A stretch of 50,134 nucleotides of DNA. It comes from Candidatus Omnitrophota bacterium (GTDB lineage Bacteria > Omnitrophota > Gorgyraeia > JAGLLT01). The translations under genes and the position numbers were made by a program. The notes under the pieces were generated by a model. The model saw only the letters and a program-made list of their open reading frames with translations. It was not told the DNA's origin and ran no database searches. This document shows positions 1 through 50,134 of the stretch, one piece after another. The DNA is taken from contig JAGLLT010000008.1 in assembly GCA_023140385.1 (NCBI GenBank), forward strand, positions 1 to 50,134, read 5' to 3'. The first letter of the stretch is position 1. The number at the start of each line of letters is the position of its first letter.

Positions 1-31
1 CTCAGGGGTTCGAATCCTCTCTCCTCCGCCA
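1..31 (+). tRNA. tRNA 3' end, cut by the window edge
   Basis: The window opens inside a tRNA. A T-arm (AGGGG, loop TTCGAAT, CCTCT) is followed by an acceptor 3' strand CTCCTCC, a discriminator G and CCA. The anticodon lies outside the window, so identity is unknown; the long-arm tRNA-Ser genes elsewhere here end similarly, which makes Ser or Leu plausible. Confidence 0.85.
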
Positions 32-61
32 CCGTACCACGCAGGGTACGGTGCGCGGCAC
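32..61. repeat. GTACC palindrome following a tRNA
   Basis: CCGTACC (32-38) and GGTACGG (45-51) form a 7-bp stem with a 6-nt loop directly after the tRNA CCA. Closely related palindromes follow tRNA-Ser(GCT) and tRNA-Arg(ACG) later in the window, so this is a recurrent tRNA-trailing repeat. It may act in tRNA termination or processing, or be a REP-like mobile repeat. Confidence 0.6.
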
Positions 62-183
62 CCACTATGGATAATCTGATAAAAGTCTGAATCCTCATCA
101 AAAAACCTCTTGATATTAAAAAATCCAGCGTTATAATATTAGCATTATGATGAAAAAAACGGTCGCCGGCCCTATTTTTGGTA

Positions 184-211
184 TTGACTATATTTAATGA
201 TGTGCTATAAT
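184..211 (+). promoter_or_regulatory. Sigma70-type promoter for the ATPase gene
   Basis: TTGACT (184-189) and TATAAT (206-211) are separated by 16 bp, about 38 nt before the ATG at 250. Purine-rich GGAG at 231-234 and AGGGAAA near 239 could serve as ribosome binding sites. Confidence 0.6.
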
Positions 212-249
212 ATAGTTAAACTAAATTAAAGGAGTTTAAGGGAAACGAA

Positions 250-1563
250 ATGCCTAATTTGAATCAAATTCTCAATAAAGGCCTCATTAAAAGAGACATA
301 CTGCCAGAGATAATAAAATGGATACCCGGCAAAGAGGCAATTATTCTAATTGGGTCAAGGCAAGTTGGCAAGACTTCATTGCTTTATTTGCTTATTCAGC
401 ACTTGGCAATAAATAAGGGAATAGCCGCAAAAGACATATTTTATTTGGATTTAGAAAGACTCGATAATCTTGAATTACTTAATAGCGGAGTAGATAAACT
501 GATTGATTATATCCATGAACAGAGTCCCGAAAAGAGCAAAAAATTTATTTTTATTGATGAAATACAATATTTAGATAATCCCACCAATATACTAAAGCTT
601 CTTGTTGATCATTATTCGGATAGAATAAAAATATTTGCCACAGGTTCATCAGCTTTAACAATTAAGAGGAAGTTTAAAGATTCTCTTGTTGGCAGGAAGA
701 TAACCTTTGAAATCCACTCTCTCGATTTTAAAGAATACCTAATGTTTAAGAATGAAGATAAATTACAAGATTTGGTAGGTAAGCGCGGCTACCCTCTAAA
801 TAAACATATTTCTTCTGAGCAGCTTAAGCCTATATCTGACATTTCTCATAATAAGCTTATAAAACATTACTTTGAATATGCTCTTTTTGGCGGTTACCCG
901 GCTGTAGTAATGCTTAATGGACATACTCAAAAAAGGAAGTATCTTGAGGATATTTATAATTCTTATATAAGAAAGGATATTAATGCCATCTTTTCTTTAG
1001 AAAACATAACAGCTTTTAACCGAATCGTTAAATTCCTGTCTTTGAATATAGGCAATTTAATTAATGTGCAGGAGATTAGCAAAGAAATAGGTATAGCCCG
1101 GGCGACGGTTGAGAAATATTTTTCTATTTTAGAGAATACTTATATATGCCGGTTTATTAGCCCTTATTTTACGAATAAGAAAAAAGAAATCGTGAAGATG
1201 CCCAAAGTCTATTTCTATGATGTTGGCCTGCGCAACCGGATTATTAACGATTTTAGAGGAGTTGATGAGCGGGTTGATGCCGGGGCGCTTATTGAAAATA
1301 CGGTATTTAGAAACTTACTAAAGAGGGTAGAAAGTGTAGAAAACATAAAATTCTGGAGATTAAAATATGGCTCAGAGGTAGATTTCGTAATTGATGAAGA
1401 AAATATTCTTCCCCTGGAGGTAAAACTAAAAGAGGTAGATACTCCGCCCGCGGGGATAACTTCTTTTTTAAGGAAGCATAAAAGTAAAATAGCCATTGTA
1501 GCTAACAAAAAAATCTTAAAACAAAAAAACGAACTTATATTTACCCCGTTCTATTTAATATAG
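250..1563 (+). CDS. AAA+ ATPase, AAA_14/DUF4143 family
   Basis: A 437-aa predicted P-loop ATPase of the family that pairs an N-terminal AAA_14 domain with a C-terminal DUF4143 domain. Walker A is GSRQVGKT (about residues 35-42) and Walker B is FIFIDEIQ (about 99-106). The C-terminal part contains SEVDFVI (about 375-381) and LEVKLKE (about 388-394), a D...ExK arrangement typical of the nuclease-like fold in DUF4143. A winged-helix segment (ISKEIGIARATVEKYFSIL) lies between. Family members are common in accessory regions; their biochemical role is largely unknown. The gene has its own promoter and stands 100 bp before the MazG-helicase pair, so it is probably separately transcribed. The family call is firm; the function is not. 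Confidence 0.85.
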   Translation: MPNLNQILNKGLIKRDILPEIIKWIPGKEAIILIGSRQVGKTSLLYLLIQHLAINKGIAAKDIFYLDLERLDNLELLNSGVDKLIDYIHEQSPEKSKKFIFIDEIQYLDNPTNILKLLVDHYSDRIKIFATGSSALTIKRKFKDSLVGRKITFEIHSLDFKEYLMFKNEDKLQDLVGKRGYPLNKHISSEQLKPISDISHNKLIKHYFEYALFGGYPAVVMLNGHTQKRKYLEDIYNSYIRKDINAIFSLENITAFNRIVKFLSLNIGNLINVQEISKEIGIARATVEKYFSILENTYICRFISPYFTNKKKEIVKMPKVYFYDVGLRNRIINDFRGVDERVDAGALIENTVFRNLLKRVESVENIKFWRLKYGSEVDFVIDEENILPLEVKLKEVDTPPAGITSFLRKHKSKIAIVANKKILKQKNELIFTPFYLI

Positions 1564-1662
1564 CCCAAATTGGAGCAAGGTCACTATTCCCTTTAGGGAG
1601 CTTAAGCACCATTGTTATCAGAGGTAAAATTATTTTATAGTGTTTTATAAAGGAAAATATTA

Positions 1663-2010
1663 GTGGGTGATATAAAAATTATAATAGATAAAATTAAAAA
1701 GTTCCGCGACGAAAGAGATTGGATGCAATTCCACGATCCAAAAAATATGGCAGTTTCTATAATTATTGAGGCTTCTGAGTTGCTTGAACATTTTCAGTGG
1801 AAAACTAAAAATGAAGTCAAAGATTATATTAAAATAAACAAACAAGAAGTAAGTGATGAAATCGCTGATATAGCTCTGTATCTTTTTGAATTAGCTGATA
1901 ATTTAGGAATTGATTTATTAAAAGCTATGGAGCGCAAAATAGTAAAAAACAGGAAAAAATATCCCATTAAAAAGGCTAAAGGGAAACATACGAAATATAA
2001 TAAATTATGA
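1663..2010 (+). CDS. MazG-like nucleotide pyrophosphohydrolase
   Basis: A 115-aa all-alpha NTP pyrophosphohydrolase of the MazG/dCTPase-like group, expected to hydrolyse (d)NTPs to monophosphates and pyrophosphate. The metal-binding pattern is visible: EASELLEHFQW around residue 32, then DEIADIALYLFELAD around 64-78. Translation begins at GTG 1663; the preceding AAAGGAAA supplies a Shine-Dalgarno. Its stop overlaps the ATG of the next gene by four bases (ATGA), so the two are translationally coupled. Coupling to a nuclease-helicase suggests a joint role, perhaps nucleotide control in phage defence or DNA metabolism; this is inference. Confidence 0.85.
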   Translation: MGDIKIIIDKIKKFRDERDWMQFHDPKNMAVSIIIEASELLEHFQWKTKNEVKDYIKINKQEVSDEIADIALYLFELADNLGIDLLKAMERKIVKNRKKYPIKKAKGKHTKYNKL

Positions 2011-4400
2011 GACTTTATTCAGGAAGCTCCCAGCAGTTTATAAATGATACTATACAAAATCAAATTGCAGAAAAATTGAAATTAAATTTTTTTGATTACT
2101 TTCGATTTTATCCATCTCCTTCAGAAGTTAATTCTTGGAGAAATTCTCTAAGGGCCATTTCTCAAGTATTTCAACATGCAAATTTATTAGATCATGGTGT
2201 TATTTTAGAATATCAGTTACCCCTAACATCAAAAAGATTAGACTGTTTGATTTGCGGTAAGGATACGAATAAATCAGATAATGCTGTTATTGTTGAGCTG
2301 AAGCAATGGGAAAAGTGTAAAGAGGCAGAAGGAAAAAACGAAGTACTTACCTGGGTCGGAGGGGCGGAAAGAGAAAGATTGCATCCATCAGTACAAGTAG
2401 GCCAATACCAGATGTACTTAGCTGACACGCACACCGCTTTTTATGTTGGCGCAACTCCTGTTGCATTGAATGCTTGCAGCTATTTACATAATTATAATTA
2501 TTATGCGGAAGATATAATCTTTGCGAATAAATTCCAAACAACATTGGAAAAGTATCCCTTATTTACTGCTGATGATGTTGATAAACTAACGGACTATTTG
2601 ATTGCTAAATTGAGCCATGGTGAAGGGCTTGGCGTTCTTCAAAAAATAGAGGAAAGTGAATATCGCCCCAGTAAAAAATTGATGGAACATGTGGGCAATG
2701 TTATAAAAGGAAAATCAGAGTATATTCTACTTGATGAACAACTTGTAATTTATGATAAAGTTTTTTCTTCCGCGAAAAAAGGGTTTACCGATAAACAAAA
2801 AACAGTGCTTATAATTAAGGGGGGTCCAGGTACCGGCAAATCAGTTATTGCTATTAATTTAATGGCTGATTTGTTGTTAGGCGGGCATAATGCTCATTAT
2901 GCTACTGGGTCTCGAGCGTTTACGGAAACATTAAGAAAAATCATTGGAACAAGGGGATCTGTACAATTTAAGTATTTTAATAGTTATTCTAGCGCTGAGG
3001 CGAATGTAATAGATGTATTAATTGCTGATGAAGCACATCGAATACGCAGTACAAGCAATAGCAGATTTACTCCTAAACACAAAAAGTCATTACTTCCCCA
3101 AATAGAGGAGTTATTGCATGTCGCGAAAGTGGCAGTGTTCTTTATAGATGATGATCAAATAGTACGGCCTAATGAAATTGGTTCCGTAGAACATATAAAA
3201 GAATATGCAAGAAAAGAAAAATGCAAAGTTTGTGAGTATGAATTAACAGCTCAATTTAGATGCAATGGATCGGATGCCTTTGTTAATTGGGTTAATAATA
3301 CCCTGGATGTAAAAAGAACAGCAAATGTTATATGGGATCAACACGAAGAATTTGATTTCAAAATATTATCATCACCGCTTGATTTAGAAAATGCTATAAG
3401 GCGAAAAGTAAGCAAGGGCTTTACTGGCAGGGTGACCGCAGGATTTTGTTGGGATTGGTCTTTGCCTAATTTAGATGGTACTCTTAAGGATGATGTTGTT
3501 ATCGGAGACTATAAACGCCCCTGGGATGCTAAGCCGGAAGCGAAAAAGTTAGCGCCTGGAATACCGAAAGCTGCCTTGTGGGCATATGATCCTAACGGTA
3601 TCGATCAAATAGGGTGTGTTTATACTGCACAAGGTTTTGAATTTGATTATGTGGGTGTTATTTTCGGAGAAGATTTGATATATGATTTTGACAGTCAAGA
3701 ATGGATAGGTAATAAACATAATTCATCAGATAGTGTAGTAAAGCGTTCTGGTGAGAAGTTTGTAAGTCTTGTCAAAAATACTTACAGAGTATTGCTTAGC
3801 CGAGGCATGAAAGGATGTTATGTTTATTTTATGAATAAGGATACTGAGAGATTTTTCAAATCACGGATAGAAAAAAGAGAAAAGATAGAAATTTTAGATG
3901 AATCTTCTGTTGAAAGTGATTTAGAAAAAATTGTAATTGAAATTGAAGAAAAGGCTAAGTATAAAGAATATTTACCCGTATACTCATTAGAAGCTGTTGC
4001 CACATCTTTTGGTAAAGAAGAATTTATTGAAAAATTAGGGTGGATGCAAGTTAAGGATACTATAAAAATTAGTGAAAATATGTTTATTGCGAAAGTTGTA
4101 GGAAAATCTATGGAGCCTACCATTCCTGATAATAGTTGGTGTGTATTTAGAAAAGAGCGGGGAGGATCCAGGGAAGGGAAAATTGTTTTAGCTAATTGCA
4201 ATGCACTTCGAGACCCCGAATCACAAGGAACATATACAATAAAGAAGTATCATAGTGAAAAAGAATATTTTGAGGATGGAACATGGCAGCATAAAAAAAT
4301 AATTCTCTCGCCAGATAATAAAGATTTTGATAATATAGTTCTTGAGAATGTTTCGGCAGGTGACTTTCAGATTGTTGGTGAATTTGTTTGTGTTTTGTAA
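2007..4400 (+). CDS. Nuclease-helicase (DUF2075) with C-terminal S24 peptidase
   Basis: A 797-aa three-part protein. (1) Residues 1 to about 110: a PD-(D/E)XK-like core with EYQLPL, RLDCLI and VIVELKQWE. (2) Residues about 260-640: a DUF2075/Schlafen-type P-loop helicase-like ATPase, with Walker A GGPGTGKS (272-279), Walker B LIADEAHRI (near 340) and the late motif NTYRVLLSRGMKG typical of superfamily 1. (3) The last ~120 residues: a LexA/UmuD/CI-type S24 serine peptidase with GKSMEPTI (Ser701) and a lysine pair at 746/747 in YTIKKY. No clear Ala-Gly self-cleavage site is visible before the peptidase. Family knowledge links S24 peptidases to SOS signalling, so the enzyme may be activated by DNA damage; that is inference. 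It is coupled to the MazG-like gene by a 4-base overlap. Confidence 0.8.
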   Translation: MRLYSGSSQQFINDTIQNQIAEKLKLNFFDYFRFYPSPSEVNSWRNSLRAISQVFQHANLLDHGVILEYQLPLTSKRLDCLICGKDTNKSDNAVIVELKQWEKCKEAEGKNEVLTWVGGAERERLHPSVQVGQYQMYLADTHTAFYVGATPVALNACSYLHNYNYYAEDIIFANKFQTTLEKYPLFTADDVDKLTDYLIAKLSHGEGLGVLQKIEESEYRPSKKLMEHVGNVIKGKSEYILLDEQLVIYDKVFSSAKKGFTDKQKTVLIIKGGPGTGKSVIAINLMADLLLGGHNAHYATGSRAFTETLRKIIGTRGSVQFKYFNSYSSAEANVIDVLIADEAHRIRSTSNSRFTPKHKKSLLPQIEELLHVAKVAVFFIDDDQIVRPNEIGSVEHIKEYARKEKCKVCEYELTAQFRCNGSDAFVNWVNNTLDVKRTANVIWDQHEEFDFKILSSPLDLENAIRRKVSKGFTGRVTAGFCWDWSLPNLDGTLKDDVVIGDYKRPWDAKPEAKKLAPGIPKAALWAYDPNGIDQIGCVYTAQGFEFDYVGVIFGEDLIYDFDSQEWIGNKHNSSDSVVKRSGEKFVSLVKNTYRVLLSRGMKGCYVYFMNKDTERFFKSRIEKREKIEILDESSVESDLEKIVIEIEEKAKYKEYLPVYSLEAVATSFGKEEFIEKLGWMQVKDTIKISENMFIAKVVGKSMEPTIPDNSWCVFRKERGGSREGKIVLANCNALRDPESQGTYTIKKYHSEKEYFEDGTWQHKKIILSPDNKDFDNIVLENVSAGDFQIVGEFVCVL

Positions 4401-4462
4401 ATTGTAAAAAAGAAAAAGGATAAAGGAAAAGGTGTCTGTCCCCTTAAAATGTCCCCTTAAAA

Positions 4463-4945
4463 TCTAAAAAATACGGTATTTTGCCAATGCATGAGAGTCG
4501 GAAATGGGGAGAAGTAAAAAAGGGCTTTACCCATTTCGCAGAAAACGATATTGCTGTAGCTAAAATCACGCCGTGTTTTGAGAACTCAAAGGCTTGTGTT
4601 TTTGAAAAGCTAATAAATGGTTGTGGAGCAGGAACAACTGAATTGCATGTTTTGCGTCCGATCAAGGTAAACTCAAAGCATCTTTACATATTTGTCAAAA
4701 CATCCTCGTTTCTTAAAAATGGCGAGAAAGTAATGACAGGCGTATGCGGTCAAAAAAGGGTTCCAGTGGACTATTTTATGAACGCCATTTTATCATTACC
4801 ACCTTTGAATGAGCAAAAAGCGATTGTCGAACGAGTTGATAAGTTGATGACTATGATTGATAAATTAGAAAAACAAGTCACCGAACGTAAAGAGCAATCA
4901 GAAATGCTCATGCAGTCAGTCTTAAAAGAAGCGTTTGAGGGTTAA
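4463..4945 (+). pseudogene. hsdS: Type I restriction specificity subunit HsdS, 5'-truncated remnant
   Basis: The open frame encodes only the second half of an HsdS protein: the end of a target-recognition domain (KWGEVKKGFT, AENDIAVAKITPC, GAGTTELHVLRP) and the conserved C-terminal coiled coil (LPPLNEQKAIVERVDKLM...). A normal HsdS is near 400 residues with two target-recognition domains; about 160 residues remain, with no HsdM or HsdR gene nearby. Homology starts immediately after a short repeat (TGTCCCCTTAAAAT, seen twice at 4436-4462) of the kind linked to RAYT repeats. A TTG at 4481 could allow translation, but the missing N-terminus makes a functional methylase subunit unlikely. Confidence 0.8.
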
Positions 4946-4947
4946 AT

Positions 4948-5790
4948 ATGATTTATGCTGTTGGTGTTGATATTTCAATAGGATTCAGTAAAGACAAGTA
5001 CTATTTTCGCTATAAGGGTGTTAATTTTAAATATGTGCCACAATATATGAATGATGAAACCGATGATTTGGTTTGTGAAATACCGAAAGGTAAAACTCAG
5101 CCCGAAATTTATGAGTTGATAACAGAATTTATTACTGCTTTTGCGTTTGCAAATAACGCAAAAGCAAGTATTCAAGGAGGCATTGTTGTACATAATCCAG
5201 TAAAATTGATTGATTCAAGAATTCGTTCTAGTCAAAAGAGATTTATTAATGTCAGTGAAAGCATGGATGATTTCTGCAAAATTTCTCTTTTGCAAACAGA
5301 AGATCAAATTCAATTAGCTAGATTGTATCAGGAAGCTTTTAGCGCTAATAATGTATATTTGAAAATTCTATTTTTTTGGCATTGTTTGATTTATCCAAAT
5401 TCGGATGAAAAAAAGGCGGTAAAATATATTGATGATTTTGTTAACAATCTACCAAAAGAACTAATGTATATAAGCGACAGTATAAACAGATTTACTTCCA
5501 ATAAAGTGTTTTTGAGCGATAAAAAAAATGATGTTGGTGTCGGTGAATATGTCAAAAACTCGATCAGGCATAGCATAGCGCACATTGTGAGAAAGCCAGG
5601 ATACGGTATTGACCTTAAATTAGATTCATGGGAACAAATACAGCATCTACATGATATTGAACTTTTTATGCGAGCTATAGCAAGATATCGTTTAGAGAAA
5701 GATTATGATATGGGAGCTTCCAATGATGTGAAAGTTTTTTGCTACATTGACGAAAATAATTTGAAAGAAAAGAATATTGAGGTTTGTTGA
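4948..5790 (+). CDS. HEPN-like protein (MauJ/Apea-type), possible RNase
   Basis: A 280-aa soluble protein starting two bases after the HsdS remnant. The helical C-terminal half contains RHSIAH (about residues 209-214), matching the R-polar-x3-H signature of HEPN ribonucleases, followed by a helix (DLKLDSWEQIQHLHDIELFMRAIARYRL) as seen in Apea-like and MauJ-annotated proteins. The N-terminal part is beta-rich and unrecognised. HEPN domains in accessory regions usually act as RNases in toxin or antiviral systems, but no antitoxin is recognised here. It is spaced 6 bp from radC and is probably cotranscribed with it. The HEPN assignment rests on the motif and helix pattern and is moderately supported. 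Confidence 0.55.
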   Translation: MIYAVGVDISIGFSKDKYYFRYKGVNFKYVPQYMNDETDDLVCEIPKGKTQPEIYELITEFITAFAFANNAKASIQGGIVVHNPVKLIDSRIRSSQKRFINVSESMDDFCKISLLQTEDQIQLARLYQEAFSANNVYLKILFFWHCLIYPNSDEKKAVKYIDDFVNNLPKELMYISDSINRFTSNKVFLSDKKNDVGVGEYVKNSIRHSIAHIVRKPGYGIDLKLDSWEQIQHLHDIELFMRAIARYRLEKDYDMGASNDVKVFCYIDENNLKEKNIEVC

Positions 5791-5796
5791 GGCAAT

Positions 5797-6483
5797 ATGA
5801 TTGACACTAAAAAAGCAACCTATGTAGGTCATAGAGCCAGGATAAAAGAGAAGTATGAGAAATCAGGCTTGGGCGGATGGCATGATTATGAAGTCCTAGA
5901 GCTGGTATTGTCATATGCTATTGCTCGTAAAGATACAAAGTGCATTGCTAAGGAATTGCTTGGCAAATTTAAAACATTGAACAGCGTGCTTGATGCTGAT
6001 ATTAAAGATTTGCAAGTTATTAGCGGGATATCGAAACATTCAGCATTGTTTTTAAAATTATTGAAAGATGTATCTGCTCTTTATCTGGAAAAAGGGCTTC
6101 ACGATAGAGATTTGCTCTCATCTCCACAGATTGTTTGTGATTATTTGAAGGTCGTACTTAAGGGCTTGTCTGATGAGGAATTTTGTATGCTTTTCTTAAA
6201 TGGGCGTAATCAATTGATTGAAATAGAGACGTTAAAAACAGGTACGGTAAATCGAGCTGTTGTATTTCCTCGGAAGATTGTTGAACGCGCATTATATCAT
6301 CATGCGGTAAGCGTTATTGTCGCGCACAATCACCCTTCGGGTGCGTTAGAGCCTTCAGCAGAAGATAAAGATGTTACACGAGCTATAAAAAACGCCCTCC
6401 AGACAGTTGAGATTGCTTTACTTGATCATGTTATTATTGGCGGGAATGGGTATCTTAGTTTTAAAAGTAAAGGATTTATATGA
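5797..6483 (+). CDS. radC: RadC family JAMM/MPN+ protein
   Basis: A 228-aa protein with the helix-hairpin-helix N-terminal region and a C-terminal JAMM metalloprotease-like domain. The metal signature is intact: HNHPSG (His-x-His-Pro) followed ten residues later by Asp in PSAEDKDVT, then LLDHVIIGG, the typical RadC ending. Length is normal for RadC. The original DNA-repair assignment of this family is doubtful, and radC-like genes are frequent in mobile and defence regions; here it follows an HsdS remnant and a HEPN-like gene. The ATG at 5797 is 6 bp after the previous stop, suggesting an operon. Confidence 0.9.
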   Translation: MIDTKKATYVGHRARIKEKYEKSGLGGWHDYEVLELVLSYAIARKDTKCIAKELLGKFKTLNSVLDADIKDLQVISGISKHSALFLKLLKDVSALYLEKGLHDRDLLSSPQIVCDYLKVVLKGLSDEEFCMLFLNGRNQLIEIETLKTGTVNRAVVFPRKIVERALYHHAVSVIVAHNHPSGALEPSAEDKDVTRAIKNALQTVEIALLDHVIIGGNGYLSFKSKGFI

Positions 6484-6524
6484 TGGACGACTTATTCGTT
6501 GAAAGGTAAAATAAGAACTTCAAT

Positions 6525-7313
6525 ATGAAACGATTATGTTATTTCTTGAAAAGCTATACATTGGATTTGATAGCGCTGTTTACTGCGATTATTTCAGCTA
6601 TTCTCGCATATCATTTTATGAGTAATCAGAAAATTCAAATGTTGACATCGATAATAATAGCAGTATCTTTTCTATTAATTATTATTTATATCCGAAAAAG
6701 AGAGCGAGATTTTATTTTCTCTGCGCTAACGTGGAGGAGGGATATAGAGTCGTGGATTGGCTATGGTGAGTTTGAATATAATCGAGTTCACAATGCTTAC
6801 GCAATTACGAAATCCGAGCCTGGATTTATAAATTCAAAATGTTTGAATTGGAGTAGTTACAGAATTAATTTTGATTTCAAAATAGCGAGCGAAAAACTAG
6901 GCATTATTGTCCGTGCCGTAAATTTGTCAAATTATGTAATGATTCAGGTAAACCCATTGGGCATAAGGCCTCATATAAGGGTTAATGGTGGCTGGAAGGT
7001 CTGGGAAGTTGAAGAAACTGGATTAAAAATTGAAAAACCACTTTCTTTGGATAAATGGTATAAAGCTCAGATAGCATGTGATAAAAATGAAATTTCTATC
7101 AGATTGTATAATGGTAAAAAGTGCGTTTTTGATAGAGTTTGGGAAATTCCCAGAGGAAACGCAGTCTTCAATTTCAAAAAAGATGAAAAAGATAAAACAG
7201 ATAAAGAGATTGATATTCCTTTTCCAATTAATCTTGAGTATGGCTCTGCTGGATTTAGAAACTGCGAAAACGAAAAGGCATTTGTTAGGAATATGTTGAT
7301 TCAAAAAATATGA
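6525..7313 (+). CDS. Membrane protein with beta-sandwich C-terminal domain
   Basis: A 262-aa protein. Two hydrophobic segments occupy about residues 10-30 and 36-53, so the N-terminus forms a membrane hairpin. The rest (from about 65) is beta-rich with alternating aromatic residues (INFDFKIASEKLGIIVRAVN, YVMIQVNPLG, WYKAQIACDKNEISIRLYN), a pattern seen in concanavalin-like/DUF1080-type sandwiches that bind carbohydrate. No catalytic motif is recognised. It begins 41 bp after radC and may be the last gene of that operon. Family and function are uncertain. Confidence 0.6.
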   Translation: MKRLCYFLKSYTLDLIALFTAIISAILAYHFMSNQKIQMLTSIIIAVSFLLIIIYIRKRERDFIFSALTWRRDIESWIGYGEFEYNRVHNAYAITKSEPGFINSKCLNWSSYRINFDFKIASEKLGIIVRAVNLSNYVMIQVNPLGIRPHIRVNGGWKVWEVEETGLKIEKPLSLDKWYKAQIACDKNEISIRLYNGKKCVFDRVWEIPRGNAVFNFKKDEKDKTDKEIDIPFPINLEYGSAGFRNCENEKAFVRNMLIQKI

Positions 7314-7711
7314 GAACATACTTTATGAGGAAAAAATATTTGATCATACTCAAAATCAAACATTTGGTAAAATTATGATGAACTCCTTTCTGCAATTTGA
7401 TTCAAGGATAATGACCAAGGGATTTATTTGATATAGTTACTGATATTTGGATGGAGACTGACAAACGCAGAATGGAGGGAACTCCAGAGTTCCGGGGGCA
7501 GAACACTTGATTGTTGAAAAGGTGTTGTTGCTTTGATAGAATCTATGTATGGCAAGGATAAAAAGCAAAGTTTCTCAGAAATGACAAAAACATAGAGCTG
7601 ATCTTAGTTGGCCGGCATATCTCCATTTTTACAAGTTAATAAAAAAATTGACAAAGAGGAAAAAGGGACGGTTCTATTTAATCTGACGGTGGAAAAAGCA
7701 AGAAGACTAAA
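7314..7711. other. Gene-poor gap with RAYT-associated remnant sequence
   Basis: No convincing gene is visible. The segment from about 7489 to 7562 matches the stretch before the RAYT pseudogene near 8932-9003 (GAACACTT, GTTGAAAAGGTGTTGTTG, TAGAATCTATGTATGGCAAGGATA). At 7549 the start codon and first residues of that transposase are present (MARIKSK...), ending at a stop after 11 codons, so only the 5' tip of the gene survives. Confidence 0.6.
7549..7584 (+). pseudogene. 5' tip of a REP-associated tyrosine transposase
   Basis: ATGGCAAGGATA at 7549 reproduces the start of the longer RAYT remnant at 8993 together with its upstream 60 bp, then diverges and stops at 7582-7584. It is the second, more degraded trace of the same element within 1.5 kb. 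Confidence 0.5.
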
Positions 7712-8554
7712 ATGAAAAAATTATTAGAATTTTTTAAAAATAATAAAAAAGTACTCGCAGTGCTTATAATTCTGTGTATCGTTTATTACGGTATTGCCAG
7801 ATGGGTCATAGGCATTACTCCTTTTAGTGTAATATTTGCGATATATTTTTTAGGTGGCTACACTGTTTTAGATAAGCTCATGGATGGTGTTGGTAAAAAC
7901 TACAGAATTATAACGTTATTTTTATTTGCTATTATTATAGCATCCATGAATTATACAAGCGCAGAAAATGCTAACTTAATCATATTAAACAAGATAAATA
8001 AATCTAATTCTCTCTTATTGACTGCTAATAAGATCGCTCTTCATAAAAATGGTGCATTTGAAGATAAAGAGTCAATTTTTTATTGTGGTATAGATACAAA
8101 TCAACAAATTCAAGACGATAATAGCAGTTTTAAAGACGGAGTTAAATTTTGGAATGATCCAAACTATTTTGCAGCAGCTGAAAAATTTGAAAATGCTATT
8201 AATGAATTAAAACAACATCCAGATTTTGATATGTATGCTCCGGGATTATATTTAAATGCTGGCCTTGCTTGTCATAAAATAGGGGAAGAAGTTAAAGCTA
8301 TTAGATATTTGAAGGAATCCATAAAAAGATCAGAAGCTCATGACGGATTACAAAAATGGGCTGCGGCGCCAAAAACTTTAGCTAAAATATATGCTGACCG
8401 TAAAAAGATTGATTTTTCAAAAATAACATCAGAAGATAAAAATATGCGTGAAGCTCTTAAATATGCCAACATGGCTTATGATATAGAACCTGATAAGGAT
8501 ATTTCAGGGACCATTCTTCTTTATGTTGTTACTCGTGATGCAATAGAAGATTAG
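7712..8554 (+). CDS. Membrane protein with TPR-like helical domain
   Basis: A 280-aa protein with three hydrophobic segments in the first ~90 residues (VLAVLIILCIVYYGI, FSVIFAIYFLGGYTVL, IITLFLFAIIIAS), then a soluble helical domain with TPR-like pairs (NYFAAAEKFENAINEL and LYLNAGLACHKIGEEVKAIRYLKESIK). Its architecture resembles the island gene at 36879 (N-terminal membrane part plus TPR), though the sequences do not look related. It probably acts as a membrane-anchored scaffold; no enzymatic motif is seen. The first ATG (7712) immediately precedes the hydrophobic region. Confidence 0.65.
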   Translation: MKKLLEFFKNNKKVLAVLIILCIVYYGIARWVIGITPFSVIFAIYFLGGYTVLDKLMDGVGKNYRIITLFLFAIIIASMNYTSAENANLIILNKINKSNSLLLTANKIALHKNGAFEDKESIFYCGIDTNQQIQDDNSSFKDGVKFWNDPNYFAAAEKFENAINELKQHPDFDMYAPGLYLNAGLACHKIGEEVKAIRYLKESIKRSEAHDGLQKWAAAPKTLAKIYADRKKIDFSKITSEDKNMREALKYANMAYDIEPDKDISGTILLYVVTRDAIED

Positions 8555-8612
8555 GGCGTTATTTTGATAGGTAAGACAAAAAAAATATAGAAGGTGTATT
8601 GAAGGAGGTAAA

Positions 8613-8819
8613 ATGAAAAATGCAGTAATCTCTTTATGGATAGCCACAATTATAATCATTATTTTTGTTGGCTTAACTCAAAGATATTCGATAGTAGTAG
8701 CAGGGGGGAATTTACCAGTTGCGTATAAGCTTGATAAGATTACAGGCAAAGTTTGGTTTGTTAACGGGCGTGCAGGACAAACATTAGTTTCTGTAAGAGC
8801 TCCGAAAGATGTGAAGTAA
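8613..8819 (+). CDS. Small single-pass membrane protein
   Basis: A 68-aa protein with a strong ribosome binding site (GAAGGAGG, 6 bp before the ATG). Residues 4-22 form one hydrophobic helix; the remainder is a short beta-rich tail (YKLDKITGKVWFVNG) that resembles the short tails on small hypothetical membrane proteins. Function unknown. It sits 58 bp after the TPR membrane protein and may be cotranscribed. Confidence 0.6.
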   Translation: MKNAVISLWIATIIIIIFVGLTQRYSIVVAGGNLPVAYKLDKITGKVWFVNGRAGQTLVSVRAPKDVK

Positions 8820-8992
8820 TCTAGGACACGATACTTAATCGCCCCACCGCACTTTCCTCTGAATAGCTTAGTTTTCTAAAAAATATCTTGCGTTCTGATA
8901 TTTTTAGGAATAGTTCCGGGGACAGCACAGTAGTTCCGGGGACAGAACACTTAATTGCTGGAAAGGCGTCGTTGTTTTTATAGAATCTATGT

Positions 8993-9303
8993 ATGGCAAG
9001 GATAGCGAGAATAGTTATTCCCAATCACCCTCAGCATATAATCCATCGCGGCAATCGCCGGGAAAAAGTTTTCTTTAGTGAAGACGACAGACAGGCTTCT
9101 CTGCTTCGCTAACTATTTACATATTTAGCTTCGCAGGAATTGGGCTTGTCTGCTTCGCCAAGCTACTTTCGTGCTTGGCTTCGCAGGAATAGGCTTGTCT
9201 GCTTCGCCAGACTACTTTCGTGCTTGGCTTCGCAGGAATTGGCTTAATATTGGGATGAGGGGTTTATTAAGAAGATTGAAGGGATTAAAGGGTTAGAATG
9301 GTG
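8993..9303 (+). pseudogene. RAYT (Y1/IS200-like) transposase gutted by hairpin repeats
   Basis: The 5' end encodes MARIARIVIPNHPQHIIHRG followed by NRREKVFFSEDD, the characteristic N-terminus of REP-associated tyrosine transposases (His-x-x-His and RGNRR). Coding stops at 9110-9112, where a repeat begins. A matching C-terminal end (WDEGFIKKIEGIKGLEW, stop at 9301-9303) resumes at about 9250. About 100-150 codons containing the catalytic Tyr are missing and replaced by three copies of a 41-42-bp hairpin repeat. Upstream, GTTCCGGGGACAG occurs twice (about 8914-8944), the sequence typically bordering these elements. The stop overlaps the start of the MFS gene. Confidence 0.7.
9100..9239. repeat. 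Three tandem TCTGCTTCGC...GCAGGAAT hairpin repeats
   Basis: Copies lie at 9100-9140, 9149-9190 and 9198-9239; each starts TCTGCTTCGC and ends GCTTCGCAGGAAT. The second copy has a 7-bp stem GCCAAGC/GCTTGGC; the first has GCTAA/TTAGC at the same place, so the stem is maintained despite base changes. Further copies follow tRNA-Ser(CGA) at 14133 and the island's right end at 44920. Confidence 0.75.
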
Positions 9304-10488
9304 AATTTGAAGCGGCTGGTAACGCCAAAAAAATTAAAGGTATATTTGCTTTCAACAGGGCATTTGGTTCATGATATTTATACAAGTTTTCTGTCCCCGG
9401 TACTTCCTTTGTTGATCGAAAAATTTTCGTTGACATATACGCTTGCCGCTTGTCTTAGGCTGGCGATACGGATTCCAAGTATATTGAACCCTTTTATCGG
9501 GCATATTGCCGATGGAGTAGGATTGAAATATTTTGTGGCTTTGGCTCCGGCGATTACCGCGATCGCGATGAGTTTGATAGGCAAAGCGCCCAATTATTTG
9601 AGCATTGTAATACTGCTTATTGTTGCCGGATTGAGTTCTTCTTTTTTTCATGTTCCCGCGCCGGTTATCCTTAAAAGAATTTCAGGCCGGAAACTGGGAA
9701 TGAGTATGAGCAGTTTTCAGATTGGCGGTGAGCTCTCGAGAACGATCGGCCCGATCATTGTCGTAGGCGCGATAAGCCTTTGGGGTTTCGCGGGGATATA
9801 TAGATTAATGCCTTTGGGTATAGTCATATCGATTGTTTTATTATTAAAATTAAAAGATGAAAAAATTCCCCAGCATAGATCAAAAAAATATAACTTCAAA
9901 AAATCGATCACAAAAACCCTGAAACAGGGGAAAATGCTGATTTTTGCCTTGTTGGGAATCATTTTGATTAAATCATTTACCGCTTCTGTAGTATCCGCTT
10001 TTTTACCTACATATTTGAGTTTTAAGGGATATAGTTTGTGGATGGCGGGAGGAGCGCTTTCTATCCTCCAGGCGGCGGCAATAATAGGGGTATTGCTTAC
10101 CGGTACGATATCAGACATGATAGGAAGAAAACGGTTGTTGATTATTGTTACTTTCTGTTCTCCCCTGGCAATGCTGCTTTTTTTGATTGGGGCCAAACAC
10201 GCCCTTATTCCTGTAGTGATATTACTGGGCCTGATCTCATTTTCCAGTACCCCGGTGATATTGGCCTTGATCCAGGAAAGTAATTTTAAGTATCCTTCGA
10301 TTGCCAATGGAATATATATGACCATAAGTTTTCTTTTAAGTTCAATTATTGTGCTGTTTTTTGGAAAGGTTTCCGATATGTTCGGGATGGAAAAAGCTTT
10401 TTTTATTTCGGGGATATGTTCTTTTATAGGGTTGCCGCTGGTTTTTTGTATTCCCGGGGAGAAACAATTCGGGGGACACACCACCTAA
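9298..10488 (+). CDS. MFS transporter, fosmidomycin-resistance-like
   Basis: A 396-aa major facilitator superfamily protein with about twelve hydrophobic segments and no signal peptide. The N-terminal HLVHDIYTSFLSPVLPLLI and IPSILNPFIGHIADGVG segments resemble the Fsr (fosmidomycin resistance) subgroup; an A-motif-like GTISDMIGRKRLLI follows transmembrane segment 8. It is expected to export a small molecule by proton antiport. Start choice is ATG 9298 or GTG 9301; both overlap the end of the RAYT pseudogene. No drug specificity can be read from the sequence. Confidence 0.85.
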   Translation: MVNLKRLVTPKKLKVYLLSTGHLVHDIYTSFLSPVLPLLIEKFSLTYTLAACLRLAIRIPSILNPFIGHIADGVGLKYFVALAPAITAIAMSLIGKAPNYLSIVILLIVAGLSSSFFHVPAPVILKRISGRKLGMSMSSFQIGGELSRTIGPIIVVGAISLWGFAGIYRLMPLGIVISIVLLLKLKDEKIPQHRSKKYNFKKSITKTLKQGKMLIFALLGIILIKSFTASVVSAFLPTYLSFKGYSLWMAGGALSILQAAAIIGVLLTGTISDMIGRKRLLIIVTFCSPLAMLLFLIGAKHALIPVVILLGLISFSSTPVILALIQESNFKYPSIANGIYMTISFLLSSIIVLFFGKVSDMFGMEKAFFISGICSFIGLPLVFCIPGEKQFGGHTT

Positions 10489-10540
10489 CTACCCCCACCA
10501 CACTTTCCTCTGAATGGCCATATAATGTTGATTCCTTTTA

Positions 10541-10605
10541 ACTGTTATCCACCTACGAGGAGAGACGCCTATGTCCCACCTCGTAGGTGGGCCGCGGGTG
10601 TAATT
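10541..10605. repeat. CCACCTACGAGG palindromic repeat, copy 1
   Basis: A perfect 12-bp inverted repeat (10549-10560 with 10579-10590) around an 18-nt loop. The full unit, from CTGTTATCCACC to GGGTGTAATT, recurs at 12112-12175. Being intergenic, palindromic and repeated, it behaves like a REP/BIME-type element. Confidence 0.7.
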
Positions 10606-10647
10606 AGGATTCGGAGTTAGTAAATAGCTTGGTTGTAGAAATGAAAC

Positions 10648-10677
10648 TTGACAAAGTTAATCATTATATGTTATATT
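10648..10677 (+). promoter_or_regulatory. Promoter of the AbrB-like antitoxin gene
   Basis: TTGACA (10648-10653) is followed 17 bp later by TTATAT, or 18 bp later by TATATT (10672-10677). The predicted transcript start falls at the first base or two of the 8-bp repeat tract. Confidence 0.6.
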
Positions 10678-10682
10678 CTAAT

Positions 10683-10714
10683 GTAGGAAAGTAGGAAAGT
10701 AGGAAAGTAGGAAA
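10683..10714 (+). repeat. Four tandem GTAGGAAA octamers in the leader
   Basis: Four uninterrupted copies of GTAGGAAA fill the short 5' leader between the promoter and the ribosome binding site (AGAGGAGG, about 10715-10722). Slippage here would change leader length and the number of AGGAAA pseudo-ribosome sites without altering the coding frame. Confidence 0.8.
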
Positions 10715-10727
10715 AGAGGAGGAAATA

Positions 10728-10982
10728 ATGCAAGAAATTTTAACTGTTAATCCGAAAGGCCAAGTAACTATTCCCAACGCGGTAAGAAAGTGCTATTTGA
10801 GAGGTATCCGTTATGTAGAATTAAAAACTACGCCTAAGGGGATTTTACTTATTCCTGTAGAGATAAAGGAGAAAGCTCCTTATACAAAAGAGGAGTGGAA
10901 AAAGATAGAGAAGTTAGCTTCTCAAAAGGGAAAAACATACAAATCTTCCAAATCCGCCAAAAAGCATATTGACTTTTTATGA
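10728..10982 (+). CDS. AbrB/SpoVT-type antitoxin-like DNA-binding protein
   Basis: An 84-aa protein with the swapped-hairpin AbrB fold at the N-terminus: MQEILTVNPKGQVTIPNAVR, where the KGQVTIP signature is clear, then a strand pair and a basic helical tail that would bind a toxin. A strong ribosome binding site AGAGGAGG lies 5 bp before the ATG. Its stop overlaps the start of a RelE-like reading frame by four bases (ATGA), the standard antitoxin-toxin layout, but the toxin is broken. It may survive as an orphan regulator of its own promoter. Confidence 0.75.
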   Translation: MQEILTVNPKGQVTIPNAVRKCYLRGIRYVELKTTPKGILLIPVEIKEKAPYTKEEWKKIEKLASQKGKTYKSSKSAKKHIDFL

Positions 10983-11023
10983 TTACCTATGAGTTTAAGA
11001 ATTCCGTATTAAAAGATTTTTGA
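10979..11023 (+). pseudogene. RelE/ParE-like toxin remnant
   Basis: The frame starts MITYEFKNSVLKDF, a typical RelE-superfamily toxin N-terminus, and then meets TGA at codon 15. A shifted frame continues briefly (FLREKIK) before another stop. The overlap with the antitoxin shows it was the partner toxin; it is now inactivated. Confidence 0.55.
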
Positions 11024-11149
11024 GAGAAAAAATTAAGTAAAATAAGGGATTTTATCTGTTGGAAGCGGGAAATAGAAAAAAGCTAAAATTTTCTAAAAAA
11101 TATCTTGCGTTCCGACGGTTTTAGTATTATTATGATATACATAATTTAA

Positions 11150-11273
11150 AATAGTCCTGTGTTCGAAGGGGGAACCTGGACTTTAAAACCAGCTCTGTTG
11201 GTCCCGAACCGTTTAATCGGGGAGGGAAAGTAAAACCTTCGTTGGTAAACTATAACCAGCGGAGGTTTTTTGT
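11150..11273 (+). ncRNA. Candidate structured RNA ending in a terminator
   Basis: A G-rich non-coding stretch contains nested hairpins: CTGG/CCAG (11176-11179 with 11189-11192) and CCCGA/TCGGG (11203-11207 with 11217-11221), then an intrinsic terminator just before the next gene's ribosome binding site. It could be an attenuating leader (riboswitch-like) for the 11292 gene or a stand-alone small RNA. The arm CTGGACTTTAAAACCAG resembles a tRNA-Sec anticodon arm, but no T-arm or CCA end is present. I do not recognise a known class. Confidence 0.4.
11233..11271 (+). terminator. Rho-independent terminator
   Basis: AAACCTTCGTTGGT (11233-11246) pairs with ACCAGCGGAGGTTT (11255-11268) over 14 positions with G-U wobbles, followed by a T run. 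It ends about 20 bp before the next ATG, between the candidate RNA and the gene, so read-through would be needed for cotranscription. Confidence 0.75.
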
Positions 11274-11291
11274 TTATATAGGAGGTACAAA

Positions 11292-11933
11292 ATGAAAAAA
11301 ATATTTATTATTTTAATTCTTAGTATATTGGTATCTACCTTTCCTTCTTTCAAGGCGGTAGGAGGTGGTTTTGAGGATGCGCAGCCAGAAAACAAAGAGT
11401 GGGATGTTCGCACTACAAGCGATATAGTAAGATATGCATCTCATGGAAATATTATATATGGACATGAATTTGGTTTTATTAAAAAAGCTGGTAATAATGT
11501 GGATATGCTGTGGATTTCATGGTCGACAAGTGAAGATGGGTTAGAGCAGTTTAAGGGAAAAAACTGTACTTTTTTAATTGATATTGATGGCGAATTGTTT
11601 GAAGTTGAATTATGTATGGTGGGCGTCTATGAACTTACAACTCTAACAACTGTTGTCTTTTTTACTAATGGTATAGCAAGCCCAAAGTTGATTAAAGCTC
11701 TTGAGGAAGGTGAACTGGCAAATATAGAAATAGTTGGCCCAAAAAAAATATTAGACTATTTTGATATTCCTTCTGATTCATTTAATATAGACGGATATGT
11801 GGAAGGTAGGCAGAAAGCAAAGAAACTTTTTGAAGAGTTAAAATCTCAAAAAGAGAAGAAAGCTGACGAAGAGAAAATTGATAGAGGATTATGCCAAAGA
11901 GCGAAAATGGATTTAAGGTTAGGAGGCACTTGA
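11292..11933 (+). CDS. Secreted protein of unknown function with frayed coiled-coil tail
   Basis: A 213-aa protein with a signal peptide (MKKIFIILILSILVSTFPSF) and a strong ribosome binding site (AGGAGG, 7 bp upstream). The middle is beta-rich (VDMLWISWSTSEDGLEQF, TFLIDIDGELFEVEL) and the end is a charged coiled coil (QKAKKLFEELKSQKEKKADEE). No family is recognised. After about residue 196 the +1 frame looks more like the true continuation (EDYAKERKW, then EALELESGHEEMKQDLALIE up to a stop at 12031-12033) but contains two stops, so the native C-terminus seems to have been lost by frameshift and decay. Confidence 0.6.
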   Translation: MKKIFIILILSILVSTFPSFKAVGGGFEDAQPENKEWDVRTTSDIVRYASHGNIIYGHEFGFIKKAGNNVDMLWISWSTSEDGLEQFKGKNCTFLIDIDGELFEVELCMVGVYELTTLTTVVFFTNGIASPKLIKALEEGELANIEIVGPKKILDYFDIPSDSFNIDGYVEGRQKAKKLFEELKSQKEKKADEEKIDRGLCQRAKMDLRLGGT

Positions 11934-12266
11934 ATTAGAATCCGGCCATGAAGAAATGAAGCAGGATTTGGCTTTGATAGAAGAGGCTATGAACAAACAA
12001 CGGGGTCAGGCACTGAAACGTGAAATAGATTGACAAAGGTATAAATCTCAAAAACGTCCTTCCTCAACCCTATCCTATATATTCTTGATTTTGCCCCGAA
12101 TGACAATTAACCGTTATCCACCCACGAGGAGGGACACCTATGTCCCACCTCGTAGGTGGGACAGCGGGTGTAATTCACTTGCTTTTTGGGATAGTCTTTG
12201 GTATAAATAGATGTGTTGGGTGGGTTGAATCTTGAGAGGATGAGAACTTAAGAAAGGAAAAAGATT
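11934..12266. other. Intergenic: decayed coiled-coil tail, then a palindromic repeat
   Basis: The first 100 bp hold the shifted remains of the preceding gene's C-terminus. The rest has no open frame of note and contains the second CCACC palindrome. A ribosome binding site AAGAAAGGAAAAAG precedes the ATG at 12267. Confidence 0.5.
12112..12175. repeat. CCACCTACGAGG palindromic repeat, copy 2
   Basis: CCACCCACGAGG (12118-12129) faces CCTCGTAGGTGG (12148-12159) with one mismatch. The whole unit matches the copy at 10541-10605, including the flanks CGTTATCC and CGGGTGTAATT. Confidence 0.7.
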
Positions 12267-13217
12267 ATGTATAGACCGGAAATAAAAGTATTAGACTGTA
12301 CTATCAGGGATGGGGGGCTCATTAATAATCACAACTTTGACCACAAATTCGTTAAAGATGTTTATAGGGCTATTTCTGCTTCAGGGGTAGACTATATTGA
12401 ATTGGGCTACAAAAATTCTAAAGAGCTTTTTTCGTCCGAGGAATACGGTTATTGGAAGTTCTGTGAAGATGACGAAATTGAAAAAATCAAAGAGGGTGTT
12501 GAGTCTAACGCAAAAGTAGCAGTTATGGTAGATGTTGGCCGCGTGAATTTAGATGACGTGAAGCCGGCTTCCGAAAGCCCGGTTGATATGATTAGAACGG
12601 CTACTTATGTAAAAGATATTGATAAAGCTATATTTATGGCTAATCATTTTTATGAAAAAGGATATGAGACTACGCTTAATATTATGGCCATTTCCCGCGA
12701 CAGAGGTCTAGAGCTAACGGATGCCCTGAAGCAGATAGAAAAAGAAAGCCACGTAGTAGCTGTCTATATAGTTGATAGTTTCGGCGCCTTGTATCAGGAA
12801 ACGACTGAAGAGCTGGTTAAAAGATACAAGAGTATATTAAGGAACAAGGAAGTGGGTTTTCACGGCCACAACAATCAACAACTTGGTTTTGGTAATACCA
12901 TTGAAGCCATTATTCATGGCGCCAACTATCTTGATGCTACAATTTACGGCATAGGCCGCGCGGCCGGCAACTGCCCGCTAGAACTATTAGTTGGTTTCTT
13001 AAAGAATCCAAAGTTTGATATACGCCCTATTTTAGACTTGATTTCAAAAGAATTTATTCCCCTAAGAGAGAAGATGGAATGGGGATATATCATTCCTTAC
13101 GCTATCTCAGGTATTATGGGTGAACATCCAAGGGCTGCCATGGCTCTTCGAAAAAGCGATAAGAAAGAAAATTATCGCGAGTTTTATGAAAGCCTGACTA
13201 ATACCGGACTTGATTAA
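12267..13217 (+). CDS. DRE-TIM metallolyase / aldolase-domain protein
   Basis: A 316-aa TIM-barrel enzyme of the HMG-CoA lyase-like (DRE-TIM) superfamily, which makes or breaks C-C bonds next to a carbonyl using a divalent metal. The metal and catalytic signatures are intact: LDCTIRDGG (residues 9-17) and FHGHNNQQLG (about 200-209), plus GIGRAAGNCPLE near 240. Relatives include 4-hydroxy-2-oxovalerate aldolases and isopropylmalate/homocitrate synthases; overall length and the start MYRPEIKVLDCTIRDGG fit the shorter aldolase-type group often found in sugar or nucleotide-sugar gene clusters. It lies 2 bp before a KDPG/KHG aldolase gene, so the pair probably acts in one 2-oxoacid pathway. The exact substrate is unknown. 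Confidence 0.8.
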   Translation: MYRPEIKVLDCTIRDGGLINNHNFDHKFVKDVYRAISASGVDYIELGYKNSKELFSSEEYGYWKFCEDDEIEKIKEGVESNAKVAVMVDVGRVNLDDVKPASESPVDMIRTATYVKDIDKAIFMANHFYEKGYETTLNIMAISRDRGLELTDALKQIEKESHVVAVYIVDSFGALYQETTEELVKRYKSILRNKEVGFHGHNNQQLGFGNTIEAIIHGANYLDATIYGIGRAAGNCPLELLVGFLKNPKFDIRPILDLISKEFIPLREKMEWGYIIPYAISGIMGEHPRAAMALRKSDKKENYREFYESLTNTGLD

Positions 13218-13219
13218 TC

Positions 13220-13846
13220 ATGGACATTAATCAATTCAAGCAGCTTCCTATAATGGGAATACTGCGCGGAATTGATGAAAAAGCTATTGAGCCGCTCACC
13301 GAAAGCATTATTGCCTCCGGCCTAAAGACGGTTGAGATTACCATGAACACCAATGGCGCTGCCGGGTTAATCCGGAAGATGGCCGAGGTGTCAAAGGGCC
13401 GCCTGACTATTGGGGCAGGTACAGTGCTTACCCCTGACGTCCTAAAAGAGGCAATTGATGCCGGAGCTACCTTCATAGTTTCACCTACCTTAATTAAAGA
13501 TGTAGTTGAATATTGCGCGAAAAACAGTATACCTGTTTTTCCGGGAGCACTTACCCCTCAGGAAATATATAATGCCTGGAATATGGGAGCCGCGATGGTC
13601 AAGGTCTTTCCGGCTAAATTCTTCGGGCCGGCCTACTTTAAAGAAGTCAAAGCTCCTTTTAATAATATAGAGCTTTTAGCCTGCGGCGGAGTTAATAAGG
13701 ATAATATAAAAGAGTTTTTTAATAATAAAGCCTCGGCTGTAGCCTTCGGAGCAAGTATCTTTAAGCAGGATTTAATTAAAGAAGGCAGATTTGAAGAGAT
13801 AGCAGAAGCAATAACCGCATTAATTAAGGCGTATAAAGCTGATTGA
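13220..13846 (+). CDS. eda: KDPG/KHG aldolase
   Basis: A 208-aa class I aldolase of the Eda family, which splits 2-keto-3-deoxy-6-phosphogluconate (and 4-hydroxy-2-oxoglutarate) to pyruvate and an aldehyde through a Schiff-base lysine. Visible signatures are LKTVEITMNT (catalytic Glu), TIGAGTVLT, FIVSPT, FPGALTPQE and VKVFPAKFFGP, with the Schiff-base lysine at residue 128. Length is normal. It follows the DRE-TIM gene by 2 bp, so the two are almost certainly cotranscribed. Narrow specificity (KDPG or KHG) cannot be read from sequence alone. Confidence 0.9.
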   Translation: MDINQFKQLPIMGILRGIDEKAIEPLTESIIASGLKTVEITMNTNGAAGLIRKMAEVSKGRLTIGAGTVLTPDVLKEAIDAGATFIVSPTLIKDVVEYCAKNSIPVFPGALTPQEIYNAWNMGAAMVKVFPAKFFGPAYFKEVKAPFNNIELLACGGVNKDNIKEFFNNKASAVAFGASIFKQDLIKEGRFEEIAEAITALIKAYKAD

Positions 13847-13857
13847 TAGCATTTAAG

Positions 13858-14038
13858 ATCTCTCACCCGTCTTTGACGAGTTCGAGATCCAATTTGTTTG
13901 TTAGTGTGTACTTAAAATATCTCTCACCGGCCTTTGGCAGGTTCGAGATCCAATTTGTTTGTTAAAATTGTACCTAAAATATCTCTCACCCGTCTTTGAC
14001 GAGTTCGAGATCCAATTTGTTTGCTAAAATTGTACAAA
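13858..14038 (+). repeat. Three tandem 61-62-bp repeats with T-arm-like hairpins
   Basis: Copies begin ATCTCTCACC at 13858, 13919 and 13981 and run directly into tRNA-Ser(CGA) at 14041. Each can fold ATCTC/GAGAT around an inner stem; the inner stem is CGTC/GACG in copies 1 and 3 and largely GCC/GGC in copy 2, with one T-A pair replaced by C-G. Each includes (G)GTTCGAGATCC, resembling a tRNA T-arm. Confidence 0.75.
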
Positions 14039-14040
14039 TT

Positions 14041-14131
14041 GGAGAGATGCCAGAGCCCGGTTTATCGGGGCCGCCTCGAAAGCGGCTGTCCGCTTTGCGG
14101 ACCGGGGGTTCGAATCCTCCTCTCTCCGCCA
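14041..14131 (+). tRNA. tRNA-Ser(CGA)
   Basis: A full cloverleaf with the long class II variable arm: acceptor GGAGAGA/TCTCTCC, anticodon loop CTCGAAA (CGA, serine codon TCG), T-loop TTCGAAT and encoded CCA. Its 3' trailer is a TCTGCTTCGC hairpin repeat and a GIY-YIG gene follows 61 bp later. Confidence 0.95.
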
Positions 14132-14132
14132 T

Positions 14133-14174
14133 TCTGCTTCGCCAAGCTACTTTCGTGTTTGGCTTCGCAGGAAT
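14133..14174. repeat. TCTGCTTCGC hairpin repeat after tRNA-Ser(CGA)
   Basis: Same family as 9100-9239. The stem is GCCAAGC/GTTTGGC, keeping pairing through a G-U wobble. It starts one base after the tRNA CCA. Confidence 0.7.
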
Positions 14175-14192
14175 TGGCCTTTTGGTAAAAGT

Positions 14193-14435
14193 ATGTATAT
14201 TGTATATATCCTTGTAAGTAGAAAAGATTATAGCCGTTATTATATAGGTATTACGCAAGATTTAAATAGGCGGTTAAGGGAGCATAATAGCGAGCGCGCT
14301 GCTTACGCTAAAAGATATGCTCCATGGGAAATAGAAACTTATATAAGCTTTAAGAATAAACGCCTTGCCGAAGAGTTTGAAAAGTATTTAAAAGCAGGCT
14401 CCGGACATGCTTTTTTAAAAAGAAGGCTTATATAG
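14193..14435 (+). CDS. GIY-YIG domain protein (UPF0213-type)
   Basis: An 80-aa single-domain GIY-YIG protein: YIVYILVSR...YYIGITQDLNRRLREHNS holds the GIY and YIG strands and the conserved arginine; KNKRLAEEFEKYLKAGSGHAF forms the C-terminal helices. The GIY-YIG fold is a nuclease core (as in UvrC and homing enzymes); small UPF0213 proteins have no settled function. It follows tRNA-Ser(CGA) and its hairpin repeat, the same position as two other GIY-YIG genes in this window. No strong ribosome binding site is seen. Confidence 0.85.
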   Translation: MYIVYILVSRKDYSRYYIGITQDLNRRLREHNSERAAYAKRYAPWEIETYISFKNKRLAEEFEKYLKAGSGHAFLKRRLI

Positions 14436-14499
14436 AATAAAAGGCAAAGTAGAATGGTGATTATAAACAGGAAAGAGGGTTTTGGGGGAAGTAGTATTT

Positions 14500-14528
14500 T
14501 ATCACAATAAAGTGATACCTATTATAAT
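14500..14528 (+). promoter_or_regulatory. Operator-promoter of the nitronate monooxygenase-like gene
   Basis: A perfect inverted repeat TATCAC-N6-GTGATA (14500-14517) lies just before TATAAT (14523-14528), covering the place of the -35 element. A repressor bound there would block RNA polymerase. The TATAAT is 17 bp before the ATG at 14546. Confidence 0.5.
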
Positions 14529-14545
14529 AGAGAAAGAATTGATTA

Positions 14546-15649
14546 ATGAAAGCAGAAAATAGTATTCCCGCATTAAAAATCGGTAATTTGGAAGCTCGGG
14601 TTCCCATAGTTCAGGGAGGTATGGGGGTTGGTATTTCGGGTGCCAACCTGGCCTCCGCGGTCGCCAATGAAGGAGCCATAGGAGTAATTTCATCTGTGGG
14701 ACTGGGGATATTTGATAGTGATGTAAAAACTAGTTTTGCCGAAGCTAATAAGCAGGCCTTAATTGATGAAATCAGGCGAGCTAGAAGCATGACCAAGGGT
14801 ATTTTAGGTGTGAATATTATGCTTGCTCTTACCGATCATGCCAAGCATGTAAGGGCGGCAATCGATGAAAAAATCGATATAGTTTTTCTTGGCGCCGGGC
14901 TCCCTCTAAAAAATTTTGTAGATATGTCAATCAGTGAACTTAAAAAATTACACACAAAATTCGCGCCCAAGGTTTCTTCCGCCAGGGCCGCGGATCTTAT
15001 TTTTAAACACTGGGCCAAGAATTACAATCATGTGCCCGATGCCTTGGTGGTGGAAGGCCCTTTAGCCGGAGGCCATTTGGGCTTTAAAAAAGAAGACCTT
15101 GATAAGCCGGAATTTTCTTTGGAGAAAATAGTTCAAGCTTGTGTAAGCTGCCTGAAGCCTTATGAGGAACGTTTTAAGAAAATTATTCCTGTAATTGCTG
15201 CCGGAGGTATTTATACGGGCGCGGATATATATAAGTTTCTGCGAATGGGCGCGGGAGCAGTTAAAATGGGTACGCGTTTTGTGGCCACATATGAATGTGA
15301 CGCGGCTGATGAATTTAAGCAAATGTATGTAGACTGCAAAAAGGAAGATATTACTGTAATTGATAGCCCGCTGGGTTTGCCCGGAAGAGCTATTGTTAAT
15401 AAATTTATCACTGATGTAAGAAGCGGCCTGAAGAAACCTTTTGAGTGCTTGTGGAAGTGCCTTAAAATGTGTGATTATACAAAAGCTCCATACTGCATTG
15501 GCCAGGCTTTGTATAACGCGAAAATGGGAAACCTAAAGGATGGCTTCGCGTTCGCGGGAGCCAACGCTTACAGGATAAAAGAAATCATTTCAGTAAAAGA
15601 CCTTATAGAGACGCTTTTAAAAGAATATAAACTTGCCGCCGGAGTATAA
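14546..15649 (+). CDS. Nitronate monooxygenase / FabK-like FMN enzyme
   Basis: A 367-aa TIM-barrel FMN protein of the 2-nitropropane dioxygenase family. Signatures in order: VPIVQGGMGVGISG (about residues 20-33), the FMN loop VEGPLAGGHLG with the His proposed as base in nitronate monooxygenases, IPVIAAGGIYTGADI and GAGAVKMGTRFVAT for the phosphate site. The C-terminal ~70 residues, with CLWKCLKMCDY and APYCIGQAL, carry a cysteine cluster seen in a subset of anaerobe homologues. Family members oxidise alkyl nitronates or act as FabK enoyl-ACP reductases; no acyl carrier or fatty acid genes are near, so the former label is used. Regulation by the upstream operator is likely. Confidence 0.85.
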   Translation: MKAENSIPALKIGNLEARVPIVQGGMGVGISGANLASAVANEGAIGVISSVGLGIFDSDVKTSFAEANKQALIDEIRRARSMTKGILGVNIMLALTDHAKHVRAAIDEKIDIVFLGAGLPLKNFVDMSISELKKLHTKFAPKVSSARAADLIFKHWAKNYNHVPDALVVEGPLAGGHLGFKKEDLDKPEFSLEKIVQACVSCLKPYEERFKKIIPVIAAGGIYTGADIYKFLRMGAGAVKMGTRFVATYECDAADEFKQMYVDCKKEDITVIDSPLGLPGRAIVNKFITDVRSGLKKPFECLWKCLKMCDYTKAPYCIGQALYNAKMGNLKDGFAFAGANAYRIKEIISVKDLIETLLKEYKLAAGV

Positions 15650-15720
15650 AAGCTAAAGTTGTTGCCTTGCCCATCTTAATTATTGGTGTAGTTGAAGCCG
15701 ATAAAAAGGAGGCGATGAAA

Positions 15721-16152
15721 ATGATATTGACCAGTCCGAACTTTCAGAATAACGGCGTTATTCCCGCGAAATTTACCTGCCAGGGAGAAGATGTTAATCC
15801 GACGATGGTTATTGATGGGACTCCCGAAGGAACCAAAAGCATGGCTTTAATTGTTGATGATCCGGATGCTCCCGGGAAGACATGGGTACACTGGGTTGTT
15901 TTTGATATTCCGGCCGCTCAGAAGATTGATGAAAACAGCGTTCCGGGGAAGCAGGGTGTTAATGATTTTGGCCTAAGAGACTATAGAGGACCCTGCCCGC
16001 CATCCGGTACCCACCGTTACTTTTTCAAGATATATGCCCTTGATAAAATCCTTGGCCTAAAGGAAGGTATAAGCAAAGAGGAGTTGGAGGAGGCCATTGA
16101 GGGACATGTGCTGGATAAGGTTCAACTGATAGGTTTGTATAAAAAACAATAA
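15721..16152 (+). CDS. YbhB/YbcL family PEBP-like protein
   Basis: A 143-aa phosphatidylethanolamine-binding-protein-like protein (Raf kinase inhibitor-like). The ligand-pocket motifs DDPDAPGKTWVHWVVFDIP and GPCPPSGTHRYFFKIYALD are complete and length is standard. Start choice: AGGAGG at 15707-15712 is 8 bp from ATG 15721 but only 2 bp from ATG 15715, so 15721 is preferred; the open frame upstream of this is probably untranslated. Function in bacteria is unclear (lipid or small-anion binding). It follows the nitronate monooxygenase-like gene by 71 bp and may be in the same transcript. Confidence 0.88.
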   Translation: MILTSPNFQNNGVIPAKFTCQGEDVNPTMVIDGTPEGTKSMALIVDDPDAPGKTWVHWVVFDIPAAQKIDENSVPGKQGVNDFGLRDYRGPCPPSGTHRYFFKIYALDKILGLKEGISKEELEEAIEGHVLDKVQLIGLYKKQ

Positions 16153-16176
16153 CTGCCGCCTAACTTTCATATTTTT

Positions 16177-16204
16177 GAAACTTTTAACGAAAAAGATTGT
16201 CTAA
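16177..16204 (+). promoter_or_regulatory. ECF-type promoter of the sigma factor gene (autoregulatory)
   Basis: GAAACTT (16177-16183), 15 bp, GTCTAA (16199-16204). The same pair with the same spacing occurs at 17899-17926. GGAACTT/GTCTAA is the known consensus of RpoE-type ECF sigma factors. Transcription should start 6-7 bp downstream, essentially at the ATG 16210, predicting a leaderless mRNA. Confidence 0.75.
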
Positions 16205-16209
16205 TATAA

Positions 16210-16809
16210 ATGGATAGAGAAGATTCTTATATTGAGAGGGATGACACAGCGTTGATTCAGGCTTTTCAGGCTGATGAAGAGGAGGCCTTTGATAAGCTGG
16301 TTATAAAGCATAAGAACAGGGTTTTTAATTTATGTTATCGTTTTGTAGGCAGTTACGAAGAAGCGGACGACTGTGCCCAGGAAACCTTTGTAAAGGTTTA
16401 TCGTTCTTTAAAGAAGTTTAAATTCAAATCGGCCTTTTCGACGTGGCTCTATGCTATAACGGTTAATACCTGTAAGAATAAACTTTCATCCTTAGAGTAC
16501 CGGTACAAAAAAAAGATGGTGCGGCTTGACGGCCCTAAGGGCGGAGAAGATGGTGTTTATCGGGTTGAGGTGCAAGATGAGTCTATGTCTCCCCGGGTTG
16601 AAATTGAGAGGAAAGAGAAGAAGGGCTTGATTCAGAAAGCGATAGACTCCCTGCCGGAACAGCAAAAGGTGGTAGTAGTCCTGCGTGATATTGAAGGGCT
16701 GTCTTATGAAGAGATAGCCGAGGTAGCCGGTTTTAAGCCGGGTACTGTAAAGTCAAAACTTGCCAGGGCGCGGCAGCAGCTCAGGGAAAAGCTAAAAGGG
16801 TTGATATAA
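16210..16809 (+). CDS. ECF RNA polymerase sigma factor (RpoE-like)
   Basis: A 199-aa group IV sigma factor. Region 2 (about residues 25-95) includes AFDKLVIKHKNRVFNLCYRF and DDCAQETFVKVYRSL; region 4 (about 135-195) has LPEQQKVVVVLRDIEGLSYEEIAEV and the helix-turn-helix GTVKSKLARARQQL. It would direct RNA polymerase to GGAACTT/GTCTAA promoters, one of which lies before this gene and one before the alpha-2-macroglobulin gene, giving a positive feedback loop held in check by the anti-sigma gene that starts immediately after its stop. No Shine-Dalgarno is seen and the promoter places the start codon at the 5' end of the mRNA. Confidence 0.92.
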   Translation: MDREDSYIERDDTALIQAFQADEEEAFDKLVIKHKNRVFNLCYRFVGSYEEADDCAQETFVKVYRSLKKFKFKSAFSTWLYAITVNTCKNKLSSLEYRYKKKMVRLDGPKGGEDGVYRVEVQDESMSPRVEIERKEKKGLIQKAIDSLPEQQKVVVVLRDIEGLSYEEIAEVAGFKPGTVKSKLARARQQLREKLKGLI

Positions 16810-17871
16810 ATGAATTGTAATGAGATTAAAAAACTTTTATCCGAATATATTGACGGGGCCTTAGAAGCAGACGAAAAGGCGGTTGTAGAGGAGCACCTTG
16901 CTTCCTGCGAAAAGTGTTCGGAAGAAGCTGCCTTATTAAAAGCCTGCGTTGAAAAGATTGGCTCCTTAGAAAAAATTGAGGCGCCGGAGGAGTTTCTGAA
17001 GAAGGTTAAGGAGCGTGTTGAGCGCCGCTCCGTCTTTCAGGAAATGATGCGCGGGCTGTTCGTGCCCGTTAGGATAAAAATTCCTTTAGAGTTGGCCGGC
17101 GTAGCGGTAAGTGTGGTCTTAGTTATTCTTATTTTAAATACTACTCAGCCGCAAAAGCAAATCGCGAGTTTGCCTCAACCAACCGATTCTATGCGTGCAC
17201 CGAACCCTACGTGGTTCGGTGCCGGAGAAGGATTAGCTGGAAAGAGGCCTGAGGAGGACAGTATAAGAGTTGCCTCAAAAGAAGTAAAGAAGCCGCCGTT
17301 AGTCATAAAAGAAGAACTGCTTTCTTATTCAAGAGGTGTTTTAGAAGATGAAAAAGATTCTAGGATAAGGCCGGAAGAAAAACCGATCGAGCTGGCGCTT
17401 TTGATAAGGCCAAAGGATGTTGGCAGTAAGGGCTACTCGGACGCGGCGCTGGACAGTTCATTAGCAGGCTTTGATTATGATGGTTATGAGGAGATAGCTC
17501 CAGCTCCGGGCAGTTATTTAGAGCAGTCAATTAGAGGAGATCACTCGGCGATTGATAAAGCGGACTTAGGCCTTGCGGTTGTAGATAGTGAGGAAGAGAG
17601 ACAAAAAGAAGTAGCCCTATCAGATATACAGAAGTCATATCTTGAAATTAAAAAACTAGTCGAGATTGCAAAAGGAGAAATCATATCTGTAAGCTATAAT
17701 GAAAATACAAATGAACCCCAAGCAATAACTATAAACCTTCCCGTGGAAAACAGCAGTTTGTTCTTAGATAATTTGAACCAACTGGGTGAACTACAAAGTC
17801 CCCCTTCCTTTGCCCCGGCAGAAGGCGAAAGATTAATTCGCCTGCGAATACAGCTTATACCCGCCAACTGA
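16810..17871 (+). CDS. Membrane anti-sigma factor with zinc-finger domain
   Basis: A 353-aa single-pass membrane protein beginning right after the sigma gene stop. Residues 1-45 form the ZAS-type anti-sigma domain: MNCNEIKKLLSEYIDGAL, then HLASCEKCSEEA giving the His-x3-Cys-x2-Cys zinc ligands. A hydrophobic helix (about residues 95-112, LAGVAVSVVLVILIL) places the C-terminal 240 residues outside the cytoplasmic membrane. That region is Pro/Glu-rich and then folded (near 275-350, ISVSYNENTNEPQAITINLP). It presumably holds the sigma factor inactive until an envelope signal triggers its release; proteolysis is the usual route. The outer sensory domain is not recognised. Confidence 0.88.
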   Translation: MNCNEIKKLLSEYIDGALEADEKAVVEEHLASCEKCSEEAALLKACVEKIGSLEKIEAPEEFLKKVKERVERRSVFQEMMRGLFVPVRIKIPLELAGVAVSVVLVILILNTTQPQKQIASLPQPTDSMRAPNPTWFGAGEGLAGKRPEEDSIRVASKEVKKPPLVIKEELLSYSRGVLEDEKDSRIRPEEKPIELALLIRPKDVGSKGYSDAALDSSLAGFDYDGYEEIAPAPGSYLEQSIRGDHSAIDKADLGLAVVDSEEERQKEVALSDIQKSYLEIKKLVEIAKGEIISVSYNENTNEPQAITINLPVENSSLFLDNLNQLGELQSPPSFAPAEGERLIRLRIQLIPAN

Positions 17872-17898
17872 TACATCAAGCAACAATTCAAATTTTTT

Positions 17899-17926
17899 GG
17901 AACTTTTTCGTTTCCTTCTTGTCTAA
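17899..17926 (+). promoter_or_regulatory. ECF-type promoter before the alpha-2-macroglobulin gene
   Basis: GGAACTT (17899-17905), 15 bp, GTCTAA (17921-17926), matching the sigma gene's own promoter in sequence and spacing. The transcript would have a leader of about 150 nt, containing a CCCGT/ACGGG hairpin near 18043-18063 and an AAGGAG ribosome binding site before the ATG at 18083. Confidence 0.75.
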
Positions 17927-18082
17927 TTAAATGAGAGCGTGAAAAGGTTGTGAATGGGATTGATTAGAGATTATTAATATCTTCACTTTCGAGGTGGTCG
18001 TAGGTATGGTAAAATATAGTTTAAGCTTCGGAGTTAATTCTCCCGTGCCCTAATTGTACGGGATCATTAAGGAGATTCACTT

Positions 18083-21000
18083 ATGAAATCTTTTACTGGA
18101 TTTAAACGAGGGTGTTTTTATTGCTTGGCAGGTGTTTTGTTGGTTTTTGGGCTTGTTGCTATAACCGGCGCGGATGAAGCGGGTTATGGAGAACTGAAGA
18201 TAGAGGCTGAGAAGCTTTTTGGTGAAGGGTCTTATGGGTTGGCGCGCAAGGTCTATTTAAAGGCGGACGTGCTTGAGCTTTCCGCGGAAGAGGCGCGCTG
18301 GGTAGATTTTCGCCTGGCTGATACTATGTGGCGTTCACAGGCGGGAACACAGACGGCTGATAACACAGAGTATGAACAGGCGAGAAAGCAGCTTGAGGAA
18401 TTAATCCGTGACGTTAATCGCCCTGAAGAACAAAATCGGGCCTGGGCTGAGGCGCAGGAGTCGCTGGGTGATTTTTGGTGGACGCGCCGCAATTCGCAAA
18501 ATTGGCATCAGGCCTGGCCTTATTATCAGAAGGCGCTTGACTGGTGGGCGGGGGCAAAAGAAATTGAGTTGGCACGAGGGCGTTACATTAAAATTGTTTG
18601 GAATATAGCCATGCCCTCATGGAGCACAGGAAGGAATTACAGCTACTACTATTACGGTTACTATGGCAATATATTGCCCCTTGAGATACTTGAGAATGTT
18701 CTTAAAATTGCCCAAAAGGAAAACGATAAAGCGAGGGCGCATTATCTTATCGCGATGACCCTTCGCCGGGGCGGCGATTGGCAGAAGCGGGAGCGGGTAG
18801 TTGAGGAGTTTGAGGCCGCGCTTAAGTTAAAGAGATCAACCGATTGGTATGATGACGCGCTTTATCATTACGCGGAGTGGCTTGTCAGTAACGGTAGAGC
18901 TGTTTTACTTAAAGACGGCGGTTGGCAAATGGAGCCCGACTATATAAGAGCGTTGGAATTATTCAGGCGCCTGGTAACAGAGCATCAAAAAGGCGAGACG
19001 CGGTACTTTGATCAGGCAAAAGAACGGATAAAAGAGATTACCGGTCCAAAGGTAAATATTAGAGTTTCACACATATTTCTTCCTGGCTCAGAGATTCAAT
19101 TCTATCTGAACTGGCGCAATGTTGATAACATCAATTTTACACTTTATAAAGTAAACCTTTCCGAAGATGTTGAATTTTTAGGAAGTGACGCGGGAAACAG
19201 CCAATGGCTTGAACATATAGACCTTAGCCGGAGCCGGAAGGTTAAGGCCTGGTCAAAGGCGGTGGAGAATAAAGGCAAGCACAAGCCGCGGCAGGAAACG
19301 GCGCGCCTTGATGATAAACTGCCGCTGGGAGCATACGTTTTAGAGGCAAAAAGTCAGGATGCCCGGAGCCGGGAACTGATACTGGTAACCGATGCCTCGA
19401 TAGTTATGAGGACGTCGGGTAAACAGGCCCTGGTTTACTTCGCGAACGCCCTTGACGGCTCACCTATTAATAGAGCAGTAGTGGAATTGTGGGAGCGGCG
19501 CTATAACGGCCAAAAGTGGATCTGGCGAAGGATGGAAAAAGAGACAGATAAGGACGGTATTTGTGTTTTCGACCTGTCAGACACCAGCAATAATTTAGAA
19601 CTTTTTGCCGGAGCGGCTTTTGGCAATCGCCAGGCGTTTAGTATAGGCAATAGTTATAACTACAACCGCCAAAAAGATAAGTGGCGTGTTTACGCGTCCT
19701 GCGACCGCCCCGCCTACCGGCCGGAAGAAAAGGTCAGCTGGAAGTTTATTGCCCGCAGATATGACGGCGCCGTTTATTCAACGCCGGCTCATCAAACTGT
19801 TGAATTTGAAATCAGAGACCCGCGCGGCAGTGAGGTCAAGAAAGACAAGGTTAAATTAAACGCCTTTGGAAGCGCCTGGGGCTCACTTGAATTAACCGAG
19901 TCTATGCCGCTGGGAGAGTACAGGGTAATCTTCTGGGATGAAAAACGGAGTAACTATATAGGAGAGGCGGTTCTCTTCAGGCTTGAAGAGTATAAGCTGC
20001 CGGAGTTTAAAGTCAGTATACAGACACCGCGGGAAAAAGGACAAAGAAAGGCCTTTTGCCTGGGAGATATAGTAGAAGTAGATATTCAGGCCGACTACTA
20101 TTTTGGCGGGGCGGTAGCTAATGCTGATGTTGAGGTAGTTGTCTATCAAAATCCGTTTTATCATTTCTGGCAGACACCGCGCGACTTCCCCTGGTATTAT
20201 GAAAATACCAACTCATACCGCTCCTACTATGGAGACGGCCAGGTGATTAAGCGGGAGAAGATAAAGACTGACGCGGCAGGCAAGGCTGTCCTAAAATTTG
20301 AGACACCCAAAAACGCGCGGCAGGACTTTGAGTACCGTGTTGAAGCGCGTGTTACCGACGCTTCACGCCGTGAAATCATCGCCAATGAAACTGTGCGTGT
20401 TACGCGGCAGGCTTACTATGTATATTTTGACAACAAACACAACCTTTACCGCCCGCAGGATAAGGTGGAGGTTGATATTAAAACCCTTGATGCCAACAAC
20501 CAGCCGGTGCCAAGAGAAGGCGTAGTGAGGGTAACGAGAGATTACTGGTATGAGGTCTGGGAGACTCCTGACGGCAGAGAGGTAAAGGGCAGGGAGCTAA
20601 AGAGACTGCGCGGGAAATATGGCATTTTCCCGCCGAGCCCGGCAAAGAAAGGTAATAAGCGCTGGCGCCTTAAATTTAGCGGCTATGAGCAGGATGTAGT
20701 TCTGACGCGGACTATTAAGACTGATGTTGAAGGTAAGGCCGAATTCACCTTCACTCCGGAGAGAGAAGGTTATTATCGAATTAGCTGGACGAGCCGGGAT
20801 AAAAGAAATACGCCTATTAATAGCCAGACGACCGTCTGGGTTGCTGTTAATGCTACTACAGAACTTAGTTACCGCCCCGGCGGCGTTGAAATTATCGTTG
20901 ATAAGGATACCTTTAACAGCGGACAAAAAGCGGCTGTGATGCTAAGTGTACCCACCAATGGCCGCTATGTGCTCTTTAGCGTTGAAGGAGATGACCTTTA

Positions 21001-24000
21001 TAGCTACCGGTTAATTCATTTAACCGGCACGGTAAAACTTATTGAACTGCCGGTTGAGCAAAAGCACGTTCCTAACATTTTCCTGAACGCGGTAATGGTG
21101 GCTGACGGGCAGTTGTTTACGGACACCAAGCAGGTTATTGTGCCGCCGGTGGAACATTTTCTTGAGGTTGAAGTAAAGTCTGACCGCGAGGAGTATGAGC
21201 CCCGCGATGAAGGAACACTTACAATAACCACACGTGACCATCAAGGCAGGCCTGTTTCGGCAGAGGTGGCTCTTGGCCTGGTGGATGAATCGGTCTATTA
21301 TATTCAAAAAGATTATGCTCCTGACCCGCGGCAGTTTTATTATGGCACCAAGCGCGGCCACGCTATCCGGATGCAAAGCACCTTTTATCAAAAAAGCTAT
21401 ATGAAATTGGTTGAGGGCGACAAAAACCAGTTAATTGATGAAAAGATTCTCCGAAGGCTGAAGTTGGAGGAACGTGATAAAATCGATCATAAGTATAGCT
21501 ATGACTCATTCGGAGGAAATATCAACGGTGTTGAGAGAATAAGAGTAAGCGGAGATTTATCTGTAATGGATGCCTGTTGTGAATGTAGTGAGGAAAGTGG
21601 ATCAATGATGCAATCAAAGAAAAAAATCGTGGGGAGAGAATTTAAGCTTTGTTCCGGAATGGCGTCGGGCGGGGAGCCGGCCGTTCAGGTGCGCAGTGAC
21701 TTTCGCTCCACTATATTCTGGCAGCCGGATATTATTACCGGCAAAGACGGCAAAGCTGAGGTAAAAGTAAAGTTTGCCGACTCACTTACGGGCTGGAAGG
21801 CATCGGCGCGCGTGGTAAGCCGAGGCAATCAGTTTGGCACAGCCTCTACCAATATGCGGACAAAAAAACCGCTTATCGTCCGCCTGCAGGCGCCGAGATT
21901 TTTTGTTGTCGGCGACGAAGTAACTGTTTCAGCGGTTATAAATAATAATACCAATAAACCTATTAATGTCAGCCCCAATTTAGAAGCGGAGGGGTTGACA
22001 GTTAAAGGTGTCCTTAAGGATGGCAAGCTGAAAAGAACCGATAGACAGCAGGTTAAGGTTGATGCCAATGGCGAAGCGCGGATTGACTGGCTTGTAGCTG
22101 TAGAAAAAGCCGGCGAGGTGAAGCTTATGATATCCGGCCGCGGCGGCAAACATTCGGACGCGATGGAGAAAAAGTATTTTGCTTATGAGCACGGTATTGA
22201 GAAGTTTGTTTCTAAATCCGGCAAGACGCGCTCCGATGAGGTGGTTGTAAAGCTTAATATTCCCAAAGAGCGCAGGCCGGAGACAACTACTTTAAATGTA
22301 CAAATTACACCGAGTATGGCTGTAACTATGCTGGATGCTCTTCCATATCTTATTGACTATCCTTATGGCTGTACAGAGCAGACGTTAAGCCGTTTTTTGC
22401 CGGCCGTAATCACCGCCAAAACCCTTAATGACCTGGGTATTGAACCGGAGGTAATCGCGGGTAAAATTTTTGGCGGCATAGAAGAGGAGTATGCCGGCAA
22501 GACTCATCCTAAAGGTAAAAAAGATCTGAAGAAACTTGACAAGATGGTTAAAGAAGGGCTTGTCCGCCTTTATGATTTTCAGCACAGCGACGGCGGCTGG
22601 GGCTGGTGGAAGAAGGGTGAGAGCGATCATTATATGACGGCCTATGCCGTCTGGGGGCTGGCACTGGCACAGGAGAGCGGCATTAAAGTGAAGAAGGATG
22701 TACTGAGGCGCGGGGCAGATTATCTTGATAAGGAGATTGTTGAAGAGGAAGATAGTTATGATATGCAGGCCTGGATGCTGCACGCGCTTTCTTCTTATCA
22801 CGCCTCTATAAAACAACACAAGGTTGGTAAATTGCAGGTAAAGGCTTTTGAAAATCTCTGGAAGAATAAAGACAGGCTTAACGCTTATACCAGGGCTCTG
22901 CTTGCCCTAAGCGCGGATAATTACGGATATACTGAGAAAGCAAAGATACTTGTTCAGAATCTTGCTAATGGCGTTAAGGTTGATACCAGCCCCGATACAT
23001 CGGTAATACAGCGCGGCAGACAGCAATCGCATAAGGCCGTTATCGGCACCGCCCATTGGGGAGAGGACGGCGTCTATTGGCGCTGGTCCGAAGGCGGGGT
23101 TGAGGCGACCGCCTTTGCTTTACAGGCACTGCTTACTATTGACTCGCAGAACGAGTTGATTGAGCCGGTAACCAACTGGCTTATCAAAAACCGCCGCGGC
23201 GCCCAGTGGAGCAATACACGCGATACAGCTATTACAATTCTTACACTAAATAGATATCTGCGCCAAAGCGGCGAACTTGAGGCAGGCATTGAATACGAAC
23301 TATTCGTAAATAATAAGCTGATTGCCAAAAAGAAGATAACCAAAGAGGATATTTTTAGCGCGCCAAGTGTTTTTGAGATTGATAGGGCTTTGATTAAAAA
23401 CGGCGTAAATGAAATCCGCGTAAGGCGCAAGAAGGGCAATGGCCCGCTTTACTTTGCCGCGCGCGCTAAATTTTTCAGCCTGGAGGAACCAATAACGGCT
23501 TGCGGTAATGAAATATTTGTGCGCCGCCAGTATTACAAACTTGTTGGCCGGCCGACACTGCTTAAAGGCTATGTATATGATAAACAACCGCTTAATGATG
23601 AGGGCATGATTAAGAGCGGCGAGCGGGTTGAGGTTGTGCTTACCATTGAGGCGAAGAATAATTATGAATACCTTGTTTTTGAAGACTTGAAACCTGCCGG
23701 CTTTGAGGCGGTTCAGCTTCAAAGCGGAGAGCCTCTGTACGCGAGAGAATTAAAATCAGGCGCTGTTGAGTATCTCTTTGGCAGCTCCGAAGAAGACGCG
23801 GCCATACTGCCTCCCGAACCTGATGGGAACGCGGATGATTATACCGGCCGCAGGCGCTGGATTTATCAGGAACTGCGCGACCGCAAAGTAGTATTATTTA
23901 TTGATAAACTCCCCGAAGGCGTCTGGGAAATCCGCTATAACCTGCGGGCCGAGGTGCCGGGTAAGTTCCACGCCCTGCCGGTGCTCGGACACGCGATGTA

Positions 24001-24055
24001 CGTACCGGAGATTCGCGCCAACGGCCGGGAGGCACGAATAACAGTTGAAGAATGA
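18083..24055 (+). CDS. Alpha-2-macroglobulin family protein with thioester
   Basis: A 1990-aa exported protein; bacterial members trap proteases in the periplasm or at the cell surface. An N-terminal hydrophobic signal (about residues 10-30) precedes a TPR-like helical region with Tyr-rich stretches (RNYSYYYYGYYG), followed by MG domains (VYASCDRPAYRPEEKVSWKF; FRLEEYKLPEFKVSI), a bait-like region near 1140-1190, the A2M domain and a thioester domain with YPYGCTEQTLSRF: Cys1430 and Gln1433 can form the internal thioester. The alpha-alpha barrel follows (QHSDGGWGWWKKGESDHYMTAYAVWGL). The bait-like segment contains an odd Cys cluster (DACCECSEESG). It is longer than most bacterial homologues. 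The ECF-type promoter suggests induction by envelope stress. The base composition is visibly richer in G+C than the island. Confidence 0.93.
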   Translation: MKSFTGFKRGCFYCLAGVLLVFGLVAITGADEAGYGELKIEAEKLFGEGSYGLARKVYLKADVLELSAEEARWVDFRLADTMWRSQAGTQTADNTEYEQARKQLEELIRDVNRPEEQNRAWAEAQESLGDFWWTRRNSQNWHQAWPYYQKALDWWAGAKEIELARGRYIKIVWNIAMPSWSTGRNYSYYYYGYYGNILPLEILENVLKIAQKENDKARAHYLIAMTLRRGGDWQKRERVVEEFEAALKLKRSTDWYDDALYHYAEWLVSNGRAVLLKDGGWQMEPDYIRALELFRRLVTEHQKGETRYFDQAKERIKEITGPKVNIRVSHIFLPGSEIQFYLNWRNVDNINFTLYKVNLSEDVEFLGSDAGNSQWLEHIDLSRSRKVKAWSKAVENKGKHKPRQETARLDDKLPLGAYVLEAKSQDARSRELILVTDASIVMRTSGKQALVYFANALDGSPINRAVVELWERRYNGQKWIWRRMEKETDKDGICVFDLSDTSNNLELFAGAAFGNRQAFSIGNSYNYNRQKDKWRVYASCDRPAYRPEEKVSWKFIARRYDGAVYSTPAHQTVEFEIRDPRGSEVKKDKVKLNAFGSAWGSLELTESMPLGEYRVIFWDEKRSNYIGEAVLFRLEEYKLPEFKVSIQTPREKGQRKAFCLGDIVEVDIQADYYFGGAVANADVEVVVYQNPFYHFWQTPRDFPWYYENTNSYRSYYGDGQVIKREKIKTDAAGKAVLKFETPKNARQDFEYRVEARVTDASRREIIANETVRVTRQAYYVYFDNKHNLYRPQDKVEVDIKTLDANNQPVPREGVVRVTRDYWYEVWETPDGREVKGRELKRLRGKYGIFPPSPAKKGNKRWRLKFSGYEQDVVLTRTIKTDVEGKAEFTFTPEREGYYRISWTSRDKRNTPINSQTTVWVAVNATTELSYRPGGVEIIVDKDTFNSGQKAAVMLSVPTNGRYVLFSVEGDDLYSYRLIHLTGTVKLIELPVEQKHVPNIFLNAVMVADGQLFTDTKQVIVPPVEHFLEVEVKSDREEYEPRDEGTLTITTRDHQGRPVSAEVALGLVDESVYYIQKDYAPDPRQFYYGTKRGHAIRMQSTFYQKSYMKLVEGDKNQLIDEKILRRLKLEERDKIDHKYSYDSFGGNINGVERIRVSGDLSVMDACCECSEESGSMMQSKKKIVGREFKLCSGMASGGEPAVQVRSDFRSTIFWQPDIITGKDGKAEVKVKFADSLTGWKASARVVSRGNQFGTASTNMRTKKPLIVRLQAPRFFVVGDEVTVSAVINNNTNKPINVSPNLEAEGLTVKGVLKDGKLKRTDRQQVKVDANGEARIDWLVAVEKAGEVKLMISGRGGKHSDAMEKKYFAYEHGIEKFVSKSGKTRSDEVVVKLNIPKERRPETTTLNVQITPSMAVTMLDALPYLIDYPYGCTEQTLSRFLPAVITAKTLNDLGIEPEVIAGKIFGGIEEEYAGKTHPKGKKDLKKLDKMVKEGLVRLYDFQHSDGGWGWWKKGESDHYMTAYAVWGLALAQESGIKVKKDVLRRGADYLDKEIVEEEDSYDMQAWMLHALSSYHASIKQHKVGKLQVKAFENLWKNKDRLNAYTRALLALSADNYGYTEKAKILVQNLANGVKVDTSPDTSVIQRGRQQSHKAVIGTAHWGEDGVYWRWSEGGVEATAFALQALLTIDSQNELIEPVTNWLIKNRRGAQWSNTRDTAITILTLNRYLRQSGELEAGIEYELFVNNKLIAKKKITKEDIFSAPSVFEIDRALIKNGVNEIRVRRKKGNGPLYFAARAKFFSLEEPITACGNEIFVRRQYYKLVGRPTLLKGYVYDKQPLNDEGMIKSGERVEVVLTIEAKNNYEYLVFEDLKPAGFEAVQLQSGEPLYARELKSGAVEYLFGSSEEDAAILPPEPDGNADDYTGRRRWIYQELRDRKVVLFIDKLPEGVWEIRYNLRAEVPGKFHALPVLGHAMYVPEIRANGREARITVEE

Positions 24056-24159
24056 CATAAAAGGTATAAACTTTTTGCTTGCGGGAGGAAGTGGGAGGTG
24101 CTATAGTAAAATTAGGTATTATTGTAAATGTCCATTAAGCCGAGGGGGGGGAAGTTTTA

Positions 24160-24471
24160 ATGAAAAAAGAAGAGCTTAAGAAAAAAATTGATAAGCTGTG
24201 GGAAACCAGTAAAAATGACCTGGAAAAGATTATGAAGAACGCTGAACGCCTGGCTAAGGATGGCGAGCGTTACATTAAAGATAAGTCTGAGAAGGGAAAG
24301 AAGCAGTTGGAGATAGCGGCTCTGGCCTTACAGAGAGAGAAGCTGTATTATGAATTAGGCAAAGTTTTGGCTAAAACCCCAAAGGCCAAATGGGCCGGCA
24401 CCAAAAAAGCGCTTGATATTGTAACTAAGATTAAAGGTATTAATCTTAAAATAGGACAGAAAAAAAGATAA
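24160..24471 (+). CDS. Small charged helical protein, unknown
   Basis: A 103-aa Lys/Glu-rich, almost wholly helical protein (KKEELKKKIDKLWETSKNDLEKIMKNAERLAKDGERYIKDKSEKG...), without signal peptide or membrane segment. The heptad-like pattern suggests a coiled coil. It recalls small stress-associated or structural proteins encoded near envelope-stress genes, but no family is recognised. It has an independent terminator and probably its own promoter (TTGCTT with TATAGT about 17 bp later at 24076-24105). Confidence 0.65.
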   Translation: MKKEELKKKIDKLWETSKNDLEKIMKNAERLAKDGERYIKDKSEKGKKQLEIAALALQREKLYYELGKVLAKTPKAKWAGTKKALDIVTKIKGINLKIGQKKR

Positions 24472-24476
24472 AAAAC

Positions 24477-24527
24477 GGGGTAGGGTTATATTTTTAGTCT
24501 AAAATAACACCCTGCCCCTCTCTTTTG
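24477..24527 (+). terminator. Intrinsic terminator
   Basis: GGGGTAGGGT (24477-24486) pairs with ACCCTGCCCC (24509-24518), extended inward by A/T-rich pairing, and is followed by TCTCTTTTG. It closes the small helical gene. Confidence 0.75.
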
Positions 24528-24587
24528 TAATGGTGTTTTAATTGAGCATAAAAAACACAGGGCTATTAGAGGCGACTTCGGGTGCTA

Positions 24588-24615
24588 TTGATTTTTATCT
24601 TTAAAGTGGTATAAT
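24588..24615 (+). promoter_or_regulatory. Promoter of the lipoprotein-PilZ cluster
   Basis: TTGATT (24588-24593), 16 bp, TATAAT (24610-24615), upstream of the GTG start at 24648. Confidence 0.6.
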
Positions 24616-24647
24616 TGCCAAAAGAGACTTTTAAAAAGGTGGAGCGC

Positions 24648-25019
24648 GTGAAAAAAGGCATAGCTCTTTTTTTTATCTTGTTTGGCCTGTGCGGTTGTTC
24701 GCAGGGATTGATGAGATTGATAGAGGTTGGTAAAAGCCAGGAGGGATTCCAGAAGGAGTTAGTCAAAGAAACGGAAAACTTTGAGGCTGTTAAAGAGGCT
24801 ATAGGAAGCGGTGAGATTAAGACGGGCTGGTCCCGGGATTCCATTAGAGAACTTTGCGGCGGGCCGGTTGTTGTGATCTATGAGGAAAATGACGAAGAAA
24901 AATGGGTTTATAAGCCGGGGCACGCGACCTTTTTTGACAATAATAAAGTGTATCTATTTTTTGATAAAGAGGGCTTGTTAAAAAATTACGAAATTTTAAC
25001 TAAGCCCGATAATAAATAA
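24648..25019 (+). CDS. Small lipoprotein
   Basis: A 123-aa lipoprotein: MKKGIALFFILFGLCGCSQG has a short positively charged N-region, a hydrophobic core and a lipobox ending at Cys17. The mature part is helical, then carries GEIKTGWSRDSIRELCGGPVVVIYEENDEEKWVYKPG, resembling the SmpA/OmlA (BamE-like) fold in which a small protein binds the outer membrane assembly machinery; that resemblance is modest. GTG 24648 is chosen because AAAGGTGGAG lies 4-12 bp before it and the signal sequence starts there; the frame extends upstream to a TTG inside the promoter. Confidence 0.75.
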   Translation: MKKGIALFFILFGLCGCSQGLMRLIEVGKSQEGFQKELVKETENFEAVKEAIGSGEIKTGWSRDSIRELCGGPVVVIYEENDEEKWVYKPGHATFFDNNKVYLFFDKEGLLKNYEILTKPDNK

Positions 25020-25028
25020 GGCAACTAT

Positions 25029-25421
25029 ATGAAGCAAGATTATTCAGGCCCGGAGAGGCGCGAGAACAAGAGGGTAGATGTTAGTTTTATTATTGCTTAT
25101 AGAGTAAATAAAGCACCTACTATCTTTATGCTTGTGGGAGGTAAAGAAGTTTATGCTTTGATGATGGATTTAAGTGAAGGAGGTATGGCACTTTTGACAG
25201 AGTACGAGATACCGGTTGGCACTGAACTATCCATTAAGTTTACTTTGATTAATTTTGAGGTTGAAAAAGAGCATCGTACCCGGGTAATGAAGATAACCGG
25301 CAAAGTAAAATACTGCGGCCCCAGCGAAAAAGAAGAAAACCGCTTAGGTATAAGTTTTACCCAGATAAAAAAGGAAGATAAGGCAGCTATAGCCAATTTT
25401 GTGAAGACAATAAAAGCGTAA
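25029..25421 (+). CDS. PilZ domain protein (cyclic di-GMP binding)
   Basis: A 130-aa single PilZ domain. The two c-di-GMP contact motifs are present: RRENKR (RxxxR-type, residues about 10-15) and DLSEGGMAL (D/NxSxxG, about 47-55), followed by a beta barrel (TELSIKFTLINFEVE, RVMKITGKVKYCG, NRLGISF). It starts 9 bp after the lipoprotein gene, so the two are likely cotranscribed. It probably senses c-di-GMP to influence motility, adhesion or envelope; the target is unknown. Confidence 0.88.
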   Translation: MKQDYSGPERRENKRVDVSFIIAYRVNKAPTIFMLVGGKEVYALMMDLSEGGMALLTEYEIPVGTELSIKFTLINFEVEKEHRTRVMKITGKVKYCGPSEKEENRLGISFTQIKKEDKAAIANFVKTIKA

Positions 25422-25451
25422 TTTATGTTTTGATAAACAATTGCGGGTCAA

Positions 25452-25892
25452 GTGAGACGAATTCTAAAGTTATTTATTTTCCTAACGATTTTTCTTCTAA
25501 TAGCCGCCAGCATTTTTTATTCTATTGATAAACAGATCCTTGTAGAAAGGCTTATTTCACGTCTACCCATAGACAAGCACATACCCTATGGTAGAGGCAC
25601 AATCCTGATAAAGGAAGTAAAGGGAAATAGGCTGGTGGGTGTAGAAATTTATGACAGACACGATCCTCTAAAAGAAGTGGTAATTCGAGCCGAAAGCGCC
25701 GACTTTATTATTGATGACCGAGGCAGGAAAATGGATATAATCTTACGTAACGGAACCATTGAAGAAAAAATGCTTAAAAATGAAGACAAAGTGTACTTGA
25801 TGAGTTTTAAAGAATATACAATGACTATTGATCCCACGGAGATTAACAAAAAGCTAAAAAAGCTTAGGAAAAAGATTGAGGAGCACGATTAA
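25452..25892 (+). CDS. Membrane-anchored protein with LptF/G-like periplasmic domain
   Basis: A 146-aa protein starting at GTG 25452. A hydrophobic helix (about residues 5-22) anchors a beta-rich domain: VGVEIYDR..PLKEVVIRAESADFIIDDRGRKMDIILRNGTIEE...SFKEYTMTID. This pattern (A..A.....d....l.L.nG) resembles the periplasmic beta-jellyroll of LptF/LptG/LptC, the lipopolysaccharide transport bridge, but the transmembrane bundle of LptF/G is absent. It may be a stand-alone Lpt-like accessory protein. The resemblance is by eye only. Confidence 0.55.
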   Translation: MRRILKLFIFLTIFLLIAASIFYSIDKQILVERLISRLPIDKHIPYGRGTILIKEVKGNRLVGVEIYDRHDPLKEVVIRAESADFIIDDRGRKMDIILRNGTIEEKMLKNEDKVYLMSFKEYTMTIDPTEINKKLKKLRKKIEEHD

Positions 25893-25923
25893 GCAGAAAA
25901 TAGTAAAAAAATGAACCCAAAAG

Positions 25924-25954
25924 AACAACCCGCGAAACGTGAGGTTGTTTTTTT
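25924..25954 (+). terminator. Intrinsic terminator
   Basis: AACAACC (25924-25930) and GGTTGTT (25943-25949) flank a 12-nt loop and are followed by a run of T. It separates the lipoprotein-PilZ cluster from the tRNA promoter. Confidence 0.75.
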
Positions 25955-25970
25955 GTCTCTATTAGAGCCC

Positions 25971-25999
25971 TTGACAATGAAATACATATATTGTAGTAT
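25971..25999 (+). promoter_or_regulatory. Promoter of tRNA-Ser(GCT)
   Basis: TTGACA (25971-25976), 17 bp, TAGTAT (25994-25999), 23 bp before the tRNA 5' end. Confidence 0.6.
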
Positions 26000-26022
26000 G
26001 ATTACTGCTAAAGGGTTAATAC

Positions 26023-26116
26023 GGAGAGGTGCCTGAGTGGCTGAAGGGAGCCGCCTGCTAAGCGGTTGTCCTGCCTAAAAGCGGGACCCTGGGTTCAAAT
26101 CCCAGCCTCTCCGCCA
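26023..26116 (+). tRNA. tRNA-Ser(GCT)
   Basis: A class II tRNA of 94 nt: acceptor GGAGAGG/CCTCTCC, anticodon loop with GCT (serine AGC/AGT codons) between CCGCC and GGCGG-like stems, a long variable arm, T-loop TTCAAAT and encoded CCA. Confidence 0.95.
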
Positions 26117-26117
26117 G

Positions 26118-26287
26118 CGTACCACGTAGGGTACGGTGCGTGTCTAGTACCCGATGTGGTACTAGGCGCGGCACCGCATAGGATACGTTTAATACCAAAA
26201 TTAGTCTGGTACAGGGCTGTGCCCCGTACCAAGAACAAGTCTGGTACAGGGCTGCGCCCCGTACCCGAAAGTACTTGAGTGGTACGG
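26118..26287. repeat. GTACC palindromic repeat cluster after tRNA-Ser(GCT)
   Basis: Starts with CGTACC/GGTACG (26118-26135), then further GGTAC/GTACC arms and the 3' palindrome CCGTACC (26259-26265)/GGTACGG (26281-26287). The same plan follows tRNA-Arg(ACG). GGTACAGGGCTG(T/C)GCCCCGTACC occurs twice in a row. Confidence 0.65.
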
Positions 26288-26297
26288 GGAGTTGATT

Positions 26298-27074
26298 ATG
26301 CCGGATACTTTTTTATTGACTATACTTTTTATTGCCGTAACTACGGTAATTACCGCTTTCGTTAAAGGGAAGAGCAGGGATAGGTGCTTGATGGACTTGT
26401 CCGGCGACGTGGTTGAAGTTGAGATGGTAAACGGCAAGGTTATCTGGGGCAGGCTGAAGGTAGAAAGCACGGGTTTAGAGTTAAGCTATTTAGAAAAACA
26501 CAAAGACGAAGACGGACATGACGAATATAGCTATATGCTATATAAAAATGAGTTTGCGGGTATACAGGCTCTGGTGTTGTATCACGATAAACTGGATGAA
26601 AAGAGCAGAAAAAATAGAGAAGAAGAGTTAAAAAAAACATACCGCCCCGGCTTTTTCAGGCGCTTTAAGAGAAAGATAAGAAACTTCTTTGCCACCGTCA
26701 GAGACTCTATTTTAGAGGTAGTTAATCTTTTTATGGGCCAGGCAAAGAAGATGTCTCCGGCTAAAGGTGTACTCACTTCTCAGGATAAATACGTTAACAA
26801 GATGAAGAGCAATCTTTTTGGTATGTCGGCGACCGCTTATGAGCCCCTTCTGGAAAAGCACATCGGTAAAAAGGTTGTGCTTGAACTGCGAAGAGGAGAT
26901 AAATCATGTGAGTACGTGGGTGTTTTAAAAGACTACACGGCGGAGTTTATTGAAGTTATTGATATTAGTTACAAAAAAGAAAGCAGTGAAGCGGCCAAAA
27001 AAACAGACTTTGTAGTTCCCCGCTCCCTCGGTATCATAAGGCACTTAGCAGAACAACAAATCTTGCGCCCATAA
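26298..27074 (+). CDS. Membrane-anchored protein of unknown function
   Basis: A 258-aa protein. ATG 26298 is preferred over the TTG two codons upstream because GGGGAG lies 6 bp before it. One hydrophobic helix (residues about 5-22, FLLTILFIAVTTVITAFV) is followed by a cytoplasmic-type domain with two Sm-like or PRC-like beta segments (DVVEVEMVNGKVIWGRLKVES and KVVLELRRGDKSCEYVGVLKDYTAEFIEVIDI) joined by a basic linker (RRFKRKIRNFF). The repeated 'metabolic barrel' look suggests two related beta domains. No family is recognised. The gene lies between two tRNA genes. Confidence 0.65.
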   Translation: MPDTFLLTILFIAVTTVITAFVKGKSRDRCLMDLSGDVVEVEMVNGKVIWGRLKVESTGLELSYLEKHKDEDGHDEYSYMLYKNEFAGIQALVLYHDKLDEKSRKNREEELKKTYRPGFFRRFKRKIRNFFATVRDSILEVVNLFMGQAKKMSPAKGVLTSQDKYVNKMKSNLFGMSATAYEPLLEKHIGKKVVLELRRGDKSCEYVGVLKDYTAEFIEVIDISYKKESSEAAKKTDFVVPRSLGIIRHLAEQQILRP

Positions 27075-27172
27075 TAGCTTCCTCCTTCGCTAAAGCTTCC
27101 GCCTTCGCTCTAAAGCTACGGCGGACGGGGCGGCGGACGGGACGCTATGGCTTAAGTAGAAAATTCACAGAT

Positions 27173-27249
27173 GCGCCCATAGCTCAATTGGACAGAGTAG
27201 CGGTCTACGAAACCGTTGGTTCCCCGTTCGAATCGGGGTGGGCGCGCCA
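27173..27249 (+). tRNA. tRNA-Arg(ACG)
   Basis: A 77-nt cloverleaf: acceptor GCGCCCA/TGGGCGC, anticodon loop CTACGAA (ACG, read as ICG after deamination), T-loop TTCGAAT and encoded CCA. TadA, the enzyme that makes inosine at this anticodon, is encoded 423 bp downstream. Confidence 0.96.
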
Positions 27250-27389
27250 CCGTACCATTCGCAAAATTTTTAAATTTTGCTCAGGTACGGTGCGCGGCAC
27301 AGGGTTAGTTTAGTGTTGAGTATGTCTAATACAGAGATTAGTCTGGTACAGAGGCGTGTCCCGTACCCGAAAGCATTTGAGTGGTACGG
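27250..27389. repeat. GTACC palindromic repeat cluster after tRNA-Arg(ACG)
   Basis: CCGTACC (27250-27256) and GGTACGG (27284-27290) enclose an inner hairpin GCAAAATTT/AAATTTTGC-like. A second palindrome, CCGTACC (27361-27367)/GGTACGG (27383-27389), ends just before the GIY-YIG gene, in the same position as the one before the 26298 gene. Confidence 0.65.
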
Positions 27390-27401
27390 GGAGGATTAAA
27401 A

Positions 27402-27662
27402 ATGTATTTTGTTTATGTACTTATAAGTAAAAAGGATAAGGCTTTTTATATTGGTTTTACGGAAAATGTTGAAAAGAGATTGAGTGAACACAATAGAGGC
27501 GAGGCGGTAAGCACCAAGTCAAGAAGGCCGCTTGTATTGATGTATTATGAGGCGCACTTATCGAAGATAGACGCATTGAGAAGAGAAAGGTATTTTAAAT
27601 CTAGTAAGGGAAGAACTACGTTAAAGCAAATGCTCTGCGAGAGTTTGAGAAGCGGTTTATAA
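27402..27662 (+). CDS. GIY-YIG domain protein (UPF0213-type)
   Basis: An 86-aa GIY-YIG protein: MYFVYVLISKKDKAFYIGFTENVEKRLSEHN has both strands and the conserved Arg, then RRPLVLMYYEAHLSKIDALRRERYFKSSKGR. ATG 27402 is chosen since GGGGAGGA lies 7-14 bp before it and the domain starts there; the open frame begins 21 bp earlier inside the repeat. It is the second of three such genes that follow a tRNA. Its stop is 11 bp before the TadA start, so the two may be cotranscribed. Confidence 0.85.
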   Translation: MYFVYVLISKKDKAFYIGFTENVEKRLSEHNRGEAVSTKSRRPLVLMYYEAHLSKIDALRRERYFKSSKGRTTLKQMLCESLRSGL

Positions 27663-27671
27663 TTGATAAAG

Positions 27672-28133
27672 ATGAATGATGAATATTATATGCGGGAGGC
27701 GCTGAAGCTTGCCGTTGAAGCTTTTAAGGCGGATGAAGTGCCGATGGGGGCGGTGATAGTACATAAAGATAGAATTATTGCCAAAGCCCACAATCAAATA
27801 AAGACCCTAAAAGACCCCACGGCTCACGCTGAGATGATTGCCATTACTCAGGCGGCCAGTTATCTTAAAAACGAACGCCTCATTGATACTGTGATGTATG
27901 TAACCATTGAACCTTGCGCGATGTGTATGGGCGCCTTGATACTGGCCAGAGTTAACAGGCTTGTTTACGGAGCGGATGACAGTAAAGCCGGCGCCTGCGG
28001 TTCGGTGATGGATTTATCAGATAATAAAAAATTAAATCACAGCATAGAGGTTAAAAACGGCATTCTTGAAGATAGCTGCCGTGATATTATACAAGAGTTT
28101 TTTAAATTAAAAAGAAAGAAGATCCTTCGCTGA
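27672..28133 (+). CDS. tadA: tRNA-specific adenosine deaminase
   Basis: A 153-aa cytidine-deaminase-fold enzyme that converts A34 to inosine in tRNA-Arg(ACG), letting it read CGU, CGC and CGA. The zinc and proton-shuttle residues are intact: AHAEMIAI (His and Glu) and EPCAMCMGAL (Cys-x2-Cys). Length is normal. ATG 27672 (MNDEYYMREAL) is the likely start; a TTG lies three codons upstream. Its substrate tRNA is encoded 423 bp upstream with only a GIY-YIG gene between them. Confidence 0.93.
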   Translation: MNDEYYMREALKLAVEAFKADEVPMGAVIVHKDRIIAKAHNQIKTLKDPTAHAEMIAITQAASYLKNERLIDTVMYVTIEPCAMCMGALILARVNRLVYGADDSKAGACGSVMDLSDNKKLNHSIEVKNGILEDSCRDIIQEFFKLKRKKILR

Positions 28134-28160
28134 AGAAGCGGTGAAAAGCAATTATAACAT

Positions 28161-28263
28161 GGAGAGGTGCGAGAGCGGCTTAATCGGCGCGCTTGGCCAC
28201 CGCCTATGGCGGGGTCCCGCTCTCTTCATTGAAGATACTTCTTTCGGAGAAGCGGTGAAAAGC
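28161..28263 (+). repeat. tRNA-Ser 5'-half repeat unit A
   Basis: Begins GGAGAGGTGCGAGAGCGGCTTAA, the acceptor, D-arm and anticodon-stem 5' strand of tRNA-Ser, breaks off at CGCTTGG in the anticodon loop and continues with CCACCGCCTATGGCGG and a CTTCT/AGAAG hairpin. The unit repeats almost exactly at 28511. Not a functional tRNA: the anticodon 3' strand, variable arm and T-arm are absent. Confidence 0.8.
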
Positions 28264-28275
28264 GAAACAAGAACT

Positions 28276-28524
28276 ATGTTTTACGTTTATATCTTGAAAA
28301 ATAGTGAAAGCAAATATTATACTGGAATGACATCTAAGCCCCCTGAAGCCAGATTAAAAGAACATAATTCTAATGCAAATAAGTGGACAAAAAATAAAGG
28401 TCCTTGGGGTCTTATTTATGCAAAAGCTTTTGAAACAAAAAAAGAAGCTTGGTTAAGAGAGCGTCAGATTAAAAAATATAAAGGCGGAAGTGCCTTTAAA
28501 GAATTAATCCGGAGAGGTGCGTGA
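28276..28524 (+). CDS. GIY-YIG domain protein between two tRNA-Ser half-copies
   Basis: An 82-aa protein with MFYVYILKNSESKYYTGMTS (a Y-Y-T-G version of the YIG strand), ARLKEHNSNANKWTKNKGPWGLIYAK and AWLRERQIKKYKGGSAF. ATG 28276 is chosen because the domain starts there; the frame opens 135 bp upstream in the repeat and would add tRNA-derived residues. Its 3' end overlaps the second tRNA-Ser half by 14 bp. Placement between two near-identical tRNA-half repeats suggests the gene moved or was duplicated with them. Confidence 0.8.
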   Translation: MFYVYILKNSESKYYTGMTSKPPEARLKEHNSNANKWTKNKGPWGLIYAKAFETKKEAWLRERQIKKYKGGSAFKELIRRGA

Positions 28525-28624
28525 GCGGCTTAAACGGCACGCTTGGCCACCGCCTATGGCGGGATCCCGCTCTCTTCATTGAAGATACTTCTTTCGGAGA
28601 AGCGGTGAAAAGCAATTATAACAT
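28511..28624 (+). repeat. tRNA-Ser 5'-half repeat unit B
   Basis: Nearly identical to unit A over about 103 bp and leads straight into the intact tRNA-Ser(GGA) at 28625. The 11 bp AATTATAACAT before the intact tRNA also precede unit A at 28150-28160, showing that the duplication included the promoter-proximal flank. Confidence 0.8.
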
Positions 28625-28712
28625 GGAGAGGTGCGTGAGCGGCTTAAACGGCACGCTTGGAAAGCGTGTGTACTTAACGGTACCCTGGGTTCGAATCCCA
28701 GCCTCTCCGCCA
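28625..28712 (+). tRNA. tRNA-Ser(GGA), integration site of the island
   Basis: An 88-nt class II tRNA: acceptor GGAGAGG/CCTCTCC, anticodon loop TTGGAAA (GGA, serine TCC/TCT), variable arm, T-loop TTCGAAT, CCA. Its final 27 bp are repeated at 44892-44918, marking insertion of the island into the 3' end while leaving the gene intact. Confidence 0.96.
28686..28712 (+). other. attL core (27-bp direct repeat)
   Basis: The tRNA T-arm and acceptor 3' strand, from TGGGTTCGAATCCCAG to CCTCTCCGCCA, identical to 44892-44918. Confidence 0.8.
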
Positions 28713-28724
28713 GCCTAATCCCAT

Positions 28725-28789
28725 AAGCAGTTAATTCCCTTGACGTTATATATAAAAGTAGTAAAATCAAGGTGTTAACTGCTTTTTGT
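28725..28789 (+). terminator. Palindrome after tRNA-Ser(GGA) with an internal promoter
   Basis: AAGCAGTTAA (28725-28734) pairs with TTAACTGCTT (28775-28784), plus CCTTGA (28738-28743) with TCAAGG (28767-28772), followed by a T run: a terminator for the tRNA. The loop contains TTGACG-16-TAAAAT, a possible promoter. The same structure is present in the second left end (about 35399-35458). Confidence 0.6.
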
Positions 28790-28889
28790 ATTTTTATATA
28801 AATCTTGCATATTTTTATGTTTTTTGAGACTTGTGACACGAAAATGACACGTTATAGCAAATAATAGTTTAACCTAAGGGAGGTTATTA

Positions 28890-28931
28890 ATGGATGGTTA
28901 TGATGCTGCGTTTGTAGCCCCCTGCACATAG
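28890..28931 (+). pseudogene. Truncated first copy of the 428-aa gene
   Basis: ATG 28890 starts MDGYDAAFVAPCT and stops at codon 14 (TAG). The intact copy at 35564 reads MDGHDNAFIAPDTW. The downstream frame continues homologous up to residue 42, then passes into the HTH domain. Confidence 0.75.
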
Positions 28932-28994
28932 ACTTCCCTTATTAACAAGTTGACTACCGAAGTTAACGTAGTCACTAAAAATATTTCCAACATA

Positions 28995-29207
28995 ATGTCT
29001 ATGGTAGAAAAAAGCTGGTCTCAACAAAAACTCGCTCAGGAAGCAGGATTATCCTTTAATGCAATAACAAAAATTGAACAGGGACTAGCAAAATATCCAA
29101 CACTAAAAACTCTTAGCAAATTGTCTAATGTTTTTCAAATTGGCATAGATGAATTAGTTGGAAGAGGAAAAACAAATTTTATTAGGATTAAAAATGGAAA
29201 ATTATGA
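28995..29207 (+). CDS. XRE-family HTH regulator preceding the giant NTPase
   Basis: A small helix-turn-helix protein: SWSQQKLAQEAGLSFNAITKIEQGLAKYPTLKTLSKLSNVFQIGIDELVG is a complete XRE DNA-binding domain. ATG 28995 gives 70 aa; ATG 29001 or the TTG at 28950 are alternatives. Residues before the HTH (MSMVEKS) come from the N-terminus of the 428-aa gene copy, so the regulator is fused in frame at the repeat breakpoint and may have lost its own start. Its stop overlaps the giant gene's ATG by 14 bp, indicating translational coupling; it is probably a repressor of the module. Confidence 0.8.
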   Translation: MSMVEKSWSQQKLAQEAGLSFNAITKIEQGLAKYPTLKTLSKLSNVFQIGIDELVGRGKTNFIRIKNGKL

Positions 29208-32200
29208 TAATACTCACAAAATCTTAACAAAAACTGGACCTATTAGAAAAGGCTTCGATTATCAAGATGCTTGTGCTGCCTTCTTGTTTGTAAAATGGCT
29301 TAGGTACCCAGCAGAAAAAAAATGGGTTAAATTGGAAGCAAAAGAGTGTGGCTTTTTGGATGACATTGTTTTTGTAAGTAAGGATAATACACTATTTCTA
29401 AAACAAATTAAGTATTCATGTCATCCAGAAACCCCGCAAGATGAATGGAGCTTGGAGTCAATATTAAAAGAACCACAAGGGAAAAAAACCAAAAGACAGT
29501 CTTTATTTAAAAGATGGTTTCTGTCTTGGCAGGAATTTCGAGAAAAAAAGTCATTTCGCGAAGTAAAGGCAGAATTACTAACCAATCGAAAAGCCTCTGA
29601 AAACATAATTAATGTTGCTGAAATGTGTGATAACTCTACGGCAATAATTATTGATATCAAAAAGCTAAAAAAATTGTCTCCCGAGCATTATCAAGAGATG
29701 CTTAGGCAAATAAAGCCCTACAAAAAGAAGCATTTAAGGACTTTTTTTAATAATTTTAAATTTAATTTTGACCACTATTCTTTAGAAAGAATGTGGACTC
29801 AAACAGAAGTGATTTTTAAAGAACTGGGTGGGAGTGGTGGTGCATGGTTAGCTTTTAAGGAAAAAATTAGAGAGTGGGCTATAGAACAAGATAAGCCATC
29901 TAAAGAAGGCTTAATAAAAATAGAGGACTTAAGAAGTGCGGCAGGGTGGGAAAAATTAAAAGCGTTAAATCAAGAATTTTCAATGCCAGACGACTTTGAG
30001 TTGTTTGATGAAAGAATTGAGAAAAAGTTAATAAGTGATTTTAAAAAACGAAAAGGTGGCCTGCATATTTTGTATGGACTTCCTGGAGTTGGCAAGAGTA
30101 CTTTTTTGTCACACTTATATAAAAAGTTAGAAGGAGCCAATATCCCGGTATTAAAGCACCACTATTTTTTAACAACGAGCGATCCTGATTTCTATGAACG
30201 ACTTGAACATGAAAGGGCAGAAGAAGGATTAAAGAACGAAATTTACCAAAAATTTAGAGATTTATTGGGAGAACATGCTAACCAAAATCAAAAACAGGCA
30301 AAATTACAAGATTGGTTATCTGCAATCAATAAACAGTTTAATGCCAGAAAACAAGCCTTAGTAATAATCGTTGATGGGCTTGACCATGTTAAAAATTATA
30401 GTGACATAAAAAACTTGAATAAATTTTTGATGCAGATACTTCCGTGCTTAGAAGAAATGTGGATTGTTTTAGGAACACGGTTGATGTCTGAAGAAAATCT
30501 TCCCCCAATAATATATGAACATTGTTCATTTAAACAGTGGATAGAAGTTAAACCATTTTCAAAAAGTGTCGTTGCAAATCTAATACGAAAAAACATTAAA
30601 AGTAAAAAGTTAAGGATTCAAAAGGACAGATATATTATTAGAAAATTTACAAACAAATTTTATCAGCTTACAGAAGGACATCCATTGCATATTAGGTATT
30701 CACTTGAAATCTTATTTGAATTTGGTAAAACAAAAAATATTACAGATTATGATTTAGCTAATTTACCACCCTATCAGGGAAATATCGAGAAATACTACAA
30801 CATATTATGGTCTAAATTAAGACAAGAAGGTAAAAGCGTTGCGATCTTAATAGCAGGTGCTAATTTTTTCTTAAAAGGCCATCAAGTCTTTGAAGTTCTT
30901 GTTTCCAATGCAGTACGTATGGATGCGCTTTTAGAAGGTTTTGGGCAAATAAAACATTTATTGAAAGAGATTCGTCGAGGGGTCACTTTTTTCCACACGA
31001 GTTTTTCGGAATACATTAGACAAACGCAAGAGTTTCAAATTTCGAACCCTACAATAAAAAAAGAGCTAAGGAATTGGCTTACAAGCAAAGCTCCGGAAGA
31101 GCTGTGTTGGCAACAATGGCTTAGATTAGAATATGAGTTAGGAAATTATGAGTTAGTTCTTTCGAATTTAACAAAAGATTGGGTTATAGAAGCGATAGAA
31201 AAACAATGCTCTCTAAAGCTAATTAATGAACATTTGAGTATGGGCATAGATGCCGCCCTTCAACAGGGAAATTTTTCAAAAGGAGCATTCCTGGGGTTAT
31301 TGTTGAATGTGGTTGATAATATAACAGTAGAAAATGAAGATGATTATGAAAAGTTGATAATGTTTTTATTGAAAGAAAAAGATGGAAAAGATATAGATAG
31401 GTATATATTCGAAGAAAACATTCCAAGCTATTCCTCTTCCAAATTAAATGCTTTAGCTACACTGGCAGAAGAAAAAGGAAGAATGGATATTTTGGAGGTA
31501 ATATTTGAGGAGCTTAACACTGGATATGATAGAGATGAAGAATACTCAATGCGAAATCGAGGGCAACGAGAAATAACATTAAGTAAAGTTGTGGCATATT
31601 TAAATATTGAGCCTAAAAGGGTTTTAAATTGGATAAGGAAATTTGATAACAGTGTAAAAAAGGAAGAATTGCTATCATGCTATGTGTTTGGATTGCTTAA
31701 AGCTCGCAAGTTTACAATAATTGAAAATTTGATCAGCAAAAAAATATCACAAGAAGAAAAAAATATTGTATTGAATCAGTATACGAAATATTGTTTCGAA
31801 AATAAAATTGACATTAGTGGCTTTATTTTAAAAAATGGTAAACACATTGTGGGCTTACAAGAAATGTTATTGCTTGCCGTGCTTAATAAGCTCCCTGGAG
31901 ATGTGAGTACTTTAATCCCAGAGCATCAAGTATTCCCACTTGCATTAGAAGATTACAAAAGTAAAGAAGTTTCAGCTCTTGCTATAACCTTTTTTAATTG
32001 TTACACGAGTGCTTTAATACTTAGTTGTGGAGCAAAGAAAACTGTTGTTGAGCATTGGATTAAAAGCGGGGAATTTTTTTCTTGGAGCCGTGAAGCAGCT
32101 AAGAGCCTTGTTGAATTAGGGATGGAACATGGAGAAAAAATAAAAAATGGAATAAATATTAAATATAGCGATCTAATTGACAAATTGAAAGATTTACATG

Positions 32201-35200
32201 TTCTAGATTGGAGAGAAGATAGAGATATCTACGGAATATATAAATCATTTAGAACAGCGGCAGAAAAAGTTTTTAACTTATTAAAAAATATTAAGCGATG
32301 GCAAAACGATAATTTCAAAATTGCTGAAAATGAATTTATTCAATATTGCGATTCAGATTTTTTTGGCAAATATGTAATGTTGAAAAACTTAGCTTATGAA
32401 CGAGAACCGTTTTTAGAGGAAAAAGCATACGTGAAATTTATCACCGAAGAAGAGAAAAGCCTTAAAAATGATGTTATATATTTTAGGGATAGAGTGGAGC
32501 AATATGTAGATTTAGCACATCTTGCGGGCTTACATAAGGACAGCGATAGAATAAAAGTTTTTACTAAAAAGGCAATTTTAAATATGCTAGCTTATGGGGC
32601 TAAAGATGCTTATCATTCTGATGTCTTAGAGTGCGTAGAAGCGTGTCATAAGGCAGGGTCGAAAAAAGGAGATTCATGGCTAAAAAGAATAGCTCCATTG
32701 ATAGAACAAGCAGAAAATTATACCGAAGGTGCTAAGTATTTACAAATAGATCTTGCAGAAAAACTTGCTTTAATAAACCCAGAAAGCTTAAAAAGCTATT
32801 ATATATATCATGCTAATAATGAAAATTTATTTTTGGCACAGGATATTTTTCCCTTTATTGTTTCTATAACTGTTAAAAATAACGAAATTGATAAAGCTGT
32901 ACTAAAAACAGCAATAGATAGAGAGTCAATTGAAAAATTACAGGACATGGCTAAAAAAAATCCTACAGTAGAAACTATTTTAAATGAGAACAGGGAATAT
33001 TTTAATAGTTTAGTAACTTTTCCTCCCAAAGAAGAGCGGGGCACGAACTGCAACCATTCGTCTTTAGCCAATGATTTAACTGATTATAAGTCGATTGCGC
33101 CAAGTAATCTCAAAAACCATTTATTAAATATAAAAGATTTATATCAGAGAAATAGGTATCTGAGCGGATGGAGTCAGTGTTGGCTTTCTGAGGAGGGAGA
33201 AGAAGAGGCGTATAAAATAACGATAGATTGGATCGAAGAAACGGGAATAGAAAAGGCCGATCACGAAGTGCTAGATTTGTTATATCCGTTAGCTTTTAAA
33301 TTTGAAAACAAAGAAAAGAGCTTCTTTTTATTATGTAATGCCCACACTAAAGGATATGGGTGGTCAGGAAGATTTTTTTCAAGAAAAGAAGCAGTTGTAA
33401 AAAGATGGGATTTTTTAAAGCAACATTTCCCTGAAAAATTTAAGGATTTTTGTAAAGAAACATTAACTAAGGTTGACCGAGAGGGAAATTCAAAATTTGT
33501 TGCATATTTGCCTGTTCCAAGAGGTGTAGAATTTATGACTTTTTTTAATGTTCTGGACATCGCAGAACAAATGACGGAAGTTGCAGTAACCTTTGCAGAA
33601 GATTTAATGGCAGATTTAAGCATTCCAAAGCTTGTGTGGCAAGAGTGGAGGGGTAAAAATTCTTTAGATGTTCTTCTTGAGCGATTTAAGTGGCCGAGTC
33701 CACTTGTGCGTGAAAGAGCAGCTACAGCATTATGTAATCTTATCTCTAATGAAGAGACATCGCAATTAGTTGTTACACAACTATTAAAATGGGGAAGTTT
33801 GCAAGGGCTTGAAAGCATAACAGTAATGACATTGCTCCCCTTTGTGAAATCAGCAAGACTTAATAAATGCAACGGATTGGTGGCCTATAAGACAATAAAA
33901 GATAACATTAATAATTCTTCGATAAATTCAGAATTTCTCTTAAGAGAAGTTGCATTAGCAATAGAAGGAGAAGTTCTAAAAGAAGAAGAGTTTGTTGAAG
34001 AAAGAGAACCGGAAAATCTAGAATCTTGTCCAAAGGATTATAAACCTAATAAATTTTTCCTTCGTACTCAAAAAGCTTTTTTGCCACCCATTCATGTGAT
34101 AAGGGCAGAAAAAATCGAAAAAAATACAGGGTTTAAATTTATACAACAGTGGGCTTGGGATGCAGATCGAATTAGAAAAAAGATTGGTATTGAAGAATCT
34201 TTAAGGGATGTAATGGATTTCATGGGAGGAAGATATCAACCTAGTATGCCAGCATTTTCTAGTAAAATGTCGGAAATTTATAGGTCAGCTTTTTTGAGAA
34301 CGCTGTTTCTTTGTTATAAGGAGAATAAAATACCAAAAGGTCTTTTATTTAAATGGACGTTCTCATTGTGTCCAATAGATATCAATTTTTGGGAAATTAA
34401 TGAACGCAATTCTCCTGGTTGGTGGCCAGGCTTAAGCCAAAAATCAAATGGGAAAATAGATATTTCTCAAGGGAAAATTCTTACAGACTTAGAAAGCTTA
34501 TTGGATAAACTAGATTTAGATGAAAATAAGATAGTTGGTCTGCATGGCCCCGCTAAACCTTTTGACGGATGGCATAGTGAAAATCTTGGCACTAAAATTC
34601 TCGTGGTACCTTTTGCTTATGAAATAAAAGGAGCGCAGTTACCAAGCGCAAAAGAAATAGGAGAAGTTATTGCTTACTCTCCTGTTATCGAAGTTCCTTC
34701 AATAACAAAAAAGCCCTTTTGTTTTTTTGAGCAAGAAAATATGCCTTTAGACGAAAGTAACGTTGGAGGGATTAAAGTTAAAGATGCTGTAATATTTCCT
34801 TTAGTTGCGCGGATACACACGCATCCAATTAACTATTGGAAAGCATGTATTGGGCGCCATGCATCTTTTGGTATTGCCGAAAACTTATTAAATGAGGGGC
34901 TTAAGCAGGGATACGAAGCAAATAATTGGTTCTATATGTTTAACGAAGAAAAAGTAATCATAAGTTATGCTTGGAATATAGGAATAATAGAACGGCATAA
35001 TAGTGATTTTGATGCTCCATCTGGACAAATAATAGAAATAAAGAGAACATGGTTAAAAAAAATTTTAGATGAACAAAAGCTAAGGGTAGGATATTTTATT
35101 AAAATGAAATTTATTCATAGACAATATTTACATGAAAAAGCTAGTATTTATGAGGAAGATAAATTACTTAATTTTTCTCCTATAATTGTTCAAAGGGGTA

Positions 35201-35208
35201 AGTGGTGA
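29194..35208 (+). CDS. Giant nuclease-STAND NTPase (Avs-like)
   Basis: A 2004-aa protein. (1) About residues 12-200: a Cap4/DUF4297-like nuclease domain with RKGFDYQDA (18-26), the acidic FLDDIVF (Asp56/57) and LFLKQIKYS (Gln71, Lys73), a PD-(D/E)XK D...QxK arrangement. (2) About 270-560: a STAND/NACHT-type NTPase with Walker A GLPGVGKST (295-303) and Walker B VIIVDGLDHV (390-399). (3) The remaining ~1400 residues: helical repeats and a distinct C-terminal domain (ARIHTHPINYWKACIGRHASFG). Known Avs proteins combine an N-terminal effector nuclease, a STAND core and a long C-terminal sensor that binds phage proteins; this fits that plan, but the sensor is not recognised. ATG 29194 is preferred to the TTG at 29158. 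Confidence 0.75.
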   Translation: MENYDNTHKILTKTGPIRKGFDYQDACAAFLFVKWLRYPAEKKWVKLEAKECGFLDDIVFVSKDNTLFLKQIKYSCHPETPQDEWSLESILKEPQGKKTKRQSLFKRWFLSWQEFREKKSFREVKAELLTNRKASENIINVAEMCDNSTAIIIDIKKLKKLSPEHYQEMLRQIKPYKKKHLRTFFNNFKFNFDHYSLERMWTQTEVIFKELGGSGGAWLAFKEKIREWAIEQDKPSKEGLIKIEDLRSAAGWEKLKALNQEFSMPDDFELFDERIEKKLISDFKKRKGGLHILYGLPGVGKSTFLSHLYKKLEGANIPVLKHHYFLTTSDPDFYERLEHERAEEGLKNEIYQKFRDLLGEHANQNQKQAKLQDWLSAINKQFNARKQALVIIVDGLDHVKNYSDIKNLNKFLMQILPCLEEMWIVLGTRLMSEENLPPIIYEHCSFKQWIEVKPFSKSVVANLIRKNIKSKKLRIQKDRYIIRKFTNKFYQLTEGHPLHIRYSLEILFEFGKTKNITDYDLANLPPYQGNIEKYYNILWSKLRQEGKSVAILIAGANFFLKGHQVFEVLVSNAVRMDALLEGFGQIKHLLKEIRRGVTFFHTSFSEYIRQTQEFQISNPTIKKELRNWLTSKAPEELCWQQWLRLEYELGNYELVLSNLTKDWVIEAIEKQCSLKLINEHLSMGIDAALQQGNFSKGAFLGLLLNVVDNITVENEDDYEKLIMFLLKEKDGKDIDRYIFEENIPSYSSSKLNALATLAEEKGRMDILEVIFEELNTGYDRDEEYSMRNRGQREITLSKVVAYLNIEPKRVLNWIRKFDNSVKKEELLSCYVFGLLKARKFTIIENLISKKISQEEKNIVLNQYTKYCFENKIDISGFILKNGKHIVGLQEMLLLAVLNKLPGDVSTLIPEHQVFPLALEDYKSKEVSALAITFFNCYTSALILSCGAKKTVVEHWIKSGEFFSWSREAAKSLVELGMEHGEKIKNGINIKYSDLIDKLKDLHVLDWREDRDIYGIYKSFRTAAEKVFNLLKNIKRWQNDNFKIAENEFIQYCDSDFFGKYVMLKNLAYEREPFLEEKAYVKFITEEEKSLKNDVIYFRDRVEQYVDLAHLAGLHKDSDRIKVFTKKAILNMLAYGAKDAYHSDVLECVEACHKAGSKKGDSWLKRIAPLIEQAENYTEGAKYLQIDLAEKLALINPESLKSYYIYHANNENLFLAQDIFPFIVSITVKNNEIDKAVLKTAIDRESIEKLQDMAKKNPTVETILNENREYFNSLVTFPPKEERGTNCNHSSLANDLTDYKSIAPSNLKNHLLNIKDLYQRNRYLSGWSQCWLSEEGEEEAYKITIDWIEETGIEKADHEVLDLLYPLAFKFENKEKSFFLLCNAHTKGYGWSGRFFSRKEAVVKRWDFLKQHFPEKFKDFCKETLTKVDREGNSKFVAYLPVPRGVEFMTFFNVLDIAEQMTEVAVTFAEDLMADLSIPKLVWQEWRGKNSLDVLLERFKWPSPLVRERAATALCNLISNEETSQLVVTQLLKWGSLQGLESITVMTLLPFVKSARLNKCNGLVAYKTIKDNINNSSINSEFLLREVALAIEGEVLKEEEFVEEREPENLESCPKDYKPNKFFLRTQKAFLPPIHVIRAEKIEKNTGFKFIQQWAWDADRIRKKIGIEESLRDVMDFMGGRYQPSMPAFSSKMSEIYRSAFLRTLFLCYKENKIPKGLLFKWTFSLCPIDINFWEINERNSPGWWPGLSQKSNGKIDISQGKILTDLESLLDKLDLDENKIVGLHGPAKPFDGWHSENLGTKILVVPFAYEIKGAQLPSAKEIGEVIAYSPVIEVPSITKKPFCFFEQENMPLDESNVGGIKVKDAVIFPLVARIHTHPINYWKACIGRHASFGIAENLLNEGLKQGYEANNWFYMFNEEKVIISYAWNIGIIERHNSDFDAPSGQIIEIKRTWLKKILDEQKLRVGYFIKMKFIHRQYLHEKASIYEEDKLLNFSPIIVQRGKW

Positions 35209-35382
35209 ATAATGCAGAAGGCGGGTGATCTCGGGGAGACGCCTGTCGAGTGCATGTGCGACGCTAAGAGTCCACCAAGAGGACAACGAAGAAGTAACCC
35301 ATGTCAGACCTAATCTTGATTTATTGAGTGTGCTTCCCTGAGGTCGCTCCAAAATGAGTTCGAATTTTATCGAATAAGCACT
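35209..35382 (+). ncRNA. GC-rich segment with serial hairpins after the giant gene
   Basis: Immediately after the stop, in an otherwise AT-rich island, comes a stretch able to form three stems in a row: GGCG...CGCC enclosing TCTC/GAGA (about 35219-35242), GTCG/CGAC (35245-35262) and GTCC/GGAC (35270-35284). A short reading frame (35214-35310, starting MQKAGDLGETPVECMCDAKS) also exists. It could be an RNA, a 3' regulatory element or a relic of another mobile element. The segment ends in a T-arm-like TGAGTTCGAAT and GCCAG that abut the second left-end copy. Confidence 0.35.
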
Positions 35383-35387
35383 GCCAG
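35355..35387 (+). other. Degenerate att-like junction
   Basis: TGAGTTCGAAT...GCCAG resembles the tRNA-Ser core TGGGTTCGAAT...GCCAG and lies in the same position relative to the left-end repeat as attL does, consistent with a decayed internal attachment site from a tandem insertion. Confidence 0.4.
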
Positions 35388-35688
35388 TGTAATCCCATAA
35401 GCAGTTAATTCCCTTGACGTTATATATAAAAGTAGTAAAATCAAGGTGTTAACTGCTTTTTGTATTTTTATATAAATCTTGCATATTTTTATCTTTTTTA
35501 AAATTTATGTCACGAAATTGACACGCCATAACAAAAGATAATTTAATTTAAAGGAGGTCATTTATGGATGGCCATGATAATGCGTTTATAGCCCCCGACA
35601 CATGGATCCTCCCTATTGCTAAGTTGACAGATGAAGTTAACGTATTCACTAAAAATATTTCCAATGTGACGTCTATGGTAGAAAAAAG
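35383..35688 (+). repeat. Island left end, copy 2 (306 bp)
   Basis: The second copy of the 28709-29014 sequence. Here the reading frame is open and enters the full 428-aa gene, so this is probably the original left end of the island. Confidence 0.85.
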
Positions 35689-36850
35689 TTTGGATTTTAG
35701 ATGTAATAGTGCACCAGCTCGCGCGATATTTGATTTGAAGGATACTCTTTCTATAGCAAGTAACAATATTTCATCTATTATATCATGTGCTCATAATTTT
35801 GCAGAAATTGCAGAAACGCCGTCATCACTTTTGTTGGACAGTCAGAAAATAGCTTCTCTTTCGTCTGATTTAGTTGTTGACGCAACAAGCTCAATTTTAG
35901 CCACTACGGCATCAATGCTTAGCAGTGTTCGCAGTAATATTGAGAGTCTTCATATTACTGATTATAATGGAGTAGACGTCTTTAGCATGGAAAAACTGTC
36001 CGCATTATCTATTCCAGACCAACCAGTTGCTATAAATTCATTATCTCAAGATAGTCTTATTTCGTTGGGCAATAGTCTGCAGAATAATACCTTTACAGTT
36101 AAAAGTTTAATAAACACCTCCTTGGCGACATCACGGCTTAACGTAGAGATTTTTACCAACCCCGTGGAAAGTGTAGATACTTATCTTGCTGATATGAACG
36201 AAACAACTATACATTTTAACTCACTATCAGCTTCTGTATATAATGAAATGACTTGTTCTCCTTTGATTGATACAAATAGTTTACTCTTCCAGGCGCCTAC
36301 AATTGAACCATATGCTGCGATATCTGCTGTTGCTGTTCTTGGGGGCTTGGATGAAGATGCTTTAGATCGATTTTGTGTCAAAAGTACAGATAACTTCCTT
36401 GATGCATTAGGAGATGGACTTGAGACGCGTTTGCAAGCAGTGAATCCACAATTAGCCAGCGTATATCGAGAGGGTATGGTGGCGGTAAAATCAGGCCATG
36501 AAGGATGGATTCGTCACGCAGGGGTGTCTTTCAGAACTTTACTTGATCATCTTCTGCGTTATTTGGCGCCTGATAAAAAACTTAATTCATACTTTGAAAA
36601 TCCAAAAGATAATATGATAGACGGAGAATTTAGCCGCAATTCGAAACTTCGATATATATTTCGTGAAATCGCTTGTGGGTCATATTCGAAAATGGCAGAA
36701 CAAGATATAAAACTTGCCGAGGCAACATTTTTCCCATCAAACGAAATAGTGCATAAGCTATCATCACCACTTTCAGAACAACAAATGCGCGTATTTTGCC
36801 GTCGTGTTCAAGGATGCGTATCCGTTATTTTGGAAGTAGCGGGGCATTAA
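35564..36850 (+). CDS. Unknown 428-aa protein, possible pPIWI-associated-nuclease-like C-terminus
   Basis: A 428-aa soluble protein with a strong ribosome binding site (AAAGGAGG, 6 bp before the ATG). The first ~250 residues are Ser/Asn/Thr-rich and helical (LSIASNNISSIISCAHNFAEIAE, ILATTASMLSSVRSNIESL), suggesting a long coiled or repeat-like sensor. The C-terminal ~160 residues are better ordered: FLDALGDGLETRLQAVNPQLASVYREGMVAVKSGHEGWIRHAGVSFRTLLDHLLRYLAPDKK. This pattern of an amphipathic helix, then a G-x-x-x-V-x-S-x-H-x-x-W-x-R-H signature, recalls the predicted pPIWI-associating nuclease families seen in defence loci; this is from memory and untested. It is followed 28 bp later by a membrane TPR protein. 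Confidence 0.6.
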   Translation: MDGHDNAFIAPDTWILPIAKLTDEVNVFTKNISNVTSMVEKSLDFRCNSAPARAIFDLKDTLSIASNNISSIISCAHNFAEIAETPSSLLLDSQKIASLSSDLVVDATSSILATTASMLSSVRSNIESLHITDYNGVDVFSMEKLSALSIPDQPVAINSLSQDSLISLGNSLQNNTFTVKSLINTSLATSRLNVEIFTNPVESVDTYLADMNETTIHFNSLSASVYNEMTCSPLIDTNSLLFQAPTIEPYAAISAVAVLGGLDEDALDRFCVKSTDNFLDALGDGLETRLQAVNPQLASVYREGMVAVKSGHEGWIRHAGVSFRTLLDHLLRYLAPDKKLNSYFENPKDNMIDGEFSRNSKLRYIFREIACGSYSKMAEQDIKLAEATFFPSNEIVHKLSSPLSEQQMRVFCRRVQGCVSVILEVAGH

Positions 36851-36878
36851 TCGTTAGGGAATAACAGGTATTGGATAA

Positions 36879-37808
36879 ATGATATTGCTATATGTTGCTA
36901 TTTCTATACCCTTTATAATTGCCCTCTTCTCTCTTCTTAAAGACTGGAACGATGAGAAGCGGAGAATTTATATATCATTACTCATATTAACAATATGTGC
37001 CTTTATGGTAAGTTGTCTATGCACCTATTTCTCTGGGAGGGAAAGTGAAGAATTAAAAAAAGAAAATTATTTGAAAGATCGAAGGCAAATAACCCTAACT
37101 CTCCTCTGTAGCAACAGACTCCCTCTAAAACGCCCACTATCAAAAATAGAAAAAAATCTAAGAGCTAATAATTACGATTCAGCAATAGCTTTTGCCGAAG
37201 CAATTTTATTATATGCGAACACATTAGCGGACGGTGAAAGGCAGCAGGTAGTTCGTGATATATATATTTATTTTATCTATAATGCAGAAGATCGCAGGGA
37301 AAAAATTAAGCTTCTTGAATTAATAAATATAGAATATCCTGAAGAATTTGCCGAAGTGCATCGTTTGCTAGGGCAGCTTTATGCTGAAGAGGGACGCTTT
37401 AAGGATGCGATGCTAATTTTGAATAAAGCATTATATATAGAAGATGACAATAGTATAACGTATCATTTACTTGGTCGCGTATCTTTTGCCGAAGGAGATT
37501 GGGAGAAAGCGCTAAAATATTACAAAAGAGGAATAGAAAAAAATGAGAAATATGTAAATTTAAATATTGAAATAGGAGATATTATTTGGTGTTACACAAA
37601 TGACGTGGAAAAAGCAAAAGGGTACTACGAGAAGGCCATTGAGAATAAAGACATAAAAGATTGGTATTATTCTGCATATGAAGAGGATTTAATTAAGAGA
37701 CAATCTGTGGTCAGTAACAAGGATCTTCAATACAATATAAAACCAGCAGATAAAATCACTTTCTTTTTAAAAGAAACACCCTTTGTTGTAGAAGAAAGTA
37801 AAAAGTAA
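36879..37808 (+). CDS. Membrane-anchored TPR protein
   Basis: A 309-aa protein: two hydrophobic segments (about residues 2-20 and 31-50) form a hairpin anchor, followed by cytoplasmic tetratricopeptide repeats. Clear TPRs are AEVHRLLGQLYAEEGRFKDAMLILNKALYIE, SITYHLLGRVSFAEGDWEKALKYYKRGIEKN and NLNIEIGDIIWCYTNDVEKAKGYYEKAIENK. It starts 28 bp after the 428-aa gene and is likely cotranscribed. A membrane scaffold next to a putative nuclease could form a membrane-linked effector or sensor pair; this is inference. Confidence 0.75.
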   Translation: MILLYVAISIPFIIALFSLLKDWNDEKRRIYISLLILTICAFMVSCLCTYFSGRESEELKKENYLKDRRQITLTLLCSNRLPLKRPLSKIEKNLRANNYDSAIAFAEAILLYANTLADGERQQVVRDIYIYFIYNAEDRREKIKLLELINIEYPEEFAEVHRLLGQLYAEEGRFKDAMLILNKALYIEDDNSITYHLLGRVSFAEGDWEKALKYYKRGIEKNEKYVNLNIEIGDIIWCYTNDVEKAKGYYEKAIENKDIKDWYYSAYEEDLIKRQSVVSNKDLQYNIKPADKITFFLKETPFVVEESKK

Positions 37809-37817
37809 AAATAATAC

Positions 37818-37846
37818 TTGACAAATAGGTTAAGTTGTGGTATATT
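37818..37846 (+). promoter_or_regulatory. Promoter with operator, XRE regulator gene
   Basis: TTGACA (37818-37823), 17 bp, TATATT (37841-37846). The repeat ACAAATAGGTTAAGT (37821-37835) overlaps the -35 element and the spacer. Because of this promoter the upstream part of the open frame (before 37877) cannot be translated from this transcript. Confidence 0.75.
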
Positions 37847-37876
37847 TATATCAACGAGAAAAAAGAGTTCTTTCAA

Positions 37877-38068
37877 ATGACTATTGATATCGGAAGTAAA
37901 TTAAAGGCGAAAAGAGTGCAGATGAATTTAACTCAGCTGGAACTTGCGACAAAGGTTGGAGTTAGTGAAAGTTACATCTGCCAGATTGAGAATGGGAAGA
38001 TGGTATCGATCAAAAAGCTTGAGCAACTAGCAAAGGCAGTAGGATGCAAAGCAAAAGATCTTCTCTAG
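37877..38068 (+). CDS. XRE-family HTH regulator
   Basis: A 63-aa protein that is nothing but an XRE DNA-binding domain: SKLKAKRVQMNLTQLELATKVGVSESYICQIENGKMVSIKKLEQLAKAVG. ATG 37877 is selected because the promoter ends at 37846 and RNA would start near 37853. Operators with the same 15-bp sequence occur in its own promoter and twice just downstream before the excisionase-integrase genes, so it is likely an autorepressor that controls excision and integration. Confidence 0.85.
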   Translation: MTIDIGSKLKAKRVQMNLTQLELATKVGVSESYICQIENGKMVSIKKLEQLAKAVGCKAKDLL

Positions 38069-38089
38069 GATATTTTTTTAATTTGAAAC

Positions 38090-38117
38090 TTGACAAATAA
38101 GTTAAGTAGCATATATT
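38090..38117 (+). promoter_or_regulatory. Promoter with second operator copy
   Basis: TTGACA (38090-38095), 16 bp, TATATT (38112-38117), overlapped by ACAAATAAGTTAAGT (38093-38107). Confidence 0.7.
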
Positions 38118-38134
38118 TTTTGCCCTATAACTTT

Positions 38135-38149
38135 ACAAATAGGTTAAGT
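38135..38149 (+). promoter_or_regulatory. Third operator copy
   Basis: ACAAATAGGTTAAGT, identical to the copy at 37821, lies just after the second promoter and immediately before the AGGAGG of the small gene at 38164, well placed to block transcription. Confidence 0.65.
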
Positions 38150-38163
38150 AAGGAGGTGAGAAG

Positions 38164-38301
38164 GTGATAGAGATTAAATTTAGCAGACATACGCTGTCGA
38201 CTTTTGAAAAGATGCATTATGCGTGGGTCATCAAGGTGCTTATGACATGTATGGTTCATTTAGGGAAAAGCATTAAGATAATTACAATAGTGTTTAAATA
38301 G
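38164..38301 (+). CDS. Small protein, 45 aa, before the excisionase gene
   Basis: GTG 38164 has AGGAGG 7 bp upstream. It encodes MIEIKFSRHTLSTFEKMHY followed by a hydrophobic stretch (AWVIKVLMTCMVHLG) and a short basic tail. The stop is followed by AGGAGG and the next GTG 10 bp on, so it is translated in the same operon as the excisionase and integrase. No family is recognised; the good ribosome binding site is the main support. Confidence 0.5.
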   Translation: MIEIKFSRHTLSTFEKMHYAWVIKVLMTCMVHLGKSIKIITIVFK

Positions 38302-38311
38302 GAGGTTAATT

Positions 38312-38515
38312 GTGGAAAGATTTGTAAGCATAAGTGAAGTATCAAAGTTTTTGGATGTGAAAGAATCAACCTTGTATGTTTGGAGATATAAAGGCATGAT
38401 TCCCTGCTACAAAGTAGGGGGTAGGGTGCTTTTTCGATTATCAGAATTAAACAAGTTCGCTGAATCATTTAAACAGCCGGTATTGGCAAAACCGGCAGTA
38501 AGAATAGCAGGGTAG
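38312..38515 (+). CDS. Excisionase-like HTH_17 protein
   Basis: A 67-aa MerR-like helix-turn-helix protein: FVSISEVSKFLDVKESTLYVWRYKGMIPCYKVGGRVLFRLSELNKFAES is a standard excisionase-family (HTH_17) domain that binds near att sites and sets the direction of recombination. It starts at GTG 38312 after AGGAGG and is 9 bp from the integrase ATG. Presumably controlled by the XRE repressor. Confidence 0.85.
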   Translation: MERFVSISEVSKFLDVKESTLYVWRYKGMIPCYKVGGRVLFRLSELNKFAESFKQPVLAKPAVRIAG

Positions 38516-38524
38516 TAATAAGAC

Positions 38525-39580
38525 ATGGGCGTAGTTTACAAAAGAAAAGATAGCCCTTGCTGGTGGCTGGCTTATTCAGCGGGAGGGCAAAGGATAAGAG
38601 AAAGCTCCGGTACTGCTTCGAAATTACTTGCCAGAGAAATCCTGATCCGAAAGGAATCCGAAGTTTTACTTTCCGGGGGCAGCAGAGTTTTCTTAAAAAA
38701 ATCTGTAGAGGTCTTTGTTTCTGATTATTTAGAATGGATAAAGGTTAACCGTCGTGAACATACTCTTCGGAGTTACACGACTATTCTAAAAACCTTCGTT
38801 AATTTTCTCAAGGACTATCCTAATATCAAAAACCTATCAGATATTACGTCCAAACTGCTTGAAAATTATAAACAGTATAGATTAGCTCAAGCTAAAACCT
38901 GTACACTAAAAAATCATGTAATTGTTTTAAAGGCCTTTTTTTGTAAAGCAGTAGAGTGGGATTGTTTATCTGAAAATCCGGCTAAAAATTTAAAATCGGT
39001 CGAAATAATTGATTCGAAACCAATTAAAGTATTAACGGAAGAAGAGTACACTGGATTTATGACTACCTGCAAAAGTGAATTTAAAGAATTTTATCCTATG
39101 TTTTATACTTTTATACACACCGGATTAAGAAAATCAGAGCTTCTTAGTCTTGAGTGGAAGGATGTAGATTTTGAAAGAGGTTTAATATATATACGCAATA
39201 AAGAAAATTTTCGGCCTAAAGGAATAAATAAAAAAACAGGTAAAGCCAAAGAAAGAATAATTCCCATACACGATAATCTCAAGCGGGTATTAACAAACTT
39301 ACCGAAAAACAACCCGGTTCTATTTGGGCCATATTCAAAACATATGCCAAGACGAGTTCTTATAAGAATAGCAAAAAGAGCAAACATCACCGGCCTTACC
39401 AGATTGCATGAGCTTAGACATTCATACGCCACATTTCTATTGAAAAAAGGCGTGGATATATATAAAATAAAAGAGTTATTGGGTCATTCTGATATAAGGG
39501 ATACTATGAAGTATGCACATTTACCCACAGTTCATATGAAAGAGGATGTGAAGGTATTGGAAAATTTAGATAATGCTTGA
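38525..39580 (+). CDS. Tyrosine recombinase (integrase)
   Basis: A 351-aa phage-type integrase. It has an N-terminal SAM-like DNA-binding region (LRSYTTILKTFVNFLKDYP) and a complete catalytic domain: Arg in TFIHTGLRKSELLSLEW, His-x-x-Arg in LHELRHSYATFLLKKG, His in ELLGHSDIRDTM, and Tyr in MKYAHL. It should integrate the island at the tRNA-Ser(GGA) 3' end. Unusually it lies in the middle of the island, some 10 kb from the left and 5 kb from the right att site, which suggests cargo was added at both sides. Confidence 0.93.
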   Translation: MGVVYKRKDSPCWWLAYSAGGQRIRESSGTASKLLAREILIRKESEVLLSGGSRVFLKKSVEVFVSDYLEWIKVNRREHTLRSYTTILKTFVNFLKDYPNIKNLSDITSKLLENYKQYRLAQAKTCTLKNHVIVLKAFFCKAVEWDCLSENPAKNLKSVEIIDSKPIKVLTEEEYTGFMTTCKSEFKEFYPMFYTFIHTGLRKSELLSLEWKDVDFERGLIYIRNKENFRPKGINKKTGKAKERIIPIHDNLKRVLTNLPKNNPVLFGPYSKHMPRRVLIRIAKRANITGLTRLHELRHSYATFLLKKGVDIYKIKELLGHSDIRDTMKYAHLPTVHMKEDVKVLENLDNA

Positions 39581-39653
39581 ATTTATTGCTATAGCCACTT
39601 ATAATAGAAAAGGCCACGCAGTTTGATGCCTTGGAAGGGGAGAGCTTTTAATC

Positions 39654-40499
39654 ATGATAAAAGGTAACAAGAATAAGCCATACTTCAAAAGTGATAACTT
39701 CGAACTCTATTTAGATGACTGTAGGGATTCTTTGAATAATTTGCCTGAAGAATCAGTGGATATGATATTTGCGGACCCCCCGTATAATTTATCCAATGGC
39801 GGTTTTACCTGCCATGCCGGCAAAAGAGTTCCTGTTAATAAAGGCAGTTGGGACGAAAGCAAGGGTTTAGATAAAGATTTAAAGTTTCACATAGCTTGGA
39901 TAAACGCATGTAGGCGCGTTTTAAAGCCTAATGGTACAATTTGGATTAGCGGAACTTATCACTCAATTTATCGCTGTGGATATGCGTTGGAAGTATCAGG
40001 ATATCATATATTAAATGATATAAGTTGGCTTAAGCCTAACGCGGCCCCCAATTTAAGCTGCCGCTTTTTTACCGCAAGTCATGAAACAATAATTTGGGCC
40101 AGAAAAAATAAAAAAGCTAAGCATGTGTTTAATTATAATCTTATGCGCAACGGTGAATGGCCGGGAGATATTATAAAGAAACCCAATAAGCAAATGCGTT
40201 CTGTATGGAGCATTAACACACCTAAACCATTTGAGAAAACATTTGGCAAGCATCCGACTCAAAAGCCGGAAGATTTGCTTAAAAGAATTGTTTTGTCGAG
40301 TACAAACAAAGAACAACTTGTGCTAGATCCCTTTACGGGTAGCTCTACAACAGGACTTGTTGCACATTTATATGGTAGAAAATTTATTGGTATAGATAAT
40401 GAAAGATCTTACCTTGATTTATCGATAAAAAGATTTAATTTACTTAATGCCAACGTAAAGAAAAAACGTGATAGAAAACCAAAGGCGGTACTTGTATGA
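39654..40499 (+). CDS. Type II DNA adenine methyltransferase (DpnA-like)
   Basis: A 281-aa beta-class methyltransferase. The catalytic motif DMIFADPPYNLSNGGFT precedes the AdoMet motif LDPFTGSSTTGLVAHLYGRKFIGID. The middle (VNKGSWDES, ILNDISWLKPNAAPNLSCRFFTASHETIIWARKN, KHPTQKPEDLL) resembles DpnA (M2.DpnII), an N6-adenine methylase of GATC that can act on single-stranded DNA. GATC specificity is inferred from this resemblance only. It overlaps the next gene by four bases (ATGA). Confidence 0.88.
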   Translation: MIKGNKNKPYFKSDNFELYLDDCRDSLNNLPEESVDMIFADPPYNLSNGGFTCHAGKRVPVNKGSWDESKGLDKDLKFHIAWINACRRVLKPNGTIWISGTYHSIYRCGYALEVSGYHILNDISWLKPNAAPNLSCRFFTASHETIIWARKNKKAKHVFNYNLMRNGEWPGDIIKKPNKQMRSVWSINTPKPFEKTFGKHPTQKPEDLLKRIVLSSTNKEQLVLDPFTGSSTTGLVAHLYGRKFIGIDNERSYLDLSIKRFNLLNANVKKKRDRKPKAVLV

Positions 40500-41017
40500 T
40501 AAAGGGCGGCAAAGGTGGAGGCAAAACAATAACGGGCTTAAGATTTGAGTCTAGAATATCTCTTGAAAAAGCAATTTCTTCTCTTTCCCATTATAAAGTT
40601 TCAGATGACACTATTTATTATAAAGATAAGAAGGTTGCAGAATTATACCAAAAACACAAATTATATAAAAACTTATTAGAGCCAAATGATATTGATTTTA
40701 AAGCTATCATTTCTAAAAAATTACTTCCTGATGAAGCGATCTTAATAATAAAAGATAAAACACTCTTTATTATAGAAATCAAATTTCAAGAAGTGGCCGG
40801 TTCTGTTGATGAGAAGCTGCAGACTTGTGATTTTAAGAATAAGCAATACAAAAAATTGCTAACCCCTTTAAACATATCTGTTAAATATGTTTATGTTCTT
40901 AATGACTGGTTCAAAAAGAAAGAGTATAAAGATGTATTAGATTATGTGAAATCGGTTGACTGCTACTATTTCTTTAATGAACTTCCTTTAGATTTCCTAG
41001 ACTTACCCATGCCTTAA
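40496..41017 (+). CDS. PD-(D/E)XK restriction endonuclease, partner of the methylase
   Basis: A 173-aa protein translated from ATG 40496, overlapping the methylase stop. The catalytic core is AILIIKDKTLFIIEIKFQEVAGSVDEKLQTCDFK (Glu-x-Lys around residues 99-101) with an upstream acidic residue near DEAIL. The phrase EIKFQEVAGSVDEKLQTC is characteristic of a type II restriction endonuclease group. Together with the methylase it forms a complete two-gene restriction-modification system. The recognition site is unknown; if the methylase is truly GATC-specific, this enzyme would cut GATC. Confidence 0.75.
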   Translation: MIKGGKGGGKTITGLRFESRISLEKAISSLSHYKVSDDTIYYKDKKVAELYQKHKLYKNLLEPNDIDFKAIISKKLLPDEAILIIKDKTLFIIEIKFQEVAGSVDEKLQTCDFKNKQYKKLLTPLNISVKYVYVLNDWFKKKEYKDVLDYVKSVDCYYFFNELPLDFLDLPMP

Positions 41018-41035
41018 CTATCTGTTTTAGTTTCA

Positions 41036-42898
41036 ATGCACCACGATAAAATAAAGAGTGCAGAGCAAAAGTTAAACAACATAAGCAATATATTCCAAAG
41101 TAATACGTTACTGCAAAAACCCACTAATCAAATTGAGGAGAAAGCTATCGTGAGAGGTAGTATAAAAAATTGTGAAGACCTTCATTTTTCAGAGTTTTGT
41201 TCAGAAAGAAGAATGTTTATTGTGCCCACATTTCAACGTGCTTACAAATGGACCACTAAAAATATAAGCGATTTATGGGAAAGTATTACATCTTATCCAA
41301 GTAAGTATTTTATTGGTAATATTGTCTGCTTGGAAGGGGCAAGTAATATAGATGGAAGAATGTTAATTATTGATGGACAACAAAGATTGATAACTGTCTC
41401 TTTAATTTTAACGGCTATAAGAGATGAGTATAAAGAAATCGCCAAAACTGTCAAAGGGGAAGACAAAGAAAGCATTGAAGAAAGTTTAGATACAATAAAA
41501 AATATCCTGACACATAAGGAACTCAAAAGGACGGCAAAAAGAGAGCCAAGAATTTTACCTGGAAGAAAGAATGCTTGTGATGTGTATATTAAAATTCTAG
41601 ATAGTAAAATAAATGTTAATAATAAGGCAGAACTAAAAAACTTAGATGGAAGCCAAATAAAATATGTTAAAAACTACAAAACAATAAAAAAGCTTCTTGC
41701 AGAATATATAAAAGATAATAAGCTTGATAAGCTAGAAGATATATTGGGCAGAGTTTTAGATTTGGTAATAATAACTATCATATGTGAAACTGATAGCGAT
41801 GCCTATAATATATTCGAAGGGTTAAATGCGACTGGAATAGGTCTATCTGTTGCTGATTTAGTAAAAAATGCTGTAATGTATTCAGCTGGCAGTACTGATG
41901 CGAGAAAAAGCGTAGAACAAAATTGGGAACTGATGGAAAGTGTCTTTGAAAAAACAACGGTCTCGCTAATTCCCAAGTTTTTAAGGCATCAATGGATATC
42001 GCACGAAGGGTATATTCAGGGTAGTAAGCTCTTTGACAGCATTAAAAGTAAAAAACTAAAAGGCAAGAGCAACGCAAAGATAGTTAATTATGTGAAGTCG
42101 ATATTAAACGATGCCAAGCTATATTCTGATTTACGTTCTGACAACGATGATGAATTAAAGCGATATTTCAATCAAAAAAGTATAGAAATTTTGAAGTGGT
42201 TCCAAGTTCTTAATATAGATCAAGTTTATGAGCTTATTTTGGCGTTTTGTAACAAGTTTATTTCATCTAAGGGCATATATACCGAGGGGCAATTATGTGC
42301 GGATTTAGATAGGCTGTGGTCTTTTTCTTTTAGAGCAAAGCTTCTTTCGTTAAATCCTTCTGATTATGAGAAAGTTTTTGCAGAACAATGTAAGTTAACC
42401 GAAAGATATAATAAAAAAGAAATGAACAGAATGACAGCAAAGTTTTATTCGACGCTTAAGAAAAAAGTTTCAAATGACAATGATTTTATAGACAAATTTG
42501 CTAGTGAAATATGGTATAAAGATGGTTCAAAAAACAGTTTGATTTATCATATTTTCAATACTATGTTCAAAAAGAAAAATCCAGGCATACAGCTTGTAAG
42601 TCCAACGATAGAGCATATATTACCTAAAAAACCTCAAAAATGGGGTTATGAACAAAGCGAAATAAAAGAGTTTGTTGATAACATAGGTAATTTAAGTTTA
42701 CTTTATGATAGTGACAATAAGAAAACTGGTAACGAAAAAATGGATGATAAGGTTAAAAAAGTGTATTCTGTATCGCCATTCGCTATTAATAATGAGATAG
42801 CGAGATATAAAAAAGATTTTGAAGAAGATCCTGAAAAAGCGATAGAAAAAAGAGCGAAAGCATTGGCAAGAGAAGCAGCAGAGCTTTGGAAATTATAG
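41036..42898 (+). CDS. DUF262/DUF1524 protein (GmrSD-like)
   Basis: A 620-aa protein. The N-terminal DUF262 domain has FIVPTFQRAYKWT and MLIIDGQQRLITVSLI (the ParB/Srx-like DGQQR motif). The C-terminal DUF1524 HNH domain has SPTIEHILPKKP and NIGNLSLL. GmrSD/BrxU proteins with this layout are type IV enzymes that cleave modified phage DNA using NTPs. No good ribosome binding site precedes ATG 41036; GTG 41150 has GAGGAG and begins just before the conserved domain, so it may be the real start. It lies 18 bp after the endonuclease gene. Confidence 0.85.
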   Translation: MHHDKIKSAEQKLNNISNIFQSNTLLQKPTNQIEEKAIVRGSIKNCEDLHFSEFCSERRMFIVPTFQRAYKWTTKNISDLWESITSYPSKYFIGNIVCLEGASNIDGRMLIIDGQQRLITVSLILTAIRDEYKEIAKTVKGEDKESIEESLDTIKNILTHKELKRTAKREPRILPGRKNACDVYIKILDSKINVNNKAELKNLDGSQIKYVKNYKTIKKLLAEYIKDNKLDKLEDILGRVLDLVIITIICETDSDAYNIFEGLNATGIGLSVADLVKNAVMYSAGSTDARKSVEQNWELMESVFEKTTVSLIPKFLRHQWISHEGYIQGSKLFDSIKSKKLKGKSNAKIVNYVKSILNDAKLYSDLRSDNDDELKRYFNQKSIEILKWFQVLNIDQVYELILAFCNKFISSKGIYTEGQLCADLDRLWSFSFRAKLLSLNPSDYEKVFAEQCKLTERYNKKEMNRMTAKFYSTLKKKVSNDNDFIDKFASEIWYKDGSKNSLIYHIFNTMFKKKNPGIQLVSPTIEHILPKKPQKWGYEQSEIKEFVDNIGNLSLLYDSDNKKTGNEKMDDKVKKVYSVSPFAINNEIARYKKDFEEDPEKAIEKRAKALAREAAELWKL

Positions 42899-43002
42899 CT
42901 GGACAGTATTTGGTATGTAAATAGCGCTATATATTAGCACAGCATATATTTTAAGAAAACAAATAAAAGTAAAAAACTTCTTGACAGATGTCAGTAAAAT
43001 AA

Positions 43003-43260
43003 CATCTGAAATTCCAGGGACACGATAGACAATTATTAAATAAGTATTATGTCCCCATAATTCGGCCAGCGACACCAAAAGATGCTCTTGATTGGGAAAC
43101 AATGAATAAATTATGTGCTCAAAATAAAGATTTCAAAAAATTCATACAAGATGTAAAAATTGATTTGGAATCAAAGAGAATGCATAAGTCAGAATATGAC
43201 AAAATAATTGATGACCCAGAAGAATATATAAAAAAGAAATTTCACGGGATTAATGTTTGA
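43003..43260 (+). pseudogene. 5'-truncated gene remnant, unknown family
   Basis: An open frame without a usable start gives ...NKYYVPIIRPATPKDALDWETMNKLCAQNKDFKKFIQDVKIDLESKRMHKSEYDKIIDDPEEYIKKKF, clearly coding-like. The start of the original gene seems replaced by RAYT-type sequence (GGGACACGATAGACAATTATTAAATAAGTATTATGTCCCC-like, 43013-43056). No family recognised; a C-terminal fragment of an island gene. Confidence 0.45.
43013..43056. repeat. RAYT-associated border-like sequence
   Basis: GGGACA...TGTCCC ends enclose an AT-rich core that, on the reverse strand, begins GGGGACATAATACTTATTTA. Similar GGACACGATACTTAAT occurs at 8823 beside the RAYT pseudogene. Confidence 0.45.
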
Positions 43261-43379
43261 TAGATAAACGCGAATTAGCAAACATGATTATAGACTAATG
43301 AAGAAAATATAGAAAATTGTGAGACGATTCTGATATAGTTGTTATTTTGATAGTGTACTAATATAAGAAGGAGGATGGA

Positions 43380-43814
43380 ATGAACAGAAAAGATTGGGCT
43401 CTATTCGCTATAAGCTATGCAGGAGAAGGCCACCTTTCCCCCGCCCAACTTCAAAAAAGTTTGTTTTTGCTTGGAGAAAATAAAAAATCAGCTGTTCGTA
43501 AAGATTTCTACAAATTTGCACCGTATAACTATGGGCCATTTTGCAAAGATATTTATTCTGATACGGGAAGCTTAGAAGCAGATGGTTTGATTAAATTTAG
43601 CCGCCCTATAGGGAGAAGTTGGGTTGGATATTCTCTAACGGGGGAAGGCAAAAAGCGGATAAAAGAGCTAAAAGATGCAGCAATAGCTGATGATTTAAAA
43701 TACCTCTCCGAAATTATAAGGTGGGTTAAAAGCATTTCATTTAAACAACTTCTAACAGCAATTTATAAAGAATACCCTAAATATAAAATTAACAGTCTTT
43801 TTTCAGGAGTATAA
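43380..43814 (+). CDS. Panacea-like (DUF4065-type) winged-helix protein
   Basis: A 144-aa protein: LSPAQLQKSLFLLGENKKS...FYKFAPYNYGPFCKDIYSDTGSLEADGLIKF...YSLTGEGKKRIKEL. The Y-G-P-x-x-x-x-x-Y pattern and the surrounding helices recall the Panacea/DUF4065 domain found in antitoxins and phage-associated proteins, and the second half looks like a winged helix. AGGAGGATGGA gives a strong ribosome binding site. Its stop abuts the ATG of the Ntn hydrolase gene (TAAATG), so the two form a tight pair: one likely senses or regulates and the other is the enzyme. Confidence 0.6.
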   Translation: MNRKDWALFAISYAGEGHLSPAQLQKSLFLLGENKKSAVRKDFYKFAPYNYGPFCKDIYSDTGSLEADGLIKFSRPIGRSWVGYSLTGEGKKRIKELKDAAIADDLKYLSEIIRWVKSISFKQLLTAIYKEYPKYKINSLFSGV

Positions 43815-44600
43815 ATGACTTTAATAGTTGGTGTTAAATGTAATAATGGGATAGTAATTGGAGCCGATAGCGCCTCAACTAATACTACAAGCACGGGTCA
43901 GCAAACTGCAATGCAACCCACCAAGAAGTTAGATATCATTGACGATAATATAATTGTTGGTATTTCTGGATCTGTTGGGTTAGCGCAATTCTTTAAAGAG
44001 GAAGTCGAAAAGCTTTGGAAGAATAATGCTTTTTCAAATAAGGGAGTAGAAGAAGCAAGAATTAAAATTACTGGTGCATTCAGAACACATCTGATAAGAG
44101 AGGCAAAATTCGCGCAAGATTCGAGTAACATGTTAGGTCGATTGCATGAGCAGGAAATTATTTCTCATACTCTTATAGCAATGCCAGTTAAAAAGAATCT
44201 TGTACTTTTAGAATTTCCTGCTACGGGTTCATCTGAAGAAAAGAAAGAAGCGATGCCAACTGTAGCAATTGGATGTGCACAACCAATTGCAGACCCATTT
44301 TTATATTTTCTTAGGAGAGTTTTCTGGCCTGATAGGTTGCCTAGTTTAGTTGAAGGGAAAATAGCGGCTTATTGGGCATTAGATTATAGCATAAAAGCCT
44401 CACCAGCCAATGTTGGATTTCCCGTCAAAATAGCTATATTAGAAAAAAAGGGTAGCGATATAAAAGCTTATGAGTTACCCAAAGAAGAGCTCACATACCT
44501 AGGTAATATTGTTGACGAAGCAGAGAAATATTTAAAAAGATATGAAGCTCCTTCGGCAGAGGAGGACAGAATTGAAATCCCAAAACCTGAGAAAAAATAA
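43815..44600 (+). CDS. Proteasome-like Ntn hydrolase
   Basis: A 261-aa protein with the 20S proteasome beta/HslV-like N-terminus: MTLIVGVKCNNGIVIGADSAST. Removal of Met1 would leave Thr2 as nucleophile, with GADSA giving the conserved Asp and a Lys near 31-33 (PTKKLDIIDDNIIVGISGSVG). The rest has VPVKIAILEKK-like strands and a C-terminal tail (EIPKPEKK). HslV is about 175 residues; the extra ~80 residues are unusual. No ATPase partner (HslU, Mpa) is encoded nearby. CAGGAG is 8 bp before the ATG. It may be a protease toxin or processing enzyme regulated by the upstream Panacea-like protein; this is inference. Confidence 0.7.
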   Translation: MTLIVGVKCNNGIVIGADSASTNTTSTGQQTAMQPTKKLDIIDDNIIVGISGSVGLAQFFKEEVEKLWKNNAFSNKGVEEARIKITGAFRTHLIREAKFAQDSSNMLGRLHEQEIISHTLIAMPVKKNLVLLEFPATGSSEEKKEAMPTVAIGCAQPIADPFLYFLRRVFWPDRLPSLVEGKIAAYWALDYSIKASPANVGFPVKIAILEKKGSDIKAYELPKEELTYLGNIVDEAEKYLKRYEAPSAEEDRIEIPKPEKK

Positions 44601-44891
44601 AATCTGCCTTTTGATATCCTCCGGGGAGGGAATCTTGGCCGAAAGCCGGAGGGCCAAACTATATTTGAATATCCATATTGTTTTAACTATAAACAGTTTT
44701 TTAGTGTCGAAAGGTAATTTTTTACTATAGATAGTATAGATTTTTTATTCATAATCAATATTAGATATTGTAAGAATTAATATGCAAGATCTAAGTAAAT
44801 GTAATAACTTTATTTATTGAAAGCGCACGATTTTAACACGTTGACATTTCCCATAGTCATAATATAATATAAATAAAGATGTTATGGAGAG
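44601..44891. other. Non-coding right end of the island
   Basis: No gene. It contains two overlapping inverted repeats, CCTCCGG/CCGGAGG (44618-44624 with 44646-44652) and TTGGCC/GGCCAA (44635-44640 with 44652-44657), possibly a terminator region, then AT-rich sequence and a strong promoter at 44841-44868. Confidence 0.6.
44841..44868 (+). promoter_or_regulatory. Strong promoter facing the right att site
   Basis: TTGACA (44841-44846), 16 bp, TATAAT (44863-44868). RNA would start near 44875 and run directly into the minihelix at 44886. Its distance to GGAGAG (17 bp) is similar to that of the tRNA-Ser(GCT) promoter to its tRNA (23 bp). Confidence 0.75.
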
Positions 44892-44918
44892 TGGGTTCGA
44901 ATCCCAGCCTCTCCGCCA
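44886..44918 (+). ncRNA. tRNA-Ser minihelix (acceptor stem plus T-arm) at attR
   Basis: GGAGAG (44886-44891) pairs with CTCTCC (44909-44914) and encloses TGGG-TTCGAAT-CCCA, ending GCCA. This is a 33-nt acceptor/T-arm minihelix with encoded CCA behind a consensus promoter; such minihelices are known RNase P substrates. It may be an element-encoded RNA, or a tRNA-Ser gene with its middle deleted. Confidence 0.5.
44892..44918 (+). other. attR core (27-bp direct repeat)
   Basis: Identical to 28686-28712. Downstream sequence resumes as TTCTACTTCGC, the hairpin repeat that also follows tRNA-Ser(CGA), marking the chromosome side. Confidence 0.75.
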
Positions 44919-44919
44919 T

Positions 44920-44960
44920 TCTACTTCGCTAACTATTTACATATTTAGCTTCGTAGGAAT
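44920..44960. repeat. TCTRCTTCGC hairpin repeat after attR
   Basis: Same family as 9100-9140: TCTACTTCGCTAAC...TTAGCTTCGTAGGAAT, with the G-to-A change in the first arm matched by C-to-T in the last (CTAC/GTAG in place of CTGC/GCAG), preserving outer pairing. Confidence 0.7.
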
Positions 44961-45256
44961 GGGCTTTTTCATTCTGCTATGCCATTCTACGTTTTTAGCA
45001 GAGCTATTTATCCACCGAAGCTATAAGCGTAGGTGGGCGGCTGGCAGGCCAGTTTACGCTAGCCAACTCCGCCGGCCGGGAAGCCATAAATTTTAATATA
45101 TTAAATATAGCAAAAAATTATCCCTTCTCCTCCCCCCCTCTTTCCGCGATTAAAAAAGATTAAAAAATTCTTGCTTTTTAACTGGACTTAATGTATAATA
45201 TATTTTGTGCTATAAAAAAGCTGTTATTTTTTCAGGAAAGGCAGGTGTGTCTAAAA
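44961..45256. other. Gap with short palindromes, no gene
   Basis: Contains CCACCGAAGC...GTAGGTGGG and CTGGCAGGCCAG palindromic segments of the intergenic repeat type, and a pyrimidine-rich stretch. No open frame is convincing. Confidence 0.5.
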
Positions 45257-45778
45257 ATGAAAAAACCTTATAAACTATCCTATCTATTAAGCACAGTAGT
45301 TATCTTGGGACTTACCCTTATCTTTACTCCATCAGTCACATTAGCAACTGAAGACCAACTACCTGAAGAACCCCTGCCTTATCCACTTGAAGAGTTATTT
45401 TCAGTAGAAGCATCTCAAGTTATTCCATTAAATATAACCATAAAAGACATCACCCGCAGCCTTGAAGCGGGAGAAAGATACACTATCACCTGGCAGATAG
45501 AAGGCTTAACAGAAGAACAACCTGTAGAACATACCTGCCTTTACTGGGCATATCTATCCAATCTCGAAAGCCGGGAAGAACTTGAAGATTATAAAAACTA
45601 TCCCTATCAGGGACAGCTCTTTACCTACAACCAGGCTGAATACATAGATGAGGTTTTCCTTAATCCTCATGAGGTAGTGCCTCCGGCTATAATGCTGGTT
45701 ATCCATCTCAGTATTAATGGAAAAGACTATAACTTAGGCCCCATCCCCATAGATATTGTTTCATCACAGGAGAATTAG
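45257..45778 (+). CDS. Secreted protein of unknown function
   Basis: A 173-aa protein with a signal peptide (MKKPYKLSYLLSTVVILGLT... to about residue 30). The mature part is beta-rich (VIPLNITIKDITRSLEAGERYTITWQIEGLTEE, PPAIMLVIHLSINGKDYNLGPIPIDIV), suggesting a single Ig-like sandwich. ATG 45257 is chosen because it begins the signal sequence; the frame opens 66 bp upstream. Its stop overlaps the leader of the next gene, so it heads a secreted-protein operon. Confidence 0.7.
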   Translation: MKKPYKLSYLLSTVVILGLTLIFTPSVTLATEDQLPEEPLPYPLEELFSVEASQVIPLNITIKDITRSLEAGERYTITWQIEGLTEEQPVEHTCLYWAYLSNLESREELEDYKNYPYQGQLFTYNQAEYIDEVFLNPHEVVPPAIMLVIHLSINGKDYNLGPIPIDIVSSQEN

Positions 45779-45779
45779 T

Positions 45780-48458
45780 ATGCCCTACAATAAGATTTTA
45801 CGTTACAAAACTGCCATTATTATTACTTTTTTATGTTTGTTTACCTTGTTGGGGGTAGATACGGCTGTTGCTGTTGTGGGCGAGATAGATTACGATTCAC
45901 TGTCTCCTGCACATTGGAAGGGTGTGGTACTGACGTCCTATTATAGGGTTGCTGGAGTTCAAAAACGGACAGAAGGTGAAGGGGTGAGTGACTGGTGGCC
46001 GAATATCGGTGGAGAGTTTGAGTGCCAATATACGCTGTTTCCCGTGGTATCTGGAATGACGCGAAGCAAAAGAAAATATGTTGATAACAATTGGATAGAG
46101 AGATGGACTACGTGGAGCCCTTGGACATCTACCAATTATACTGTCTCTCCATATTCGGGATGCTATGGAACATCTACTCTTTACACGTTTACGAATCCAT
46201 ATTCACAATACTCGAAACTTATAAGTTCTAATGGAATTATAACAAAGAAAGTGGGCGTTCGCATAGACCCCGCGTTATTCACCGGCAGTATGCCCGGAAT
46301 CTTCCGGATTTATGGAGATACTTTTTATAGTGACGACCCCGATCATTATCTCCTGAATGGGAAGGCGCCGATTCCAGGTAAACCTATTGGTGTTGACGCG
46401 GACGACGAGGGTTGTCTTGATGTCGACGATAGGCTTAATAATGGCCTCAAGAGATATAAGATGTGCCTGTATTACAATCTGGGCAGGATCTATTCAGGAA
46501 AGGAGTTTGAAGTAGATATAACAATCCCTGATTTCTTTACACAGGAATTGACTTACTACAATCCACATTATTTATACCAACAAGAAAACAAATACCGGGG
46601 CTTCAGGACCGGCGATATACAACTGACGATTGACGTAAAAGGAGCCCATCCTGTTAAGACAACCGCTTTTTATCCTTCTTTAGCAAAGATAGCCGGTGTT
46701 TTGAAAGAATTAAAAGAAGATGACTACAAAACAATCAAAATCCAGTACGACATTAGAGGCTTTGAAGATACGCTTGAGATATATAGCCTTATCGGGAAAA
46801 CTAACTATGGAGGCCAGGGGAAGATAATAAGGACGATATCCGCGGCCGATTTAAAACCAACCGCAATCAGTGAAGGTTCTTTCTGGGACACTCACCAATG
46901 GGAGTGGGACGGTAAAGATGATGACGGCAATATCGTACCCAAGGGCATATATCCGATTGGGATACATTTTAAGGGCGAGAAACGTAGAGGCATAGTAAAT
47001 GGGGAAGTTATGTACGACCCGAATCAAGGGGCATTTGCTTATCTGGTCTATGGCAAGCCTGTTATCAGCGGGAAGATAGCAACTTTTAAAGCAGTTGGTC
47101 ATCGGAATATCTACCTGAACCTCTATGATGATAAATTCAGGCTTATCAAGAAGCTTTTGACTGGAGAAGAAGTTTCCTTTCGCAGTGAACCGGTGGAGTG
47201 GGACTTTACAGCTTACGCTCCCGGAACGTATCACTATACTGTTTACGCTGGGGATGATAACGACACCCAGTCACATGTCAGAGGGGGCCATTTTGAGCTG
47301 CCTACTGATCATATCCCCGTGGGTAAACCAAAGGACGATCCGCCCTCAGGAAAAGACATATTTGTTGGCTGGGAAAACGAAGGAGCGATCGTCAGGGTGA
47401 GAGCCCCGGGAGTGATTTATTATGAAGTTCCTGAAGAAAGATTTAAAGACAAGGCAGAAAAAGTAAAGGCTATCTTTGATCCGAATCCCAAGGATAAAAA
47501 TGCTTCCGAGCCTACAGACCCTGAATACGAAATGGTGATGCTTGAGGGTGCATATAGAATACACCTGCTTTCTTTATTGGAACATTGCGATATCTTTTAC
47601 TATAGCGGGCATGCCTTCAAGGATTCATTTAACATAATAACCGCTGATGAGATAAGGAATGTAAACAGGACACATTTAGGCAAGACATATCCTTTTACTC
47701 AGGTTTTCATAGATGGATGTAATAGCGCGGCAGGAGAGTTAGCCTCGGCCTTTGATACAAAGTCATACATGGGCTGGCTGGATTATTCCTATAGCATCAA
47801 AGGTGTGAGTATCTCTTACTCTACAGAGGAAAAAGACCCTGATGAGGAAGAAGGCCCTGACGAGGAAGAAGACCTTGACCTGGAAGGAAGAAATTTCCTG
47901 GAAAGGACATATAATTGTTTTAGCGATGGCTATTCAATGACAGCCGCCCGCTGTCTGGGCTTGGGCGAGATTGACCTTTTAGATACATTTAACTGCACAG
48001 ATGAACACACAAAGAAAAAGATCACTTATAATACCCGTGATTATTGCAAGAAAATTTCATATTTAAGCGGCGACGCGAACTGGCAGTATTACACACAGCC
48101 GTTTTATCTTTTTGATGGTGATATTTTGCCGCGAGAGATGCCGATTCTGATAACAGTGAAAACCCTTTTTAACATTTATTATGAACACAGCAACCAACAA
48201 CTGCCGCCGAAGGATGGGGCTATTGTTAATATTAATGGTGTAGATTATTCTTTGGACCCGTATTCTTGCGGAACTAAAACTGATAAGGACGGCGGGATAT
48301 TTATATCCGATAATGGCATACTCTATAGCGTTGACAAAGATATTTTTGAAAGCATTTCAAAAGAAGTCTACAAGACTTACTTTGAATTTAACGACGGGAT
48401 CAACGAACCCTTACGTATGCCCAGTAAGGGCTATTACAACGCGCCGAAGTTTTATTAG
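45780..48458 (+). CDS. Secreted multidomain protein with caspase-like peptidase domain
   Basis: An 892-aa protein with a signal peptide (about residues 1-33). In the middle (about 340-420) a FlgD-like Ig domain: LEIYSLIGKTNYGGQGKIIRT...WEWDGKDDDGNIVPKGIYPI, repeated near 440-500. Then a caspase/CHAT-fold signature: DIFYYSGHAFKDSF (His611) and FTQVFIDGCNSAAGELA (Cys647), the His-Cys dyad spacing of clan CD proteases. A highly acidic spacer (DPDEEEGPDEEEDLDLEG) follows. ATG 45780 has CAGGAG 8 bp before it; the upstream frame overlaps the previous gene. The substrate is unknown. Confidence 0.65.
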   Translation: MPYNKILRYKTAIIITFLCLFTLLGVDTAVAVVGEIDYDSLSPAHWKGVVLTSYYRVAGVQKRTEGEGVSDWWPNIGGEFECQYTLFPVVSGMTRSKRKYVDNNWIERWTTWSPWTSTNYTVSPYSGCYGTSTLYTFTNPYSQYSKLISSNGIITKKVGVRIDPALFTGSMPGIFRIYGDTFYSDDPDHYLLNGKAPIPGKPIGVDADDEGCLDVDDRLNNGLKRYKMCLYYNLGRIYSGKEFEVDITIPDFFTQELTYYNPHYLYQQENKYRGFRTGDIQLTIDVKGAHPVKTTAFYPSLAKIAGVLKELKEDDYKTIKIQYDIRGFEDTLEIYSLIGKTNYGGQGKIIRTISAADLKPTAISEGSFWDTHQWEWDGKDDDGNIVPKGIYPIGIHFKGEKRRGIVNGEVMYDPNQGAFAYLVYGKPVISGKIATFKAVGHRNIYLNLYDDKFRLIKKLLTGEEVSFRSEPVEWDFTAYAPGTYHYTVYAGDDNDTQSHVRGGHFELPTDHIPVGKPKDDPPSGKDIFVGWENEGAIVRVRAPGVIYYEVPEERFKDKAEKVKAIFDPNPKDKNASEPTDPEYEMVMLEGAYRIHLLSLLEHCDIFYYSGHAFKDSFNIITADEIRNVNRTHLGKTYPFTQVFIDGCNSAAGELASAFDTKSYMGWLDYSYSIKGVSISYSTEEKDPDEEEGPDEEEDLDLEGRNFLERTYNCFSDGYSMTAARCLGLGEIDLLDTFNCTDEHTKKKITYNTRDYCKKISYLSGDANWQYYTQPFYLFDGDILPREMPILITVKTLFNIYYEHSNQQLPPKDGAIVNINGVDYSLDPYSCGTKTDKDGGIFISDNGILYSVDKDIFESISKEVYKTYFEFNDGINEPLRMPSKGYYNAPKFY

Positions 48459-48482
48459 TAAAAAACATAAGGAAACGTATAA

Positions 48483-50134
48483 ATGAAGAAGATTATAGTT
48501 TATCTAACTCTTAGCCTGATGTGTATTGCAACGATTGCTTATGCCGAAGAAGGAGAGTATGTCCTCCACGGCCTTAAGCATACCGGTGAAACAGATCTGA
48601 TTATACACTGGCCCACAGACAAACCGGCTATCCCGCATGTCAAATACGGCCTGGATGAAAGTAATCTTGATATGGTATCCGAACCAGGAGTATCCCGGCC
48701 GTTTATAGATGGAGACGGCAGTATATCTCATTATACACATGAGGTAATCTTAAGGAATCTGCTGCCTGATAAAGAATACCACTACAGAATGGCAACCCAC
48801 TTTGAGGATGGACGTATTGTAGAATCTCAACTTCTCCAATTTTCAACAGACCTTACCCCGCCTGTAGTAGAGATAATATCTCCTTTTCAGGATGATGTAT
48901 TAACAGGGGCCGTAACCCTTGAACTAACCGCTACAGACAATGTAGGAGTTAGTTTAGCCGGATTTAATATAAAGTGTGATGGAGACGCCACTCTGAATGT
49001 AGAGCCTTTTTCCGGGCCGGGTACACTAAAGGTAGGAGTTTATGACGGCAACTCTTACACGCTTGAGGATAACTTTTGCGCTGTTATTGATATGCCTCTT
49101 GGCAGTGAACTTGTTTTTGAGTCTTTGCCATATAGAGCCTTGTGGGATACCACCCAGTTTAAAGACGGTGAATATATAATAAGCGCCTGGGCCTGGGGCG
49201 GGCCGGTAACATACAAAAAGATCAGAGTCAGGGTGGATAATATCCCTCCCGACACCACACCTCCCACTGCCCGAATCACCTATCCTGAAGATGGAGCAAC
49301 TATATACGGCAAGGTTAAAATGACAGCCGAGGCGGCTGATAATCATGAGGTTAGTACAGTAAAGTATTTTGCGAATGAACAATATGAAGGCTATGGCCGG
49401 GGGCCGCTCTATGAGAGAGAGTGGAATACCGCTTTTGATGAGCCCGGTGTATATCAGCTTCAGGCCAAGGTCTGGGATGTGTCTCGAAATGAAGGAACCT
49501 CAGAGATTATCACCGTAACCGTTATCGAAAAAGTTGAAGACACAACTCCACCTGAAACCACAGACAACTATGAGTACAGTGAAGTCTGGATAAACACTGA
49601 CGCCTATATTACCTTAACCGCCATAGATGATATAAGCGGTGTAGCCAAGACCTGTTACACCATAGGCGGTGTTCAGTATGAAGGAACCGCTATCAGTCTT
49701 ACCAATGAAGGAGAACACCTGGTTTATTACTGGAGCGTAGACAATGGCGGCAATATAGAAGGTGAGAAGGTTATAACCGTCAAGATAGATAAGACTCCTC
49801 CTCAAACCACAGACAACTATCAATATGATGGTATCTGGATAAATGAGGATGCTAATATCACCTTAACCGCCATAGATGATATAAGCGGTGTGGCTAAGAC
49901 CTATTACACCATAAACGATGTTGAATATGAAGGAACCGCTATCAGTCTTACTAATGAAGGTGAATACGTAGTTAATTACTGGAGTGTAGACAATAGCGGC
50001 AATATAGAAGGTGCGAAGGTTATAACCGTAAAGATAGATAAGACTCCTCCTGAAGTAGCAATAAGCGTGGATCCGTCTATCCTCTGGCCTGTAAATCAGG
50101 TAGTAGAGATAACTATCAACGGCTCAGCTGTTGA
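48483..50134 (+). CDS. Secreted Ig-repeat protein, cut by the window end
   Basis: At least 550 residues, with a signal peptide (MKKIIVYLTLSLMCIATIAYA) and no stop before the window ends. Residues about 25-120 look like the fibronectin-III-type N-domain of purple acid phosphatases (LIIHWPTDKPAIPHVKYG, HEVILRNLLPDKEYHYRM). Bacterial Ig-like domains follow, starting TPPVVEIISPFQDD and TPPTARITYPEDGATI, then two nearly identical OmpL47-like repeats of about 84 residues (ITLTAIDDISGVAKT, YWSVDNGGNIEG, KIDKTPP). AAGGA lies 9 bp before ATG 48483. Probably a surface or extracellular protein in an operon with the two preceding genes. Confidence 0.8.
   Translation, partial: MKKIIVYLTLSLMCIATIAYAEEGEYVLHGLKHTGETDLIIHWPTDKPAIPHVKYGLDESNLDMVSEPGVSRPFIDGDGSISHYTHEVILRNLLPDKEYHYRMATHFEDGRIVESQLLQFSTDLTPPVVEIISPFQDDVLTGAVTLELTATDNVGVSLAGFNIKCDGDATLNVEPFSGPGTLKVGVYDGNSYTLEDNFCAVIDMPLGSELVFESLPYRALWDTTQFKDGEYIISAWAWGGPVTYKKIRVRVDNIPPDTTPPTARITYPEDGATIYGKVKMTAEAADNHEVSTVKYFANEQYEGYGRGPLYEREWNTAFDEPGVYQLQAKVWDVSRNEGTSEIITVTVIEKVEDTTPPETTDNYEYSEVWINTDAYITLTAIDDISGVAKTCYTIGGVQYEGTAISLTNEGEHLVYYWSVDNGGNIEGEKVITVKIDKTPPQTTDNYQYDGIWINEDANITLTAIDDISGVAKTYYTINDVEYEGTAISLTNEGEYVVNYWSVDNSGNIEGAKVITVKIDKTPPEVAISVDPSILWPVNQVVEITINGSAV
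49549..50044 (+). repeat. Two tandem ~250-bp coding repeats
   Basis: 49549-49797 and 49801-50044 align closely, e.g. ATAGATGATATAAGCGGTGT, GGAACCGCTATCAGTCTTAC and GTCAAGATAGATAAGACTCC or near variants occur in both. They encode the OmpL47-like repeats; further copies may continue beyond the window. Confidence 0.8.

Follow-up and report, generated by a model that had tools for sequence, protein, structure and literature searches.

SegB, a free-standing GIY-YIG homing endonuclease of T-even phages, is enriched beside tRNAs and is reported to cut within tRNA-containing sequence (PMC13096335). In fungal mitochondria, mobile ORFs in Allomyces atp6 and in Glomus atp6, atp9, cox2 and nad3 bring a foreign gene end with them and displace the native one (PMC3630166). 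A survey of the insertion sequences with homing endonucleases in CPR rRNA genes placed the GIY-YIG proteins there outside spread by homing and did not mention tRNA (PMC11270868). Open-access full texts, which were the scope of our search, yielded no description of split-tRNA GIY-YIG elements.

We analyzed a GIY-YIG gene at tRNA-Ser(GGA) of Candidatus Omnitrophota bacterium (GCA_023140385.1, genome of 1.5 Mb) in a 50,134-nt stretch of contig JAGLLT010000008.1, hereafter the window. As with SegB, a GIY-YIG nuclease gene adjoins tRNA genes; unlike the window gene, SegB belongs to phage genomes, and the available portion of its source does not describe split tRNA relics, inserted hairpins or a single rescue tRNA (PMC13096335). 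The locus shares with the fungal gene hybrids an endonuclease gene combined with a seemingly foreign part-replacement, the displaced native relic being recognizable by its similarity to close relatives (PMC3630166). The hybrids, however, concern the 3′ ends of mitochondrial protein genes, whereas the type in the window concerns tRNA genes of bacteria, in most cases their 5′ parts or complete tRNAs, and includes hairpins. By analogy, the element may operate like SegB combined with these "gene-hybrid" elements. In Caldiarchaeum, an integrase element with a tRNA-Thr fragment and pNOB8-type integration likewise has a tRNA 5′ fragment on one side and a reconstituted tRNA on the other, but it is archaeal, depends on a DNA recombinase rather than a GIY-YIG endonuclease and involves intron gain (PMC3293823). 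The CPR rRNA inserts occur in overlapping host groups and at stem-loop sites in structural RNA genes, but are intron-like and mostly LAGLIDADG (PMC11270868). Finally, the engineered home-and-rescue gene drive likewise directs a nuclease against an essential gene for which it brings a replacement (PMC7968924); that system is synthetic, CRISPR-based and in Drosophila, whereas resistance of the replacement tRNA in the window is only presumed.

In a comparison bearing on sequence kinship to phage segB beyond the shared fold, the window protein had 7 distant matches, all in unannotated records, among 50,697 phage records and no match in IMG/VR viral contigs. A phage origin was rejected on these grounds.

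The tRNA-Ser(GGA) locus

The locus contains a direct repeat of 103 nt (28161-28263 and 28511-28613, 96% identity), each unit of which comprises the first 36 nt of tRNA-Ser(GGA) followed by a hairpin-rich tail (Table 1). Over these 36 nt, relic 2 is 100% and relic 1 is 92% identical to the intact tRNA. An earlier note on this DNA had described two such units, with the intact tRNA-Ser(GGA) behind them preceded by the same 11-nt flank, and had described them correctly: AATTATAACAT occurs 5′ of relic 1 (28150-28160) as well as 5′ of the intact gene. Further, a diverged copy of the whole native flank lies at about 28581-28624. The 1.5-Mb genome contained no further copy of the 103-nt unit, and one intact copy of tRNA-Ser(GGA) was found in it.

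In both relics, the tRNA breaks in the anticodon (..CTTGG|), in agreement with the earlier note. The break is not a simple cut, however: beyond the two hairpins of the unit, tRNA sequence resumes in the form of AAAAGC, the 3′ strand of the anticodon stem. When relic 1 and its tail were folded, CGCUU paired with AAAAGCG and enclosed two hairpins. Based on this pairing and on the resumption of the stem ahead of the ORF, the tail is an insert in the anticodon loop. The motif CCACCGCC..GGCGGG also follows the break in other tRNA-Ser relics, and an Rfam scan of the hairpin insert gave no family at the gathering score. The two units do lie before and after the GIY-YIG gene as proposed, with the refinement that the ORF and relic 2 overlap by 14 nt because the stop codon (28522-28524) falls within this relic.

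The 82-aa protein belongs to the GIY-YIG superfamily (PF01541). Residues Y5, Y15, G17, R26, H30 and E62 (Y, Y-x-G, R, H, E) are invariant in its clade, and the closest solved structures are those of UPF0213 proteins. The ORF is free-standing, lying outside any intron or intein. The window contained no group I or II intron and the surroundings of the ORF no Rfam Intron_gpI structure; identification as a group I intron was rejected accordingly. Similarly, the GIY-YIG gene is the only gene between relic and tRNA, with no integrase there, and the element was not classed as a tyrosine-integrase island. At 20 sampled loci of homologues, the RNA genes detected were tRNAs only.

The genome encodes six small GIY-YIG ORFs. 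Three are in the window, where they adjoin tRNA-Ser(CGA), tRNA-Arg(ACG) and tRNA-Ser(GGA). A fourth follows the plan of the tRNA-Ser(GGA) locus at tRNA-Gln, of which a 5′ half breaks off in the anticodon loop and is succeeded by hairpins, the GIY-YIG gene and the intact tRNA. At L004 (about 1745-1785; G000 contig 44), a GIY-YIG ORF is followed by an apparent tRNA 3′ end (GTGGGTTCGATTCCCAAACCAGGGGA) with no intact tRNA near. In addition, positions 9100-9249 of the window hold three tandem copies matching a hairpin, TTCTG-TTCGC..GCAGGAAT, that elsewhere comes after tRNA 3′ ends and ahead of GIY-YIG genes.

Table 1. Features at tRNA-Ser(GGA) and the two other GIY-YIG ORFs of the window.
Feature	Position	Strand	Basis or remark
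Native 5′ flank of tRNA-Ser(GGA), ends in AATTATAACAT	28118..28160	+	89% identity to 3′ part of unit 2 plus flank; overlaps 3′ end of tadA
Relic 1, native-type tRNA-Ser(GGA) 5′ half (nt 1-36)	28161..28196	+	D-stem CGA..TCG as in G001, G002, G004
Hairpin insert 1 in anticodon loop, CCACCGCC..GCGGTG, closing with AAAAGC (anticodon stem, 3′ side)	28197..28263	+	Repeat comparison, fold
GIY-YIG ORF, 82 aa, stop codon within relic 2	28276..28524	+	PF01541, E=9.4e-17
Relic 2, 5′ half identical to intact tRNA, D-stem CGT..ACG	28511..28546	+	Sequence comparison
Hairpin insert 2, near-copy of insert 1, no GIY-YIG gene behind	28547..28613	+	Repeat comparison
11-nt flank AATTATAACAT, possible -10 region, not scored as promoter	28614..28624	+	
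Intact tRNA-Ser(GGA), sole copy found in genome	28625..28712	+	Compensated D-stem pair distinguishes its 5′ half from relic 1
Second GIY-YIG insertion (ORF 27402-27662), between tRNA-Arg(ACG) and tadA	27382..27671	+	Clean empty site in G002; absent in G001
Third GIY-YIG ORF, 62 bp 3′ of tRNA-Ser(CGA)	14193..14435	+	Absent in G001

Linkage to tRNA genes and anatomy of the relics

Linkage was evaluated in two sets of loci. Across 39 genomes belonging to the same class, a tRNA lay within 300 bp of 39 of the 97 small GIY-YIG ORFs, always on the same strand (39:0); the corresponding values were 2.1% for random 210-bp intervals and 0/20 for the UvrC GIY-YIG domain. No tRNA lay near 57 of the 95 class homologues in the tree. 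The second set was obtained by scanning GTDB species genomes with the proteins of the window's clade, blind to context. Of the 80 resulting loci, 76 had an intact tRNA within 300 bp, mostly 0-20 bp away and invariably co-oriented (76:0; both sets pooled, 115:0). The hosts, some of whose phylum labels rest on single MAGs, comprise many Patescibacteria lineages, Omnitrophota, Saganbacteria, Elusimicrobiota, Bacteroidota, Neomarinimicrobiota, Ignavibacteria, Calditrichota, Coatesbacteria and one Ectothiorhodospiraceae bin.

RNA genes near tRNA-free GIY-YIG ORFs, scanned at 40 loci, amounted to two group I introns and one tRNA. The introns (L053:578-781 and L072:1696-1905) lie within about 0.5 kb of such ORFs. 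At L054, about 235-330 nt past the start of the GIY-YIG ORF, a tRNA-Arg-like gene without an ARAGORN call is apparently interrupted by an insert just after the anticodon stem.

In a tree of 80 proteins, the window protein falls in a clade of 15 (support 99/94). Fourteen members were scored as 5′ of tRNA-Ser(GGA); in the 15th, L205, the contig ends inside a tRNA-Ser(GGA) that begins behind the ORF. Isotype labels also cluster on the tree, with 15 changes versus 34.8 in shuffles. The window protein, from an Omnitrophota class, is nested among those of Patescibacteria and Saganbacteria, in a tree with many poorly resolved forks. Its placement is consistent with inter-phylum transfer; errors in MAG binning are another possible source.

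We mapped 116 tRNA-linked loci over both sets, at least three of which were counted twice (L225=L086, L234=L068, L243=L051), being the same contigs according to their length or to matching relic coordinates. The ORF was 5′ of the tRNA in 77 and 3′ in 39. The earlier note had proposed to look in related genomes for GIY-YIG genes inside tRNA half repeats; partial copies of the same tRNA were found at 79 of the 116 loci (68%) versus 2 of 21 control tRNAs. Relics were located upstream at 58 loci, downstream at 39 and on both sides at 18. Upstream relics mostly correspond to the tRNA 5′ end and downstream relics mostly to the 3′ end, the pattern that would be expected if one outer tRNA were split by a cassette of ORF and whole tRNA. 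Indeed, the pieces of the outer tRNA are nt 8-37 and 38-78 at L254, and nt 1-14 and 15-86 at L207.

The relics usually contain a GC-rich hairpin that enlarges the D- or anticodon arm or stands in its place. Hairpins of the type CCGCC..GGCGG occurred within 150 nt upstream of 41 of the 80 ORFs; 19 were found in 400 kb of random DNA. First relic segments that end in the anticodon loop always do so after the second anticodon base (9/9, one locus counted twice). The breakpoint to which the earlier note drew attention thus occurs, but is one of several, with D-arm ends being more common. Breaks were enriched in the D-loop and anticodon loop taken together (p=6e-7). The anticodon loop as the preferred site was rejected, as it was not enriched alone (9/51, p=0.70).

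Among the 75 loci of type A, the ORF extends into the tRNA at 44 and ends within 30 nt of it at 64. With so little space left for a separate promoter, transcription of the tRNA probably passes through the nuclease gene, and most loci probably yield a joint transcript of ORF and tRNA; the window, with 100 nt between the ORF end and the intact tRNA, is an exception.

Filled, empty and alternative sites

The gene order tRNA-Ser(CGA)..tRNA-Ser(GCT)..tRNA-Arg(ACG)-tadA-tRNA-Ser(GGA) is common to the window and G001, a genome of the same genus. G001 lacks the GIY-YIG genes at tRNA-Arg and tRNA-Ser(CGA), and has after tRNA-Ser(GCT) a GIY-YIG fragment without counterpart in the window. At tRNA-Arg, the site in G002 is cleanly empty (..CCCGAAAGCATTTGAG|ATG of tadA), which sets the limits of the insert in the window (Table 1). 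Between tadA and tRNA-Ser(GGA), the window has the GIY-YIG element, G001 an unrelated 141-aa ORF with GGAGAG (nt 1-6 of the tRNA) ahead of it, G002 no recognizable element ORF and G004 a short gap only. Filled and empty sites thus occur between close relatives, as expected of a free-standing homing endonuclease.

Other repeats were observed at these tRNAs. Tandem repeats of ~60 bp (ATCTCTCACCCGTCTTTGACGAGTTCGAGATCC...) lie 5′ of tRNA-Ser(CGA) in the window (13855-14040) and 5′ of tRNA-Ser(GGA) in G002 (L136:2563-2640). GTAC-rich palindromes follow tRNA-Ser(GCT) (26120-26290) and tRNA-Arg (27250-27400) in the window, and the same palindromes lie 3′ of the G002 tRNA-Arg without a GIY-YIG gene.

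The D-stem is CGA..TCG in G001, G002, G004 and relic 1, and CGT..ACG, a compensated pair, in the working tRNA of the window and relic 2. Since relic 1 shares the D-stem of the relatives, it is the native 5′ half that has been displaced, and the working gene is a different allele, for which we infer a foreign origin from its divergence. A search for the donor recovered the exact variant from G000 loci alone; the tRNA of G020 has the same D-stem pair, with other differences. At L254, the acceptor stem reads GGAGGCG in the inner tRNA versus GGAGAGG in the outer pieces. As in gene-hybrid mobile ORFs, the window D-stem and the L254 acceptor stem each present an apparently foreign replacement beside the displaced native part. 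Relic and working tRNA likewise differ in the acceptor at L206, L210 and L213; at L204, L207 and L208 they are identical over the length of the relic.

Relatives of the G001 ORF (L134:4918-5343) were found in 16 of the 39 genomes (loci L138-L162), nearly all immediately upstream of a tRNA on the same strand (Ser, Val, Gly, Ala, Thr, Tyr, Pro or Glu). The two closest are also 5′ of tRNA-Ser(GGA). The family has the motif hxGhhLYxxEG and, frequently, an N-terminal HTH. Pfam and NCBIfam gave nothing convincing apart from N-terminal helix-turn-helix-type matches in the longer members; a confident structural model (pLDDT 91.7) had no significant PDB match. As these sources gave no confirmation, the ORF is called LAGLIDADG-like by motif only.

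A separate 16-kb island lies 3′ of tRNA-Ser(GGA) (28713-44918). It encodes a tyrosine integrase (38525-39580), a DNA methylase, a PD-(D/E)XK-like ORF, GmrSD and an Avs1b-like NTPase of 2016 aa. The att-like 27-nt 3′ end of the tRNA (28686-28712) is repeated exactly at 44892-44918, with GGAGAG ahead of the latter. The island seems to use the 3′ end of tRNA-Ser(GGA), and it has the features of a tyrosine-integrase island that the GIY-YIG element lacks. The 140-nt flank behind tRNA-Ser is present in two copies (28713-28853 and 35383-35525), the second being 98% identical to the tRNA-Ser flank of G001. This duplication suggests two island modules in tandem.

Interpretation of the locus

We consider it likely that the locus is a small chromosomal homing-type mobile element, with a free-standing GIY-YIG endonuclease, that breaks up tRNA genes and provides a whole tRNA or a tRNA end in substitution. 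Sequence comparison establishes its architecture, recurrence and orientation, the relics, the empty and alternative sites, the isotype specificity and the replacement of tRNA sequence. DNA cleavage and homing, to which these features point, would proceed as follows. The 82-aa endonuclease would recognize and cut the tRNA gene, and repair from an element-bearing donor would copy in the nuclease gene with flanking tRNA sequence. The target gene would thereby be split, its 5′ part (elsewhere also its 3′ part) persisting on the outside as a relic, with the GC-rich hairpin in the D- or anticodon loop. A complete tRNA, wholly or partly donor-derived, would lie directly beside the nuclease gene, so that the host keeps an essential tRNA and survives. 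The hairpin-bearing relics and the altered, working tRNA would resist renewed cutting. In the window, a second round of insertion or a tandem duplication may have added the flank, hairpin 2 and another tRNA 5′ half. Relic 2 would thereby have come to lie ahead of the present working tRNA, separated from it by this later event. Relic 2 was probably once the 5′ end of the working tRNA, because the ORF overlaps it just as ORFs overlap working tRNAs elsewhere.

This reading upholds the proposal of the earlier note that the nuclease targets or moves with tRNA genes, for which the linkage and uniform co-orientation in both sets, the excess of relics over controls, the empty and alternative sites and the tRNA-Ser(GGA) clade all argue. 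The companion proposal of functional tRNA-half RNAs is disfavored, as the relics look like the remains of a split target gene. Some features sit less well with homing. The protein is a single domain and has no counterpart to the DNA-binding domain that stands apart in I-TevI-type enzymes, so that its predicted target specificity lacks an explanation. Nor does the conserved hairpin insert have an obvious part to play in simple homing, and many of the class homologues lie away from any tRNA. In many loci, relic and working tRNA are identical, and cleavage resistance is therefore not evident from the sequence there.

We regard as improbable that the protein acts on tRNA itself, as a toxin-like or regulatory nuclease for which the tRNA and hairpin relics serve as antidote, decoy or substrate. 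Such a role would suit hairpins located in tRNA loops, after the second anticodon base wherever the first relic segment ends there, and the probable co-transcription of ORF and tRNA in most loci. Against it, GIY-YIG enzymes of known activity cut DNA, to our knowledge, and the empty sites, split outer tRNAs, displaced native relics and unrelated ORF at the same site would be left unexplained. A comparably low probability attaches to tRNA genes being general integration hot spots, at which hairpins and GIY-YIG genes gather passively or are left by tyrosine-integrase islands. The 16-kb island seems to illustrate such use of tRNA-Ser(GGA), but the GIY-YIG element contains no integrase, and integrase att repeats usually duplicate the 3′ end, whereas it is mostly the 5′ part that is repeated here. 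Moreover, strict co-orientation, ORF-tRNA overlap and clade-isotype specificity are unexpected from passive build-up.

Less probable still is that the gene is not selfish but a resident one, passed on vertically and serving tRNA genes in a housekeeping capacity such as tRNA-gene recombination or repair. UPF0213, the source of the closest structures, is a common small cellular GIY-YIG type and accords with this view; presence and absence at several tRNAs between two species of one genus, and the nesting of the window protein among Patescibacteria, do not. The earlier note also allowed for an assembly artefact, which a draft MAG with short repeats might invite. We give this practically no weight because the two relics differ and the architecture recurs in dozens of independent assemblies, inside large contigs that include one of 680 kb (L207).

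Of these readings, we retain the homing-type element. A further-reaching version, which we offer tentatively and to which we give somewhat less than even chances, is a natural home-and-rescue element: the nuclease would cut an essential single-copy tRNA gene, the altered tRNA would escape and loss of the element would be lethal. Under this version, tRNA-specific families would spread between phyla, and the second ORF family, with the LAGLIDADG-like motif, would play the same role at the same tRNAs.

If the homing-type reading is correct, very small selfish elements, each specific for a tRNA, target tRNA genes in many uncultured bacteria and were overlooked because each consists of one short ORF and unannotated tRNA fragments. 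This would provide a function for numerous small GIY-YIG ORFs in Patescibacteria, Omnitrophota and other groups, and a natural parallel to home-and-rescue drives. It would also show horizontal replacement of tRNA sequence in cells, in systems of a few hundred base pairs that would be directly testable.

Follow-up and report, generated by a model that had tools for sequence, protein, structure and literature searches.

Among mobile elements that integrate at tRNA 3' ends, the closest described systems are a group of ICEs. For ICEKp1, reporter and 5'-RACE experiments revealed a state-dependent switch comprising a promoter at the 3' end of the element, a displaced tRNA terminator, and stem-loops at the left end (PMC13023037). 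The same switch parts were demonstrated by reporter assays in ICEclc and ICEEc1 (PMC13023037). In ICEKp1, a 15-bp segment, at a place matching that of a GGAGAG hexamer discussed below, relieves an attenuator (PMC13023037). Two other lines of work are relevant. In the tRNA-dependent lysogeny of mycobacteriophages, the phage brings a whole tRNA with it and integration does not rebuild that of the host (PMC10865867). Minihelices such as pATSer, which are laboratory constructs, have been shown to be substrates of RNase P (PMC11221534).

The locus considered here lies near the end of the window, the whole 50,134-nucleotide stretch of Candidatus Omnitrophota DNA that was analysed. Positions 44826-44918 are best explained, with reasonable though not high confidence, as the P arm and core that form the right end of the attP of a composite tyrosine-integrase element residing in the 3' end of tRNA-Ser(GGA), with an outward promoter in the window's subfamily that would be used as in ICEKp1 and ICEclc, and with a tRNA-like pairing that is incidental. 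The duplicated core, the internal integrase, the homologous elements in other Omnitrophota, and the arm motif about 70 bp from the T-loop are the directly observed part of this explanation. The features are:

28625-28712, + strand: tRNA-Ser(GGA) rebuilt at attL, called by ARAGORN and Rfam; the left core is its final 27 bp (28686-28712).
28713-28810, + strand: left end of the element, with a conserved hairpin (28725-28784) followed by a T-run, directly after the host tRNA.
35383-35480, + strand: a further copy of the left end, inside the island and with a degenerate core ahead of it.
38312-38515, + strand: small HTH ORF just before the integrase, from the ORF translation.
38525-39580, + strand: tyrosine recombinase (integrase; Pfam Phage_integrase, 1.1e-26), 92% identical in amino acids to that of a Candidatus Zapsychrus exili element (contig L025).
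44826-44849, + strand: arm motif CACGATTTTAACACGTTGACATTT, overlapping the -35 hexamer, from an alignment of 12 ends and the spacing table.
44841-44868, + strand: putative outward sigma-70-type promoter, TTGACA-16-TATAAT, by sequence match.
44869-44885, + strand: 17-nt leader ending in GTTAT, a pentamer recurring across the family of ends.
44886-44891, + strand: GGAGAG slot, on the element side, predicted by folding to pair with CTCTCC of the tRNA tail.
44892-44918, + strand: right att core (T-arm, acceptor 3' strand and GCCA of tRNA-Ser), identical at 27 of 27 positions to 28686-28712.
44915-44969, + strand: hairpin with a T-run to the right of attR, from folding; probably the host tRNA's own terminator, displaced.

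A first-pass annotation of this DNA had placed here the right-hand attachment site of a tRNA-Ser island, and the island is well supported: an intact, rebuilt tRNA-Ser(GGA) stands at one end, a direct repeat of its 3' end stands at the other, and the integrase is encoded between the two cores. Identity between the right core, TGGGTTCGAATCCCAGCCTCTCCGCCA, and the tRNA 3' end extends over exactly 27 bp, attR lies approximately 16 kb from attL, and no further intact copy of the core was found within the island. When the flanks were joined in silico, the resulting attB showed the tRNA and, after it, a hairpin with its T-run. Close relatives yielded no empty site, and the right-flank protein was absent from the three closest genomes searched.

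The left end of the element is present twice, at 28709-29014 and 35383-35688 (86% identical over 307 bp by self-comparison); this doubling, together with the degenerate core ahead of the second copy, makes the island look like a composite formed by tandem accretion of two elements. In the first copy the gene start is broken by a stop. The HTH ORF appears Xis-like, as judged by position and by eye. The cargo is of defence type. It includes a 2016-aa NTPase resembling Avs1b/Cap4, an MTase that may have a PD-(D/E)XK partner, a GmrSD/HEC-06 protein, and a proteasome-like hydrolase. The last of these (NTN hydrolase; 43815-44600) is the final cargo gene; together with its neighbours, a 144-aa protein resembling PADLOC PDC-M19A and the GmrSD/HEC-06 protein, it may make up a so far uncharacterised defence module. 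Just upstream of the intact tRNA there are two extra tRNA-Ser(GGA) 5' halves (28162-28250 and 28511-28600), both broken in the anticodon loop, with a GIY-YIG nuclease ORF (28277-28524) between them.

Related ends were collected by BLAST, pattern, and sequence-model scans of Omnitrophota genomes, yielding 17 others and thus 18 with the window (two in L025; one each in G422, G397, G310, G385, G048, G245, and G266; two in G187; three in G169; and one each in G216, G178, and G269). Pattern matches on contigs L080 and L081 (in G029 and G258) were false, having no core after them. The nearest relative by integrase, L025, comes from a genome of the same class; its element sits in tRNA-Ser(GCT), that of the window in tRNA-Ser(GGA). 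L025:11671-11755 matches window positions 44834-44918 at 93%, with the substitutions confined to the spacer between -35 and -10, the arm upstream of TAACACG, and one leader base, while the -35, the -10, and GGAGAG are identical. An older, degenerate copy of the right end lies inside L025 at 7819. No relatives were found in IMG/VR, either by integrase peptides or by exact end patterns, and among the matches listed for the phage and plasmid collections, only 28 bp of tRNA-Ser 3' end matched.

Several observations concern the arrangement of these relatives. Positions 1-105 of L025 equal positions 23-127 of L129, another contig of the same MAG; both carry the same tRNA-Ser(GCT) with its upstream flank, and the elements that follow differ, with integrases 37% identical, pointing either to strain variants or to competition for one site. 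The right end in G422 is directly followed, ahead of rex-nuoEF, by a 98-bp left-end copy (L126, reverse strand, 2334-2431); this copy is 91-95% identical over 98 bp to the other three copies of the left end, the window's included, and is probably the remnant of a second, tandem element. Contig L070 (G169:C64) holds at 98-2808 a cassette-like array of a methyltransferase gene, an att end, a Fic-family gene, and another att end, with the arm motif 9-92 bp past the stop codons; in several genomes the motif begins no more than about 25 bp downstream of a stop codon.

The related right ends share the arm motif CACAATCCTAACACGTTGAC, defined by alignment of 12 ends. In the form CACAATCCTAACACGTTGACwTTT, it is separated from the T-loop by exactly 70 bp in 12 of the 18 ends and by 69-72 bp in most of the others, the internal copy in L025 having a 5-nt deletion. 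The -35 hexamer falls within the motif. Because motif and spacing hold with or without a promoter, the arm appears to be primarily an attP arm site. The GTTAT just before the slot also recurs, with small changes, across the family.

The promoter itself lies where the first-pass annotation had read it, with TTGACA at 44841-44846 and TATAAT at 44863-44868, and it is the only 12/12 match to the sigma-70 consensus (spacer of 15-19 bp, either strand) in the window. A promoter with a 16-bp spacer and 10-12 of 12 matches was found in 8 of the 18 ends, including the window; in the other scored ends it is absent or weak (4-9 of 12 matches). At the level of sequence, an outward 3'-end promoter of the ICEKp1 type is conserved in these eight ends. 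It is doubtful, though conceivable, that the arm acts as DNA only, with TTGACA and TATAAT forming parts of binding sites for the integrase or accessory proteins and no working promoter. The region is AT-rich, and the -35 lies inside a motif that is also kept by ends with no -10; this last point bears on the preferred reading too, since it means that the promoter is not required for the role of the arm. A purely structural role fits poorly with eight ends that have a variable spacer yet keep a perfect or near-perfect -10 exactly 16 bp away, and with the window pair being the sole 12/12 match.

If the site is the right end of an element with an ICEKp1-like promoter, integration would have moved the host terminator hairpin to the right of attR (44915-44969), leaving the tRNA followed by the left-end hairpin (28725-28784). 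Both structures were found by folding, the left-end hairpin at -22 kcal/mol (z -5.3), and a hairpin like that at 44915-44969 also follows tRNA-Ser(CGA) at 14131. The strict terminator scans listed neither, and both were judged to be terminators by their folds. In the circular form, by analogy with ICEKp1, the promoter would fire across attP into the left-end genes, while in the integrated form it would face nothing but the tRNA tail and host terminator, both displaced, and would therefore give a short RNA at most. The integrase does not lie at the left end beside the tRNA; it is on the same strand, about 9.8 kb away in the window and about 5.2 kb away in L025. Since other genes precede it, the promoter in the circle would serve the entire left-end operon. 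Against this explanation, the integrase is not placed as in ICEKp1, and transcription from the circle might stop at the left-end hairpin, short of any gene. The loop of that hairpin holds a promoter-like TTGACG-16-TAAAAT between the inverted repeats GCAGTTAA and TTAACTGC, so the hairpin may act both as a terminator and as a regulated promoter. A role for the attR promoter in driving the downstream chromosomal genes is unlikely, because a terminator-like hairpin lies immediately 3' of the core.

The first-pass annotation further claimed that the promoter reads into a tRNA-Ser minihelix. Its coordinates for GGAGAG and the core are correct, and RNA folding reproduced the 6-bp acceptor stem and 4-bp T-arm, at -15.0 kcal/mol (z -3.0) and with a 2-nt bulge (GC) separating the acceptor from the T-stem. 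Its statement that the pairing arises only at this junction did not hold: GGAGAG is on the element side and so adjoins the core in the circular attP as well, and the same junction is found in two other genomes. Rfam gave no tRNA match at 44886-44918, only a weak similarity to the 3' end of tmRNA (10 bits, below the cut-off). An ORF at 44884-45096, for which GGAGAG might have served as a Shine-Dalgarno sequence or start, was not taken as a gene; its translation begins MESGFESQPLRH, which is the tRNA 3' end read through.

It had also been proposed that GGAGAG and the promoter be compared across related islands. The promoter recurred in a subset of them, and GGAGAG was kept in only 3 of the 18 ends, those of the window, L025, and G422. 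Elsewhere the slot reads GGAGAT, AGCAAT, GGCAAG, GGAAAG, GGAGTA, GCTTGA, AAAAAT, AGAAAC, ACTAAC, ATCCTC, CGAATA, TTTGTT, or AAAAAC. Conservation or covariation of the acceptor/T-arm pairing was not found among the relatives: three ends are identical, one pairs in another register, and most are unpaired, although several ends are decayed, and in those a missing pairing counts for less than it would in active elements. A perfect acceptor 6-mer this near the T-stem arose in 0.14% of dinucleotide shuffles of the arm; when slots were drawn from the profile of the related ends, GGAGAG had a p of 0.002, and the fold was equalled or bettered in 1.35% of draws. It is unlikely that the match is pure chance, though the figure is not extreme allowing for about 10 independent ends.

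These data bear on whether the minihelix is functional, that is, whether RNase P, RNase Z, or CCA enzymes recognise the acceptor/T-arm helix of an RNA made from the promoter, with a role as a decoy or as a processing or antitermination leader (for example by fixing the 5' end of the left-end operon when the element is circular). We regard such a function as unlikely. Its case is built on the stable fold, the slot statistic (which is unusual for a mere side-product and so also counts against the preferred explanation), the retention of GGAGAG in three elements from three host families, the activity of such minihelices as RNase P substrates in vitro (PMC11221534), and the attenuator-relieving segment at the same place in ICEKp1. 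Most related ends have no such pairing, however, and six nucleotides kept among three close elements are not significant alone. Two relatives are informative: in G397 the acceptor has changed with no compensating change in the slot, while in G245 a different slot and a different acceptor still pair, but in a register unlike that of the tRNA acceptor and beside a decayed T-loop. The pairing is probably a side-product of a mostly purine-rich, variable slot meeting the pyrimidine-rich acceptor of tRNA-Ser, a juxtaposition that favours pairing more than a uniform model would indicate. Most likely, GGAGAG pairs incidentally and has been kept by descent in one small clade. It is slightly less probable again than a functional minihelix that the attP of this one lineage forms a minimal tRNA-like gene, with promoter, CCA-ending minihelix, and terminator hairpin, and with host tRNA-processing enzymes used on the RNA. 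If so, RNA processing could define or stabilise the 5' end of the circular operon or relieve the left-end attenuator.

The first-pass annotation had also offered a tRNA-Ser gene with an internal deletion, in which the promoter and the 5' acceptor strand would be the remains of a complete gene. The layout of promoter, leader, and tRNA is gene-like, nearly all tRNA-Ser genes examined in these genomes begin GGAGAGG, in a few cases directly preceded by TTAT. Yet the promoter, GTTAT, and 70-bp spacing belong to the family's own arm and occur at related ends with no tRNA 5' sequence, where the slot is not tRNA-like; none of 44 tRNA-Ser 5' flanks resembles the arm (at best 9 of 14 matches over the last 14 nt), and none of 15 arm matches falls in a locus with a detected tRNA. 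Because leader, promoter, and spacing are the arm's own and the slot varies elsewhere, this highly improbable origin was rejected.

The preferred explanation, an element right end with an outward promoter, most closely resembles ICEKp1, ICEclc, and ICEEc1 (PMC13023037). The elements share integration at a tRNA 3' end, an outward 3'-end promoter that would cross attP in the circle, a host tRNA terminator displaced 3', and, following the tRNA, a stem-loop at the 5' end of the element. They differ in that the window element belongs to another phylum, has no recognised conjugation genes, carries a leader that can pair with the tRNA tail, and is known from sequence alone; its integrase lies behind other genes, whereas that of ICEKp1 is at the left end. 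Islands catalogued in Islander (PMC4383910) are recognised, as here, by having the tRNA rebuilt at one end and a 3' fragment of it displaced to the other; the window differs in having a promoter and a pairing 5' strand ahead of the displaced fragment. As in tRNA-dependent mycobacteriophages, the att site overlaps a host tRNA gene, but in the window the host tRNA is rebuilt and the element carries none. Any RNA transcribed from the site would resemble the minihelix substrates of RNase P, sharing with pATSer (PMC11221534) an acceptor stem stacked on a T-arm with CCA; unlike pATSer, it is an RNA predicted from genomic sequence, of 6+4 bp with a 2-nt bulge. The elements with a conserved attP arm at near-fixed spacing are apparently an undescribed family, and the window site offers a test case for whether tRNA tails displaced to att sites can turn into transcribed tRNA-like RNAs. 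The comparison suggests that the 3'-end promoter theme of proteobacterial ICEs extends to an unrelated phylum, Omnitrophota.
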